NCBI GenBank assembly: GCA_944384415.1 | Contig: CALWTF010000004.1 | Coordinates: 1-52,721 of the forward strand | Length of the DNA: 52,721 nt | DNA from: an uncultured Clostridia bacterium | GTDB taxonomy: Bacteria; Bacillota; Clostridia; Christensenellales; UBA1242 | Direction of reading: 5' to 3' | Part shown: positions 1-52,721 of the stretch, in pieces | How the letters are laid out: each line of letters opens with the position of its first letter | Numbering within the stretch: position 1 is the first letter of the stretch | Made by a program: the position numbers and the translations under genes | Notes under the pieces: model-generated | Databases searched by the model: none | What the model was told of the DNA's origin: nothing | Seen by the model: the letters and a program-made list of their open reading frames with translations, nothing else

Positions 1-1836
<1,836 letters not shown>

Positions 1837-1908
1837 AATGAAACAATAACTTTAATGCAAAATGTTATAGGTTTCTCGTTGATAAGCTAAATAAGTTTGT
1901 TTTAATAG

Positions 1909-1937
1909 TTGACTTTTAGATAAGTTTATGATAATAT
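1909..1937 (+). promoter_or_regulatory. sigma-70 type promoter in the 23S-5S spacer
   Basis: TTGACT at 1909-1914 and TAATAT at 1932-1937 are separated by 17 bases, the optimal spacing. It lies about 50 bases upstream of 5S and would allow 5S (and the gene beyond, if the terminator leaks) to be transcribed apart from 23S. Only the sequence match supports it. Confidence 0.55.
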
Positions 1938-1983
1938 GATTATGCAGTTGTGAGTGTGCAACTAACATTACACACTGTACCAT

Positions 1984-2100
1984 TTCTGGTGACTATGGCG
2001 AGGGGGTCCACCTGTTCTCATTCCGAACACAGAAGTTAAGCTCCTCAGCGCCGAAGATACTTACCGAGCAGTTGGTTGGGAAAATAGGTCGTTGCCAGAA
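1984..2100 (+). rRNA. rrf: 5S ribosomal RNA
   Basis: A 117-base segment with the usual 5S landmarks: closing-helix halves TTCTGGTGAC and GTTGCCAGAA, the loop B/C block CCACCTGTTCTCATTCCGAA, GAACACAGAAGTTAAGCTC, and GCGCCGAAGATACTTACCGA. It is the last gene of the rRNA operon, about 150 bases after 23S, with no tRNA in the spacer. A terminator hairpin follows at once. Confidence 0.96.
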
Positions 2101-2105
2101 TCCAT

Positions 2106-2141
2106 TACCAAATATTTCGTAAGAAGTGTTTGGTATTTTTT
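2106..2141 (+). terminator. rho-independent terminator of the rRNA operon
   Basis: TACCAAA at 2106-2112 pairs with TTTGGTA at 2129-2135, with an inner TTTC/GAAG pairing, followed by a run of T. It is placed directly after 5S. Confidence 0.85.
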
Positions 2142-2180
2142 ATTTTTTATGAATATTTTTATATACTTTTAGGAGAAAAA

Positions 2181-2756
2181 ATGTTTATTAAGTTGTTGAA
2201 TAAGAATAATAAAACATTTAATGAATTATTAAGTGCAGTAGATGATATTTATAAACCTAATTTATCTCAAGATGAATTAGCAACTGCAGAATTATATTTG
2301 CATTTTTTATTTTCCTATAAAGTAAAGACAAAGGATATTCCTAATTATTATAAAATATTAAAAACTAAGTACAATTACCAAATAAAAAGGGAAGAAATCG
2401 AAAGTTTAGATGTTAACAGCATTTTGGAATATTCAAAACAAAATTCACTTAATCCAACTTTAGTAAGGCTGGATATGGAATTGTTTAAAGCTATAAAATC
2501 TATGTATAAATCTTACTATTTAGATTTAGCAAACTCAGTAGGTAAAAAAGTTAACATTGATAACCAATGTATTAGTACTATAAAATCTATAAAAGCGTTA
2601 ACAAATAATTTGGAAAAAGATGATATTGGATTTATTAAAAGTGAAATAAATTCTTTTCAACATAATTCTTTAGATAATAAAAAGTTGTCTGAAACGAAAC
2701 ATATTGTTTTAAATATTCTTGAAGATGCAACTACGGAAAAAACTAAGGAGTTATAA
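2181..2756 (+). CDS. hypothetical protein, 191 aa
   Basis: The start ATG at 2181 follows the strong ribosome binding site AGGAG at 2171-2175; an upstream in-frame ATG at 2130 lies inside the rRNA terminator and is rejected. The product is soluble, largely alpha-helical by composition, lysine- and asparagine-rich, with no signal peptide or membrane segment. I recognise no domain. It stands alone between the rRNA operon and tyrS, with its own terminator behind it, and has no obvious promoter of its own, so read-through from the rRNA region is possible. Function unknown; coding status is supported by length, the ribosome binding site and base use like its neighbours. Confidence 0.75.
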   Translation: MFIKLLNKNNKTFNELLSAVDDIYKPNLSQDELATAELYLHFLFSYKVKTKDIPNYYKILKTKYNYQIKREEIESLDVNSILEYSKQNSLNPTLVRLDMELFKAIKSMYKSYYLDLANSVGKKVNIDNQCISTIKSIKALTNNLEKDDIGFIKSEINSFQHNSLDNKKLSETKHIVLNILEDATTEKTKEL

Positions 2757-2775
2757 GTATATAATGTATTAATTT

Positions 2776-2801
2776 ACAACTTTTAAATAGTTGTATTTTT
2801 T
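2776..2801 (+). terminator. rho-independent terminator
   Basis: ACAACT (2776-2781) pairs with AGTTGT (2789-2794) around a TTTAAAT loop, followed by a T-run. It separates the hypothetical gene from tyrS. Confidence 0.7.
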
Positions 2802-2820
2802 ATTTTAAATGTTAATTAAA

Positions 2821-2849
2821 TTGATTTTTGTAATGTTATGTGATAAAAT
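2821..2849 (+). promoter_or_regulatory. promoter for tyrS-yigZ-recX-acpS
   Basis: TTGATT (2821-2826), 17 bases, TAAAAT (2844-2849). The leader left before the start codon is only about 20 bases, too short for the T-box that often controls tyrS in Firmicutes. Confidence 0.65.
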
Positions 2850-2877
2850 ACTACTTATAACTATAAAGGAGAAATAT

Positions 2878-4092
2878 ATGACAAACAATATTTTAGATGA
2901 ATTAAAAGAACGAGGATTGGTTAAACAAACCGTTTATGAAGATGAATTAAAAAAATTACTTTCGACAGAAAAAGTTGTTTGTTATATTGGTGTAGACCCT
3001 ACAGCAGGTAGTTTACATGTTGGAAATTTGGCGTCTTTTATGATGTTATTGCGTATGCAAAGAGCTGGTCATCATCCAATTGCTATTGTTGGTGGGGCAA
3101 CAGGTCGAATTGGTGACCCAAGTGGCAGAAATGATATGAGAGCTTTTATGTCAGAAGAAGTTAGGAAAAAAAATATTGAAAACATAAAAAATCAATTGAC
3201 AGATTTATTTAATAGAAATGGTGTTGATGTTGAAAATAATAAATTAACCATTGTAAATAATGATGATTGGATGAGTAAACTAAGTTATTATGATATGTTA
3301 GAAGCGGTTGGACTTTCAATGACAGTAAATCGAATGCTTTCTCACGATTGTTTTAAAACTCGTATGGAAACTGGATTAACATTTTTGGAATTTAATTATA
3401 TGCCAATGCAAGCTTATGATTTTTTACATTTATTTAAAAATTATAACTGTGTGTTAGAAATGGGTGGAGATGACCAATGGGCAAATATTTTAGCTGGTGT
3501 TGAATTAATTAGGAAAAAAGAAAATAAACCTGCCTATTGTATGACTACGCCACTTTTAACTAAAGCTGATGGTACAAAAATGGGTAAAAGCGCAGGTGGC
3601 GCTGTTTGGCTTTCTCGAGAAATGTTTAGTGATTATGATTTTTATCAATATTTCAGAAATGTTGAAGATGAAAAAATATATGATTTATTTTGTCAACTAA
3701 CATTTTTACCTTTAGATGAAATTAAGGAAATTTGTAAATTTAAAGGCAAAGAATTAAACAAAGCAAAAGAACGATTAGCATTTGAAATTACAAAGATTGT
3801 TAGGGGAGAAGAAAGTGCTAAAAAAGCACAACAACAAGCACAATCAGCTTTTGGAGGAGATAAAGAAAATTTAGTAGAAATAGTAATTGATAAATCAAAA
3901 GTTAATACCATTGTTGATTTGCTGGTTGAGTCAAAGCTTGCTACTTCAAGAGGTGATGCAAAAAAACTTATTGATGGAAAAGCTGTGAAAATTGATGATA
4001 ATATAGTTCAAACAATTAATGAAAAAATCGAAAAAGACACTTTTGTTTTAAGCAAAGGAAAGAAATCTATTCAAAAAGTTATTTTAAAATAA
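2878..4092 (+). CDS. tyrS: tyrosyl-tRNA synthetase
   Basis: Class I aminoacyl-tRNA synthetase that charges tRNA-Tyr in the cytoplasm. The HIGH-type motif is HVGN within GSLHVGNLASF (about residues 45-55), followed by the tyrosine-pocket block GGATGRIGDPSGR; the KMSKS-type loop reads KMGKS at about residue 240. The C-terminal part has the S4 RNA-binding fold (LATSRGDAKKLIDGKAVKID). Length is 404 aa, normal for the bacterial TyrS form. The start is the ATG after AAAGGAG at 2865-2871; a longer frame from 2809 would begin upstream of the promoter -35 and is rejected. The stop overlaps the yigZ start by one base, so the two are translationally coupled. Confidence 0.96.
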   Translation: MTNNILDELKERGLVKQTVYEDELKKLLSTEKVVCYIGVDPTAGSLHVGNLASFMMLLRMQRAGHHPIAIVGGATGRIGDPSGRNDMRAFMSEEVRKKNIENIKNQLTDLFNRNGVDVENNKLTIVNNDDWMSKLSYYDMLEAVGLSMTVNRMLSHDCFKTRMETGLTFLEFNYMPMQAYDFLHLFKNYNCVLEMGGDDQWANILAGVELIRKKENKPAYCMTTPLLTKADGTKMGKSAGGAVWLSREMFSDYDFYQYFRNVEDEKIYDLFCQLTFLPLDEIKEICKFKGKELNKAKERLAFEITKIVRGEESAKKAQQQAQSAFGGDKENLVEIVIDKSKVNTIVDLLVESKLATSRGDAKKLIDGKAVKIDDNIVQTINEKIEKDTFVLSKGKKSIQKVILK

Positions 4093-4682
4093 TGAAAAAA
4101 TTTTTATCTATACCCGAAAATGAAATATGGTCTACTGTGATTGAGGCGAGTAAATCTCGCTTTTTGGGTTTTTCAAAACATATAAACACAGAAGAAGATG
4201 CTAAGTTATTTATTCAAAACAAAAAAAATGAATTTAAAGAAGCAAAGCATATTTGTTTTGCGTATAGTTGTGGCTCTGTAAAGCGTTTTAGTGATGATGG
4301 TGAACCAAGTGGAACTGCTGGTAAACCAATGCTAGATGTTGTTAACAAAATGAATTTAGATTTTATTGTATTGGTAATTGTTAGATATTTTGGTGGAATT
4401 AAATTAGGTGCTGGGCCTTTGCTTAGAACATATTCTAATTGCGCTAAACAAACATTAAGTAAAACGCCTTGTGTTTGGGAAGAAGCATATAAGTACAACA
4501 TAAAAATTGACTTTAAGGAATATCAAACTTTACAATCAATTGTTCAAAAAAATCAGTTAGTTATGTTTGATATTGTTTTTTCAAATTATATAACATTAAC
4601 TTTAATTGCTCCTGAAAATTTTGTAATTAATTTGGGTGAAATTATTAGTAAAGAAAAAATATTTTTTAATTTTAAAAGGTGA
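4092..4682 (+). CDS. yigZ: YigZ/IMPACT family protein (UPF0029)
   Basis: 196 aa with the family signature motifs SDDGEPSGTAGKPML (about residues 66-80) and VRYFGGIKLGAGPLLRTY (about 98-115), which define the N-terminal IMPACT domain; the C-terminal part is the shorter DUF1949-like domain. The family is linked to translation control in eukaryotes, but the bacterial role is not settled. The start codon shares its A with the tyrS stop codon, and recX follows after three bases, so it belongs to the tyrS transcript. Confidence 0.92.
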   Translation: MKKFLSIPENEIWSTVIEASKSRFLGFSKHINTEEDAKLFIQNKKNEFKEAKHICFAYSCGSVKRFSDDGEPSGTAGKPMLDVVNKMNLDFIVLVIVRYFGGIKLGAGPLLRTYSNCAKQTLSKTPCVWEEAYKYNIKIDFKEYQTLQSIVQKNQLVMFDIVFSNYITLTLIAPENFVINLGEIISKEKIFFNFKR

Positions 4683-4685
4683 TAA

Positions 4686-5312
4686 ATGTCTATTATTACA
4701 CAAATTAAAAATTCTAATAATAAAAAAAGAAGTTCAATTTATATAGATGGTAATTTTGTTTGTTTTTTAGATAATTTTACAATATTTAAGTATAAGTTAA
4801 AAGAAAATAAAGAAATTTCATTAGATGAATTACAGCAAATTCAGTTAGAAAGTGAAGAAGATTTTGCTTTTGATATGGCAATAAAATATTTAAGTAAATA
4901 TATAAAATCAACAAATGAAGTTGCTAATTATTTGAACAAAAAAGGCTTTCTACCTCTTGTTGTTGATAAAACAATGGATAAAATAAAAAAATATAAATAC
5001 ATAGATGATTCAATCTTGGCTAATAATATTGTTCAAATCCAGTCAAATAAATATGGTAAACAGAAATTAAAGTATATTTTAAAAAATCGTGGCATTAATG
5101 ATGAAGATATCATTAATTCATTGGAAAATATAGAAAATGAATTTGATAATGTATTAGCATTAAGTAAAAAATATATGAAAAATAAAGAAAACACATTAGA
5201 TAATTTTCAAAAATTATCCAAGTTTTTAGCTGGACGAGGTTTTTCTTGGGAAGATATAAATCGAGCAATAAATCAAATAAAAAAGGATTTTTTAGATGAA
5301 AATTGGAACTGA
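4686..5312 (+). CDS. recX: RecX family regulatory protein
   Basis: 208 aa, helical, with the RecX three-helix repeats: FAFDMAIKYLSKY...VANYLNKKGF (about residues 60-92), YIDDSILANNIV (about 104-115) and the C-terminal repeat FLAGRGFSWEDINRAI (about 180-195). RecX proteins bind RecA filaments and limit recombinase activity. The sequence is divergent, but repeat order and length fit. It begins three bases after yigZ and its end overlaps the acpS start by 17 bases. No recA is in the window. Confidence 0.85.
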   Translation: MSIITQIKNSNNKKRSSIYIDGNFVCFLDNFTIFKYKLKENKEISLDELQQIQLESEEDFAFDMAIKYLSKYIKSTNEVANYLNKKGFLPLVVDKTMDKIKKYKYIDDSILANNIVQIQSNKYGKQKLKYILKNRGINDEDIINSLENIENEFDNVLALSKKYMKNKENTLDNFQKLSKFLAGRGFSWEDINRAINQIKKDFLDENWN

Positions 5313-5667
5313 TATTGTTGAAGTTAAGCGTTTTAAAAAGCATATAGTTAATAAAAATTTTTTAAATAAAGTATTTACTGAAAAAGAACAAGAACATATT
5401 TTTTTATTTAAAAATGAACAAAAAATTGCTGAAAGAATGGCTGGGAAATTTGCTGCAAAAGAAGCAATTTCAAAGGCTTTTGGAACAGGAATTAGCGATG
5501 ATATAGTTCTTAATGAAATTGAAATTTTACCTGATGAAAAAGGTGCACCTAAAGTTAAGATTTACGGAAAAACAAAAAAATTTTTCGAAAAACTTAAAGA
5601 AAAAAATATAGAAATTAGCATATCAAATACAACAAATTATGCGCAAAGTTCTTGTATAATTTTTTAA
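5296..5667 (+). CDS. acpS: holo-[acyl-carrier-protein] synthase
   Basis: Transfers 4'-phosphopantetheine from CoA to the serine of acyl carrier protein, needed for fatty acid synthesis. The Mg-binding motif GTDIVEVKRF is at residues 4-13, and the second conserved block AGKFAAKEAISKAFGTGI at about 49-66 holds the FAAKEA signature. Length of 123 aa is normal. The start ATG lies inside the end of recX. Last gene of the tyrS cluster, followed by a terminator. In many Firmicutes acpS is followed by alr and mazEF; here mazF is close by but alr is about 43 kb away. Confidence 0.95.
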   Translation: MKIGTDIVEVKRFKKHIVNKNFLNKVFTEKEQEHIFLFKNEQKIAERMAGKFAAKEAISKAFGTGISDDIVLNEIEILPDEKGAPKVKIYGKTKKFFEKLKEKNIEISISNTTNYAQSSCIIF

Positions 5668-5682
5668 ATTTTTCACACATTA

Positions 5683-5711
5683 AAGAAAGTTAAAAAACTT
5701 TCTTTTTTATT
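5683..5711 (+). terminator. rho-independent terminator after acpS
   Basis: AAGAAAGTT (5683-5691) pairs with AACTTTCTT (5696-5704) around AAAA, followed by a T-run. Confidence 0.85.
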
Positions 5712-5748
5712 TTTAGTATATATTTGGTTTTGGAGGGAATAAATTTAT

Positions 5749-5967
5749 ATGTCAAACGAATTTAAAAAATATGCAAAAGAACTTTCTAAAAAAGTTGCGA
5801 ACATTGATGTTTGTGAAAAGCATAAAATAAATAAAAGACTACTTTCAAAAAATAAAGACATTTTAAATAATTTAAATGATTTAGAAAATAGTTTTATTGC
5901 AGATTGGAGTTCTTTGACAGAATATGAAGATTGGTTGGTAAAAAACATTGGAAATAAAAAGAGGTGA
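5749..5967 (+). CDS. small protein upstream of mazF, candidate antitoxin
   Basis: 72 aa, charged, with no membrane segment. It is preceded by GGAGGG at 5732-5737 and overlaps the mazF start by 20 bases, the layout of an antitoxin-toxin pair. I do not see a ribbon-helix-helix or AbrB-type DNA-binding fold as expected for MazE/NdoAI; the visible features are a lysine-rich N-terminal half and an acidic, aromatic C-terminal segment ([14 protein letters not shown], about residues 53-66), the kind of segment that could occupy the toxin groove. Antitoxin function is inferred from position only. Confidence 0.65.
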
Positions 5968-6295
5968 ACTTTATTATGCAAATTTATCTCCGGTTGTTGG
6001 TAGTGAACAAGGGGGATTAAGGCCTGTATTAATTGTACAAAACGATATTGGGAATAAATACAGTCCTACTGTAATTGTTGTAGCTGTTACAAGCAAAATA
6101 AACAAAGCCAAAATTCCCACACATATTGAACTTGATGCTTCTACATATGGTCTTGAAAAAAATTCTGTTGTATTATTAGAACAAATAAGAACGCTTGACA
6201 AAAGTCGTTTACAACAGAAAATTGGACAGCTAGATGCATTAAAAATGCAAGCTATAAATAAAGCACTTTTAATTAGTTTAGGATTTTATTCATAA
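5948..6295 (+). CDS. mazF: MazF/NdoA family mRNA endoribonuclease toxin
   Basis: PemK/MazF toxins cleave RNA at short specific sequences. Conserved blocks are [21 protein letters not shown] (RGE...SEQGGxRP type, residues 3-23), RPVLIVQND, and the [13 protein letters not shown] block (about residues 75-88) that carries the conserved QIRTLDK segment. Length of 115 aa is normal. The start is TTG at 5948, the only codon that gives the conserved N-terminus; it lies within the preceding small gene, has no clear ribosome binding site of its own, and so depends on translational coupling. A terminator follows the stop at once. Confidence 0.93.
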
Positions 6296-6318
6296 AACGC
6301 TTAAAGCGTTTTTATTTT
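6294..6318 (+). terminator. rho-independent terminator after mazF
   Basis: AAAACGC (6294-6300) and GCGTTTT (6306-6312) pair around TTAAA and run into T-rich sequence; the stem begins inside the mazF stop codon. Confidence 0.8.
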
Positions 6319-6329
6319 TGTTTTTAGTA

Positions 6330-6358
6330 TTGACTTTTTGGCTTAATAAGGATATAAT
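6330..6358 (+). promoter_or_regulatory. strong promoter for the GLUG-repeat protein
   Basis: TTGACT (6330-6335), 17 bases, TATAAT (6353-6358), about 30 bases before the ribosome binding site GAGGAG. Confidence 0.75.
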
Positions 6359-6387
6359 TAGTATATAATACATTTGAGGAGAAGTTT

Positions 6388-9348
6388 ATGAGTGAGAATA
6401 AAGCTAAAAGCGCTAATTCAAGTGTTTGGTTTAAAAGTTTTATGATTTTTTTACTTGTTATTATAATTGCTTTAAGTCTTGGTTTAACAATCTTTTACTT
6501 TATGAGTGAAGATGAAAATCTATATTTAGATAAAACTTTAATAAATACAAACCTTAATGAAGAATTTTCAATATCTATTGTACACGATAATCCAGATGAC
6601 AATACAAAATATGAATTAAATTATGATTCAAATGTGTTGCAATTAGTTTCAAAAAGTGAAAATAATATGGATTATACTTTTAAAACAATTGCTTCAAAGC
6701 AAACTGAAATTGTTTTGTCAACTAATAATACAAGATTTGGAAATTTATCTTGTGTTGTAACAGTAGCCGATGGAACAGTGTCAAAACCTTTCTTGATAAG
6801 AAACGCTCAAGAATTGTCTGAAATTGGAACTGTTTCAAGTCGTCCTTTAAGTGCACATTATAAGCAAGTTAATGATATTGACTTAAGTAAAATTTCTAAC
6901 TGGACTCCAATTGCTTCAAGTGTAAGTAATCCATTTACTGGAACTTATGATGGTAACTACAAAACTATCTATAATCTTACTATAAACAACTCTACTACAA
7001 GTAATTATTCTGGTTTATTTGGTTATGTTGGAACTGGTGCATCAGTTTATAAACTTTACTTAAAAGATGTTAACATAACATCTTCTGCTCACTATGTTGG
7101 TTCTGTTGCTGGTTATTGTAACGGAAATATTGAGAGAGTAGAAGTTGTTGATGCTATAATTAATCAAACAACAACCGATACAGTTTCAAGCGATGGAACA
7201 GGTTTAGGTGGAATCGTTGGGGCTATAAGCCGTAATAGTGCAAATACAAAATTAAATAGAGTTTCATTCTTTGGAACATTGCGTAAAACAGGTTCAGTAA
7301 TAGGATTAACCGACCATTCAAACATTGGTGGTTTAGTTGGTAAAAATTCTGGTGCAACAATTTATAATAGTTATGCAATAGTAAATATTTATTCAAACGG
7401 TGATAATTCATATGCAGGTGGTTTGGTTGGATACAATCGTTATACAACTGAAACTAGAGATAGTGTAGAAAAATACACCACTAACCTAAAAGGTAACATA
7501 ATGAATTGTTATGCTGTAATTCAAGATATTAGTACAACTGGTTTTTCAAGTTCAAATGGTGCCATTGTAGGTTACAACTTAAATTGTGATGGTACAAATG
7601 AATTTATTAACAGTGAAACAAACAATGTTAACCGTTTTGTTGGTGTTTACTATTTATATGATAATGAGCACACATTACCTTGGATGCCAAACGGAACAGA
7701 TACTGAAAATGCTTATTTAATAAATGGTGTAAGTTTAAGTGAATTAAAACAACAATCTACATTTAAAACTTATTCAGTAAATTCAGTTAATGATGTAAAA
7801 ACAGACAGTTGGAATTTTGTAAAGGTTTGGGCAATTTCTGCCGATGTAAATAATGGTTTGCCAGTTTTAAGAGTTGATGGTGCTGATACTTCTGAAACTG
7901 TTTACGACCCTTATGCTAGTTTTATAGATGAAACTATTAATACAGCTGACAAGTTAAACAATATAAGAAATGATTTAGAAGGAATATATAAAATAACAGC
8001 TGACATTGATTTAACAGGATATTCTTGGGAACCTATTGGAACATTAGAAAATCCATTTAATGGAACAGTTGTTGTTTTAGATGAATATAAAATAACAGGA
8101 TTAAATGTTACAGGTGATTATCAATACGCTGGTTTATTTGGTGTAATTGGTCCAGATGCAAAAATTACAAATATGAAAATTAGTGGTACTATTAGAACTG
8201 GTACTTACAGTGGTGTTATAGCTGGTATTAATGAAGGTGTTATATCTGATTGTAATGTTTTATCAACTTCTAGCATAACTGCTGGTACTTATTCTGGTAT
8301 GTTGGTTGGTAGTAATACAGGTTATATTGAAAACTCAATTACCGAAGGTTCATTATCAATAACATCTGGTACAAATGAATGTATTGGTGGCTTGGTAGGT
8401 GAAAATTTTGGTACATTAGTTTCTTCTCAATCAAAAGCTTTAATGACTTTATCTTCAACTGATGCAAACTCTGAGTGGTATGTTGGTGGTATTTCTGGGC
8501 AAAACTATGGACAAATTTTAGAAGCTGAAAGATATGATAATGTAACAATTCAAGTAACAGGTAACACAAATCGTATATATGCTGGTGGTATATCAGGATA
8601 CAATGTAGGTAAAGTTACTAATTCAGTTGCATCTGCTATAAAAATTCAAGTTCCAAAAACAAATTCTAATAATTATGCAGGTGGAATTGTTGGATTTAAC
8701 TATGGTGAAGCAATAATTGAATTGTGTGAAGTTATAAATGGAACAATCGAGTCATATTGGACTGGTGGATTAGCTGGTTATAATTTAGGAACAGCTAATG
8801 GTACAATTGGAATTTCTCGTTCTATGGTAAATTCAACTATAACCTTGTTTGGTAATGAAATTGGTGGTTTAGTTGGAAGAATGCAACTTGGTACAATGCA
8901 AAACTGTGCAACTTTTGCAAGTTTATCTGGAAATAATATGTCTGGTTATGCTTCTACAATTGAAGGAAGCACAAACATTAGTGGTGATGGTAATTATGCA
9001 ACAGTAAAAAATTGTTTTTCAGCCGTAATTTATGATGCAAGCGCTGGTAAGAGATACACTGAAACCCGAAGCGAAGTTCGTGCAAGTAATGTTGCTATCT
9101 TGTTCTCAAGTGATAAAGGAAAAATTGCTGGATATGTTATTAATTGTATTTATGATTCTGACCTTTCTAGTGGCGCAGAAAAGAAATATAACAGTTACAG
9201 AATAGGAAGTGTAAGTATAAAAAATGAAGATGATGGTGCAAGAAATTCAAGTCAATGTAAAGAACCTTCAACCTTTACAAATCGTGGATTTAGTACAGAA
9301 TTCTGGTCATTTGTTTCAGGTAGTTATCCAACAATAAAAGGCTTATAA
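6388..9348 (+). CDS. membrane-anchored GLUG-repeat surface protein, 986 aa
   Basis: An N-terminal cytoplasmic stretch, then one membrane segment (about residues 16-40, FMIFLLVIIIALSLGLTIFY), then an exterior part. Residues about 45-130 look like an Ig-like beta domain. The rest is built from GLUG-type repeats, each with a core such as GGLVGKNSG, GGIVGFNYG or GGISGYNVG followed by a short beta turn; I count about thirteen. Two larger modules recur (DIDLSKISNWTPIA with PFTGTYDG, and DIDLTGYSWEPIG with PFNGT). Repeats like these form beta-solenoids in adhesins. The C-terminus ends in FWSFVSGSYPTIKGL, as in relatives. No LPXTG or cleavable signal is seen. Monocistronic, with its own promoter and terminator. 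Adhesion is inferred. Confidence 0.88.
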   Translation: MSENKAKSANSSVWFKSFMIFLLVIIIALSLGLTIFYFMSEDENLYLDKTLINTNLNEEFSISIVHDNPDDNTKYELNYDSNVLQLVSKSENNMDYTFKTIASKQTEIVLSTNNTRFGNLSCVVTVADGTVSKPFLIRNAQELSEIGTVSSRPLSAHYKQVNDIDLSKISNWTPIASSVSNPFTGTYDGNYKTIYNLTINNSTTSNYSGLFGYVGTGASVYKLYLKDVNITSSAHYVGSVAGYCNGNIERVEVVDAIINQTTTDTVSSDGTGLGGIVGAISRNSANTKLNRVSFFGTLRKTGSVIGLTDHSNIGGLVGKNSGATIYNSYAIVNIYSNGDNSYAGGLVGYNRYTTETRDSVEKYTTNLKGNIMNCYAVIQDISTTGFSSSNGAIVGYNLNCDGTNEFINSETNNVNRFVGVYYLYDNEHTLPWMPNGTDTENAYLINGVSLSELKQQSTFKTYSVNSVNDVKTDSWNFVKVWAISADVNNGLPVLRVDGADTSETVYDPYASFIDETINTADKLNNIRNDLEGIYKITADIDLTGYSWEPIGTLENPFNGTVVVLDEYKITGLNVTGDYQYAGLFGVIGPDAKITNMKISGTIRTGTYSGVIAGINEGVISDCNVLSTSSITAGTYSGMLVGSNTGYIENSITEGSLSITSGTNECIGGLVGENFGTLVSSQSKALMTLSSTDANSEWYVGGISGQNYGQILEAERYDNVTIQVTGNTNRIYAGGISGYNVGKVTNSVASAIKIQVPKTNSNNYAGGIVGFNYGEAIIELCEVINGTIESYWTGGLAGYNLGTANGTIGISRSMVNSTITLFGNEIGGLVGRMQLGTMQNCATFASLSGNNMSGYASTIEGSTNISGDGNYATVKNCFSAVIYDASAGKRYTETRSEVRASNVAILFSSDKGKIAGYVINCIYDSDLSSGAEKKYNSYRIGSVSIKNEDDGARNSSQCKEPSTFTNRGFSTEFWSFVSGSYPTIKGL

Positions 9349-9354
9349 ATAAAT

Positions 9355-9387
9355 AAAAAAGAGTGGTTAAAAAATCACTCTTTTTTT
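9355..9387. terminator. bidirectional terminator between convergent genes
   Basis: GAGTGGTT (9361-9368) pairs with AATCACTC (9373-9380); it has A-rich sequence before and a T-run after, so it can stop transcription from both sides. The T-run ends at the stop codon of the minus-strand gene. Confidence 0.85.
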
Positions 9388-10012
9388 ATTCACTAAAATT
9401 TTCAAAAATATTATTGTTTTCTTGACTTGTTTCGTTTGATTGTTCAAAGTAATTATTATATAATTCAGCTTCATTTTCATTTGATATATTTAACTCGTTT
9501 TCAGTTTGTTCAACCATTTCATTATTTTCAAAATTATTCAAATTAGATTGTTCTGTTGACTGTTCAACATTATTATCATTTGAAAACATTGGTTGTTCAA
9601 TGTAAGTGCTACTTTCTTGTTCGGTTTCAATTGAAGGTTGTTCAACAAATTGACTAATTGATGGAGTAATATTTTGGTTAGAGTTGTTTTGTGTATTATC
9701 TGTTTGCTGATTATAGTTGTTTTCAGGTGAGCTTGATTGTTCTTTTTCTTCATTAATAGTTGAATTTTGTGAAAATTGTTCATTTTCTAATTTTTGTTGT
9801 TCAACTTGAAGTTCTCGTAATCGAATTTCGTTTTCAATATTATTTTGCGAACCTATCATACCAATTTGTGCCATAAAAATTAGTGTTAATATGATTAAAA
9901 GAGAAATATATATTGCAAAACCAACAACCCTTCGTTTTGTTGAAATAACTTCTGCATTTGCTTTATTTTTTGATTTTGATGATGTTTTGGTTGAATTTTG
10001 GTTTCGTGTCAT
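9386..10012 (-). CDS. single-pass membrane protein with Q/N/E-rich tail, 208 aa
   Basis: Residues 1-27 are basic (N-in), followed by one membrane segment (about 28-48, VVGFAIYISLLIILTLIF). A short coiled-coil-like stretch (RELQVEQQKLENEQ, about 66-79) leads into about 130 residues of low-complexity sequence rich in Q, N, E and S with recurring EQS/EQP units, predicted to be outside the cell and unstructured. The strong ribosome binding site GGAGG stands just upstream on the minus strand. It is the second gene of a unit with the WalJ-like hydrolase, 52 bases apart. No family recognised; an envelope or division-related role would be speculation. Confidence 0.75.
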   Translation of the reverse strand: MTRNQNSTKTSSKSKNKANAEVISTKRRVVGFAIYISLLIILTLIFMAQIGMIGSQNNIENEIRLRELQVEQQKLENEQFSQNSTINEEKEQSSSPENNYNQQTDNTQNNSNQNITPSISQFVEQPSIETEQESSTYIEQPMFSNDNNVEQSTEQSNLNNFENNEMVEQTENELNISNENEAELYNNYFEQSNETSQENNNIFENFSE

Positions 10013-10064
10013 AAAAAAACTACCTCCAATTTATTTGTTGGTAGTATGTGAATTAACTTTTAAA

Positions 10065-10859
10065 TTATTCTTTTATTTTATAAATTCTGCCAACTTGTCG
10101 TTGTTGAGCAATATCAATAACTAAATTTTGATTACTGTTTGCTTTATTTGTTTTTAAAACATTTTGAACTGTTTGATATGCAAGTTGTGGTGTATTATTG
10201 TCTTCACTTAAATGTGCTAAAATTATGCCTCTAACTTTTTTCCCTAACATTTTTATAATTGCATTTGCGGTAGCATCATTACTTAAATGACCGTGATTTG
10301 AAAGTATTCGCTGTTTAAGTTGATATGGATAATTAGGATTTTTCATTAATTTTTCAACATCGTGATTAGATTCTAAAATTACCAAATCGCTTTGATAAAG
10401 TTTTTTAATTATATCATCTGTGATATGTCCCAAGTCTGTAGCGGAAGAAATTGTGGTTTTTCCATTTGAAATTGAAAAACCAACACAATGAATAGAGTCA
10501 TGGTCTAAATCAAAATTTGAAATATTAAATTCATTAATAGAAAAATCTTTATTATTAAATTCTACTTGTTGTTTTAAATTAATCCCATTAATTTTTTGTT
10601 CTAAAAGGGGCCAAATATATTGATGAGCATATATTTTGCAACCATATTTTCTACAAAAGTTTCCAACACCTGCAATATGATCTGAATGTTCGTGTGTTAT
10701 TAAAATGCTATCAATTTCACTTGGGTTCACATTTATAAGTGAAAGCCTTTTTTCAATTTCTAATTTTGATAACCCAGCATCAATTAGAATGCGTGTGTTT
10801 TCTCCTTCAACATATGTACAATTACCTTTACTTCCACTTCCTAGAACGCAAATTCTCAT
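10065..10859 (-). CDS. walJ: metallo-beta-lactamase fold hydrolase, WalJ/YycJ type
   Basis: 264 aa. The N-terminus (RICVLGSGSKGNCTYVEG) and the metal motif THEHSDHIAG (about residues 54-63) match the WalJ/YycJ branch of the MBL fold, linked in Bacilli to the WalRK cell-wall system and to DNA-related processing. The later ligand regions are seen as SATDLGH (about 139-145) and SNHGHLSND (about 187-195). The start has GGAG a few bases upstream. It is not next to walRK genes here; the partner downstream is the low-complexity membrane protein. The exact substrate is unknown. Confidence 0.88.
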   Translation of the reverse strand: MRICVLGSGSKGNCTYVEGENTRILIDAGLSKLEIEKRLSLINVNPSEIDSILITHEHSDHIAGVGNFCRKYGCKIYAHQYIWPLLEQKINGINLKQQVEFNNKDFSINEFNISNFDLDHDSIHCVGFSISNGKTTISSATDLGHITDDIIKKLYQSDLVILESNHDVEKLMKNPNYPYQLKQRILSNHGHLSNDATANAIIKMLGKKVRGIILAHLSEDNNTPQLAYQTVQNVLKTNKANSNQNLVIDIAQQRQVGRIYKIKE

Positions 10860-11042
10860 AATAACTCCAAACCATAAAACTATTTTATATTTTAATATTC
10901 TACTTTAAAAACAAAAAAAAAGCAACAATGATAAATTATTTATGCTAAAAAAAGATTTATTTTATCATAAATGTATAAAAAATTGTGGATATCGCATCTA
11001 TGTTTTAAATTTTGGAATTTATAATTATTCTAGGTGGTGAAA

Positions 11043-13334
11043 ATGAAAAAACTGAATTCAACTACAATTTTGTTTCATTGTTTGAAATATTTTTTGTTTT
11101 TTATTTTATTTTACATATTGCAAATTGCTGAAATAGGGAATGTAAAACCATTTGCTTTTGGTATGTTATTTGCATTAGTATGGTGTAATCAAAAAATTTG
11201 GTTATTAGCACCATTATTTATTTGTTCATCAATATTAGCAGATTTTACAATTTTAAATTTAATTAGCTCATCTTTTTGTGCTTTATTTTTTTGTTTGGTT
11301 TATTTTTTGCATTACAAGTTTAAAAAACCTTTTAAACCAATATTAATGACATTTTATGCGTTTTTATCTCAATTTGCGTTTTTATATGTAAATAGTTTTA
11401 CTGCAGAAAATTTTGCAACTGCCTGTATTAGTGTTGTTGTAGGGCTAATTGTTATGTATGCTTATATATGTTTTCTGCAAGGAGTTTTATTGCGTGGTAT
11501 TAAAAGACAATGGACATTAGATGAACTGATTTCAGCAGGTATTTTTATTGTTGCAATTGGTGTTGGAATAGGTTGCTTACCAAATCCGTATGATATAGTT
11601 CGCGTTGCTTTTACTTCTTTTTTAATTATTACTGCGGTTTGGGTATTAAATCAATCAAGTTCAATAATCTTTTCAATTTTGCTAGGGCTTGGTGTTTGTT
11701 TATCAAATGGAAATGTTGAATTTTTAGCACTTACTATAATTTGGTCTTTAGTTGCCAATATGATGAAAAGTTCAAAAAAAATATTTTCGTGTTGTGCCAT
11801 AATTTTAAGTGATATTTTTATAAATCTTTATTTTTTCTATCAATACAATATATATAATTTAATTGCTATATTTGCAGGGGTTTTACTGTTTTTGCTAATT
11901 CCTGATAAAACTTTAATAAAATTGCAAACTATTTTTAATTTTGAAAGTAATTCGTTTAGTATTAAAAATGTTATTAGTAAAAATCGTGAATTATTATCAA
12001 ACAGGATACTACAAACAAGTGAAATTTTTATTGAAATGCAAACAGTTTTTCAATCTATGATTAAAAAGCAAGTTAGTGATAATGAAGCAAGTTTAGTTTT
12101 AGCAAAAGAATTAATAAATAAAGTTTGTGAAAAGTGTTCAAATAAAGAAAATTGTTTAAGATTAAACTATGAAAAAACATTAAACAATATTGAGTATTTA
12201 ATGAAAATTGCTTTGGAAAGAGGGAGAGCAACAGTTATTGATGTTCCAAAAACTATGGTTGGAAATTGTTCAAGAATTAATGTTGTTATTCCTTATGCAA
12301 ATAATCTATCTAAACAATATAAATCGCAAAAGAAAATTCAAACAAATTTAGATAATAGCAAAATGTTATTAGGTGAACAACTTTTTGGTATTGCACAAAT
12401 TTTAAAGTCGTTATCATATGAAGTTAATTTAAACATTACATTTAATCACGATAAGGAAGAAAAAATTATAGAAAACTTAATATATCAAAATATAGTTTGC
12501 ATTGAAGTGTTGGTTTATTATCAAAACTTAAGCAGTTGCAATGTAAGTTTATTGGTAAAAAGCAGTAACGCAAAAGATGAAAAAATTGCCTTAATAGTAT
12601 CAAAAATTATAGGCACAAAAATGGAAGTTTCCAATGTATACTATTCAAATAAAGCTGGGTTTTCTGTTGTGAATTTAAAATCAGCAATAATGTTTGATGT
12701 TGCTTTTGGTTGTGCTGGTGTAACTAAAAATGGAAGCGAAAAAAGTGGTGATACTCATTCGGTTTTACGCATAAATGACAATCAGTTTTTAATAGCATTA
12801 TGTGATGGTATGGGAAGTGGTGAACAGGCAGAAAAAACAAGTGCTTTGGCATTATGTTTAATAGAAAATTTTTATAAAGCAGGTTTTGAAAGCTCTCTTA
12901 TTTTATCAAGTGTTAATAAACTTTTAACTTTAAAAGGTGATGAGAATTTCAATGCTTTAGATGTTTGTGTTTTTGATTTAAACAAAGGGTTTTGTGATAT
13001 TATAAAAGTTGGTTCGCCAAGTGGTTTTATTAAATCTGATGAAAAAACAGAAATAATTAATTCGGGGTGTTTGCCTTTGGGAATTTTAGATGAAATAAAA
13101 CCTGAAGTGCAAAGCAAAATTTTAAAAAATGGTGATATGGTAATTTTAGTTACTGACGGTATTATAGATGCAGTTGAAGATGAAAATGCATTATGTAATT
13201 TTATAAATAATATTAATGCAACCAATCCACAAGTTATGGCTGAACTTATTGTTGAATATGCTATGCAACAACAAGGTAATTTGGCAAATGATGATATGAC
13301 AGTTCTTGTTGGAAGATTATGGGAAAAAGTTTAG
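11043..13334 (+). CDS. spoIIE: stage II sporulation protein E, PP2C-type phosphatase
   Basis: In spore formers this membrane phosphatase dephosphorylates SpoIIAA to activate sigma-F in the forespore. The N-terminal ~300 residues form a run of hydrophobic segments (about ten); a central cytoplasmic region has a cysteine cluster (CEKCSNKENC, about residues 361-370); the C-terminal PP2C domain carries ALCDGMGSGEQAE (about 583-595), VTDGIIDAVED and NDDMTVLVGR, which hold the metal-binding Asp residues. Length of 763 aa fits. The ATG at 11043 is chosen because the GTG codons at 11034-11039 overlap the AGGTGG ribosome binding site. This is the only clear sporulation gene in the window. Confidence 0.93.
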   Translation: MKKLNSTTILFHCLKYFLFFILFYILQIAEIGNVKPFAFGMLFALVWCNQKIWLLAPLFICSSILADFTILNLISSSFCALFFCLVYFLHYKFKKPFKPILMTFYAFLSQFAFLYVNSFTAENFATACISVVVGLIVMYAYICFLQGVLLRGIKRQWTLDELISAGIFIVAIGVGIGCLPNPYDIVRVAFTSFLIITAVWVLNQSSSIIFSILLGLGVCLSNGNVEFLALTIIWSLVANMMKSSKKIFSCCAIILSDIFINLYFFYQYNIYNLIAIFAGVLLFLLIPDKTLIKLQTIFNFESNSFSIKNVISKNRELLSNRILQTSEIFIEMQTVFQSMIKKQVSDNEASLVLAKELINKVCEKCSNKENCLRLNYEKTLNNIEYLMKIALERGRATVIDVPKTMVGNCSRINVVIPYANNLSKQYKSQKKIQTNLDNSKMLLGEQLFGIAQILKSLSYEVNLNITFNHDKEEKIIENLIYQNIVCIEVLVYYQNLSSCNVSLLVKSSNAKDEKIALIVSKIIGTKMEVSNVYYSNKAGFSVVNLKSAIMFDVAFGCAGVTKNGSEKSGDTHSVLRINDNQFLIALCDGMGSGEQAEKTSALALCLIENFYKAGFESSLILSSVNKLLTLKGDENFNALDVCVFDLNKGFCDIIKVGSPSGFIKSDEKTEIINSGCLPLGILDEIKPEVQSKILKNGDMVILVTDGIIDAVEDENALCNFINNINATNPQVMAELIVEYAMQQQGNLANDDMTVLVGRLWEKV

Positions 13335-13393
13335 ATTATTTAATATTTATTATACAAAATGATAATTGTTTTAAATATTTATTGTAAAGTATA

Positions 13394-13422
13394 TTGAAAA
13401 ATTTTTCAAATTGTTGTATACT
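13394..13422 (+). promoter_or_regulatory. tilS promoter overlapped by a perfect palindrome
   Basis: TTGAAA (13394-13399), 17 bases, TATACT (13417-13422). The -35 box is the left end of the perfect 16-base palindrome TTGAAAAATTTTTCAA (13394-13409), which could be an operator. Confidence 0.65.
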
Positions 13423-13464
13423 AATAAAAGGAATAGTTAATTGCTTTTGAGGTGTTACATCGTT

Positions 13465-14817
13465 ATGGAAATGGATAAAGTTTTTAAAACAATTGAAGAA
13501 AATAATATGTTAAGTGCTGGCAATGTTGTTGGTGTTGCTTGTAGTGGTGGTTCTGATTCAATGGCATTATTACATTTTTTGAATACAAACCGTGAAAAAC
13601 TTGATATAGATGTTATTGCAATTTATATTGACCACGGTACCAGAGAAAATGATGCTAGTGATGGTTATTTTGTGTCAAACTATTGTAAATTAAATCATAT
13701 TAAATTTTATAAGTTTTCTGTTGAATCAAAACTTTTAGCAAGACAAAAAGGATACACAATAGAACAGGCTTGTCGTGAAGCTAGATATGGTGTTTTTCAA
13801 AGTTTAAAAGAGCGCGGATTAGTTGATAAAATTGCAATTGCACATCATCAAAGTGACCAAGCAGAAACTGTACTTTTACACATACTTCGAGGTTCTGGTT
13901 TAAACGGTGCAAGTGGTATGGAATATGTAAGAAACAATTTTTATATTAGGCCATTTTTAGATGTAAGCAAACAAGAAATTTTATCTTATATTTATGAAAA
14001 TGAACTTTCATATGTTGAAGATGAACAAAATGCTGAAAATATATTTTCAAGAAATATTCTAAGAAATAAAATTTTCCCTGAATTAAGAAAAGTTTGGAAA
14101 AATGTTGATGAAACATTATGCAATTTCGGAAAAATTTGTCGTGAAGATGACAAAGCAATTCGTCAACTTATGAATTTTGATGCAGTTCTTGCTAGCCCAA
14201 AAATGGTTAAAATACCAATTTCTTATTTTTTATATCCAATGGCACAAGTTTCAAGATTAATTTTTGATTGTTTTGCTAAACTTGGTGTAGAAGCAGATAT
14301 AGAGCAACGACATATACAATTGCTATATAATTTAGCTAAAAATGGCGAAAATGGTTCTAAATTAGATATGCCTAATGGTGTTGTTGCTCATAGAGAATAT
14401 GAGTACTTAACTTTGATTTTAAAAAAGAATAAAGTTGAAATCAATAGCAGTTGGCCATTTAAACTTGGAACAACAAAAATTGATGGGCTGGGTAAAATAA
14501 AAGTTAAAAAAACAGTTTTGCGTGAACCAAAACTTGGTTGTTTGTTAGTAGATGCTGATAAAATTCCAGAAAATGCTATATGGCGTTTTAGAAAAGATGG
14601 AGATTTTATTGAAAAGTTTGGTGGTGGTTTAAGAAAAATAAAAGCTTTTTTAAATGATAAAAAAGTTCCTGCTCGTTTAAGGTCAAGTTTACCAATGCTT
14701 GCTGTGGGTGGTGAAATTTTAGTAATTGCTGGTTTAGAAATAAGCGAATCTTTAAAAGTTACAGAACAAACAAAACAGGCTTTATTAATAGAATTTGATA
14801 GAGAAAATTGGGTTTAA
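13465..14817 (+). CDS. tilS: tRNA(Ile)-lysidine synthase
   Basis: Converts the wobble C of tRNA-Ile(CAU) to lysidine with ATP and lysine, which changes its reading from AUG to AUA. The PP-loop CSGGSDSMALLH is at about residues 25-36, followed by IDHGTREN (about 54-61) and the conserved AHHQSDQAETVLLHILRGSG (about 123-142). The TilS C-terminal region includes RFRKDGDFI and LKAFLNDKKVP-like KIKAFLNDKKVPARLR. Length of 450 aa is normal. The ATG at 13465 follows GAGGTG at 13449; a TTG-initiated frame from 13441 would precede that site. It is the next gene after spoIIE, as in many Firmicutes, but has its own promoter. Confidence 0.94.
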   Translation: MEMDKVFKTIEENNMLSAGNVVGVACSGGSDSMALLHFLNTNREKLDIDVIAIYIDHGTRENDASDGYFVSNYCKLNHIKFYKFSVESKLLARQKGYTIEQACREARYGVFQSLKERGLVDKIAIAHHQSDQAETVLLHILRGSGLNGASGMEYVRNNFYIRPFLDVSKQEILSYIYENELSYVEDEQNAENIFSRNILRNKIFPELRKVWKNVDETLCNFGKICREDDKAIRQLMNFDAVLASPKMVKIPISYFLYPMAQVSRLIFDCFAKLGVEADIEQRHIQLLYNLAKNGENGSKLDMPNGVVAHREYEYLTLILKKNKVEINSSWPFKLGTTKIDGLGKIKVKKTVLREPKLGCLLVDADKIPENAIWRFRKDGDFIEKFGGGLRKIKAFLNDKKVPARLRSSLPMLAVGGEILVIAGLEISESLKVTEQTKQALLIEFDRENWV

Positions 14818-14831
14818 TACCCGATTTTTTT
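14807..14831 (+). terminator. rho-independent terminator overlapping the tilS stop
   Basis: ATTGGGT (14807-14813) pairs with ACCCGAT (14819-14825) around TTAAT, followed by a T-run. The stop codon lies in the loop. Confidence 0.75.
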
Positions 14832-14840
14832 ATTTTATCT

Positions 14841-14870
14841 TTGACATAATGTTTTTTAATATGATATACT
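14841..14870 (+). promoter_or_regulatory. promoter for the flippase-like / AI-2E transporter pair
   Basis: TTGACA (14841-14846), 18 bases, TATACT (14865-14870), just upstream of the GGGAAG ribosome binding site. Confidence 0.7.
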
Positions 14871-14901
14871 AACTTATATGTATTTTTAGTGGGAAGTAAT
14901 A

Positions 14902-16281
14902 ATGGTTAAACGAAAAAAAATAAGACTGCAAATAAATCAACTGAGTGCAACATATCAAAAGAAAAGGTATGGTATTGTTCTGTTTATAAAACAAGGCATT
15001 ACAAAACCTGTATATCCCAAAAATAATCAAAATTTAACTTTCCATTCAATAAATTCTTTAGCATTTATCCAAAATGAAAATATTGATTCTGAGAAGATGA
15101 CTGAAAACATTATTACCGAATCAGAATCTGCTGTTAGTAAACGAAAAACAAAAAAACAAAAAATAATAAGTTTAATTTTCTTTATTATCAATATTGCTAT
15201 TGTAGTAGGAATTGTAGTTTATAACTTTGTCTTTTCAAATCCTGTATCAATAACTGAATTATTTCAAACCACAATAAATTGGTGGTGGTTATTAATAGGA
15301 ATAGTAATTTATTTTGTACTAAGTCTGTTTGATTCATTTAGAACCTTTATTCTTATAAAACATTCTACTGGTAATTCAAGACCGTGGTTAAGTTATAAAT
15401 CATCAGCAATATGTAGATATTATGATAGTATAACTCCTATGAGTACTGGGGGACAGCCTTTTCAAATTTTTTATTTGCGTAAATGGGGAATGAGTGCCAG
15501 CAGTGCAACAAGTGTGCCAATAGCAAAATATGTGCTTTCACAAATTTGTTTTACCATAGGTGCAACCATAGTGTTGCTTGTTCATCATACAAAAGTTTTA
15601 GAACTTAGTCCTGTTGTTGTAACTGCGTGTTGGATTGGTTATGCTTTAAGTCTTGTTTTGGTTTTATCTGTTGCGTTTTTAGCAATTAGTAAAAAAGTTG
15701 CACCAGCCTGTGTTTCTGGAATTTTAAAATTTTTATCTAAATTACATTTAATAAAAGATTATAGAAGAACCTTTTTAAAAGTAATGCGTGGAGTTCGTGA
15801 ATATATATCTATAACACGGCGTTTTGTAAAAAACTTTTGGGTAATGTTATGGGTGGAGCTAAGTGCAGCTATTTATTGGTTACTATACAATTCATTAGTT
15901 TTTGTCGTTTATTGTATGTTGGTTGATTTTGATATTAATATGTGGTTACCAATATTAATTGCTACTGTTGTTTGTGATATGGCTTCAAATTATATGCCAC
16001 TTCCTGGTGCTTCGGGTGCCGCTGAGGGTGCGTTTTTAATTGTATTTGGTGTAGCTACCATTTTTACAACAGATGGTTCTCCAATTTTTTCAGGTGATTT
16101 GTTAGTTTGGGCTATGTTATTTTGGAGAGTGCTTAATTACTATGGTAATATTTTGCAAGGTCTTGTTATACTTGCTTATGATTTTTTCCATGGAAACAAA
16201 AAAATTCCAGCAGTTTTGGAAAAATATCAAAAAAAAGAAAGTTTAGATAATCAACAAATTAAAAATAGGGGGATAAGATAA
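14902..16281 (+). CDS. lysylphosphatidylglycerol synthase TM-region / flippase-like membrane protein (UPF0104)
   Basis: 459 aa. Residues about 95-440 hold multiple membrane segments and the family motif TPMSTGGQPFQIFYLRKWG (about 179-197), plus PLPGASGAAEGAFLIVFG (about 369-386), typical of the UPF0104/AglD-like family, the flippase half of MprF-type proteins; the catalytic lysyl-transferase half is absent. Residues 1-94 are an unusual soluble, basic N-terminal extension with no recognised domain. A shorter start at an ATG near 15097 has only a poor ribosome binding site, so the long form is preferred. It overlaps the next transporter by one base. The substrate is unknown; a lipid or glycolipid is the usual guess. 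Confidence 0.85.
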   Translation: MVKRKKIRLQINQLSATYQKKRYGIVLFIKQGITKPVYPKNNQNLTFHSINSLAFIQNENIDSEKMTENIITESESAVSKRKTKKQKIISLIFFIINIAIVVGIVVYNFVFSNPVSITELFQTTINWWWLLIGIVIYFVLSLFDSFRTFILIKHSTGNSRPWLSYKSSAICRYYDSITPMSTGGQPFQIFYLRKWGMSASSATSVPIAKYVLSQICFTIGATIVLLVHHTKVLELSPVVVTACWIGYALSLVLVLSVAFLAISKKVAPACVSGILKFLSKLHLIKDYRRTFLKVMRGVREYISITRRFVKNFWVMLWVELSAAIYWLLYNSLVFVVYCMLVDFDINMWLPILIATVVCDMASNYMPLPGASGAAEGAFLIVFGVATIFTTDGSPIFSGDLLVWAMLFWRVLNYYGNILQGLVILAYDFFHGNKKIPAVLEKYQKKESLDNQQIKNRGIR

Positions 16282-17777
16282 TGAAAGAACAGCTTGAACC
16301 ACAAATAAATATCAATCAGCGTTCAGGAAAATCTCCAAGATGGTATACTTGGGTTTGGTGGTTGTTTGTTGCACTTACTTGTGCGTTGTTGGTTTCAAAT
16401 TTAGCTGGGGACACTTTAAAAACAATTTTCTTTTCGCTTTTAGCTGGTTTAACACCTATTATTGCTGGTGTAATTATTGTATTTTTATTGTTACAACCAA
16501 TAAATTGGATTGAAGAAAAATTGTTAAAGAATGCCTTTATTGGTAATCCTAAAGCCAAAATTTATAAAAGATGGATATCTTTATCAATTTGTTATTTAGT
16601 TATAATAACAATATTTGCTTTAATTTTAGCATTTGCTATTCCGTATATTGTTGAACAGTTACAAAATTTAGTTGCTAACAGAGATGTTTATATAGAAAAA
16701 ATTGAAGCAGAATTAACCGAACTTGTAAGTAATTTAACATCGCTAAGTGATACCCAGGTTCAAGAGTCTATAAGTAGTATGATAAATTCATTTGTAGATA
16801 TGATTTCACAGTGGGTAACTTCTTTACAAAATGATATTAGCAACATTGTTAGCATTATAGTTTCTTTTGTTGTTGCTATTCTTATGGGATTGATTATTTC
16901 TTTTTTAATTTTAAAAGATAAGGAACTTATAGCAAGCACTGCTAGAAGATACACATATGCTTATAACACAAGGAAAAAAGCCGATGAAATTTTAGCAACA
17001 ACCAGAAGAAGCACATCAATGTTAAATCAATGGTTAGTTAGTAATTTAATTGTAATGGCAATTTTATTTGCTGTTTCTTGGATTGGATATTTAATTATCG
17101 GTGTGCCGTTATCTTTTGTTTGTGCATTATTGTTAGCATTGTTAAGTATAGTTCCATATATAGGTGGCTTCATTGCATTGATTCCTTTAGGGTTAATGTG
17201 TTTGGTTTTTGGAACAGTTACTCAAGCTTTAATAGGTATTATATTTAGCTTAATTGTTTGGGCTTTAATAACAACATTTATACCACCAATTATATTTAGT
17301 AAAAGGCTTCAAACTCGTTCATTAGTTATTATTTTAGCAATGATTATTTTTGGTTCTGCTTTTGGAATTTGGGGTATGATTTTAGCAGCACCTGTTGCTT
17401 CAATGATAATGATTGTAATGCAAGAAAGAATGGAAGTAAAAGAAGCTTTGCGAGAAAGAGAAGAACTTGTTGATGCTGGAATAATTGAAGAAGATTCATC
17501 AGATAGCATAGCAGAAATGCTAGATTTAACTGAAGACATTGACCCAGTTTTAACTTTAGAAGAAGCAAATGAGGAAAACACTGTTGGTATAAGGCGTAGA
17601 ATAATTAGGGCAAGTAATAAAAAGCAAAAAAGTTTAAAACTTTCAAATTCTAAAAATAAAACATCTTTTAAAGTAAAAGATGAAAGTTTGGAAACAGATA
17701 ATAATGTAAAAAAAGAAAGTGGCAAATCTGAACAAGAAAAAGTTTCAACAAAAACAACAAAAAAAGGTAAAAAATAA
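16281..17777 (+). CDS. AI-2E family transporter (PerM/YdiK/TqsA type)
   Basis: 498 aa membrane protein with two N-terminal hydrophobic segments, a periplasm-like loop with coiled-coil character (about residues 130-180), then the conserved C-terminal membrane bundle including LALLSIVPYIGGFIALIPLG (about 285-304) and GSAFGIWGMILAAPVA (about 359-374). The family ranges from AI-2 export to Na/H antiport, so the substrate cannot be assigned. The last ~110 residues form a charged cytoplasmic tail that starts acidic and ends lysine-rich, longer than usual. Its start overlaps the UPF0104 stop, and a terminator follows, so the two form a two-gene unit. Confidence 0.88.
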   Translation: MKEQLEPQININQRSGKSPRWYTWVWWLFVALTCALLVSNLAGDTLKTIFFSLLAGLTPIIAGVIIVFLLLQPINWIEEKLLKNAFIGNPKAKIYKRWISLSICYLVIITIFALILAFAIPYIVEQLQNLVANRDVYIEKIEAELTELVSNLTSLSDTQVQESISSMINSFVDMISQWVTSLQNDISNIVSIIVSFVVAILMGLIISFLILKDKELIASTARRYTYAYNTRKKADEILATTRRSTSMLNQWLVSNLIVMAILFAVSWIGYLIIGVPLSFVCALLLALLSIVPYIGGFIALIPLGLMCLVFGTVTQALIGIIFSLIVWALITTFIPPIIFSKRLQTRSLVIILAMIIFGSAFGIWGMILAAPVASMIMIVMQERMEVKEALREREELVDAGIIEEDSSDSIAEMLDLTEDIDPVLTLEEANEENTVGIRRRIIRASNKKQKSLKLSNSKNKTSFKVKDESLETDNNVKKESGKSEQEKVSTKTTKKGKK

Positions 17778-17807
17778 TAAATGCCCCTGTTTTCGGGGCA
17801 TTTATTT
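17778..17807 (+). terminator. rho-independent terminator
   Basis: AAATGCCCC (17778-17786) pairs with GGGGCATTT (17794-17802) around TGTTTTC, followed by T-rich sequence. It is the most GC-rich stem in the area and lies directly after the AI-2E transporter. Confidence 0.9.
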
Positions 17808-17826
17808 TGATTTAAAAGGTGAAAAT

Positions 17827-18666
17827 ATGTTTGGTTATTTGTTACCATATAAAAGTTTATTAAGCGCAGATGAAATGATTATGTGGCAAAATTTTCAATG
17901 TGGAATTTGTTATACTTTTCAAAACAAAAATAAAAAGTTAAAATTGTGCAGTAATTATGATTTTGCATTTTTTAACATTTTTTTTCACTATTATTTCAAA
18001 ACATTACCTAATTTTGATATAAAAAGGTGTTTTTGGGCAAAATATCAAAAAATGGGTTATGTTTTACCTGACAATATATCTGAAAAAATTTCTGAATTAG
18101 GAATTATTCTTTTATATTTTCAAGTGTTAGATAGCAAAAAAGATAAAAATAAACTACCACTATATCATCGTGTTATTAAAAAAGAATTTTTAAATTTAAA
18201 AAAGAAATATGAAAATGTTATTTTAGATATACAAGAACAAATAAAAAAACAAGAACTTTGTGAAAAATTTTTAGAAAAAAATTTAGATAAAGCAAGTAAT
18301 GCATCGGGTAAAATATTAGAAATTGTAGTAAATGAATTAATAAAAGATAAACCAAACAAAAATATAAGTATTTTATTTTATAACATTGGAAAATGGATAT
18401 ATATTTTAGATGCAATAGATGATTTAGATGATGATTTTAAAAAACATAATTATAACCCTCTTTTAGTAAATAAAAATTTTCAGGGTGATAAAAAACAGTT
18501 TGTTTATATGAATCGTGATATAATAGAGCCTTTTATGACTAGTTTGGTTCAAAAAATAGAAAATTGCTATTCTCATTTAAAACAAGAACAGCAAGTAAAT
18601 TTGTGCAAAAACATTTTAATAGACAGTCCAAAACAATTTTTATTTAATACTTTTAAAAGAAAGTAG
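17827..18666 (+). CDS. DUF5685 family protein, 279 aa
   Basis: The start ATG at 17827 follows AAAAGGTG and gives the family N-terminus MFGYLLPYKSLLS with a cysteine pair in QCGICYTF (about residues 23-30) and NYDFAFFNIFFHYYF; a longer frame from 17719 would start inside the AI-2E gene and cross the terminator. The middle is helical and lysine-rich (about 110-170), and the C-terminal part contains GKWIYILDAIDDLDDDFKKHNYNPLL (about residues 192-217), an Asp-rich helical motif typical of DUF5685 and reminiscent of all-alpha diphosphate-metal sites. No experimental function is known to me. It overlaps the end of the minus-strand small gene by 14 bases. Confidence 0.8.
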   Translation: MFGYLLPYKSLLSADEMIMWQNFQCGICYTFQNKNKKLKLCSNYDFAFFNIFFHYYFKTLPNFDIKRCFWAKYQKMGYVLPDNISEKISELGIILLYFQVLDSKKDKNKLPLYHRVIKKEFLNLKKKYENVILDIQEQIKKQELCEKFLEKNLDKASNASGKILEIVVNELIKDKPNKNISILFYNIGKWIYILDAIDDLDDDFKKHNYNPLLVNKNFQGDKKQFVYMNRDIIEPFMTSLVQKIENCYSHLKQEQQVNLCKNILIDSPKQFLFNTFKRK

Positions 18667-18865
18667 TTATTGAACCATTTGTGTTTGTGGTTGTGAATAA
18701 ACTATTGTTTCCAGAGCAACATCTATAACTTGTTGATTTTGAAAGCGCTATTAATGCAATTAATAATGTGATTAATATAACAGTATTTGAGCTTAAATCA
18801 ACACCGTTACCAGTAGACCAAAGAGCAATTAACAAAACCAAAACTAAACTTTCAGAAACTGTCAT
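18653..18865 (-). CDS. small hydrophobic protein, 70 aa
   Basis: On the minus strand AAAGGAG stands six bases before the ATG, a very good initiation site. The product has two hydrophobic stretches (about residues 5-16 and 28-42, ITLLIALIAL), a CC pair at about 49-50, and a Thr/Asn/Ser-rich C-terminus. No family recognised; small membrane proteins of this kind occur in spore and phage contexts, but nothing here decides. The good ribosome binding site is the main evidence that it is real. Confidence 0.5.
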   Translation of the reverse strand: MTVSESLVLVLLIALWSTGNGVDLSSNTVILITLLIALIALSKSTSYRCCSGNNSLFTTTNTNGSITTFF

Positions 18866-18965
18866 AAAAACTCCTTTCTAAATTTCTTTTGAATTTAAAT
18901 ATGAATAAATAAAAAAAAATGTTACAAATTGCTTTTTAAGCATTTTAATTTTTTAATTATAGGTG

Positions 18966-18971
18966 TATAAT
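18966..18971 (+). promoter_or_regulatory. consensus -10 box directly before uvrC (leaderless candidate)
   Basis: A perfect TATAAT ends seven bases before the ATG at 18978, so the expected transcript would begin on the A of that ATG. No good -35 box is seen 17 bases upstream (TTTTAA), and no ribosome binding site precedes the ATG. Confidence 0.5.
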
Positions 18972-18977
18972 AAAAAT

Positions 18978-20813
18978 ATGAATTCTATGTTACAACAAAA
19001 AATTAAAGAACTTCCAACAGAAAGTGGTGTTTACATAATGAAAGACATAAACGGTGAAATAATTTATGTTGGAAAAGCAAAAATTCTTAAAAATAGAGTT
19101 AGTCAGTATTTCCATTCGCAAACAAACTTTACGCCTAAAGTTAAAGCAATGGTTGATAATATTGCCGATTTTGAATATATTGTTACTAATAATGAGTTAG
19201 AAGCTTTTGCTTTAGAAAATAATCTTATAAAAAAATATCAACCTTATTATAACATACTTTTAAAAGATGGAAAGGCTTATAGTTATATAAAAATAAATAT
19301 GAAACAAGATTTTCCAAAAATTGAAATTACAAGGCAGTTAAAGAAAGATGGGGCAAAGTATTTTGGACCATACTTTGCTGGCACAAAGGCTTCTGAAATT
19401 GTAAAAATTATATGTTCTGCTTTTCCTTTAAAAACCTGTAATGTAAAAATAACAAATGTTGCAAAACGGCCTTGCATAAATTATGAATTGGGTTTATGTT
19501 CTGCTCCTTGTGCTCATAAAATTGATAGTGAGGGATATCATCAATTATTAGAAAAAGCAATTAAATTTTTAAATGGACAATATGAAGATGTTGCAAAAGT
19601 TTTAGAAAAAAAGATGTTGGTTTGTGCTGAAAATGAAATGTTTGAAAGGGCAATACAATTACGCGATAGACTTTCAATGGTGAAAAAATTAGGGCAAACA
19701 ACTTTAACTTATTTAAACAGTGCCGAAAATATTGATATATTTGCTTGGTCAACAAATGGTTCAAACGCTTGTGTTGCTGTTTTGATAGTTCGAGGTGGAA
19801 GAAGTATAGGTTGTGAAACCTATCATTTGATAGATGTTAATCGTTCAGAGCAAGAAAGTATAAATCAGTTTATTGCACAATATTATCTAAAAGCAATAGT
19901 TCCGCCCGAAATTATTGTGCCATGTAAAGTTGAAGACATTTTAGAAAACTGGCTTAGTCAACGCAGAAGTGAAGGGCTTGGAATAGAAGGTAAAAGTTCA
20001 ATAAAAATTAAAATTGCATTAAAAGGCAAAAAAAGAAAGTTATTAGAGATTGCCAGAAAAAATGCAAACTTGGCTCTTAATAAATTTATTGAAAGTGAAA
20101 AACGAGTTAATGATTTTACGATTGGGGCTGTTGATAAACTTCAAGAAATTTTAAAAATGGATAAAAGACCAAGTAAAATGGAATGCTATGATATTTCTAA
20201 TATAAGTGGTGTTTTTAGTGTTGCTTCAATGGTGGTATTTAAAGAAGGAGTGCCAGCAAAACGATTGTATAGGAAATTTAAGATTAAAACAGTTAATGGT
20301 CCAAATGATTTTGCTAGTATGAATGAGGTTTTAACCAGAAGATTCAATGAGGCGAAGCGTACAGATAAAAAGGATATTAGTTTTTCTGTTTTACCAGATT
20401 TGATTGTAATTGATGGTGGAAAAGGGCAATTAAGCAGTGCTTACAAAGCTATGATGAATTGTGGTGTTAATGTTCAAATGGTGGGATTAGCAAAAAGAGA
20501 AGAAGAATTATTTTTACCTAATAATCCTGTACCAATTGTTTTACCACATACACATAATTCGCTTAAAATGTTACAGCGAATTAGAGATGAGTCACATCGT
20601 TTTGCAATTACTTTTCACAGAAGTTTAAGAAATAAAACCGAAAGTATAATGGTACAAATACCTGGAATAGGTAAAATTAAGCGTAATAAATTGTTAAAGC
20701 ATTTCAAAAGTATAGATGCAATTAAAAACGCTAACATTGAAAGTTTAATGTCTGTTGAAAAAATTACAAAAAAAGATGCAGATAATATTTTTAAGTTTTT
20801 TCACGAAAGTTAG
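18978..20813 (+). CDS. uvrC: excinuclease ABC subunit C
   Basis: Makes the dual incision in nucleotide excision repair with UvrA/B. The GIY-YIG nuclease domain is at the N-terminus (GVYIMKD...EIIYVGKAK, about residues 16-36), the UVR UvrB-binding segment is around 190-225, the C-terminal RNase H-like domain includes MECYDISNISG (about 398-408) and VIDGGKGQLSSA (about 477-488), and helix-hairpin-helix motifs end the protein (IPGIGKIKRNKLLKHF). The product is 611 aa from the ATG at 18978; a GTG at 18963 would add five residues but lies across the -10 box, and ATG 18987 is also possible. None has a ribosome binding site. Confidence 0.95.
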   Translation: MNSMLQQKIKELPTESGVYIMKDINGEIIYVGKAKILKNRVSQYFHSQTNFTPKVKAMVDNIADFEYIVTNNELEAFALENNLIKKYQPYYNILLKDGKAYSYIKINMKQDFPKIEITRQLKKDGAKYFGPYFAGTKASEIVKIICSAFPLKTCNVKITNVAKRPCINYELGLCSAPCAHKIDSEGYHQLLEKAIKFLNGQYEDVAKVLEKKMLVCAENEMFERAIQLRDRLSMVKKLGQTTLTYLNSAENIDIFAWSTNGSNACVAVLIVRGGRSIGCETYHLIDVNRSEQESINQFIAQYYLKAIVPPEIIVPCKVEDILENWLSQRRSEGLGIEGKSSIKIKIALKGKKRKLLEIARKNANLALNKFIESEKRVNDFTIGAVDKLQEILKMDKRPSKMECYDISNISGVFSVASMVVFKEGVPAKRLYRKFKIKTVNGPNDFASMNEVLTRRFNEAKRTDKKDISFSVLPDLIVIDGGKGQLSSAYKAMMNCGVNVQMVGLAKREEELFLPNNPVPIVLPHTHNSLKMLQRIRDESHRFAITFHRSLRNKTESIMVQIPGIGKIKRNKLLKHFKSIDAIKNANIESLMSVEKITKKDADNIFKFFHES

Positions 20814-20819
20814 ATAAAT

Positions 20820-20865
20820 CTCTTGCATAGATTATATTAATCTAAATGTAAGAGGTTTTTATTTT
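20820..20865 (+). terminator. uvrC terminator hairpin that includes the next gene's ribosome binding site
   Basis: Bases 20820-20828 pair with 20846-20854, and 20829-20833 pair with 20839-20843, with a two-base bulge, giving about 14 pairs. The stem is followed by GTTTTTATTTT. The right arm contains AAGAGG (20850-20855), the likely ribosome binding site for the TTG start at 20864. Confidence 0.75.
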
Positions 20866-21928
20866 GCTAAAATTTAAAAAATTAAAATTTAAAAAGTTTA
20901 TATCAGTTTTTATTATAATATTTTTACTTGTTGTTCCAATAGTGGTTATACCTTTATTAAAAAATTTGCCAAATCCTTTAGGCTATGTAGAACGACCAGA
21001 TGGAAGTGTTTTTATTGAACTTTGGAATGTTGATACCTTTGAGGGCGGAAGCGCAAATCGTGGTGCTTTTTTAGAAAATACAGCAATAGAATTTGAAAAA
21101 GAAAATCGGGGAATTTATATTCTTGTTAAAAATTTAACAGAACAACAAGCAAAATTACAGTTGGAAAATAATATAAAGCCAGATATAGTTAGTTTTGGGT
21201 TAGGAGTAGGAGACTTGTTTTTACCATATTTAACTGAATTATCTGTTTCCAAAATTAAAACTGATTTAATTCAAGGTGGAAAAATAGATGGTAAACAAAT
21301 GGCAATACCGTGGTGTATGGGAGGATATGTTTTATGTTCTCAAGGAGATAGTGATTTAAACAACATCAACGCTTGGATTACTGAAACAGATACTAACTTT
21401 TTAGGATATGGTGGAGCATATATCAATCCATTATCTTCTATTGCTCATAATAAATCAGATGTAAAATTAAATAGAAATATAGTTTATTCAAATAGCTTGC
21501 AAGATAGTTATACTCAATATGATGCTTATCAAGATTTTTTAGATAAAAAGTTTGAAGTTTTGTTAGGAACTCAGCGTGATTATTTTCGTTTACAAAATAG
21601 AATAAACGCTGGGGTAATGAATTGCAATTTTCGATTTTTAAGTGGTTATTCAGATTTATTACAATGGATATCGGTGATTTCAAATGAGGGTGCAGTTGTT
21701 TCTATGGCTCAAACTTTTATTGAGTATTTGTTAAGTGTTAATGTTCAAAAGAAATTAATTTCAATTGGAATGTTTTCAGTTACTGATGAATTAATTTATA
21801 TTAATGATAAAACTTATTCTCAATTTGAGCAAACATTAAAAAATGTTGATTATGTTCAAAATGCTTTCTTATCAAAAATTGAATTGCAATCATCAAAACA
21901 AGATATTTTTAATAAACTTTTTAATTAA
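20864..21928 (+). CDS. extracellular solute-binding-like protein, membrane anchored
   Basis: 354 aa starting at TTG (20864), the only start codon close to the AAGAGG site. A lysine-rich N-terminus is followed by one membrane segment (about residues 12-33) with no lipobox cysteine, so the protein is probably anchored by an uncleaved helix. The exterior part begins with a segment typical of carbohydrate ABC-transporter binding proteins (IELWNVDTFEGG, with FLENTAIEFEK) and includes PDIVSFGLG and IPWCMGGYVLC. At 354 residues it is shorter than usual members (often above 400). No permease or ATPase gene is adjacent; murB follows 11 bases later. Sugar binding is an inference. Confidence 0.7.
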   Translation: MLKFKKLKFKKFISVFIIIFLLVVPIVVIPLLKNLPNPLGYVERPDGSVFIELWNVDTFEGGSANRGAFLENTAIEFEKENRGIYILVKNLTEQQAKLQLENNIKPDIVSFGLGVGDLFLPYLTELSVSKIKTDLIQGGKIDGKQMAIPWCMGGYVLCSQGDSDLNNINAWITETDTNFLGYGGAYINPLSSIAHNKSDVKLNRNIVYSNSLQDSYTQYDAYQDFLDKKFEVLLGTQRDYFRLQNRINAGVMNCNFRFLSGYSDLLQWISVISNEGAVVSMAQTFIEYLLSVNVQKKLISIGMFSVTDELIYINDKTYSQFEQTLKNVDYVQNAFLSKIELQSSKQDIFNKLFN

Positions 21929-21939
21929 AAGAGGTTGAA

Positions 21940-22836
21940 ATGTTTGGTTTTACGAATAGTTTAAATAGAATTTTCAAGGAAAGATTAAAGATTGATGAAT
22001 CTTTAAAAAATAAATGTACATTTAAAATTGGTGGAATAACAAGGTTTTATGTTGAAATTGAAAGTGTAAAAGAACTAAAATTTGTGTTAAAAAAATGTAA
22101 AAAATATAAAATTAGATATTTTATTTTAGGAGCAGGTTCTAATGTTCTATTTCCTGACTATTTTGACGGTATTATAATTTGCACAAAAAGAATGAATAAA
22201 GTAGAGTTGCAAAATTTTAATCGTGTAAAAGTTGATTCAGGTACTATGTTGCAAAATTTGTGTAACATTTGCAAATTGAATAATTTAAGTGGTTTAGAAT
22301 GGGCTGTTGGTATCCCTGGTACTGTTGGTGGTGCATTAAGAATGAACGCAGGTGCATTTGATAATCAAATTTGCAATTATTTGGAAAGTGTAACTATTTT
22401 AAGAAATGGTAAAATAGAAAATATAAATGCTAAAAATTTAAGTTTCGAATATAGAAAAGGGGTTTTTTTTGATGATAAAGGTTGTTTTATAATCAATGCA
22501 GTTTTTCATTTTAAAACAAAAATGAAAAATATCATTGAAAGAAATATGAATCTTTATTTAGTAAAGCGTCAGAAAACACAAAATGTAATGTTTCCCAGTG
22601 CGGGCAGTGTTTTTAAGCGTAAAAAAAATATAACAGCATCAGAAATGATAGATAAAGCGGGTCTTAAAGGCACTGCGTTTGGTGGAGCAATGGTTTCAAA
22701 AGTTCATTCTGGATATATAGTAAATACTGGAAATGCTAAAACTGAAGATGTAATTAATTTAATTAATTTTATAAAAACTAAGGTTTTCGAAAAGTTTAAG
22801 GAAAACTTAGATTTAGAAATTATAATAGTCAATTAA
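21940..22836 (+). CDS. murB: UDP-N-acetylenolpyruvoylglucosamine reductase
   Basis: FAD enzyme that reduces UDP-GlcNAc-enolpyruvate to UDP-MurNAc for peptidoglycan. Visible signatures are FKIGGITRFYVE (about residues 28-39), the FAD-binding ILGAGSNVLFPD (about 63-74), GIPGTVGGALRMNAGAF (about 125-141), and the catalytic serine region PSAGSVFKR (about 219-227); the terminal glutamate region LDLEIIIV is at the end. Length of 298 aa is normal for type IIb MurB. GAGG stands just upstream of the ATG. It precedes the whiA-dnaE promoter, a common Clostridia neighbourhood. Confidence 0.95.
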   Translation: MFGFTNSLNRIFKERLKIDESLKNKCTFKIGGITRFYVEIESVKELKFVLKKCKKYKIRYFILGAGSNVLFPDYFDGIIICTKRMNKVELQNFNRVKVDSGTMLQNLCNICKLNNLSGLEWAVGIPGTVGGALRMNAGAFDNQICNYLESVTILRNGKIENINAKNLSFEYRKGVFFDDKGCFIINAVFHFKTKMKNIIERNMNLYLVKRQKTQNVMFPSAGSVFKRKKNITASEMIDKAGLKGTAFGGAMVSKVHSGYIVNTGNAKTEDVINLINFIKTKVFEKFKENLDLEIIIVN

Positions 22837-22865
22837 CAAAATATTTATAAAATGATAAAAAAACA

Positions 22866-22894
22866 TTGAAAAATTTTAAAAAAACTATTAAAAT
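22866..22894 (+). promoter_or_regulatory. promoter for whiA-dnaE-pfkA
   Basis: TTGAAA (22866-22871), 17 bases, TAAAAT (22889-22894). Confidence 0.6.
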
Positions 22895-22928
22895 AATATT
22901 TAAAGATTAACAAAGGAGAATGTGGGAA

Positions 22929-23960
22929 GTGTCTTTTTCATTTGATGCTAAAAGTGAAGTTGTACAATCTGAATTGCCAGAAAGTGCTTGTTGCGCAAAA
23001 GCAGAACTTTCTGCATTGTTAAGAACTTGTGGTCAGTTAAGTTTAAATATAAATACAAAACAATTTAGTATTGAACTTGTAACTGAATTACCCAATTTGT
23101 TTACAAGGGTTAATAATTTAATAAAAATAATATATCCTGATTTTTCTGAATTAACTTTAATTCAAGAAGAAAAACAAAATCACACTATTAGGTATCATTT
23201 AGAAGTTCCTGAAGAGTGGACTAAAAAAATTTTAATTGATTGTTTTGTTTTTAAATCTTTTGAAGATGGAAATTTTGATTTGATAAATGGAATTTCAAGG
23301 GCAATTGTTGAAAACGAGTGTTGTAAAAAATCATTTATTAAAGGCGCTTTTTTAGGTTGTGCTAGTGCTAATATAGTTATAAAAGATATAAATGATTTAA
23401 AAAAACATACTGGTGGCTATCATTTAGAATTTGTTTTTAATTCATCAAATTTGGCTGGTGATTTTTCACATTTAATATCCGAATTTAATATTCATTCAAA
23501 AATTATGCAAAGAAAAAAAATGTGGGTGGTATATTTAAAAGAAGCTGAAATTGTTAGTGATTTATTAGCAATTGTGGGGGCTTATAATGCTGTTATGATA
23601 CTACAAAATGAATTTGCTGTTCGAGAAGTAAGAAATCAATTAAATAGACAACTTAATTGTATGAATTCAAATTTGGAAAAAATGGTAAAAGCTTCATTGA
23701 AACAAATTGAGGCTATTGAATATATTAGGGATACCATAGGTTTGGAAAGTTTACAACCAACTCTTTATGAATTGTGTTTATTAAGATTAGCTAATCCCGA
23801 TGAAACATTTGAAAATTTAGCAAAACTAATGACAGAACCTTTAACTAAAAGTGGTGTAAATCATAGACTGCGTAAAATAGTTAAAATAGCAGATAAATTA
23901 AAAAATGAAAACGATAATATTGAAAATAATAGTTCATTAGAAAATACTGAGGAGAAGTAA
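22929..23960 (+). CDS. whiA: WhiA sporulation/division regulator
   Basis: DNA-binding protein with a LAGLIDADG-like N-terminal half and a C-terminal helix-turn-helix (LAKLMTEPLTKSGVNHRLRKI, about residues 299-319 from this start), tied to division and sporulation control. The start is set to GTG at 22929: it gives the conserved N-terminus SFSFDAKSEV and a normal 10-base gap to AAAGGAG (22912-22918). The ATG at 22920 is one base from that site and would add three non-conserved residues. Length is 343 aa. The stop overlaps the dnaE start by one base. In most Firmicutes whiA follows rapZ and yvcK; neither is here. Confidence 0.92.
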   Translation: MSFSFDAKSEVVQSELPESACCAKAELSALLRTCGQLSLNINTKQFSIELVTELPNLFTRVNNLIKIIYPDFSELTLIQEEKQNHTIRYHLEVPEEWTKKILIDCFVFKSFEDGNFDLINGISRAIVENECCKKSFIKGAFLGCASANIVIKDINDLKKHTGGYHLEFVFNSSNLAGDFSHLISEFNIHSKIMQRKKMWVVYLKEAEIVSDLLAIVGAYNAVMILQNEFAVREVRNQLNRQLNCMNSNLEKMVKASLKQIEAIEYIRDTIGLESLQPTLYELCLLRLANPDETFENLAKLMTEPLTKSGVNHRLRKIVKIADKLKNENDNIENNSSLENTEEK

Positions 23961-26900
23961 TGGAAAATTTTGTACACTTGCATTTACACACTGAGTATTC
24001 TTTGTTAGATGGTGCAACAAGAATAGATAAACTTGTAAAAATATTAAAAGAGCGGGGTAGTCCCGCTTGTGCTATAACTGATCACGGAAATATGTATGGT
24101 GCAGTAAAATTTTATAAAGCTTGCAAAAAAAATGGCATAAAACCAATTATAGGTACTGAATTTTATGTTTCTCCTGATTTAACAGTCAAAAGCGGAAAAC
24201 CAGAAATTTCACATTTAATTTTAATTGCTAAAAATCAAAAAGGATACCAAAATCTTTTAAAATTAAATTCAATAGCTTGGTTAAAAGGTTTTTATTATAA
24301 ACCAAGAATTGATTATGATACATTGTCAAAATATAGTGAAGGTTTAATTTGTTCTTCTGCTTGTTTGGCGGGTGATATTCCTAAATTGTTAATTCAAGAA
24401 CGATATGAAGAAGCAGAAAAGGTTGCAATTCGTTTGCGAGATATGTTTGAAAAAGGTGATTTTTATATTGAGGTTCAAGACCACGGTATATCAGAACAAC
24501 GAAAGATATTGCCTCACTTATTTGAGTTAGCTGAAAAAATAGGTGTAAAAACCATAGCTACTAATGATGTTCATTATATCAATCAAGAAGATGCTGAAAT
24601 GCAAGATATAATGCTTTGCATACAAACTGGTCGTTCTGTAGATGACCCAGACCGTATGCGTATGGACGGAAACGAATTTTATTTAAAAACTGAAGAACAA
24701 ATGCGTAAAATATTTCAAGCACACCCAGAATGTATTGATAACACAATGGAAGTTGCTGAAAAATGTGAAATAGAATTTGATTTTAAAAGTCATTTCTATC
24801 CTGCAAGTAAAGATGTTCCAGAGGGAATGACACATTTGGAATATTTACGCAAACTTACTTATGAGGGTTTAGAAAAGAGATATGGAACCATTACAGATGA
24901 AATCAAAGAACGAGCTGAATTTGAATTAAAAACAATAAACGGAAGTGGTTTTCTAGATTATTTTTTGGTTGTTTGGGATTTTATTAATTATTCAAGAAGT
25001 ATAGGTGTTCCTGTTGGACCGGGTCGTGGAAGTGGTGCTGGTTCTATTGTTGCATATGCTTTAGGCATTACTAATATTGACCCTTTAAGATTCGCATTAT
25101 ATTTTGAAAGATTTTTAAATCCAGAAAGAATTAGTCCTCCAGATTTTGATATTGATTTTTGCCCAGTTCGTCGTGGCGAAATTATTGATTATGTTTCAAA
25201 AAAATATGGTGAAGATAATGTGTGTCAAATTATTACTTTTGGAACTTTAGCACCTAAAGCTGCTATCAAAGATGTTGCTCGTGCTTTAAAAATGCCTTAT
25301 AGTGAGGTTGATAAAATAACAAAACTTTTTCCAACCCCTAATAAAATGCCAAAATCACCAGCAATAAAAAAAATATTTGGTGTTGGTCTTGATAATGATG
25401 ATGATAAAAGTTATGTTAATGCTGAATTAAGGCAAATGTATGATAATGACCCTCTTGTTCAGAAAATTGTTGACATTGCTATAAAACTTGAAAATATGCC
25501 AAGGAACACAAGCATTCATGCAGCGGGTGTTATAATTTGCTGTGACCCTGTAGATATGCACGCTCCATTGGCCAAAAATGGTGATATGGTTACAACTCAA
25601 TTTGACAAAAAAGAAGTTGAAGAGCTAGGCTTGTTAAAAATGGACTTTTTAGGTTTGATAACTTTAACAGATCTTGACCTTATGGCTAAAACAATCAAGA
25701 AAACAAAAGGCATTACAATTGATTATGATAAAATAGATTATGATGACCAATCTGTTTATAAAATGATAGGTTCAGGAGATACCGATGGAGTTTTCCAAAT
25801 TGAAAGTGGTGGAATGCGTAAACTTACAATGGATATGAAACCTGTTAACTTAGAGGATTTGACAGTTATTGGTGCTATTTATAGACCCGGACCTATGGAT
25901 GAAATACCAACTTATTTAAAAAACAGAAGAAATCCAGATAGTATTGAATACGATGACCCTCGAATGATTGATGAACTTAGCGTTACATATGGTGTTATGA
26001 TTTATCAAGAACAAGTTATGATGCTTTGCAGAAAATTGGCTGGTTATACAATGGCGCAAGCTGACCATGTTAGAAAAATAATGGGTAAAAAATTAAAAGA
26101 TGAACTTGTTGAAGAGAAAGATAGGTTTATATATGGTTGGGAAGATCCAACAGGTAAAAATAGTATTGCTGGTGCTGTAAAGTTAGGTATGAAAAAAGAA
26201 GTGGCAGAAAAATTGTGGAATAAAATGGAAAAATTTGGTTCGTATGCTTTTAATAAATCTCACGCTGCAGCATATGCACATGTTTTATATCAAACTGCGT
26301 ATGTTAAAAGATACTATCCTGTTGAATTTTATTGTTCTATTTTAAATAATAGAATAACAAAGTCAGATGAAATAAAACATTATATGGCGCTTGCTGAACA
26401 ACATAATATTAATATTTTACAACCTGATGTAAACAAAAGTATGGCTTATTTTAGTGTTGAAGGTGATAATATTAGGTTTGGTTTGGGTGGAATGAAAAAT
26501 GTTGGAGTTGGTTTAGTTGAACAATTAGTAGAAGAGCGCAACAAAAACGGAGCATTTAAAGATTTGCAAGATTTTTTGTTTAGAATGGGTAATCAAGCAC
26601 ACAATAAAAGATTTTTAGAGTCTATGATTTTAGGTGGTGCTTTTGATTGTTTTGGTGTTACAAGAAGTCAAATGATGGCTGTTTATGAAACTATTGTTGA
26701 GCGTGTGGGGGCGGATAGAAAGAACCAAAAAAACGGTCAATTATCATTATTTGGAACTTTAATTAAAAATGATGAATGTGCTATAAATAAAATTACATAT
26801 CCAAATATTCCGGAATATACAACACAACAAAAATTAAAGTTCGAAAAGCAGGTGTTGGGTGTTTATATGAGTGGTCACCCTCTTAATCAATTTCGAGCTT

Positions 26901-27526
26901 ATATGAGTGCATTTAATTTGAATTCAAATATGTTAAATGGTCATGAAATAGAATCTTCTGGTGAAGATGAAAATGCAACTGTAATTTATGATGATGTTCA
27001 AGATGGGCAAGTTGTTAATTTTGGTGGAATAATTACAAATGTTAAAAAAATGAATACTAAAAATGGCAACCGTGATATGGCTATTGTTACCATTGAAGAT
27101 TTATATGGTAACATTGAGATGATGTTGTTTCCAAATGTTTATGAAAAAACACGAAGCCATTTGATAGAAGATGGTCTTATATTGGTAAAAGGAAAAATAA
27201 GCATTAGAGAAGGCGAAAAACCTATTGTATTAGTTGAAGATATAAAACCTTGGAAATTGGAAGAAATTGAACAGAAAATAGAACAAAAAAATGAAAAAAA
27301 TTCAAATCAACATAAAAAACTTTATTTAAAATTTTCTTCAAATGATAATGTTTTGCTTGCAAAAGTTGTTGAAATTTTGGCAAACTATAAAGGCGAAATG
27401 CCAGTTGCTTTACAATGCATAGATAAACAAAAACTTTTTTCATTAAACTATAAAGTAGATGGAAGCAATGCTTTAATTAATGAATTATGTTCAGTTCTTG
27501 ATGAAACTAATATAAAAATCATTTAA
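23960..27526 (+). CDS. dnaE: DNA polymerase III alpha subunit, DnaE type
   Basis: Replicative C-family DNA polymerase. The PHP domain opens the protein (HLHLHTEYSLLDGA, residues 6-19; ITDHGNMYG, about 39-47). The palm holds GPGRGSGAGSIVAYALGI (about 353-370) and the catalytic PDFDIDF (about 394-400). YQEQVMML and the finger block precede helix-hairpin-helix repeats. The C-terminal OB fold is visible as QVVNFGGIITNVKKM (about 1015-1029). Length of 1188 aa fits DnaE1/DnaE without an embedded exonuclease, as in PolC. Between whiA (one-base overlap) and pfkA (9-base gap), the standard Clostridia order. Confidence 0.97.
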   Translation: MENFVHLHLHTEYSLLDGATRIDKLVKILKERGSPACAITDHGNMYGAVKFYKACKKNGIKPIIGTEFYVSPDLTVKSGKPEISHLILIAKNQKGYQNLLKLNSIAWLKGFYYKPRIDYDTLSKYSEGLICSSACLAGDIPKLLIQERYEEAEKVAIRLRDMFEKGDFYIEVQDHGISEQRKILPHLFELAEKIGVKTIATNDVHYINQEDAEMQDIMLCIQTGRSVDDPDRMRMDGNEFYLKTEEQMRKIFQAHPECIDNTMEVAEKCEIEFDFKSHFYPASKDVPEGMTHLEYLRKLTYEGLEKRYGTITDEIKERAEFELKTINGSGFLDYFLVVWDFINYSRSIGVPVGPGRGSGAGSIVAYALGITNIDPLRFALYFERFLNPERISPPDFDIDFCPVRRGEIIDYVSKKYGEDNVCQIITFGTLAPKAAIKDVARALKMPYSEVDKITKLFPTPNKMPKSPAIKKIFGVGLDNDDDKSYVNAELRQMYDNDPLVQKIVDIAIKLENMPRNTSIHAAGVIICCDPVDMHAPLAKNGDMVTTQFDKKEVEELGLLKMDFLGLITLTDLDLMAKTIKKTKGITIDYDKIDYDDQSVYKMIGSGDTDGVFQIESGGMRKLTMDMKPVNLEDLTVIGAIYRPGPMDEIPTYLKNRRNPDSIEYDDPRMIDELSVTYGVMIYQEQVMMLCRKLAGYTMAQADHVRKIMGKKLKDELVEEKDRFIYGWEDPTGKNSIAGAVKLGMKKEVAEKLWNKMEKFGSYAFNKSHAAAYAHVLYQTAYVKRYYPVEFYCSILNNRITKSDEIKHYMALAEQHNINILQPDVNKSMAYFSVEGDNIRFGLGGMKNVGVGLVEQLVEERNKNGAFKDLQDFLFRMGNQAHNKRFLESMILGGAFDCFGVTRSQMMAVYETIVERVGADRKNQKNGQLSLFGTLIKNDECAINKITYPNIPEYTTQQKLKFEKQVLGVYMSGHPLNQFRAYMSAFNLNSNMLNGHEIESSGEDENATVIYDDVQDGQVVNFGGIITNVKKMNTKNGNRDMAIVTIEDLYGNIEMMLFPNVYEKTRSHLIEDGLILVKGKISIREGEKPIVLVEDIKPWKLEEIEQKIEQKNEKNSNQHKKLYLKFSSNDNVLLAKVVEILANYKGEMPVALQCIDKQKLFSLNYKVDGSNALINELCSVLDETNIKII

Positions 27527-27535
27527 GGAGATATA

Positions 27536-28504
27536 ATGACAATAAAAAGAAAGATAGGGGTTTTAACCAGTGGTGGTGATGCTCCTGGTATGAATGCTTG
27601 CTTAAAAAATATTGTAGAATATTCAAGCAGTAAAGGTTTTGAAATTGTTGCATTCAAACATGGGTATCAAGGTTTGATTGATGATGATTTTGTTTTGTTA
27701 TCGCCAAAAGATGTTGAATTAATAACGCCTTACGGTGGAAGTGTGATTTTTTCAGGTCGAAGTAAAGATTTTTTGGATAGTAAAAAACGAAAAAAAGGTA
27801 TGCAAAACTTGCTTAAACATAATGTAGAGGCATTAATTGTTTTGGGTGGGGAAGGTTCAATGCACGGTGCTTTAAGATTTGCTGAATATAAAATACCTGT
27901 TTACTTAATACCGTGTACTATTGATAACGATATAAGTTGTACCGAAAGAAGTATTGGTTTTGATACTTCAGTTAATAATGCTGTTGAAATGATAAATAAT
28001 GTTCAACAAACTATGCGTGCAAATGACCGTATTGGTGTTATAGAAACTATGGGAAGATATTGTGGTGATATTGCATTATATAGCGCAGTCGCGGCTGAGT
28101 GTGAAGTTTTAGCAATACCTGAAAAAAATAAAACAAAAGCCGATATTTTTAAATATATTCAAAAAAGCCTTGATAAAGGAAAAACTCCAACAGTTATTGT
28201 TTCAGAAAATGTGTTTGATGTTGTTCAATTGTCAAAAGAAATAGAGAAAAAATTTAAAAAAGAAAGTCGGCCAGTTATATTGAGTTATATGCAACGAGGT
28301 GGCTCGCCAACAATATTTGATATATTATTAGCTATTCGTATGGCAGTTAATGCTGTTTTGTGTGTGCAAAACAAAGTTGCAAGCAGTGTTTTATCTTTGA
28401 AAAATCAAAAAATTATACCTATAAAACTAGAAGATGCAATAAGCTGTAAAAAACAGTTAAACTTTGAACTTATGGAAATGTTTAAGGAATTAAACCAAAC
28501 TTAA
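27536..28504 (+). CDS. pfkA: 6-phosphofructokinase, divergent active site
   Basis: 322 aa, PfkA fold. The ATP loop LTSGGDAPGMNA (residues 10-21), FSGRSKDF (about 72-79), the catalytic TIDND (128-132) and ETMGRYCGD (about 169-177) identify the family, which makes fructose 1,6-bisphosphate in glycolysis. Three usually invariant places differ: GGDGS is GGEGS (E106, the E. coli D103 equivalent that binds Mg-ATP), PGTIDND is PCTIDND (C127), and the fructose-6-phosphate block reads SYMQRGGSP where E. coli has GHIQRGGSP. The arginines near E. coli R162 and R243 are kept. It may be a working enzyme with altered kinetics or phosphoryl donor. Ribosome binding site AAGGAG; same operon as dnaE. Confidence 0.88.
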   Translation: MTIKRKIGVLTSGGDAPGMNACLKNIVEYSSSKGFEIVAFKHGYQGLIDDDFVLLSPKDVELITPYGGSVIFSGRSKDFLDSKKRKKGMQNLLKHNVEALIVLGGEGSMHGALRFAEYKIPVYLIPCTIDNDISCTERSIGFDTSVNNAVEMINNVQQTMRANDRIGVIETMGRYCGDIALYSAVAAECEVLAIPEKNKTKADIFKYIQKSLDKGKTPTVIVSENVFDVVQLSKEIEKKFKKESRPVILSYMQRGGSPTIFDILLAIRMAVNAVLCVQNKVASSVLSLKNQKIIPIKLEDAISCKKQLNFELMEMFKELNQT

Positions 28505-28526
28505 ACTATGTTAAGGAGTATATATT

Positions 28527-28799
28527 ATGCTTGGTTTTAATGGTGAATTTTATCATAAAGATTATGAACAAAATGATAATTTAATTAATATTGATTCTGA
28601 AAGTGTTAACAAAGATATTGAAAATAAAGGCTGTTGCGATTCCGAAATAAATGAAGTGCTTGAAATTTCCAAGTCAAAAGAAAATATGTTAGAAAGCAAA
28701 AAGAAAAAAGAATTAATAAAAAAATTAAGCAAAGAATGGTTAAAAAGAATTGACACTATTAACAAAAAAGATAACTATAATAAAAATAATGAGTTTTAA
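28527..28799 (+). CDS. hypothetical charged protein, 90 aa
   Basis: Preceded by AAGGAG (28513-28518) and followed at once by a terminator, so it is the last gene of the whiA-dnaE-pfkA unit. The first half is acidic (DSESVNKDIENKGCCDSEINE, with a CC pair at about residues 36-37), the second half lysine-rich and probably helical. No domain recognised. Coding is supported by the ribosome binding site and operon position. Confidence 0.65.
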   Translation: MLGFNGEFYHKDYEQNDNLINIDSESVNKDIENKGCCDSEINEVLEISKSKENMLESKKKKELIKKLSKEWLKRIDTINKKDNYNKNNEF

Positions 28800-28800
28800 A

Positions 28801-28828
28801 AAATTGCATAATAGCAATTTTTTTTATT
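28801..28828 (+). terminator. rho-independent terminator after the dnaE-pfkA operon
   Basis: AAATTGC (28801-28807) pairs with GCAATTT (28814-28820) around ATAATA, followed by a T-run. Confidence 0.85.
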
Positions 28829-29007
28829 TATTGTTTTTAATTGGAAATAATTAATAATATTTTGATAAAATAGTTTTAAAATAAAAAATATTTAATTAAA
28901 AAATTTCTATAGCAATATAATAAATTTGTTAGTTTTATTGTTTTAAATAGATTTAACAAACACTTGAAAATTTTTGTGTAAAATTATAAAAAATTTATAA
29001 AAAAGAC
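28829..29007. other. AT-rich intergenic stretch
   Basis: Very AT-rich sequence between the dnaE operon terminator and the first ribosomal promoter. I see no gene, repeat or clear structure in it. Confidence 0.6.
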
Positions 29008-29036
29008 TTGCAATTAATAGTTCATTGGTGTATAAT
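29008..29036 (+). promoter_or_regulatory. distal promoter of the S10 operon (P1)
   Basis: TTGCAA (29008-29013), 17 bases, TATAAT (29031-29036). A transcript from here would start near 29043 and include the structured leader. Confidence 0.75.
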
Positions 29037-29042
29037 ACCTTT

Positions 29043-29165
29043 ATCCTGTAGGCTGGGTTGATGTATAAAGTTACCTTAAAACGCGACTTTTAAGGAGAAT
29101 TTATGCGGACAAGTGGTGCAAAAGTGCTGCGACCAAACACTAAAATTTAGCCTTTTATTTTTTGC
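29043..29165 (+). ncRNA. structured 5' leader of the S10 operon
   Basis: A block clearly richer in G and C than its flanks. CCTTAAAA (29074-29081) pairs with TTTTAAGG (29088-29095); the right arm contains the ribosome binding site of a short reading frame. Downstream, AGTG/CACT, GGT/ACC and GCA/TGC form a nested stem over bases 29112-29141. Position, promoter and structure suggest a ribosomal protein leader that senses a product of the operon, but I cannot match it to a named family. Confidence 0.5.
29103..29150 (+). CDS. possible leader peptide, 15 aa
   Basis: ATG at 29103 follows TTAAGGAG with normal spacing; the frame reads [15 protein letters not shown] and stops at TAG. It lies in the S10 operon leader, with its ribosome binding site inside a hairpin. 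The codons overlap a second hairpin, so the apparent frame may be a by-product of RNA structure. Confidence 0.35.
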
Positions 29166-29174
29166 TTATAGGGG

Positions 29175-29202
29175 TTGACACACACGGAAGAGTGTATATG
29201 CT
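29175..29202 (+). promoter_or_regulatory. proximal promoter of the S10 operon (P2)
   Basis: A perfect TTGACA (29175-29180), 16 bases, TATGCT (29197-29202). It would bypass the structured leader and give a shorter message. Confidence 0.55.
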
Positions 29203-29275
29203 AATACTATTCTTTATAATATATGTGTTAATTAAAGCAAGTGTTTGGAAAGTTATACTGTATAATGGAGGGTGT

Positions 29276-29584
29276 ATGAGTACACAAAAAATCAGAATCA
29301 AACTTAAATCATTTGATCACGGTTTGATTGACCAAGCTGCCGCTCGTATTATTGAAGCAGCAACAAAATCAGGTTGCAAGATTTCAGGACCAATTCCTTT
29401 ACCAACTGATAAAGAAATTATAACAGTCTTGCGTTCTCCACACGTAGACAAAGATAGTCGTGAGCAATTTGAATTAAGAACACACAAAAGGCTTATTGAC
29501 ATTTTTAGTCCAACAAGCAAAACAATGGATACATTATCTAAACTTGATTTGCCAGCAGGTGTGGATATAAAAATAAAACTTTAA
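29276..29584 (+). CDS. rpsJ: 30S ribosomal protein S10
   Basis: First gene of the S10-spc-alpha superoperon; S10 sits in the 30S head and also serves as NusE in antitermination. Starting at the ATG after GGAGGG (29267-29272) gives 102 aa with the standard N-terminus [16 protein letters not shown] and C-terminus [12 protein letters not shown] longer frame from 29162 would run upstream through promoter P2 and is rejected. Confidence 0.97.
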
Positions 29585-29608
29585 TAAGCAACAAAAAGGA
29601 GAAAAAGT

Positions 29609-30238
29609 ATGAACAAAGCTATTTTAGGTAAAAAACTTGGTATGACACAGGTTTTCTCTCCAAAAGGTTTGGTTATTCCTGTAACTGTTGTAGAGGCAAA
29701 CCCAAATGTTGTGGTTCAAATAAAAAATGAAGACAACGATGGTTACAACGCACTTGTTGTTGCTTATGGAGAGATTAAAGAAAAATTGGTTAACAAGCCA
29801 ATGGCAGGAACTTTTAAAAAGGCGGGAGTTAAGCCTTTGAGAAGTTTAAAAGAATTTCGTTTTGATGATATAGCTAATTACACAGTAGGTCAAGAAATAA
29901 AATGTGATGTATTTGTGGAAGGCGACAAGGTAGATGCAGTTGCTGTTTCTCGTGGTCGTGGTTTTACAGGTTCAATGTTCCGTTGGAATATGCGTCATCA
30001 AGACAATACACACGGTGGTTATAAAGTTCACCGTCATCAATCTTTGGGTAGTGGTCCAGGAGTTGGAAAAGTATTCAAAGGTAAGCGTATGGCAGGTAGA
30101 TATGGTGGCACACAAGTTACAGTTCAAAACCTTGAGGTCGTAAGGGTTGATAAAGATAGAAATATAATTTTAGTCAAAGGTGCAATTCCAGGCCCACGCA
30201 ATGGTGTGGTAATGCTTAGAAATGCAGTTAAGGCTTAA
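29609..30238 (+). CDS. rplC: 50S ribosomal protein L3
   Basis: 209 aa, normal length. Conserved start KAILGKKLGMTQVF and the central extension that reaches the peptidyl transferase centre (GRGFTGSMFRWNMRHQ, HRHQSLGSGPGVGKVFKGKR). AAAAGGAG lies upstream of the ATG. It follows rpsJ by 24 bases. Confidence 0.97.
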   Translation: MNKAILGKKLGMTQVFSPKGLVIPVTVVEANPNVVVQIKNEDNDGYNALVVAYGEIKEKLVNKPMAGTFKKAGVKPLRSLKEFRFDDIANYTVGQEIKCDVFVEGDKVDAVAVSRGRGFTGSMFRWNMRHQDNTHGGYKVHRHQSLGSGPGVGKVFKGKRMAGRYGGTQVTVQNLEVVRVDKDRNIILVKGAIPGPRNGVVMLRNAVKA

Positions 30239-30253
30239 TAAGGAGAAAAACAT

Positions 30254-30883
30254 ATGGCAATTAAATCAAAAGTTTATGATATCAACGCAAATGAAGTTGG
30301 CACAATAAGTTTGTCAGATGCAGTTTTTGGCACTCCTTATAACGAGCCATTAATTCATCAAGTTGTGGTTGCATATCTAGCTAATCAACGACAGGGTACA
30401 AAATGCACTTTAAACCGTGGAGAAATTCGTGGTCGTGCAAAAAAACCTTGGAGACAAAAACACACTGGTCGTGCAAGACAAGGAAGTCGTCGTGGTCCTC
30501 AATGGACAAAAGGTGGTATGGCGTTTGCTTTAAAACCTAGAGACTTTTCGCAAAAAGTTAATAAAACAGCTAAAAGAATTGCTTTTTGCAGCGCTTTAAG
30601 TCAAAAACTTAAACAAAATGAAATTGTTGTTTTGGATAGTATTGAAATTGCTAAACCAAAAACAAAACAAGTTCAAGAAATTATTAACAAATTTAAGTTT
30701 GATAAATCAGTTTTATTTGTTGTTAAAGATGCAAATGAAAATTTGATTAAATCTGCTGCAAACATTCCAGCAGTTAATGTTGTTAATTGTGATTTGTTGA
30801 ATACATATCAAGTTGTATCAACAAATAAAATCGTTTTCGTCAAAGACGCAATCAAATCAATAGAGGAGGCTTATGCTGAATAA
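30254..30883 (+). CDS. rplD: 50S ribosomal protein L4
   Basis: 209 aa. L4 lines the nascent peptide tunnel through a long loop, here RAKKPWRQKHTGRARQGSRR (residues 61-80). At residue 70 the loop has His where most bacteria have Gly in KGTGRAR; substitutions in this GTG tip are known to reduce macrolide binding. The rest of the globular domain is ordinary. L4 also autoregulates S10 operons in some bacteria, which makes the upstream leader relevant. The stop codon overlaps the rplW start. Confidence 0.96.
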   Translation: MAIKSKVYDINANEVGTISLSDAVFGTPYNEPLIHQVVVAYLANQRQGTKCTLNRGEIRGRAKKPWRQKHTGRARQGSRRGPQWTKGGMAFALKPRDFSQKVNKTAKRIAFCSALSQKLKQNEIVVLDSIEIAKPKTKQVQEIINKFKFDKSVLFVVKDANENLIKSAANIPAVNVVNCDLLNTYQVVSTNKIVFVKDAIKSIEEAYAE

Positions 30884-31173
30884 TGGAAGCAAATAAAATA
30901 ATTATAAAACCGCTGTTATCAGAAAAAAGTTATTCCGACATAAAAAATAAAAAGTATTGGTTCGTAGTTGACAAAAATGCAACCAAAACTGAAATTAAAC
31001 AAGCGGTAGAGGAAATCTTTGGTGTAGATGTTGAAAGTGTAAACACATCTATAACCGCAAAAAAACCAAAAAAACGAGGAAGAATCACTGGCTACACATC
31101 TGAACAGAAGAAAGCAGTTGTTACTTTGAAAAAAGATAGTAAAGCCATTGCATTCTTTGAAAGTTTGAACTAG
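30883..31173 (+). CDS. rplW: 50S ribosomal protein L23
   Basis: 96 aa, normal. L23 forms the docking site for trigger factor and SRP at the tunnel exit. Landmarks are [14 protein letters not shown] and the tail [18 protein letters not shown]. The ATG overlaps the rplD stop (TAATG), with GAGGAGG about 15 bases upstream inside rplD. Confidence 0.96.
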
Positions 31174-31186
31174 GAGGATAACACAT

Positions 31187-32017
31187 ATGGCAGTTAAAAG
31201 ATATAGACCGATAACCCCTTCTATGCGTGGTATGATTAAACCAACTTTTGAAGAAATTACAACAACAACACCGGAAAAATCGTTGTTAGTTCCTTTAAAG
31301 AAAAAAGCTGGTCGTAATAACCAAGGTCGCATAACTGTTCGTCACCAAGGTGGTGGTGTACGCAGAAAGTACCGTGTTATCGATTTCAAACGAAATAAAG
31401 ATGGAGTTCCTGCAAAAGTGGTATCAATTGAATATGATCCAAACCGCAGTGCTTACATTGCTCTTTTGAACTATGTAGATGGTGAAAAGAGATACATTTT
31501 AGCTCCTTTGGGCTTGTCTGTTGGAGATGTTGTTCAAAGTGGAGTTGAAGGTGTTGAAATAAAAGTTGGTAATGCAATGCCAATGAGTGAAATGCCAGTT
31601 GGAACAGTTGTTCACAACATTGAAATGCAACCAAAAAGTGGTGGAAAAATGGCTCGTGCAGCTGGAATGTCTGCCCGTTTGGTAGCAAAAGAAGGTAAAA
31701 ACGCAACTTTGAAACTTCCTAGTGGAGAAATGCGTATGGTATCAAACAAATGTCGTGCAACAATAGGTCAAGTTGGAAATATTGATCACGAATTAATTCA
31801 AATTGGAAAGGCAGGTCTCAGTCGCCACATGGGAATTCGTCCTACTGTTCGTGGTAGTGTTATGAACCCAGTTGATCACCCACACGGTGGTGGTGAATCG
31901 AAAGCGCCTATTGGTCGACCAAGCCCTATGAGTCCATGGGGTAAAAGAACTCTTGGTAAAAAGACACGCAACAAGCGTAAACCAAGCAGTAGACAAATTT
32001 TGAAACGAATTAACTAG
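31187..32017 (+). CDS. rplB: 50S ribosomal protein L2
   Basis: 276 aa, normal length. Near-consensus sequence with [16 protein letters not shown], the [20 protein letters not shown] block and the C-terminal [19 protein letters not shown] loop that contains the conserved histidine near the peptidyl transferase centre. AGGAGG precedes the ATG. Confidence 0.98.
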
Positions 32018-32031
32018 GAGAGTGTAAAGTT

Positions 32032-32313
32032 ATGAGTAGAAGTTTAAAGAAAAAGCCTTATGTTGAACCTAGATTGATGAAACGAGTTAAGGCTATGAAC
32101 GAATCAGGCGAGAAAAAACCTTTAAAAACTTGGTCTCGTGCATCAACTATTTACCCAGACTTTGTTGGTCACACTATTCAAGTGCACAACGGTCGTAAAC
32201 ACATTCCTGTTTATTGTTCTGTTGAAATGGTTGGACACAAACTTGGTGAGTTTGCTCCAACAAGAACTTTCAAAGGACACTCGGGTTCAAAAGTTGTTGG
32301 TGGAAAAAATTAA
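32032..32313 (+). CDS. rpsS: 30S ribosomal protein S19
   Basis: 93 aa, normal. S19 pairs with S13 in the 30S head. The start [18 protein letters not shown] and the block [18 protein letters not shown] are typical. Ribosome binding site AGGAG, 15 bases after rplB. Confidence 0.97.
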
Positions 32314-32329
32314 GGAGAGGTGTTGACAA

Positions 32330-32926
32330 ATGGCAAAAAATATCAGAGAAAAAGCGGCTAAGATTGCTGAAAATCGCGATAAGCGACCACATGCAACCGC
32401 AAAATTTGTTCGCATTAGTCCAAGCAAGGTTCACATTGTGCTTGATTTAATTCGTGGACAAGATTACAACTCAGCATTGGCTATCTTGAAAAACACCCCA
32501 AAGGCTGCAAGTGAAGTTTTGGTAAAAGTGTTGGAAAGTGCTGGTGCTAACGCAGAAAATAATCTTAATTTAAGTAAAAATGACTTATATGTTGCTGAAT
32601 GTTTTGCAAATGAAGGTCCAACATATAAAAGATATTGGTTGCGTTCTCACGGTAGTGCTGACATAATCAAGAAAAGAACTAGCCACATTACCATTATTTT
32701 AGATGAAAAAGATAAGGCTTTTGTAAAAGCTGAACCTAAAAAAGTAGAAACAAAAAAATCAGAAGAAAAAACTGTTTCTGAAACTAAAGTTAAAGCAGAA
32801 ACAAAAACTGTTGCAAGTAAAACTGAAGAAAAAAAGTCAAAACCTGCAACTAAAACAACCGCTACAAAAAAGGAAACAACAAAAAAAGCGGTTTCAGCTA
32901 AATCTAAACAAGGAGGCGAGAAATAA
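32330..32926 (+). CDS. rplV: 50S ribosomal protein L22 with long lysine-rich tail and atypical tunnel hairpin
   Basis: 198 aa against the usual 110-120. Residues 1-130 are the L22 fold (FVRISPSKVHIVLDLIRG; KRTSHITIIL). The beta-hairpin that reaches the tunnel constriction reads KRYWLRSHGSADIIKKR (residues 100-116), where most bacteria have KRxxPRAxGRAxxIxKR, so the PRA/GRA bases of the loop are changed. Residues 131-198 are a Lys/Glu/Thr/Ala-rich disordered tail. AAGGAG precedes the ATG. rpsC follows after two bases. Confidence 0.95.
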   Translation: MAKNIREKAAKIAENRDKRPHATAKFVRISPSKVHIVLDLIRGQDYNSALAILKNTPKAASEVLVKVLESAGANAENNLNLSKNDLYVAECFANEGPTYKRYWLRSHGSADIIKKRTSHITIILDEKDKAFVKAEPKKVETKKSEEKTVSETKVKAETKTVASKTEEKKSKPATKTTATKKETTKKAVSAKSKQGGEK

Positions 32927-32928
32927 CT

Positions 32929-33612
32929 ATGGGTCAAAAAGTAAACCCACACGGATTTCGTGTTGGTGTGGTGAAAGACTGGGATACAAAATGGTTTGCT
33001 AGCAAAAAAGATTTTTCTAATCTTTTAGTTGAAGATAATGCTATTCGCAAGCACATTTTAAAGAAATATCATGATGCATCTGTTTCTCGCGTTATTATTG
33101 AAAGAACACAAGGAACACATGGTAAAATTGTTATCAATATTTTAACAGCTCGTCCAGGTATTATTATTGGACAAAAAGGTGCTGGAATTGAAACTTTAAA
33201 GAAAGAGCTTGATAAAATTGTTGATGGAAAACAAGTTGTTATTAACATACAAGAAATAAAACATCCAGATTTAGATGCTAATGTTGTTGCTCAATCTGTT
33301 GCAGCGCAAATTGAAAAGCGTGTAAGAGTTAAAAGAGCAATAAAATCAACATTACAACGCGTTATGAAAGCTGGTCCTAAAGGTTGTAAAATTCTTGTAA
33401 GCGGTCGTATTGATGGTCGTGAAATTGCAGGAAGTGAAACTTTTTCTCAAGGTTCAGTACCTCTTCACACATTGCGTGCTGACATTGACTATGGTTTTAG
33501 TGAAGCACACACAACATATGGTGTTTTGGGTGTGAAAGTATGGATTTATAAAGGTGAAGTCTTGCAAAAGGCTAACAGCGTTACCACTAATAAACAAGGG
33601 GGTGACAAATAA
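32929..33612 (+). CDS. rpsC: 30S ribosomal protein S3
   Basis: 227 aa. S3 lines the mRNA entry channel and has helicase activity. Start [20 protein letters not shown] domain motif [16 protein letters not shown] (about residues 73-88), and C-terminal [11 protein letters not shown]-like block [18 protein letters not shown]. The ribosome binding site AGGAGGCG lies in the end of rplV. The stop overlaps rplP. Confidence 0.97.
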
Positions 33613-34100
33613 TGTTATTGCCTAAAAGAACAAAATATCGTAATGTTCACCGAGGAAGAATGAAAGGTGAAGATTTTCGAGGTAATAGAATCAGTCAAGG
33701 TGAATTTGGTATTGTTGCAATGGAACCTTGTTGGATTAAATCAAATCAAATAGAAGCAGCTCGTGTTGCTTTAACTCGTGAAATGCAGCGTGTAGGTAAA
33801 GTTTGGATTAAAATTTTCCCACACAAACCATATTCTAAAAAGCCTTTGGAAACTCGTATGGGTCATGGTAAGGGTAATCTTGAAGGCTGGGTAGCAGTTG
33901 TTCGCCCTGGTAGAGTATTGTTTGAAATTGCTGGTGTTAAAGAAGAAGTAGCAAGAGAAGCTCTTAGATTAGCGGCAAACAAATTGCCTATAAAAGTTAA
34001 ATTCTACACAAAAGAAGAATTAGACAAAGTTGTTGATGCTAAACTTGGAGTTAGCGCTACAAAAACTGTAACAGAAGGTGGTGAGATAAATGAAGAATAA
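33612..34100 (+). CDS. rplP: 50S ribosomal protein L16
   Basis: 162 aa; the first ~137 residues are standard L16 ([36 protein letters not shown], which holds the loop near the A site). The last ~20 residues (from about SATKTV) are an added tail. The ATG overlaps the rpsC stop by one base and the end overlaps rpmC by 11 bases. Confidence 0.96.
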
Positions 34101-34296
34101 AGAATTTCGTGATATGACTAATGACGAGTTGAACGAAAAACTCAAAGAACTTAAATCTGAGCATTTTAACCTTCGTTTCTCACACGCTACTGGTCAGCTA
34201 ACAAATCCAATGATGTTAAATACTATAAAAAAAGACATAGCAAGAGTTATGACAATTTTGCGTGAACGCGAATTGAAAGAAAAAAAGGCTAATTAA
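34090..34296 (+). CDS. rpmC: 50S ribosomal protein L29
   Basis: 68 aa, two-helix protein at the tunnel exit. [23 protein letters not shown] and [14 protein letters not shown] are typical. The start lies within the end of rplP, with GGTGGTGAG just upstream as ribosome binding site. Confidence 0.95.
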
Positions 34297-34310
34297 GGAG
34301 GATGGTTAAG

Positions 34311-34574
34311 ATGGAAGCTGTACAAAGAAATTTAAGAAAAACCAGAGTTGGTATAGTAGTTAGTAACTCTATGGATAAAACTATTGTTGTTGCCGTTCAG
34401 AACAATGTTCGCCACCCTCTTTACAATAAAATTGTGAAAAAGACAGCGAAATTTAAAGTTCACGATGAAAACAATGAGTGTAATGTAGGTGATAAGGTCG
34501 AAATCACTGAAACTCGCCACCTTTCTAAAGATAAGTATTTCAGATTGGTGAAAATAATAGAAAAAGCGAAGTAA
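34311..34574 (+). CDS. rpsQ: 30S ribosomal protein S17
   Basis: 87 aa OB-fold protein of the 30S body. The start at 34311 is chosen because AAGGAGG (34295-34301) sits nine bases before it; the ATG at 34302 touches that site and would only add MVK. Conserved blocks are [22 protein letters not shown] and [17 protein letters not shown]. Confidence 0.95.
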
Positions 34575-34593
34575 TTAAAGGAGCGTATTGATT

Positions 34594-34962
34594 ATGATAA
34601 TGCCTCAAACAAGATTAAAAGTTGCCGACAACACAGGTGCAAAAGTTTTAATGTGTATTCGTGTGTTGGGTGGTTCTTTTAGAAAAAGTGGAAATATTGG
34701 AGACATCATTGTCGGCACTGTAAAAACAGCTATTCCTGGTGGTAGTGTTAAAAAAGGTGATGTTGTAAAAGCAGTTATAGTTCGCACAAACCGTGGTGTT
34801 CGTCGTCCTGATGGAAGTAGTATTAAATTTGATGACAATGCTGTTGTAATTATTGATAAAGATAAACAACCAAAAGGCACTCGTGTGTTTGGCCCAATCG
34901 CCCGAGAACTTCGCGATAGGGGATATATGAAAATTATATCTCTAGCCAACGAAGTGTTGTAA
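34594..34962 (+). CDS. rplN: 50S ribosomal protein L14
   Basis: 122 aa, exactly the usual length when started at ATG 34594, ten bases after AAAGGAG; a TTG at 34588 gives two extra residues and is rejected. Blocks [40 protein letters not shown] and [22 protein letters not shown] are near consensus. Confidence 0.97.
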
Positions 34963-34972
34963 GGGGGGAATT

Positions 34973-35512
34973 ATGACAAACAGTAATTTAAGAACCGGCG
35001 ACACCGTTGTAGTGATTGCAGGTAAAGATAAAGGAAAAACAGGCAAAATAACTCAAAGTTTTGCAGAAACAGGAAGAGTGGTTGTTTCAGGTGTAAACAT
35101 TGTTTACAAACACAAAAAGGCGCGTTCACAAAAAGAACAAGCAGAGATTAAAAAAGAAGAAGCAGCAATAGATGTAAGTAATGTTCAAATTATTTGTCCT
35201 GTTTGTAAAAAAGCAACTAGAATTGCTCACAAGTTTGATGAAAATGGTGTTAAACACCGTGCTTGTAAAAAATGTGGTGCTTTTATAGATGGAGAAAAGA
35301 AATCAAAATCTACAAAGGCAACAAAGAAAGAATCAAAAGCAGATGCTGAAAAAACAGTTTCAAAAAAAGAACAAAAAGCTAAAACTTTTAAAAATGAAAA
35401 GAAAGACAATGTTTTAAAAGCTGAAACAAAAGGCGTGCGGGGTGCAAAAGCAATGGTCGATTCCGCAACAACAAAAAGAAGAACGCCTCAAGCAAAAACA
35501 CAAGGTAAATAA
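34973..35512 (+). CDS. rplX: 50S ribosomal protein L24 with zinc-ribbon and lysine-rich tail
   Basis: 179 aa against the usual ~105. The KOW domain is at the start (LRTGDTVVVIAGKDKGKTGK, residues 6-25). Residues 75-101 hold two CxxC pairs (C75, C78 and C98, C101), consistent with a zinc ribbon. From about residue 105 to the end there is a low-complexity tail rich in Lys, Ala, Ser and Thr. L24 begins 50S assembly. The ribosome binding site GGGGG precedes the ATG. Confidence 0.94.
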   Translation: MTNSNLRTGDTVVVIAGKDKGKTGKITQSFAETGRVVVSGVNIVYKHKKARSQKEQAEIKKEEAAIDVSNVQIICPVCKKATRIAHKFDENGVKHRACKKCGAFIDGEKKSKSTKATKKESKADAEKTVSKKEQKAKTFKNEKKDNVLKAETKGVRGAKAMVDSATTKRRTPQAKTQGK

Positions 35513-35528
35513 TTCGGAGGAAAAGTAA

Positions 35529-36161
35529 GTGGAAAAAGAAAACAATCAGGTTACTAAGGAAACTGTAACCGATGTAGCAAAGAAATCAACAAAAAGTTCT
35601 TCAAAAACAGCAGTAGCAAAACCAAGATTGTTGGAATTTTATATTAAAAATGTTGTTCCTGCACTTAAAAAGGAATTTTCATATAAAAATATAAATCAAG
35701 TTCCAAAAATTGATAAGGTTGTTATTAATGCTGGTTTGGGTGATGTTAAAGATAATCAAAAAAGTTTTTCTCAAGCCGTTGATGAACTTGGATTGATTGC
35801 TGGACAAAAACCAATTGTAACAACAGCAAAAAAAGCGGTTGCTAACTTTAAACTTCGTCAAGGTATGAAAATTGGTGCGAAAGTTACTTTACGCGGTAAA
35901 ATAATGTGGGAATTTTTAGATCGTTTAATTTCTATTGCTTTACCAAGAGTTCGTGATTTTAGAGGTGTAAATTCTAAATCATTTGATGGTAAAGGAAATT
36001 ATTCAATGGGTATTAAAGAGCAATTGATTTTCCCAGAAATTGATTATGATAAAATTGAAAAACCTCGTGGTTTTGACATTTGTATTGTTACAAGTGCTAA
36101 AACAGATGAGGAAGCAAAGGCATTGCTTACAAACCTTGGAATGCCTTTTAAAAGAGATTAG
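35529..36161 (+). CDS. rplE: 50S ribosomal protein L5 with N-terminal extension
   Basis: 210 aa against the usual 179-180. A Lys/Thr/Ser-rich extension of about 30 residues precedes the L5 fold ([19 protein letters not shown]). GTG start at 35529 with CGGAGG eight bases upstream; no closer start with a ribosome binding site is seen. Conserved [22 protein letters not shown] and [20 protein letters not shown]5 contacts 5S rRNA. Confidence 0.95.
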
Positions 36162-36170
36162 GGAGGAAAT

Positions 36171-36356
36171 ATGGCAAGAAAAGCATTAGTTTATAAACAA
36201 AAACAACCACAAAAGTTTTCAACCCGTGAATACACTCGTTGTAAAATTTGTGGCCGTCCGCACGCTGTTTTGAAGAAATATGGCATTTGTCGTATTTGCT
36301 TCCGCGAAATGGCATACCGTGGAGAAATTCCTGGTGTTAAAAAGGCAAGTTGGTAG
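36171..36356 (+). CDS. rpsZ: 30S ribosomal protein S14, zinc type (type Z)
   Basis: 61 aa with the C+ form: CxxC at residues 24/27 and 40/43 (CKICGRP...CRICFRE). The short type Z is the usual form of Gram-positive spc operons. GGGAGG precedes the ATG. Confidence 0.97.
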
Positions 36357-36367
36357 GGAGGAATATT

Positions 36368-36766
36368 ATGGTAGTTACAGATGTAATAGCAGATATGCTT
36401 ACAAGAATTAGAAATGCTATCAGTGCAAAGCATTTAACAGTTGATATTCCTGTAAGTAAAATGAAACTTTCAATTGCGGAAATTTTGAAAAATGAAGGTT
36501 ATATTACCAACTTTGAATTAATTGGAGAAGGCGTTCAACAAAACATTCATATAACTTTAAAAGAAAATGAATCTAGCCCATATGTTATTACTGGTTTAAA
36601 AAGAATTTCAAAACCAGGTTTAAGAATATATGCTAATTCAAACAATTTACCAAAAGTTATTAATGGACTTGGTATCGCAATAATTTCAACAAATAAAGGA
36701 ATTATGACAGACAAGCAGGCACGCGAAAATCGTGTTGGTGGCGAAGTTCTGGCATATATTTGGTAG
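36368..36766 (+). CDS. rpsH: 30S ribosomal protein S8
   Basis: 132 aa with the ATG at 36368, the normal length; a TTG-initiated frame from 36350 overlaps rpsZ and the ribosome binding site. Blocks [16 protein letters not shown] and [23 protein letters not shown] are standard, as is the C-terminal [15 protein letters not shown]. Confidence 0.97.
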
Positions 36767-36776
36767 GGGGTGTGTT

Positions 36777-37322
36777 ATGTCAAGAATTGGTAAACTTCCT
36801 ATTCAAATTCCTTCTGGTGTAACTGTTTCAGTTGATGAAAACAACAAAGTGATTGTTGAAGGTCCAAAAGGAAAGTTGGAAAGAAATATAAATAGAGTTA
36901 TAAAAATTGATGTTGCTAATGAACTTGTAACATTAACAACATTAAATGCTTCAAAAGAAGCTAATGCACTTTATGGTTTATCCAGAACTTTAATTGCTAA
37001 TATGGTAAAAGGTGTTAGTGAAGGTTATGCAAAAACATTAGTTATCAATGGTGTAGGTTATAAAGTGTTTGATAAAGGTGATCACCTTGAAATGTTAATT
37101 GGTTTTAGTCACCCTGTGGTTGTTAAATCAATTGAAGGTGTAAAACTTTCTTGCCCTTCTGTTACTGAAATAAAAGTAGAAGGTGCAGATAAAGAAAAGG
37201 TCGGACAAATGGCTGCAAATATTAGAGCTATTAAACCAGTTGAACCTTATCACGCATATGGTATTCGTTATAGTGATGAAACCGTTGTGATGAAAGAAGG
37301 AAAAACTGCAGGTAAGAAATAA
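36777..37322 (+). CDS. rplF: 50S ribosomal protein L6
   Basis: 181 aa from the ATG at 36777 (SRIGKLPIQIPSGVTVSV); a longer frame from 36732 lies within rpsH. Conserved GPKGKLERNI, GYAKTLVINGVGYKV and C-terminal RAIKPVEPYHAYGIRY. GGGGGTG is the ribosome binding site, ten bases after the rpsH stop. Confidence 0.97.
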   Translation: MSRIGKLPIQIPSGVTVSVDENNKVIVEGPKGKLERNINRVIKIDVANELVTLTTLNASKEANALYGLSRTLIANMVKGVSEGYAKTLVINGVGYKVFDKGDHLEMLIGFSHPVVVKSIEGVKLSCPSVTEIKVEGADKEKVGQMAANIRAIKPVEPYHAYGIRYSDETVVMKEGKTAGKK

Positions 37323-37336
37323 AGGAGGAATGAGTT

Positions 37337-37705
37337 ATGATTAACAAACTTGATAAGAATAAAGAACGCCAACGCAGACACGCAAGAGTTCGTAAGACTG
37401 TTCGTGGAACATCATCTCGTCCACGCCTTTGTGTTTACCGTAGTTTATCAAATATTTATACACAAATTATTGATGATGAAAAAGGTGTTACACTTGTAAG
37501 TGCTTCATCTTTAGAAAAAGGATTACAGTCAAAAATCAAGGGTAAAACAAAACTTGAAGTTGCAACTTTTATTGGTAACGAAATTGCTAAAAGAGCAATA
37601 GAAAAGGGTATCAAAAATGTTGTATTTGACCGTGGTGGTTATTTATATACAGGTCGAGTAAAAAATATATCTGATGCGGCAAGAGCCGGCGGATTAGAGT
37701 TTTAG
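37337..37705 (+). CDS. rplR: 50S ribosomal protein L18
   Basis: 122 aa, normal. 5S rRNA-binding protein with [20 protein letters not shown] and the C-terminal [30 protein letters not shown] precedes the ATG. Confidence 0.97.
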
Positions 37706-37717
37706 GAGGAATTTTTT

Positions 37718-38284
37718 ATGGCAGAATTTGAAAAGAAATCTCGTGGCGAAAAACCATTTAATAAAAATCGTCCTCGTAAACCTCGTGAGGACCGCAAACC
37801 AAGAGAAGCAGAAGAATTTGAAAAGAGAATGATTGATGTTCGTTCAGTTCAAAAAACTGTTCAAGGTGGTCGTATTTTAAGCTTTAGCGCACTTTGTGTT
37901 ATAGGTGATAAAAAAGGCCGTGTAGGTATTGGTGTTGGTAAGGCAAGAGAAACAGTTAATGCAATTGAAAAAGGCTTTAACAATGCTAAAAAGAACTTAA
38001 TTACAGTGAAAATGGATGGAACAACAATTCCTCACGCTATAACAATGAAATATGGTTCAAGTCTTGTTTCTCTTCTTCCAGCAAAAGAAGGTACTGGAGT
38101 TATTGCTGGTGGTGCTGCTCGTCCTGTTTTGGAATTAGCTGGTATTAAAGATATTACTTCTAAAAACCACGGTAGCAATAACAAAATAAATACAGTAAGA
38201 GCTACATTTGAAGCACTTAAAGCATTAAGAACAAAAGAAGATGTAGCTTCTCTCCGCGGAAAAACCGTGGAAGAATTAGAGTAG
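37718..38284 (+). CDS. rpsE: 30S ribosomal protein S5
   Basis: 188 aa; the S5 core ([27 protein letters not shown]) is preceded by a basic and acidic N-terminal extension of ~35 residues rich in KPRE repeats, a little longer than usual. The spectinomycin-site loop and the [15 protein letters not shown] block are ordinary. AGGAGG precedes the ATG. Confidence 0.96.
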
Positions 38285-38297
38285 GGGGTATAAAAAT

Positions 38298-38513
38298 ATG
38301 GAAACAAAAACTAAAAAAACTCCTGCTAAAAAAAGCACAAAAACAATAAAAATCACACAAATTCACAGTGTTATAGGTGCAACTCCAAAGCAACGAGCTA
38401 CAATGAAAGCTTTGGGTTTCTCAAAAATGAACCAAACAAAAATTATGCCAGACAATGCTGCAATGCGTGGTATGATTGAAGTGGTTAAACACCTTGTGAA
38501 AGTGGAAGAATAA
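38298..38513 (+). CDS. rpmD: 50S ribosomal protein L30
   Basis: 71 aa; the L30 fold ([25 protein letters not shown]) follows a Lys/Thr-rich extension of ~15 residues, so it is longer than the usual ~59. Conserved [24 protein letters not shown]. Ribosome binding site GGGGG. Confidence 0.95.
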
Positions 38514-38529
38514 GGGGAGGAAAAAAAGT

Positions 38530-38973
38530 ATGAATATTCACGAACTTTCTCCTGCACCTAATTCAAAAAAAGGTGTTAAAAGAGTTGGCCGTGGTCGTGG
38601 TTCTGGTTTAGGAAAAACTTCAGGTCGTGGTGAAAACGGTCAAAATAAGCGTTCCGGCGGTGGAACAAGACCATTGTTTGAAGGTGGTCAAATGCCTTTA
38701 ATTCGTCGTTTACCAAAACGCGGTTTTACTAACAGATGGGGCGATGAATACTCAATTGTAAATGTTTCAGCATTAGAAGTTTTTGATGAAGGAACTGTGG
38801 TTACTGCTGAATTATTAAAAGACAAAAGAATTATTAGCAAAATTGAAAAAAATGGTATTAAAATTTTAGGTAATGGTAAACTTACTAAAAAATTAACTGT
38901 TAAAGCTAATAAATTTACAAAAACAGCTGAAAAGAAAATTAAAAAAGCGGGTGGAAACACAGAGGAGGCATAA
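38530..38973 (+). CDS. rplO: 50S ribosomal protein L15
   Basis: 147 aa, normal. Glycine-rich N-terminus [20 protein letters not shown] and [26 protein letters not shown] precedes the ATG. The stop overlaps the secY start by one base. Confidence 0.97.
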
Positions 38974-40271
38974 TGTTTCAAACATTGGTTCAAGCGTTTA
39001 AATCAAAAGATTTACGCAAAAAACTTTTGCTAACATTGGCAATTTTACTTATATATCGTATAGGGTGTTGGCTTCCAATTCCTGGTTTAGATGCAGCTAC
39101 ATTCACATCTAGTGACAGTTATAATGACTTTTTAGGTTTGTTAAGTTCTGTAACTGGTGGTGCTTTAGCTAATGGTTCTTTACTTGCTTTGGGTGTTGTG
39201 CCTTATATTACTGCTTCAATTATAATTCAACTTTTAACTATTGCTATTCCTACATTGGAAAGGTTAAGTAAGCAAGGTGAAGAAGGTCGTAAAAAGATTG
39301 CGCTTTACACAAGAATAACAGCCTTGGTGTTTAGCGTTATTCAAGCTATAGCTATTGTTTTATCATTCTCATCAAGTGGAGCAATAGAAACTAATGCATT
39401 GGGTGATGGTACACCTGCTTGGATTATTCCAGCTATTATTTGTATAATTCTAATTGCTGGTGGTATGTTTACACTGTGGTTAGGTGAAAAAATTACAGAT
39501 CTTGGTATTGGAAATGGTGTTAGCTTATTAATCTTTGTTGGTATTGTTGCTAGTGCTGGTTCATCATTCTTGACTTCACTTCAAGGAATAGGCTCAAATA
39601 TAGATAATTTATGGAACATATTAATTTTTGTTGCTTTGCTTATTATTATATTTGGACTTATAGTATTTGTTGACCTTGCAGAAAGAAAAATTCCTGTTCA
39701 ATATGCAAAACAAATTAAAGGAAGAAAAATGTATGGTGGACAATCAACATACATTCCTATAAAAGTAAATGCTAGTGGTGTATTACCAATTATTTTTGCT
39801 ACGGCAATGGTGGCTTTCCCACAACTTATTATGCAGTTGTTTTGGCCAAATTCAGATGCATATAACTGGTATGCAACATATTTAGGAACAGGTTCAGTTG
39901 TTTACTTTTTAGTTAATGCGTTGTTAATATTCTTTTTCACATATTTTTACGCACAGATTGCTTTTAATCCAGAAGATGTAAGTCGTTCTTTGCAACAAAA
40001 TGGTGGATTTGTACCGGGTATCCGTGCTGGTAAACCAACAATGGATTATTTAAAGAAAATTTCAGGTAGAATAACATTTTTTGGAGCTATGTATTTAGCA
40101 ATAATTTTTGTAATTCCATCTTTATGTTTTTCTATTATAGGAACTGATGGTAGTTTAACAAATGCATTTAGTGTAACTGGACTTTTAATTGTTGTAAGTG
40201 TTGCATTAGAGTTTGATAAGCAATTAAGTGCTCAATTAATGATTAAAAATTATCGTGGTTTCTTAAAATAA
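38973..40271 (+). CDS. secY: preprotein translocase subunit SecY
   Basis: Ten-helix channel of the Sec machinery, 432 aa. Start FKSKDLRKKLLLTLAILLIYRIGCWLP-type block, ASIIIQLLTIAIP (about residues 81-93), the plug and pore segments, EKITDLGIGNGVSLLIF (about 171-187) and IPVQYAKQIKGRKMYGGQSTYIPIK (about 235-259) are conserved; the signature loop of ten hydrophobic segments is visible. Translationally coupled to rplO (TAATG). Confidence 0.97.
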   Translation: MFQTLVQAFKSKDLRKKLLLTLAILLIYRIGCWLPIPGLDAATFTSSDSYNDFLGLLSSVTGGALANGSLLALGVVPYITASIIIQLLTIAIPTLERLSKQGEEGRKKIALYTRITALVFSVIQAIAIVLSFSSSGAIETNALGDGTPAWIIPAIICIILIAGGMFTLWLGEKITDLGIGNGVSLLIFVGIVASAGSSFLTSLQGIGSNIDNLWNILIFVALLIIIFGLIVFVDLAERKIPVQYAKQIKGRKMYGGQSTYIPIKVNASGVLPIIFATAMVAFPQLIMQLFWPNSDAYNWYATYLGTGSVVYFLVNALLIFFFTYFYAQIAFNPEDVSRSLQQNGGFVPGIRAGKPTMDYLKKISGRITFFGAMYLAIIFVIPSLCFSIIGTDGSLTNAFSVTGLLIVVSVALEFDKQLSAQLMIKNYRGFLK

Positions 40272-40306
40272 ATCATTTTGAATAGTTTACTTTATTTGAG
40301 GTGAAA

Positions 40307-40945
40307 ATGCGTATAGCAATTATTGGCCCTCCAGGAAGTGGAAAGGGAACTCAAACATATCGAATAGCATCTAAATTTAATCTTAAACATATTGTTGTTG
40401 GAGATATTGTTAAAGATGAAATTCGTAAAAAAACTGAACTTGGAGAAATTATGTTTTCTTATACAAATGTAGGAAAATTTGTTCCAAGTGAAATTGTTAT
40501 GAAAGTTTTAGAGAAACAAATTCAAGATTTATCAGGTTTTGATGGTTATATAATTGATACAGCTCCAATAAATCTTGACCAAATGCAAGCTATGGAATTC
40601 ATTCCATTAGATGCTGTTTTGTCTTTGAAAATTGAAAACTTTGATATTTTGCGTACTCGTATTTTATCTAGATTAATTTGTCCAAAATGTCGTCGTGTTA
40701 CTTCTGTTAGTGATACAGAAAACAATTTATGTAATAATTGTGGTGCTGAACTTGAAAAGCGATATGATGATAAAATTGAAACAATAAATATAAGATTAAA
40801 ACAATACGAAGAGCAAACAGTTCCTGTTTTAAACGAATATAAAAAACAGGGTAAACTTATTGAAATTAATGCAGAAAATACCAGACAAGAAGTTTTTGAA
40901 GAAATTTGCGAAAAATTAAACAATTTTTTCTCAAAAACCCTTTAA
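40307..40945 (+). CDS. adk: adenylate kinase homologue with altered AMP site
   Basis: 212 aa in the standard secY-adk-map position. The ATG at 40307 is preferred over GTG 40301, which lies in the ribosome binding site GAGGTG. The P-loop GPPGSGKGTQ (residues 7-16), the lid zinc ribbon CPKC...CNNC (about residues 125-146), and the lid and C-terminal arginines (RILSRL; KRYDDKIETINIRL) are kept. The AMP side is not: E. coli T31, R36 and R88 align without gaps to V31, K36 and I88, and DGFPRT reads DTAPIN, although D33, D84, P87 and Q92 remain. It may have another acceptor or weak AMP binding. Confidence 0.9.
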   Translation: MRIAIIGPPGSGKGTQTYRIASKFNLKHIVVGDIVKDEIRKKTELGEIMFSYTNVGKFVPSEIVMKVLEKQIQDLSGFDGYIIDTAPINLDQMQAMEFIPLDAVLSLKIENFDILRTRILSRLICPKCRRVTSVSDTENNLCNNCGAELEKRYDDKIETINIRLKQYEEQTVPVLNEYKKQGKLIEINAENTRQEVFEEICEKLNNFFSKTL

Positions 40946-40963
40946 ATTAAACTAAAAGTGTGG

Positions 40964-40969
40964 TAAAAT
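40964..40969 (+). promoter_or_regulatory. extended -10 box directly before map (leaderless candidate)
   Basis: TGGTAAAAT (40961-40969) is an extended -10 element. Its last base is seven before the ATG at 40976, so transcription would begin on the start codon. No ribosome binding site precedes map, unlike nearly every other gene here. Confidence 0.5.
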
Positions 40970-40975
40970 AAATAT

Positions 40976-41725
40976 ATGGTAACTATTAAAACTGAAAAAG
41001 AAATTCAAGCAATGCGCGAGGGTGGAAAAATATTAAGAGATGTTTACATCAAATTAAAAGATTTTATTAAACCCGGTATGACTACAAAACAAATTGATAA
41101 ATTTGTTCATAGATTTTTAGTTAGTCGTGGTGGAAAACCAAGTTGCTTGGGTTATGAAGGTTACCCTGCAGCTACTTGTGTTTCAGTAAATGATGTAGTT
41201 GTTCACGGAATACCAAGTAATGAAATCATTATACAAGATGGAGACATAGTAAGTGTAGATACCTGTGTATATTACAAAGGTATGCATACAGATGCTGCAA
41301 GAACTTATTTAGTGGGTAATGTTTCGGAAGAAAAACGCAAATTAGTTGAAGCAACAGAAAATGCATTTTTTGAGGGGATTAAACACATAAAAGATGGTAG
41401 TAGGGTTGGTGATATCGGAAGCCAAGTTCAATCTTATGCTGAATCTTTAGGTTATTCAGTTGTTCGTGAAATGCAAGGACACGGTGTTGGCTATACAATT
41501 CATGAAGACCCTGGTATTCCAAATTATGGAGAAAAAGGTACTGGTCCATTTTTAAAAGCAGGTATGACTATAGCAGTTGAACCTATGTTAAATTTGGGTC
41601 GAAGACAAGTTGTGATTTCTAGACAAGATGGGTGGACATGTAGAACTTGCGATGGAAGTCCATCTGCTCATTATGAAAACACTATAGTGATAACTAAAGA
41701 TGGTGTGGAAATCATAACATTGTGA
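40976..41725 (+). CDS. map: methionine aminopeptidase, type I
   Basis: Removes the initiator methionine from nascent proteins. 249 aa with the five metal ligands visible: Asp in SVDTCVYYKG (about residue 95), Asp in HTDAARTY (about 106), His in GHGVGYTIHEDP, Glu in AVEPM and Glu in HYENT. It follows adk by 30 bases and has a -10 box instead of a ribosome binding site ahead of its ATG. Confidence 0.96.
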   Translation: MVTIKTEKEIQAMREGGKILRDVYIKLKDFIKPGMTTKQIDKFVHRFLVSRGGKPSCLGYEGYPAATCVSVNDVVVHGIPSNEIIIQDGDIVSVDTCVYYKGMHTDAARTYLVGNVSEEKRKLVEATENAFFEGIKHIKDGSRVGDIGSQVQSYAESLGYSVVREMQGHGVGYTIHEDPGIPNYGEKGTGPFLKAGMTIAVEPMLNLGRRQVVISRQDGWTCRTCDGSPSAHYENTIVITKDGVEIITL

Positions 41726-41732
41726 GGTGGTA

Positions 41733-42032
41733 ATGTTAAACGATAAAATTTTTTTAGGACAATTTGTTGTTTCTAAACAAGGTCGCGATAAAAATCAAGT
41801 TTATATTGTTGTTAATATAATTGATGATTTATTTGTTGAAGTTGTAAATGGAACTACAAAAAAACTTATAAAACCTAAAAAGAAAAACATTAACCACTTA
41901 CATTTCACGCCATTCGGTTGTGAAGAAATAAAAAATAAATTATACTCTAAACAAAAAATAAATGACCAAATGGTCTATCGTGCTTTGCACGAATATTCTA
42001 AAAAAAACAAGGAGGCCACAAATGGCTGTTGA
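41733..42032 (+). CDS. KOW-domain RNA-binding protein (L14e-like)
   Basis: 99 aa. The N-terminal KOW motif (LGQFVVSKQGRDKNQVYIVV, residues 8-27) resembles archaeal/eukaryotic L14e and the small protein found between map and infA in many Clostridia. The C-terminal part is basic. The ATG at 41733 follows GAGGTGG; a GTG at 41727 is within that site. Its last 11 bases overlap infA, whose ribosome binding site lies in this gene. Role unknown; ribosome-associated by context. Confidence 0.85.
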   Translation: MLNDKIFLGQFVVSKQGRDKNQVYIVVNIIDDLFVEVVNGTTKKLIKPKKKNINHLHFTPFGCEEIKNKLYSKQKINDQMVYRALHEYSKKNKEATNGC

Positions 42033-42270
42033 AGAAGCAATAAAAGCAGAAGGGGAAGTTATTGAAAGTTTGCGTAATGCAACTTTTAAAGTCCGTTTAC
42101 CAAACGGTCATATAGTAACGGCATATCCGGCTGGAAAGTTGGTTTTAGGACGAATAAACATTTTTGTAGGTGATAAAGTTACCTTAGAAATGTCGCCATA
42201 TGACCTTACTCGTGGTCGCATTGTTTGGAGAACTAATGCACGAAAAACACAAAATAGTGCAGAACAGTAA
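42022..42270 (+). CDS. infA: translation initiation factor IF-1
   Basis: 82 aa S1/OB-fold protein that binds the A site of the 30S subunit. The C-terminal FVGDKVTLEMSPYDLTRGRI is near consensus; the middle (HIVTAYPAGKLVLGRINI) departs from the usual HxSGKMRxxxIRI block. The ATG at 42022 follows AAGGAGG inside the KOW gene; a longer frame from 41962 is rejected. Confidence 0.93.
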   Translation: MAVEEAIKAEGEVIESLRNATFKVRLPNGHIVTAYPAGKLVLGRINIFVGDKVTLEMSPYDLTRGRIVWRTNARKTQNSAEQ

Positions 42271-42294
42271 ATGAAAATTTAAGGAGATAAGGAT

Positions 42295-42411
42295 ATGAAA
42301 GTTAGACCATCAGTTAAGCCAATTTGCGACAAATGCAAAGTAATTCGTCGTGAAGGAAAGGTTATGGTTATTTGTTCAAAAAGCAAAAAACATAAACAGG
42401 TTCAAGGTTAA
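42295..42411 (+). CDS. rpmJ: 50S ribosomal protein L36, zinc form
   Basis: 38 aa: [20 protein letters not shown] and the C-terminal SKKHKQVQG. The C+ form keeps C11, C14, C27 and H33. It was found by reading the gap between infA and rpsM. GGAG precedes the ATG at normal distance. The last codons begin a hairpin. Confidence 0.97.
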
Positions 42412-42486
42412 TTTTTATTAACCTTCTTACTTTGAAAATAACCGTATGCGAAGCGGCTGAAAAATTTTCGCATCGTTTATATATAT
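42406..42486 (+). promoter_or_regulatory. two hairpins in the rpmJ-rpsM spacer
   Basis: GGTTAAT (42406-42412) pairs with ATTAACC (42417-42423) around TTTT, overlapping the rpmJ stop. Further on, ATGCGAA and TTCGCAT can pair around a GC-rich loop (about 42446-42475). The T-run after the first is weak. It could be a processing site, attenuator or leader for the alpha operon. Confidence 0.4.
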
Positions 42487-42538
42487 TAAATAATTAAAAT
42501 TAAAAGCGTTTACGCAAAATCAACAATGGAGGATATAA

Positions 42539-42928
42539 ATGGCTCGTATAGCTGGTGTGGACTTGCCAAAAGAAAAAAGAATAGAAATAGGTTTAACTTA
42601 TATCTACGGAATTGGTAAAGTAAAGTCCAACGAAATTTTAGCAGGTACAAAAATAAATCCTGATGTCCGTGTTAAAGATTTAACAGAAGAGGACATTGCA
42701 AAAATTCGTGAATACATCGAAAAAAACGAAATAAAAGTTGAAGGTGACCTTCGTCGTGAAGTTAACCTTAATATAAAAAGACTAATGGAAATTGGATGTA
42801 ATCGTGGAATTCGTCACAGAAAACATCTTCCAGTTCGTGGTCAAAGAACAAAGACTAATGCTCGCACCCGCAAAGGTCCTGCAAAAACCGTTTCTCGCGG
42901 AAAAGCAAAAGTTGGTAAAAAAGGTTAA
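42539..42928 (+). CDS. rpsM: 30S ribosomal protein S13
   Basis: 129 aa. [25 protein letters not shown] start, [29 protein letters not shown]-terminal block. GGAGG precedes the ATG. First gene of the alpha part of the operon. Confidence 0.97.
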
Positions 42929-42943
42929 TAAGGGAGATATAAA

Positions 42944-43336
42944 ATGGCAGATAAAAAACCTATCGTTAGGAAAAAAAGAACCACTAAAAATTTGGGAACA
43001 GGTGCAGTTCACATTAAATCAAGCTTTAACAACCTTTTAGTTACTTTTACAGATGTAGCTGGTAATGTTGTTGCTTGGAGTAGTTCTGGAAGTTTAGGGT
43101 TTAGAAACTCTCGAAAAGATACACCTTATGCTGCACAGCAAGTTGCTGAAACAGCTGGTAAAAAAGCAAAAGATATGGGCATCAATCAAGTTGCTGTTTA
43201 TGTAAAAGGTGCTGGTAGTGGTCGCGAAGCCGCAATTCGTGCTTTGCAAAATGTTGGAATTGAAGTTACATCAATTAAAGATGTATCTGGAATTCCTTTC
43301 AATGGATGCCGTCCATCTAAAGCGCGCAGAATTTAA
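42944..43336 (+). CDS. rpsK: 30S ribosomal protein S11
   Basis: 130 aa, normal. [31 protein letters not shown] and [18 protein letters not shown] at the C-terminus are conserved. GGGAG precedes the ATG. Confidence 0.97.
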
Positions 43337-43355
43337 TAAGGAGATATAATAATTT

Positions 43356-43982
43356 ATGGCTAAATATACTGGTGCAGATTGTAAACTCTGCAGAAGAGAA
43401 GGCTGCAAGTTATTCCTCAAGGGCGACCGCTGTGTAACTGGTAAATGTTCACTTGAAAGAAAACCAGTTGCACCAGGTCCTCACACTGAAGCAAATAAGC
43501 GTGTTAAACCTTTTGGATATGCAGTTCAACTTCGTGAAAAACAAAAAGTTAAAAGAGCATATGGTTTGCTTGAAAGACAATTTAAAAAATATTATTTTGA
43601 AGGTAAAAGACAGAAAGGTGCAACTGGTGAAGTTATGCTTTCTTTACTTGAACGCCGTTTAGATAACACAGTTTACAGATTGGGTTTTGGTGTTTCTCGT
43701 GCTGAGTGCCGTCAAATAGTAAACCATGGTCACATTTTAGTGAATGGAAAAAGGGTTAATATTCCATCTTATCAAGTAAAAGTTGGTGATGTAATTTCTA
43801 TTTCTGAAAAATCATTAGGTTTAGATATGTTTAAAGAATTAAAGAAAAACAAAGTTATAACACCTAAATGGTTAGAACTTGATGCTTCAAATGTTTCAGG
43901 AAAAGTAATAGCAATTCCTGACAGAAGTGATATTGACCTTAACATAGCTGAACACTTAATTATTGAGTTGTATTCAAGATAA
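43356..43982 (+). CDS. rpsD: 30S ribosomal protein S4, zinc form
   Basis: 208 aa. The N-terminus keeps the C+ form with Cys at residues 9, 12, 17, 26 and 31 (four or five could bind zinc), followed by KRVKPFGYAVQLREKQK-type blocks and the S4 RNA-binding domain (LERRLDNTVYRLGFGVSRAE). S4 binds 16S rRNA early and represses the alpha operon in some bacteria. GGAG precedes the ATG. Confidence 0.97.
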   Translation: MAKYTGADCKLCRREGCKLFLKGDRCVTGKCSLERKPVAPGPHTEANKRVKPFGYAVQLREKQKVKRAYGLLERQFKKYYFEGKRQKGATGEVMLSLLERRLDNTVYRLGFGVSRAECRQIVNHGHILVNGKRVNIPSYQVKVGDVISISEKSLGLDMFKELKKNKVITPKWLELDASNVSGKVIAIPDRSDIDLNIAEHLIIELYSR

Positions 43983-44005
43983 TAGGTACAGGAGGGAAAA
44001 AAGTT

Positions 44006-44959
44006 ATGATGCAAATCAACAAACCAAATCTCACACTTACAGAAGAAAATGGTGGTTCATACGGAAAATTTGTTATTGAACCTTTAGAAAGGGGTTTCGG
44101 TGAAACCTTAGGAAATGCAATGCGTCGTGTTTTGCTTGGTTCATTACCAGGAGCAGCTCCTGTAGCTGTAAGAATACAAGGTGTTCAACACGAATTTTCT
44201 ACAATACCAGGTGTTTCTGAAGATGTAGCAGACATTATCTTGAACTTAAAATCTTTAATTGTAAGTACAAAAAATGTAGAGCCTGATTTTAAATCAACTA
44301 TTTATTTAAAAGTAAAAACTCCAGGAAGAGTTTATGCAAAAGATTTTTCATTAAATGGAGAAGTGGAAATTTTAAATCCAGATTTATATATTTGTACATT
44401 AGCAACAGGTGCAAGTATTGATATGGAACTTATCATTGGCCGTGGTCGTGGTTATGTTCCAGCAAGTAACAATAAAAATGCTAGTGATAGTATAGGATTT
44501 ATTGCTATGGATTCAATTTTTACACCTGTAAAATCAGTTAACTATTTTGTTGAAAGTGCTCGTGTAGGTCACGATATGAATTTTGATAAATTAACACTTG
44601 AAGTAAAAACAAATGGTGCTGTTTCTGCACGAGAAGTTGCAAGTCTAGCTGGAAAAGTTTTAAATGACCATTTAAATATGTTTATTGAATTAGTTGATGA
44701 AATGGCTAATACAGAAATTTTAGTTGCTCGTCAAGAAGACAAACAACAAAAAGTTTTAGAAATGACTATTAACGACCTTGAACTTTCTGTTCGAAGCACA
44801 AACTGTTTAAAACGTGCAAATATTAATACTGTTGAAGATTTAATCAGAAAAACAGATCGTGAACTTGGAAAAGTTAGAAATCTTGGTCAAAAATCTCTTG
44901 AAGAAGTTAAACAAAAACTTGTTGAGTTGGGTTTAAATTTAAAAAGTGATGATGAATAA
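44006..44959 (+). CDS. rpoA: RNA polymerase alpha subunit
   Basis: 317 aa. N-terminal assembly domain with PLERGFGETLGNAMRRVLLGSLPGAAP (about residues 27-53); C-terminal domain with SVRSTNCLKRANINTVEDL (about 262-280) and LGKVRNLGQKSLEEVKQKL, which contacts promoters and activators. ATG 44006 or 44009 both fit GGAGGG. Normal length. Confidence 0.98.
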   Translation: MMQINKPNLTLTEENGGSYGKFVIEPLERGFGETLGNAMRRVLLGSLPGAAPVAVRIQGVQHEFSTIPGVSEDVADIILNLKSLIVSTKNVEPDFKSTIYLKVKTPGRVYAKDFSLNGEVEILNPDLYICTLATGASIDMELIIGRGRGYVPASNNKNASDSIGFIAMDSIFTPVKSVNYFVESARVGHDMNFDKLTLEVKTNGAVSAREVASLAGKVLNDHLNMFIELVDEMANTEILVARQEDKQQKVLEMTINDLELSVRSTNCLKRANINTVEDLIRKTDRELGKVRNLGQKSLEEVKQKLVELGLNLKSDDE

Positions 44960-44973
44960 TAAGGAGAAGAAAA

Positions 44974-45486
44974 ATGGCAGGATATAGTAAATTATCAAAG
45001 CGTCCATCAATTCGTGATGCCATTATTCGCAACCAAGTAACCACTTTGCTTTGGACAGGAAAAGTTGAAACAACTTATACTCGTGCAAAGGCGGTGCAGA
45101 GAGTTGCTGAAAAGATTATTACCTTAGCTGTTAACACATATAAAGACACTATTACAGTTAAAAAAACAGTGATAGATGATAAAGGTGTTTCAAGTAAAAA
45201 GGAAGTAATCAATGATGGTCCTACAAAACTTGCTGCTCGTAGAAGCATTATGGCACAAGTTTATGATGCTCAGGAACAACGCTTACCTAAAGAACCAAAG
45301 AGTGAATTTATAGCTCGAACTGAGGATATTAAACATCCTTTAATTGAAAAGATTTTCAATGTTTATGCGCCAAAATTTGCTGCAAGGAAAGAAGAAACAG
45401 GACAAGGTGGTGGTTACACTCGCGTTATTAAGTGTGGACCTCGTCGTGGTGATGCTGCAGAAAAAGCAATTATTGAAATTATCTAA
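44974..45486 (+). CDS. rplQ: 50S ribosomal protein L17 with central insertion
   Basis: 170 aa against the usual ~115-120. The fold ends are standard (AIIRNQVTTLLWTGKVETTYTRAK at the start, GGYTRVIKCGPRRGDAAEKAIIEI at the end). About 50 residues (from roughly 50 to 105, including TVKKTVIDDKG) are inserted in the middle. This long form occurs in several Clostridia, so it supports the assignment. Last gene of the superoperon. Confidence 0.95.
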   Translation: MAGYSKLSKRPSIRDAIIRNQVTTLLWTGKVETTYTRAKAVQRVAEKIITLAVNTYKDTITVKKTVIDDKGVSSKKEVINDGPTKLAARRSIMAQVYDAQEQRLPKEPKSEFIARTEDIKHPLIEKIFNVYAPKFAARKEETGQGGGYTRVIKCGPRRGDAAEKAIIEII

Positions 45487-45509
45487 TATATATTAACTAT
45501 GATTAACAA

Positions 45510-45531
45510 AAAGTTTGTTTTTTCAAACTTT
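45510..45531 (+). terminator. hairpin after rplQ
   Basis: AAAGTTTG (45510-45517) pairs with CAAACTTT (45524-45531) around T-rich loop. A weak first terminator ahead of the stronger one. Confidence 0.55.
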
Positions 45532-45543
45532 ATTATATAAAAA

Positions 45544-45574
45544 ACAGAGCAAATTTTTGCTCTGTTTTTTTATT
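45544..45574. terminator. bidirectional terminator between rplQ and tRNA-Glu
   Basis: ACAGAGCAAA (45544-45553) pairs with TTTGCTCTGT (45556-45565), with A-rich sequence before and T-runs after. It can end both the ribosomal superoperon and the minus-strand tRNA-Glu. Confidence 0.85.
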
Positions 45575-45576
45575 TT

Positions 45577-45651
45577 TGGTACCCCCAATGGGACTCGAAC
45601 CCATGTGTCCAACGTGAGAGGCTGGTGTACTAACCACTATACTATGAGGGC
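45577..45651 (-). tRNA. tRNA-Glu (CUC)
   Basis: Minus strand, 75 bases including an encoded CCA. Acceptor arms GCCCTCA and TGGGGGT (with G-U and U-G pairs), anticodon stem CCAGC/GTTGG with loop CTCTCAC giving anticodon CUC, T arm ATGGG TTCGAGT CCCAT, discriminator A. The body matches typical bacterial tRNA-Glu. Confidence 0.95.
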
Positions 45652-45662
45652 TTACTAAGTTA

Positions 45663-45691
45663 ATTATATCACTTATTTTTCTATAATTCAA
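45663..45691 (-). promoter_or_regulatory. promoter for tRNA-Glu
   Basis: Read on the minus strand: TTGAAT (45686-45691), 17 bases, TATAAT (45663-45668), 12 bases before the tRNA 5' end. Confidence 0.75.
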
Positions 45692-45708
45692 GCTTTTATA
45701 TTAAAATG

Positions 45709-45737
45709 TTGATAGATTAGTGAAAATATGATATAAT
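45709..45737 (+). promoter_or_regulatory. promoter for comEC
   Basis: TTGATA (45709-45714), 17 bases, TATAAT (45732-45737), 33 bases before the ATG. Confidence 0.7.
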
Positions 45738-45770
45738 TACTTTAGTTAATACGTTTTCAAAGGTAAAATT

Positions 45771-47408
45771 ATGATTGCTCATACTAGACCTATATTTTTA
45801 TCATTTCTTGGGGTTGCTTTAGGTATTTGGCTAACTGAATTTGTTTATATCTACAATCAAAGTTTGTGGTTAATTTTAACTGTTTCAATTTTATTTTTAA
45901 TATTTTTGTTTGGTTTTTTATATTATGTTTTCAAAAAATCAAAATTTTTAGAATATGTTAAAAACATTAAATGGTCAATACTTACCATTTTAATTTCAGT
46001 TTGCGTAGGTGTTGGTTTATTTTATATTGATTTGTCAAAACAGTTAAATTCAGTTCAGAAAATTGAAGAATATAAAATTTATTCTATAATAGCTACTGTT
46101 GATTCTACTCCCAATATTAATAACGAAAAAATTAGATTTATTGTTCGTGATGCAATTGTTACAGCTGATGAAACATCTTTAGTTTTAAATAATGGAATTT
46201 ATATTTCTGCTAGTATTGACGGCAGTTCAAATAATAGTGAAATTTTGAATTTAAAACGCGGTGATGTAATAATGTTTTCAAGTTATTTATTTGAGGCAAA
46301 TATTTATGAAACAGATGGTATAAATTCTTATCCTTTAAAAAGTGGGTTTAGATATATTGCTTCAACGAATGTAGAAAATATTTTAATAACTGAAATTGTT
46401 GATGAAACATTAATTCAAAAAATTCAGAATTTAATCAAAGATAAATTATTTGATAATATGGAATTTAAAAATGCTAGTATTGCTTATGGAATATTTTTAG
46501 GTGATACTGCTTACATAGAAGATGAGGTTGTAACAAATTTTACGATATCAGGTGTTTCACATTTACTTGCAGTATCTGGTTTGAATGTTGCTTTCATTAT
46601 TTTATTGCTTATTCCTATTTTAAAACTTTGTAGAGTAGGTCCTAAATTTTGTTTTATTATAGTATTTTTAGTTCTAATTTTATATTGTTTTATCTGTGAT
46701 TTAAGTATTACAGTTATTAGGGCAAGTTTAATGGCAATAGTTTTATTAATAGGCCAATTGTTTGGTAAACAAACTGATGCTATTAACAGTACATCTCTTG
46801 TTGGATTGTTTATACTGTTAATATCTCCTTGGCAAGTATTTGATTTAAGCTTTGTTTTAAGTTTTGCTAGTGTATTTGGTATAATTATGTTAGGTCCTAT
46901 ATTTTTTGATTTCTTTAAAAAATGTAAACTAGGTAATTTTGTTTCTTCTACTTTAAGTGTAAGTCTTGCTGCACAATTAGGAACTTTACCTTTTATAATA
47001 CAAACTTTTGAAAATTTGTCCACTTACAGTTTAATTGTAAATTTTATTGTTGTTCCAATTTTGGGTTATGTTTATATGGCGATGTTTGTGGCATTGATAA
47101 TAAGTTTTATTTTTCCATTTATGGGATTTTTATTATGGTTAACACAGTGGGGATATTGGCTATTAGATGTAATTACCGCATTTGTTGCTAGTATAAGTTA
47201 TGCATATATACATATAGGAACAATATCTGATTTAATAATAGTTATAAGCTTATTAATGATTTTTATTTTTAGTAGATTTTGTATTATTGATAAAAAATTA
47301 AAAGTTTTATTACTTTCGACTTCTGTTATGTTTTTGTTTTTAATTATTTTTAAAGAATTTAATTTGGATATTGTAACTTTACAAAATTTTAATATTATGT
47401 TACAATGA
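45771..47408 (+). CDS. comEC: ComEC/Rec2-type competence protein without MBL domain
   Basis: 545 aa. Two or three N-terminal membrane segments, a beta-rich OB-like domain (about residues 100-200), then the Competence domain with the motif VSHLLAVSGLNVAFI (about 260-274), VIRASLMAIVLLIGQLFGK and SPWQVFDLSFVLSFASVFGI (about 350-369), and further membrane helices. The family forms the inner-membrane DNA channel in natural transformation. Full-length Firmicute ComEC (~750 aa) ends in a metallo-beta-lactamase domain, absent here: the frame stops cleanly and holA starts 16 bases later. No comEA in the window. Confidence 0.88.
   Translation: MIAHTRPIFLSFLGVALGIWLTEFVYIYNQSLWLILTVSILFLIFLFGFLYYVFKKSKFLEYVKNIKWSILTILISVCVGVGLFYIDLSKQLNSVQKIEEYKIYSIIATVDSTPNINNEKIRFIVRDAIVTADETSLVLNNGIYISASIDGSSNNSEILNLKRGDVIMFSSYLFEANIYETDGINSYPLKSGFRYIASTNVENILITEIVDETLIQKIQNLIKDKLFDNMEFKNASIAYGIFLGDTAYIEDEVVTNFTISGVSHLLAVSGLNVAFIILLLIPILKLCRVGPKFCFIIVFLVLILYCFICDLSITVIRASLMAIVLLIGQLFGKQTDAINSTSLVGLFILLISPWQVFDLSFVLSFASVFGIIMLGPIFFDFFKKCKLGNFVSSTLSVSLAAQLGTLPFIIQTFENLSTYSLIVNFIVVPILGYVYMAMFVALIISFIFPFMGFLLWLTQWGYWLLDVITAFVASISYAYIHIGTISDLIIVISLLMIFIFSRFCIIDKKLKVLLLSTSVMFLFLIIFKEFNLDIVTLQNFNIMLQ
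47378..47406 (+). promoter_or_regulatory. possible holA promoter inside comEC
   Basis: TTTACA (47378-47383), 17 bases, TACAAT (47401-47406). It overlaps the end of comEC and its -10 covers the comEC stop region. Confidence 0.45.
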
Positions 47409-47423
47409 TAAAGGTGATTAAAT

Positions 47424-48380
47424 ATGAAGTTTGTTGAATTAAAATCAAGTTTAAATAATGTTAAAAATGCCTATTTTATTTTAGGTAAAGATTCATATCT
47501 TAGAAATTCTGCACAAAAATTAATAGAAAATGCGTGTGTTAAAAGTTTACCAGATTTTAATATAAATAGTTTTGATAATGAAAACTTTGATATTACTAAA
47601 ATTTTAGATATATGTCAAAGTATGCCTTTGTGTGATAATAGAAGAGTTGTTATTATTAAAAATATTACTCTAGATAAAACAAGTGTAGATATGATTTTAA
47701 AATATTTACAAAAACAAAATAATTATTGTTGTTTACTTTTTGTTAAAGAAGAGCTGTCAACAAATGAAAAACCATTGTTGAATTTTTGTGAAACGGTTGA
47801 TTGTAATTATCTTGATGAAAAAATAATTGAAAAAATAATTGCAAAAAAATTACAAGAAAAATTAATAAAATCAGATATTTATACTATTAAATGCTTAATT
47901 TCATATTGTAATTATAATTTAAGCAAAATAAATTTAGAATTAGAAAAATTAATAGCTTATGTTGGTGAAGGTGGAATACTTAAAAAAAATCATATAGAAT
48001 TAATGGTTGTAAAAGATGTTGAATATAGTATTTTTGAATTAAGTAATGCAGTTCTTGAAAAAAACGGAGAAGTTGCTTTTAAGGTTTTAACCTATATGAT
48101 TGAAAATGGCGAGTCAATACAAAATATGTTTGGTCTATTGCTTTCAAGTTTTAGAAGATTATTTTTTGCGAGAACTTCTAATTTATCAAATACAGAATTA
48201 GCTAAACATTTAGAAGTTAAAGAATATGCCATAAAATTAGCTAGAAATAAAAAGTTGTCAGCTACAAAATTGAAGGAGATTTTGGAATTAGGTTCAAAAC
48301 TTGATTTTCAAATAAGAAAAGGTGAAATTACAGATAAAAATGCTATTTACACTTTTATATCAAATTCTATATTAATTTAA
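47424..48380 (+). CDS. holA: DNA polymerase III delta subunit
   Basis: 318 aa clamp-loader delta subunit, which opens the beta clamp. N-terminal FILGKDSYLRNSAQKLI (about residues 18-34), DNRRVVIIKNI (about 72-82), the AAA-like middle KNHIELMVVKDVEYSIFELSNAV and the C-terminal collar region (FRRLFFARTSNLS, about 247-259) fit the family. comEC then holA is the usual Firmicute order. The stop codon overlaps the alr stop on the other strand. Confidence 0.9.
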   Translation: MKFVELKSSLNNVKNAYFILGKDSYLRNSAQKLIENACVKSLPDFNINSFDNENFDITKILDICQSMPLCDNRRVVIIKNITLDKTSVDMILKYLQKQNNYCCLLFVKEELSTNEKPLLNFCETVDCNYLDEKIIEKIIAKKLQEKLIKSDIYTIKCLISYCNYNLSKINLELEKLIAYVGEGGILKKNHIELMVVKDVEYSIFELSNAVLEKNGEVAFKVLTYMIENGESIQNMFGLLLSSFRRLFFARTSNLSNTELAKHLEVKEYAIKLARNKKLSATKLKEILELGSKLDFQIRKGEITDKNAIYTFISNSILI

Positions 48381-49456
48381 TATTTACTTGATGTTTTTAT
48401 AGTGGTTGGTATAGAAGAAAAATTTGTTAAAATTTCATACTCTATTGTTTTACAGCATTTAGCAATAAATTTTGCTGAAATGCTTTTTTTATTATCTGTT
48501 CCTAAAATAGTTGCATAATCTCCTATTTTTACTTTTTCAATATTAGAAATATCAACGATAGTCATATTCATACATATATTAGCGCAGATTTTTGCTTTTT
48601 TATCATTTATTAAAAAATAACCTTTTTTTGCGTAAGTTCTCATAAGTCCGTTTGCGTATCCAATAGATACAACTGCTAATTTACTGTTCTTATTTACTTT
48701 AAAGTTTGTACCATATCCAATAAAACTATCTTTTTTTACATTTAATATATTAATAATCTTTGCTTTTATGGTCATAACAGGTAATAATTCGTTACAACCA
48801 AAACCATAAAGTCCTATTCCTATTCTAGAAATATCTAAACGCATTTCTGGATATTTTAAAAAGTTTTCTGTGTTAACAATGTGTGCTGGAATATTTGGTA
48901 TTAGGTTCCTAAATTTTAAAAATTTTTTAAATTGTTCTTGCGTTCTGTTAGAATTAGAATCAGAGCCACCAATATGTGAAAAAATTCCCACTATTTGTAC
49001 ATATTTATTTTTTTCTATCAAATGTAATATTTGTTTTAATTCTCTTAATTTTGAAACTCCTAATCTATTCATTCCCGAATTTACTATAATATGAACTTTG
49101 CAAAAAAAATTTAATAAATTTGATATTTTTATAATTTTTAATGCTTCAAAACGACTTTTAATTGAAATTTGTATATTATTTTCTATGCATTTTTTTAATT
49201 TAATTGTACTAAATGCACCAATAACTACTATTGGTTTTTCTGTTAATTTTTTTAATTTTAAAGCTTCCAAATTTGAAGCCACAGCATAACCATCAACAAT
49301 ATTATTAAGTGTTGGTATACAATGTTTTAAACTGTGTCCATAAGCATTTGATTTTACAACAGCGTATATTTTTTCTTTATTGCATAGTTGTTTAAAATAT
49401 TTAGCATTTAAAAGTAAATTATTTGTGTTAATAAATTTAATTATTTCTTTATTCAT
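48377..49456 (-). CDS. alr: alanine racemase
   Basis: PLP enzyme that makes D-alanine for peptidoglycan. 359 aa with the PLP-lysine motif YAVVKSNAYGHS (about residues 31-42), SRIGIGLYGFG (about 211-221), and the catalytic tyrosine in IGYGTNFKV (about 243-251). Small departures: GHS for GHG after the lysine, and IGYANGLMR where IGYADGxxR is usual. GAGG lies ten bases before the start on the minus strand. It stands alone on the minus strand, convergent with holA, the two stop codons sharing bases. Confidence 0.92.
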   Translation of the reverse strand: MNKEIIKFINTNNLLLNAKYFKQLCNKEKIYAVVKSNAYGHSLKHCIPTLNNIVDGYAVASNLEALKLKKLTEKPIVVIGAFSTIKLKKCIENNIQISIKSRFEALKIIKISNLLNFFCKVHIIVNSGMNRLGVSKLRELKQILHLIEKNKYVQIVGIFSHIGGSDSNSNRTQEQFKKFLKFRNLIPNIPAHIVNTENFLKYPEMRLDISRIGIGLYGFGCNELLPVMTIKAKIINILNVKKDSFIGYGTNFKVNKNSKLAVVSIGYANGLMRTYAKKGYFLINDKKAKICANICMNMTIVDISNIEKVKIGDYATILGTDNKKSISAKFIAKCCKTIEYEILTNFSSIPTTIKTSSKY

Positions 49457-49882
49457 TTTTAAACCTCGTAATTTATATATTACAAAGTTTTAAATTTTGT
49501 TATTTTAAGTTTGTAAACAATAAAAATTTTTGTAAAATTTATAACTATAGTTGTGCTTAAAAAATTAATTATTAAATTTAATATAAATTTCAAGATTTTT
49601 ATATGTTAATAAAACTTTTTATGTTATAATAAACATTATAATTTATAAATAATATTTTTTAAATTTTATAAAACAATTTTTAAACTTAAAATAAAAATTT
49701 TTGAAAAAAGTTAATATTAGTTAAAGAAATTTTATTATTTCAATATTGCATTTTAATTAATTATAAAAAATTTGCTTTACTATAACAAAAAAATTTTTAA
49801 GTTTAAATAAATATTAGATGAACAACTTATATCTAATTAATAAACATATGCAAAGTCAAATTAAATAAAAGAAGGATTATTA
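49457..49882. other. very AT-rich intergenic region before the ABC operon
   Basis: About 426 bases between the divergent starts of alr and the ABC ATPase. No gene seen. One inverted repeat stands out: ATTAGAT (49813-49819) and ATCTAAT (49831-49837), 11 bases apart and about 45 bases before the ATPase start, which could be an operator or a hairpin. The rest is runs of A and T. Confidence 0.6.
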
Positions 49883-50860
49883 ATGAAAGTTATTGAAGTT
49901 AAAAATTTACAGAAAAATTTTATACGCAAAGAAAAAGCCAAAAAAGATAATGGCAAAAAGTGTTTATTTAAAAAAATAAAAATTACAAAAAACGCGGTTG
50001 ATAATATTTCTTTTGAAGTTGAAGAAGGTGAAGCTTTAGCTTTTATCGGACCAAACGGAGCGGGAAAATCAACAACAATTAAAATGTTAACTGGTATTCT
50101 TTATCCTACTTCTGGAGAAATTAAAGTACTAGGCTTTAACCCAACTAAAAACAGAGTAAAATTATCTTATGAAATTGGAACAGTGTTTGGACAAAAAGAA
50201 CAACTTTGGGTACATTTATCAGCTTATGAAAATTTTAAATTTTTTGGTTCAATTTATAATATTAAAAAAGATGAACTTGAAAAACGAATAGATGAGCTTG
50301 CTAATATTTTTGAGATTAAAGAATTTATGTATCAAACTGTTAAAAGTTTAAGTTTAGGACAACGAATGAAATGTGAAATGGTGGCAAGTTTACTTCATAA
50401 GCCTAAAATGCTTTTTTTTGATGAACCTACAATTGGTTTGGATCCAATAGCAAAAGAAACACTAAGGAAACTTATAAAAAAGATAAATAAAGAATTACAT
50501 ACAACTATTATTTTTACTTCTCATGATATTGGTGATATTGAAGAAGTGTGTAAAAGAGTTATAATAATTAATAATGGAAAAATTGTGCTTGACGATAATA
50601 TGAGAAATTTGAAATATCATTATTTAAATAAAAAAATTGTGGAAGTAAATTTAAAAAAAAGTGTGAAATTAAAAGAAAAGAATGGAATTACAATTTTAAA
50701 AGCAAAAGATACATTGTATAAAATTGAAGTTGATATGAATAAAACATCAATTGATGAGCTTATGTCCTTATTCAATACCGAGGATTTACAGGATATTACT
50801 ATTTCAAGCACACCACTTGAAGAAATTATTAAAAACATTTATAGAGGAAAAAATGACTAA
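49883..50860 (+). CDS. ABC-2 type exporter, ATP-binding protein
   Basis: 325 aa. Walker A GPNGAGKSTT (residues 56-65), Q-loop region GTVFGQKEQLWVHLSA, signature LSLGQRMKCEM (about 155-165), Walker B MLFFDEPTIGLD (about 174-185), H-loop FTSHD (about 213-217). The N-terminal insert KEKAKKDNGKKCLFKK (about 16-31) and GQKEQLW motif match the COG4586 group, which pairs with two membrane proteins of the DUF990/ABC2_membrane_6 type. GAAGGA precedes the ATG. The export substrate is unknown. Confidence 0.92.
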   Translation: MKVIEVKNLQKNFIRKEKAKKDNGKKCLFKKIKITKNAVDNISFEVEEGEALAFIGPNGAGKSTTIKMLTGILYPTSGEIKVLGFNPTKNRVKLSYEIGTVFGQKEQLWVHLSAYENFKFFGSIYNIKKDELEKRIDELANIFEIKEFMYQTVKSLSLGQRMKCEMVASLLHKPKMLFFDEPTIGLDPIAKETLRKLIKKINKELHTTIIFTSHDIGDIEEVCKRVIIINNGKIVLDDNMRNLKYHYLNKKIVEVNLKKSVKLKEKNGITILKAKDTLYKIEVDMNKTSIDELMSLFNTEDLQDITISSTPLEEIIKNIYRGKND

Positions 50861-51650
50861 ATATTTTTCTGTTTTTAAAACTAGTTTAAGGCAAGAGACA
50901 AAAACTTTTGCTGATTTATTAACATCTATTATTTCGTTTGCCGTTATTATATACATTTTTAAAATGTTATGGGATTTTATTTATGGGGGGAATGGCGGTG
51001 GTCAACTTATATATGGCTATTCTCTTAATATGATGATTTGGTATATGATTATGGCTGAAATTTTGATGTATTCTGTAAGAGCTACCAATGTTACTAAGGC
51101 TTTTAGTAATGATATTAAATCAGGTAAAATAGCATATCAACTAAATAAACCTTACAACTATTATGCATATCAAGTTTTTTCTCAAAGTGCAATATTTATT
51201 TGGAAACTAATTTTTCTTGTTCCAACTGGAATAATTGTGGGATTGCTTTTGCTTGGGTCAATAGAAAATTTTAGTTTTATTTATATTATTCCTATTTTGT
51301 TTTCTTTATTTTTAGCAACCTTTTTAACAACTATTATTTATGGCACAGTTGGTTTGTTGGCTTTTTGGATTGAAGAAGCCACACCTTTTACTTGGATTAT
51401 TCAAAAAATACAAATGATTTTAGGGTTATTTTTTCCACCTGAATTTTTTCCTTTTTGGTTGCAACCAATTATTATATATAGTCCTATTTATGCAATGATG
51501 TCTGGTCCTTGTAAGTTGTTTGTAGATTTTTCTTGGGATTTGTTTTTGCAAGTTAGTATTTCTCAAATTTCATATATTATTTTATTTGTAGTTATTGGAT
51601 TAATTCTTTATAAATTTGGAATAAAGAAGGTAAATGTAAATGGTGGATAA
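50853..51650 (+). CDS. ABC-2 family exporter membrane protein 1
   Basis: 265 aa with six hydrophobic segments. The ATG at 50853 follows AGAGGAAAAA and gives the family N-terminus TKYFSVFKTSLRQE; a longer frame from 50751 is inside the ATPase gene. Sequence features (MMIWYMIMAEI, GPCKLFVDFSWD near the C-terminus) fit the COG4587 permease. Overlaps the ATPase end by 8 bases and the second permease start by 11 bases. Confidence 0.88.
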   Translation: MTKYFSVFKTSLRQETKTFADLLTSIISFAVIIYIFKMLWDFIYGGNGGGQLIYGYSLNMMIWYMIMAEILMYSVRATNVTKAFSNDIKSGKIAYQLNKPYNYYAYQVFSQSAIFIWKLIFLVPTGIIVGLLLLGSIENFSFIYIIPILFSLFLATFLTTIIYGTVGLLAFWIEEATPFTWIIQKIQMILGLFFPPEFFPFWLQPIIIYSPIYAMMSGPCKLFVDFSWDLFLQVSISQISYIILFVVIGLILYKFGIKKVNVNGG

Positions 51651-52458
51651 AAATATTAAAAGAAAAAACGGTTTTTGGAGTAATTTTAGATTTATTTTTA
51701 GTTGTTTTGCGCTAAATATAAAAAAAGAATGGCAATATAAATCTTCATTTTTTATGCAAATAATAATGATGATATTGAACGACCTTTTCTTTATTATACA
51801 GTGGTATATTATTTTTAATATAGTTGACAATATTGGTGGTTATGGATTTTATGAAACAATGCTTTTATGGGCTGTCTCGGCTGGTGGTTTTGGCTTTTCT
51901 TATACATTATTTGGTGGTGCGTGGAATCTTAAAGACATTGTTTATGAAGGTAAACTTGATGTATATCTTACACAACCCAAAAATGCTTTAATTAATGTTT
52001 GTTGTTCATCGACAAATATTTCAGCAATTGGGGATATAATTTACGCTTTTGTTGTTCTTATTATAATTGGAGCGCCTTGGTGGTGGTATTTTGTTATGAT
52101 ACCTGTTATGATTATTAGTGGAATTATATATGTTTCGGTTTATATAACTTTTTGTTCTTTATGTTTCTATATCAAACGAGGAGATTCTGTTGCATACACA
52201 ATTGAAAGTCAAATGTTAAAATTTGCCACTTATCCACCAGCTATATATAATTTCACGGTAAAAGTTATTCTTTTCACTATTATTCCTGCATTCTTTTTCA
52301 CATTTATACCTACACAATATTTTTTCTTAACATTTAATATATGGTGGGTATTGGGTACTATTGGGGTAATGATATTTTGGGTTATGCTTGCTTTTGTTTC
52401 ATTTCATTTTGGTTTAAGGCGATATAATTCTGGTAATCTTATGAATGGAAGATTATAA
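51640..52458 (+). CDS. ABC-2 family exporter membrane protein 2 (DUF990 type)
   Basis: 272 aa with six hydrophobic segments. The motif YEGKLDVYLTQPKNALINVCCSS (about residues 105-127) and the aromatic C-terminal bundle with FIPTQYFF match the COG3694 permease that partners COG4587. AGAAGG sits nine bases before the ATG. Third gene of the operon, which ends at the terminator at 52579. Confidence 0.88.
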   Translation: MVDKNIKRKNGFWSNFRFIFSCFALNIKKEWQYKSSFFMQIIMMILNDLFFIIQWYIIFNIVDNIGGYGFYETMLLWAVSAGGFGFSYTLFGGAWNLKDIVYEGKLDVYLTQPKNALINVCCSSTNISAIGDIIYAFVVLIIIGAPWWWYFVMIPVMIISGIIYVSVYITFCSLCFYIKRGDSVAYTIESQMLKFATYPPAIYNFTVKVILFTIIPAFFFTFIPTQYFFLTFNIWWVLGTIGVMIFWVMLAFVSFHFGLRRYNSGNLMNGRL

Positions 52459-52578
52459 ATTTAATATGATAATATAATGATTATATTTTTTAAAATTTTA
52501 TAAAGTATTTTGATTTTTTAAGCTTATAATTTGATATTATTATGGTATTTATTTTTATTAATTAGATATGAAAATAAA

Positions 52579-52605
52579 AAACCCTTGTAAATTAAGGGTT
52601 TTTTT
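52579..52605. terminator. terminator of the ABC operon
   Basis: AAACCCTT (52579-52586?) pairs with AAGGGTTT (52594-52601) around GTAAATT, followed by T-run; A-run upstream makes it able to serve the minus strand too. The tRNA fragment's 3' end is seven bases away. Confidence 0.85.
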
Positions 52606-52607
52606 AT

Positions 52608-52652
52608 TGGTGGACGATCAGGGACTCGAACCCTGGACCCACTGATTAAGAG
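52608..52652 (-). other. 3' half of tRNA-Lys(CUU): probable attachment site of an integrated element
   Basis: On the minus strand the sequence from anticodon loop CTCTTAA through stem TCAGT, variable loop GGGTC, T arm CAGGG TTCGAGT CCCTG, acceptor arm ATCGTCC, discriminator A and CCA is a clean tRNA-Lys 3' half. The 5' half is missing: the next bases (52653 on) give CATGC instead of the ACTGA needed to pair with TCAGT, and no D arm or acceptor 5' strand (GGACGAT expected) appears up to 52721. Breaks at the anticodon loop are the typical core of tyrosine-recombinase att sites. A pseudogene left by an old excision, or an assembly join at the contig end, is possible. Confidence 0.7.
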
Positions 52653-52721
52653 GCATGAATAAAACTTGTTTTTCAAGGTCTTTTAATGTTATCAAATCCC
52701 TTAACATCTCTTATTTTATAG

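Follow-up and report, generated by a model that had tools for sequence, protein, structure and literature searches.

The AMP site of adenylate kinase (Adk) is described contact by contact in PMC3369945, where the hydroxyl of T31 reaches N7 of the adenine, the carbonyl of G85 and Q92 reach N6, the carbonyl of K57 reaches the ribose, and R88, which is called strictly conserved, reaches the phosphate. R36 and R88 are listed among six arginines essential in NMP kinases in PMC5026167. Our search of the literature, with subscription papers and preprints outside its scope, found neither a natural Adk that lacks these arginines nor a treatment of adenylate kinase together with UBA1242 of the Christensenellales, the group from which the DNA studied here comes. 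By motif, we take T39 and R97 of human AK1 to be the counterparts of positions 31 and 88. For this enzyme PMC3537612 gives specific activities of 110 for the wild type, 19.5 for T39V (18% of the activity left), 2.6 for R97A (2.4% left) and less than 1 for both R97K (less than 1% left) and R97Q.

The adk gene of the window and its acceptor site

The window, the whole stretch of 52,721 nucleotides that was analysed, carries on its + strand an adk gene for a protein of 212 residues (40307–40945), the sole Adk homologue of the genome. We take the gene to start at ATG 40307, preceded by a likely ribosome-binding site (GAGGTG, 40298–40303, + strand), where the list of open reading frames had given GTG 40301. 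It sits inside the ribosomal-protein operon between secY (38973–40271, + strand) and map (40976–41725, + strand), the two genes that we used for a species tree. The protein scores 115.9 bits against Pfam ADK (PF00406, cut-off 26.8) and 170.7 bits against the adk profile TIGR01351, barely above the cut-off of 168, and falls short of the profiles for UMP/CMP kinase (TIGR01359, 112.5 against a cut-off of 207.6) and for archaeal-type (d)CMP kinase (TIGR02173, 25.8 against 102.1). Its predicted structure (pLDDT 93.2) resembles the Ap5A-bound Adk in entry 1zin, which we take to be the enzyme of Bacillus stearothermophilus, with a TM score of 0.92, a Z score of 29.6 and an rmsd of 1.5 over 208 residues; the model thus has the Adk fold in a closed, Ap5A-like state, a state that is uninformative as to the identity of the ligand. 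By descent, locus and fold the protein is an adenylate kinase orthologue at the normal secY-adk-map locus.

Residue numbers below are those of E. coli Adk, region 29–92 of which aligns to the window protein free of gaps. The numbering agrees with the residues named in PMC3369945 and PMC4325324. On this numbering the window protein has V31 (GTT at 40397), K36 (AAA at 40412), T53, T85, A86 and I88. The changes lie on the + strand: residues 30–36 read VVGDIVK (40394–40414), with S30V, T31V, L35V and R36K and with D33 retained; M53T is at 40463–40465 and L58F at 40478–40480; and residues 84–89 read DTAPIN in place of DGFPRT (40556–40573), with G85T, F86A and R88I and with D84 and P87 retained. Q92, to which PMC3369945 gives a role in recognising adenine, is kept (40580–40582, + strand). 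Also kept on the + strand are the P-loop (residues 7–15, 40325–40351), the donor-side arginines R118 and R122 (R119 and R123 of E. coli, 40658–40672), the zinc-ribbon cysteines C125, C128, C142 and C145 of the lid (40679–40741), and the lid arginines R152 and R163 (R156 and R167 of E. coli, 40760–40795).

An earlier note on this DNA had named V31, K36, I88 and the change of DGFPRT to DTAPIN, and had held the P-loop, the zinc ribbon and the lid arginines to be present. The alignment bears out each of these points, although the list of changed residues was short by S30, L35, M53, L58, G85 and F86.

Compared with the bacterial long-form Adk with a zinc lid (TIGR01351; 1zin; ancestor 1, 5g3y), the window protein and its relatives with the same site, which we refer to as variants, have the same locus, length and fold, the same P-loop, four lid cysteines, catalytic and lid arginines, D84 and Q92, but they replace T31, R36, G85 and R88 by V, K, T or S, and I or L, and carry M53T, L58F and F86A as well. 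They resemble the UMP/CMP kinase family (TIGR01359) in fold and catalytic apparatus, and the window protein scores below its cut-off; that family, according to PMC5026167, keeps the NMP-phosphate arginines that the variants have lost. Because R36, G85 and R88, a defining feature that was looked for, are absent, we keep the window protein apart, on its sequence, from the canonical AMP-specific adenylate kinases.

Spread, conservation and origin of the rebuilt site

When the first ten variants were searched against 297 family genomes, 270 gave an Adk match, with a clear gap in score after the top 20 genomes (9 of the window's genus g1, 3 of g15 and 8 of g65), which lie at E 3.1e-97 or better, the next match being at 3.5e-56. 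A further g65 genome that is 75% complete (G192) gave no Adk match. Comparison of adk at the secY-map locus across relatives, a step that the earlier note had proposed, found the altered residues to be common to all 20 adk-bearing genomes of this clade of three sister genera (9/9 in g1): each has V31, K36, T53, T or S at 85, A86, P87, I or L at 88, N or S at 89, and Q92, and in each the gene is flanked by secY and map. M53T accompanies T31V in 20/20, L58F is found in 18/20, and the variants keep D84, K13, R119, R123, R156, R167, D158 and D159 together with Q92.

Among 132 distinct Adk rows, E. coli included, R36 and R88 are both kept in 107; the 25 that depart from this comprise the 20 variants, the Adk of genome G035, which represents the nearest sister genus (R36, Y88), and four second copies from tandem adk pairs of genus g2 (R36, K88). 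A further 37 family loci all have R36, R88 and Q92 in their main Adk; among three extra paralogs, one has K36 alongside R88 and one is gapped at position 88. A stricter comparison set of 136 Adks (48 from the family and 88 from outside, with G035, genus g2 and the extra paralogs left out) has R36, G85 and R88 without exception, against none of the 20 variants; the outside rows were fetched in part through a P-loop pattern, which is irrelevant to the AMP site.

The rebuilt site is itself conserved. Between close variants dN/dS is 0.03–0.24 in six of seven pairs, the seventh being saturated, and variant adk is under purifying selection. For site-by-site comparison we chose lists of AMP-site and ATP-site columns from general knowledge of the enzyme plus PMC3369945 and PMC4325324. 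Over the 17 AMP-site columns pairwise identity is 85.5% among variants, 74.6% among canonical Adks of the family and 35.9% between the two groups; the corresponding figures are 77.5%, 65.9% and 63.3% over 22 ATP-site columns, and 55.1%, 32.1% and 26.6% over the remaining columns. These figures indicate that the donor site is common to both groups and that the acceptor site has been exchanged. Of the columns that are nearly invariant in the comparison set, the variants have altered 4 of the 8 in the AMP site but only 1 of the 17 outside it (Fisher p = 0.023). The earlier note's view that this cannot be a normal AMP pocket is supported, the whole acceptor pocket being rebuilt and conserved in its rebuilt form (20/20).

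In a tree of SecY and Map (82 rows) the 20 variants form one clade (SH-aLRT 98), with G035 as its sister (99) and genus g2 as the next branch out (95). The Adk tree (93 rows) likewise unites the variants (100/98) and joins them to G035 (99/95), and places the g2 copies elsewhere, on long branches. The stem leading to the variants measures 0.569 for Adk against 0.107 for SecY and Map, a 5.3-fold difference, and the summed crown branches measure 4.76 against 3.15, a 1.5-fold difference. The pocket switch arose once, in the ancestor of the three-genus clade, and has been retained since; the branch lengths fit a burst followed by constraint. The Adk of G035, which shares V31 and a DSAP motif with the variants and, unlike them, keeps R36 and M53 and has Y88, fits as an intermediate state. 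In genus g2 (G009, G072, G095 and G132) both tandem copies keep R36 and G85, unlike the variants, and derivation of the variant from one of these copies finds no support in the Adk tree, which separates the two, although the g2 branches are long. The g2 tandem itself lies at the secY-map locus (1501–2118 and 2115–2753 in L027; also L136, L137 and L138), and its members look differently modified from each other, one having A10, M31 and S92 with R88 kept and the other having R88K (DGFGKT) and E92.

These results establish a real, conserved and clade-specific rebuilding of the acceptor site in the cell's sole Adk, at a site that is otherwise invariant in this comparison. A natural clade in which R36 and R88 are both replaced, together with the intermediate G035, makes up a ready-made series in which one can ask how an enzyme regarded as indispensable comes to have its acceptor site rebuilt.

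Search for alternative ways of converting AMP into ADP

The variant clade consists of gut Clostridia with reduced genomes of about 1 Mb, and the window genome is 95.8% complete. A second adk, with the present copy in a new role, had been put forward in the earlier note; a single PF00406 match passes the cut-off in the window genome, as in every other variant genome (20/20), and we reject a second Adk elsewhere. PPK2 was likewise rejected as a substitute AMP kinase, the search finding it in 0 of 43 family genomes and in 2 of 7 from the order. Matches to PPDK_N occur in 2 of 9 g1 genomes, the window's included, in 0 of 3 from g15 and in 8 of 9 from g65, which rules out PPDK as a general substitute in g1 and g15 and leaves it a candidate in g65. 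The match in the window genome is a 521-residue protein (1944–3509 of L250, + strand; G000:C1), where PPDK has about 880 residues; it stops early in the PEP-utiliser-like part and is no ordinary PPDK. An archaeal-type CMP-kinase-like protein is present in 6 of the 20 variant genomes, the window genome being without it, and was set aside as a replacement AMP kinase on account of that distribution. This P-loop kinase is sporadic in the family: in G007 it lies two genes past rplQ (8073–8714 of L256, + strand), and it is found also in G103, G115, G001, G002 and G003. The TLC nucleotide translocase gave no match over the cut-off in 50 genomes, a search in which the control genomes gave no match either.

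With respect to adenine nucleotide supply, a search for PurA was positive in 5 of 6 genomes from the order and in none of the 44 from the family. For Apt, 3 of 6 genomes from the order and 0 of 44 from the family gave a match over the cut-off, a strict one that only 6 of 14 controls passed, and weak phosphoribosyltransferase-like matches are present below it; Apt is likely to be absent from the family. According to PMC12306168, UBA1242 of the Christensenellales depends on partners, lacks both nucleotide synthesis and ATP synthase, and has an incomplete glycolysis.

Loss of adk in relatives, which would have shown that the family can do without AMP kinase, was rejected. Of 24 genomes that gave no good Adk match (14 of those with no match at all, all 8 whose match was weak, and 2 from the order), 22 lack secY too, and it therefore appears to be the contig that is missing and not adk; in G320 the contig stops about 150 bases past secY. 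Adk is probably retained throughout the family.

Possible acceptors of the variant enzyme

The variants have a single Adk gene at its usual locus, with the predicted Adk fold and a pocket that was switched once and then conserved. Any cell that charges tRNA must recycle AMP. Our preferred explanation, held tentatively, is that the variant still phosphorylates AMP and binds it in a new way. Of the canonical contacts, Q92 and those made through the backbone are in principle kept, T31 and R88 are lost, and R36 is weakened to K. The adenine would then be read by Q92 plus backbone groups. T53 may stand in for the lost T31 hydroxyl at N7, since M53T co-occurs with T31V in every variant, and the phosphate would be gripped by K36 and the lid arginines (R156 and R167 in E. 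coli) in place of the R36/R88 clamp. The substrate is inferred, as are the functions given here to T53 and K36 and whatever the exchange may cost or gain the cell. Our failure to find known substitutes for AMP phosphorylation in the window genome slightly favours a new mode of AMP binding. Set against this mode are the presence of R36, G85 and R88 in all 136 comparison Adks, and the expectation that a lasting AMP site would hardly fall to 35.9% identity while the ATP site stays unchanged. By analogy, the human AK1 mutants at equivalent positions, which keep little activity in PMC3537612, also speak against it; given such losses, an AMP kinase with all of the variant changes would need compensation of a kind that we did not see.

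Nearly as likely as AMP held in a new way is a change of acceptor, in which the enzyme uses ATP to phosphorylate something that has no NMP phosphate in the usual place. Recycling of AMP would then fall to some enzyme that we do not recognise, or a partner cell would take AMP in return for ADP or ATP. Such a change would account for acceptor columns that switched and were then fixed while donor columns stayed as they were, for the loss of both NMP-phosphate arginines and of G85 in 20/20, and for a stem that is accelerated in Adk relative to SecY and Map when the crown ratio is just 1.5. The AK1 mutant data of PMC3537612 point the same way, as do the results for PurA and Apt and the partner-dependent life without nucleotide synthesis portrayed in PMC12306168. 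It is opposed by the lack of a replacement in our searches (no second Adk, no PPK2, patchy PPDK, the CMP-kinase-like protein in only 6 variants and not in the window genome, no TLC translocase over the cut-off) and by the invariance of Q92. Because Q92 is kept, the new acceptor could possibly contain adenine, for example adenosine, deoxyadenosine or another metabolite derived from a partner. The stronger statement, that the sole Adk is now a kinase for another acceptor and that these cells, without a recognisable AMP kinase, need a partner or some enzyme yet to be recognised for the step from AMP back to ADP, we regard as rather unlikely; if AMP were indeed no longer a substrate, these bacteria would form a lineage of cells in which no AMP kinase is known.

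It is improbable that kinase activity has ceased to be the main function of the protein and that Adk has been turned into a factor for assembly or regulation that binds and hydrolyses ATP, as Fap7/AK6 serves in ribosome assembly. An intact donor site and lid beside an acceptor site rebuilt with hydrophobic residues, the position of the gene within the ribosomal-protein operon and the Fap7 precedent (PMC4019466) would suit such a role; however, ordinary bacteria also have adk in that operon, the transfer-side catalytic residues, none of which a binding role needs, are all conserved in 20/20, and the cell would be left without any known AMP kinase. An artefact of sequencing, assembly or frame, or a decaying pseudogene, is ruled out for practical purposes, as 20 of 20 independent genomes in three genera carry the change in intact frames, with dN/dS as low as given above and as a single clade on the independent SecY and Map tree, and nothing was found in its favour.

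Two further observations concern other genes. Genome G025 has three Adk-like genes, two of them adjacent copies in L224 and one in L248, and one of the three has K36. In G000:C10 a 439-residue protein (610–1929 of L253, − strand) is a fusion of dephospho-CoA kinase (CoaE) with a metallo-beta-lactamase-type domain.

Follow-up and report, generated by a model that had tools for sequence, protein, structure and literature searches.

The right edge of the window, which is the whole of contig C4 of genome G000 (52,721 nt, the window end being the contig end), is with a probability of about 0.93 the attR of a mobile element from the R1/R2 family, integrated by a tyrosine integrase at the single tRNA-Lys(CTT) gene of this genome. 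G000 is a metagenome-derived assembly of 1.05 Mb in 23 contigs. In the proposed mechanism, recombination would take place in the anticodon loop of the tRNA gene, with an exact crossover that we infer, and the copy of the tRNA 3' half brought in by the element would restore the gene at the element's left end, the attL on contig C7. The 3' half originally present in the host would thereby be displaced to the right end (attR) and would be the half found in the window. Autonomous members of the family carry an integrase and an excisionase; many others are cargo units without an integrase, which stack in tandem and are probably moved in trans.

The half runs on the minus strand from C32 of the tRNA at position 52652 to the CCA ending at 52608, and reads CTCTTAATCAGTGGGTCCAGGGTTCGAGTCCCTGATCGTCCACCA. 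A perfect minus-strand 3' half from the anticodon loop to the CCA had been noted in the preliminary description, and this stands. ARAGORN called no complete tRNA at this position in the window. The best other match to the half in G000 is an intact tRNA-Lys(CTT) gene on contig C7 (49 nt, 98%, E=5.6e-18), located 288 nt from the right end of that contig, and the 45-nt half together with one trailing A is identical to it. No further tRNA-Lys(CTT) was found in the assembly, whose other lysine tRNA is TTT, on C19. The second copy of the half within an intact tRNA-Lys, which had been predicted, is therefore present, and, as in Islander-type islands, G000 has both an intact tDNA and a displaced copy of its 3' part without mismatch. 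The features discussed are collected in Table 1.

Table 1. Positions, sizes and contents of features in the window, in G000 and in related genomes.
Feature	Genome or locus	Position or size	Strand	Basis or contents
holA-like gene, right-flank synteny anchor	window	47424-48380	+	same gene near tRNA-Lys in G003, G007
Alanine racemase-like gene, right-flank synteny anchor	window	48377-49456	-	same gene near tRNA-Lys/MinD in G003, G007, G008
ABC transporter operon (ATPase, two permeases), chromosomal side of junction	window	49883..52458	+	ORFs; ATPase match
Hairpin and T-run behind tRNA 3' half	window	52574..52606	.	sequence AAAAAACCCTTGTAAATTAAGGGTTTTTTT; similar hairpins after half in relatives
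Displaced 3' half of tRNA-Lys(CTT), chromosomal copy at attR	window	52608..52652	-	45/45 identity to G000:C7 gene
Right end of integrated element, attR side, cut by contig end	window	52653..52721	-	profile match; 88% identity to G045, G129
Intact tRNA-Lys(CTT)	G000:C7	39836-39911		
GC-rich insert with relict half	G000:C7	39912-40200		
Intact tRNA-Lys with changed acceptor stem, relict half	L045 (G007:C5)	9570-9810		
Different element in the same tRNA-Lys	L040 (G018:C7)	4921-17618		integrase, two HTH genes, Zot-family gene
tRNA-Lys half beside different flank	L044 (G005:C128)	8756-8968		contig stops 168 nt further
Complete unit	G015	3.0 kb		
Complete unit	G019	4.1 kb		
Complete unit	G023	3.6 kb		cargo: P27-type terminase small subunit, ParB-like, radical SAM proteins
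Complete unit	G040	4.3 kb		
Complete unit	G179	2.1 kb		
Cargo	G049			MmeI-type restriction enzyme
Cargo	L224 (G091:C5)	3743-11511		DruE-like helicase and 1009-aa partner
Cargo	L085 (G190:C9)	986-8754		DruE-like helicase and 1009-aa partner
Cargo	L083 (G129:C61)	639-5023		RT and Avd-like genes
Cargo	L088 (G209:C1)	1000-8000		RT and Avd-like genes
Cargo	L077 (G045:C10)			RT and Avd-like genes

Beyond position 52652, the 69 nt that remain before the contig end are AT-rich and contain no 5' half that would pair with the tRNA fragment, as had been described. They are not unrelated DNA, as had also been claimed, given that the same sequence is conserved beside the same tRNA-Lys half in other genera and represents the right end of an element family. 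A profile from which the window was excluded matches the stretch with E=1.5e-11 and 39.9 bits, compared to at most 0.8 bits for 200 shuffled sequences, and the closest right ends are those of G045 and G129. In a family-wide survey with a profile of the right end, this end is present in 50 of the 309 family genomes, spread over 16 genera. The exact junction pattern was found in 24 of these 309 genomes and the reversed pattern in none. In the window, as elsewhere in the element family, the conserved right end directly abuts C32 of the tRNA-Lys half. Public records with this junction come from uncultured gut Clostridia, including Candidatus Onthoplasma faecipullorum and Candidatus Caccopulliclostridium gallistercoris, and a scan of IMG/VR with the junction pattern gave no match. 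The pattern also matched in Scalindua, Chthonomonas, Oribacterium and a few other genomes, which were set aside because of their non-matching flanks.

The conserved flank also bears on the nature of the half itself. It is hardly credible that the half is the 3' end of some other tRNA-like RNA gene, such as a tmRNA, or belongs to an intron-split tRNA. The one sign of this, an Rfam tmRNA match over the window end, reaches 10.5 bits against a gathering score of 47, and the tmRNA reading was rejected. Moreover, the half agrees with tRNA-Lys at every base, anticodon loop included, and in relatives an intact tRNA-Lys lies in cis, 2-4 kb away. The right end has no Rfam match above threshold and is adjoined upstream by variable cargo genes. 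Behind the half, the hairpin that had been read as the terminator of the ABC operon is present, but it lies between two converging units and resembles the tRNA terminator of the relatives. The earlier reading is thus half the story at best, and the hairpin is probably a terminator common to the tRNA and the converging ABC operon.

Since the junction lies only 69 nt from the end of a contig in a metagenome-derived assembly, an assembly chimera or strain mixture could be imagined, in which the real chromosome has an unbroken tRNA here and the attachment of the 69 nt is false. This is very improbable, as the same fusion of an element end to C32 occurs in dozens of independent assemblies, which a chimera would not reproduce. 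A chimera is refuted as the sole explanation, and a minority empty-site allele in the population is possible. It is common for contigs to break off no more than a few hundred bases from an element end, as the window does, and we infer that repeated ends or strain variants break assemblies at these places.

The arrangement of the chromosomal site is seen in three relatives of the same genus. In G003, G007 and G008, minD and its neighbours, tRNA-Lys, pgi and the alanine racemase-like gene occur together at one intact tRNA-Lys, and the holA-like gene is also part of this neighborhood in G003 and G007. In G000, the left neighbours of the tRNA-Lys site are found on C7 and the right neighbours in the window, indicating that both contig ends face one tRNA-Lys site. 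As the genes flanking the two contig ends are adjacent in the relatives, the insertion is assigned to the stretch between C7 and the window that is missing from the assembly. The half and the intact tRNA-Lys of G000 lie on different contigs, and the join of C7 to the window rests on synteny rather than on reads; the gene order of these relatives supports the flanking arrangement. The site is empty or near-empty in G003, G007 and G008, in agreement with the suggestion that an empty site should exist in related genomes. In the window, the ABC operon occupies the place of pgi in the same-genus relatives, and a weak pgi match is found elsewhere in G000, on C5. The flank has thus also been rearranged. 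No tRNA half was seen between the alanine racemase-like gene and the ABC operon in the window, and the operon is therefore not established as cargo.

In element-bearing genomes, the CCA of the intact tRNA-Lys is followed by a terminator, AAATCCCTTATAAAATAAGGGATTT, and then by four direct TGTCTAAAA repeats, which are probably integrase arm sites. A profile of this left end matched 35 genomes from 13 genera, either directly after tRNA-Lys or after another half, and in the same-genus G006 the left end directly follows tRNA-Lys. Complete units have the order intact tRNA-Lys, left end, cargo, right end and tRNA half. Half and intact gene flank the unit directly, in the same orientation on one replicon, in G015, G019, G023, G040 and G179. 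The expectation of an intact tRNA-Lys at the other end of the element is borne out by these units and by the intact gene at the end of C7. Furthermore, a right end with its half is immediately followed by another left end in G040, G061, G095, G129 and G166, which therefore carry tandem units.

The element had been proposed to begin at about position 52653 and to extend past the window. The 69 nt agree with this as the right end of the family; the assembly of G000 does not contain the element itself. The left-end profile found no match in the assembled contigs, the gap between C7 and the window being itself unassembled. After the intact tRNA-Lys on C7 there is instead a scar of about 265 nt with a relict half, so that one has to assume either a stacked array or one or more earlier events. 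The gap would hold an element of this family or an array of them, and it may comprise more than one unit in a stack, or a first unit that has decayed. In G001, G003 and G007, too, tRNA-Lys is followed by scars that contain relict halves but no element. Together with the scar on C7, they lend some weight to the view that the half is a relic of an element that integrated long ago and was largely lost, leaving a short decayed remnant between the contigs. This view is nevertheless rather unlikely. The half and its trailing A have kept full identity with the intact gene, and the 69-nt end shares 88% identity with right ends from other genera whose units look intact. Moreover, the contig breaks off inside the element, after 69 nt, and many intact-looking elements are likewise cut by a contig end.

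The scars have features of their own. On G000 C7 and in L041, L042, L045 and L082, GC-rich inserts of 100-200 nt are located within relict tRNA-Lys halves, or next to them, a short way downstream of the intact gene. These inserts are alike between G000, G001 and G007, and are present in a single copy in G000. In G007 (L045), the acceptor stem of the intact tRNA-Lys is changed (ATGACCC) and the neighbouring relict keeps the genus-typical GATCGTCC, as if an element had replaced the 3' half and the 5' half had then adapted.

Other elements use the same target gene. A different element of 12.6 kb resembling an inovirus-type prophage is inserted in the tRNA-Lys of G018 (L040), and in G005 (L044), of the same genus as G000, a tRNA-Lys half stands beside a different flank. 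A different type of tRNA-Lys element, such as a phage like that of G018 with its other integrase and Zot gene, might on this ground have made the junction in the window. The probability of this is slight, as the right-end flanks in G018 and G005 differ from that of the window, which matches the R1 family.

The integrase of the family is seen in G091, in which an element of 11.8 kb is complete from the left end through a tyrosine integrase, an excisionase and cargo to the right end and half, with the tRNA outside the contig. The integrase (429 aa, tyrosine type, Pfam E=1.7e-26) adjoins the left end, and an excisionase-like protein of 70 aa (TIGR01764, above cut-off) is encoded nearby. The attribution of such junctions to a tyrosine recombinase is thus substantiated in this autonomous member, whereas the cognate integrase is not in the G000 assembly. 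The G091-type enzyme is missing there along with the unassembled element itself, and the sole tyrosine recombinase of the assembly is a chromosomal Xer-like gene beside lexA. Likewise, an integrase near either tRNA copy, as had been anticipated, does not occur in the G000 assembly but is found among relatives. In ten loci, 38-41 nt separate the left end from the 3' end of the integrase gene, which is on the opposite strand and is complete, contig-cut or truncated. A tyrosine integrase adjoins the left end in G088 and G091, among others, and just a C-terminal integrase remnant remains beside it in G019, G023 and G040. A short coiled-coil ORF of G019 and G023, at first a candidate cargo gene, is the C-terminal tail of a G091-type integrase. 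The G269 integrase was dismissed as the cognate enzyme, because its relatives are not associated with the family ends. The integrase survey found none in the units of G015 and G179, which have both att ends, as in CIMEs. Among six proteins tested from the complete G091 element, Pfam recognised no relaxase or conjugation genes, and three of the six matched no family.

G015 and G179, two genomes of different genera, have integrase-less units with 97.7% identity across 1675 nt, and the right part of this unit recurs in G040 and G262 at 94-98%. The alanine racemase-like proteins of G015 and G019, two family members, share only 35% of their residues. The contrast indicates a recent transfer between genera of units without an integrase. 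Such units would probably be mobilised in trans, and loss of the integrase after arrival is a possible alternative. The cargo of the units, which includes lipoproteins, is varied. The DruE-like helicase of G091 and G190 was identified with PADLOC (E=3.5e-187), its 1009-aa partner has no family match, and the unit is 96% identical between the two genera. Units with the end type closest to that of the window carry RT and Avd-like genes. Complete DGRs are found in G129 and G209, with template and variable repeats of 108 nt, and 18 of 18 and 19 of 19 differences between them, respectively, fall at template adenines. In L083, the variable repeat lies near the N-terminus of a DUF6273-AAA protein, and a metallopeptidase-like gene follows. 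Units with other cargo (G023, G066) are also close to the window end, and the missing cargo of G000 therefore cannot be named.

Several known systems resemble this family. Tycheposons of Prochlorococcus are tRNA-targeted cargo elements in small-genome bacteria, and by this description they are alike in both target and host type. Islander islands are defined by a regenerated tDNA and a displaced fragment, and anticodon-centred sites and tandem arrays have been listed among them (PMC4383910). The present elements likewise combine a regenerated tRNA at one end, a displaced 3' fragment at the other and a tyrosine integrase; however, Islander requires an integrase for each island (PMC4383910), whereas many units here lack one, and the present family has an integrase and conserved ends of its own, by which it is defined. 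The nearest published pattern is that of the Dehalococcoides ssrA islands, which are tandem, repeat-bounded and varied in cargo, some of them with an integration module at the left edge and others lacking one, and for which cis-mobilizable elements and accretion were invoked (PMC3146451). In both cases one target gene carries tandem units with and without an integration module, though the target is tmRNA and the enzyme a serine recombinase in Dehalococcoides (PMC3146451), as opposed to tRNA-Lys and a tyrosine integrase here. As cited in the same source, the CIMEs and ICESt1-type tandem accretion of Streptococcus also involve stacked units with both att ends and no integrase (PMC3146451); unlike in those systems, no conjugative helper was identified here, and mobilisation in trans would have to be assumed.

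The mechanism is thus ordinary tRNA-targeted integration, with tandem, partly integrase-less islands, and given the Islander and Dehalococcoides precedents the kind of element is already known. A search of the open-access literature found no description of tRNA-Lys islands in Christensenellales, and the element family itself appears to be undescribed. More tentatively, and as a view that is doubtful at present, the tRNA-Lys locus might act as an integron-style cassette site, into which the integrase of autonomous members would serially insert short units that lack an integrase, have conserved ends and mostly keep to one cargo orientation, so that defence genes and DGRs would be exchanged between genera and the 3' half of an essential tRNA repeatedly overwritten. 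The observation at the edge of one contig has become a defined, searchable element family at one tRNA-Lys hotspot of uncultured Christensenellales-type gut bacteria. This family links integrase-less units and tandem stacking with a cargo of Druantia-like genes, MmeI-type restriction and complete DGRs. The frequent assembly breaks at tRNA-Lys in these genomes, through which such a variable locus is easily missed in MAGs, also find a reason in it.
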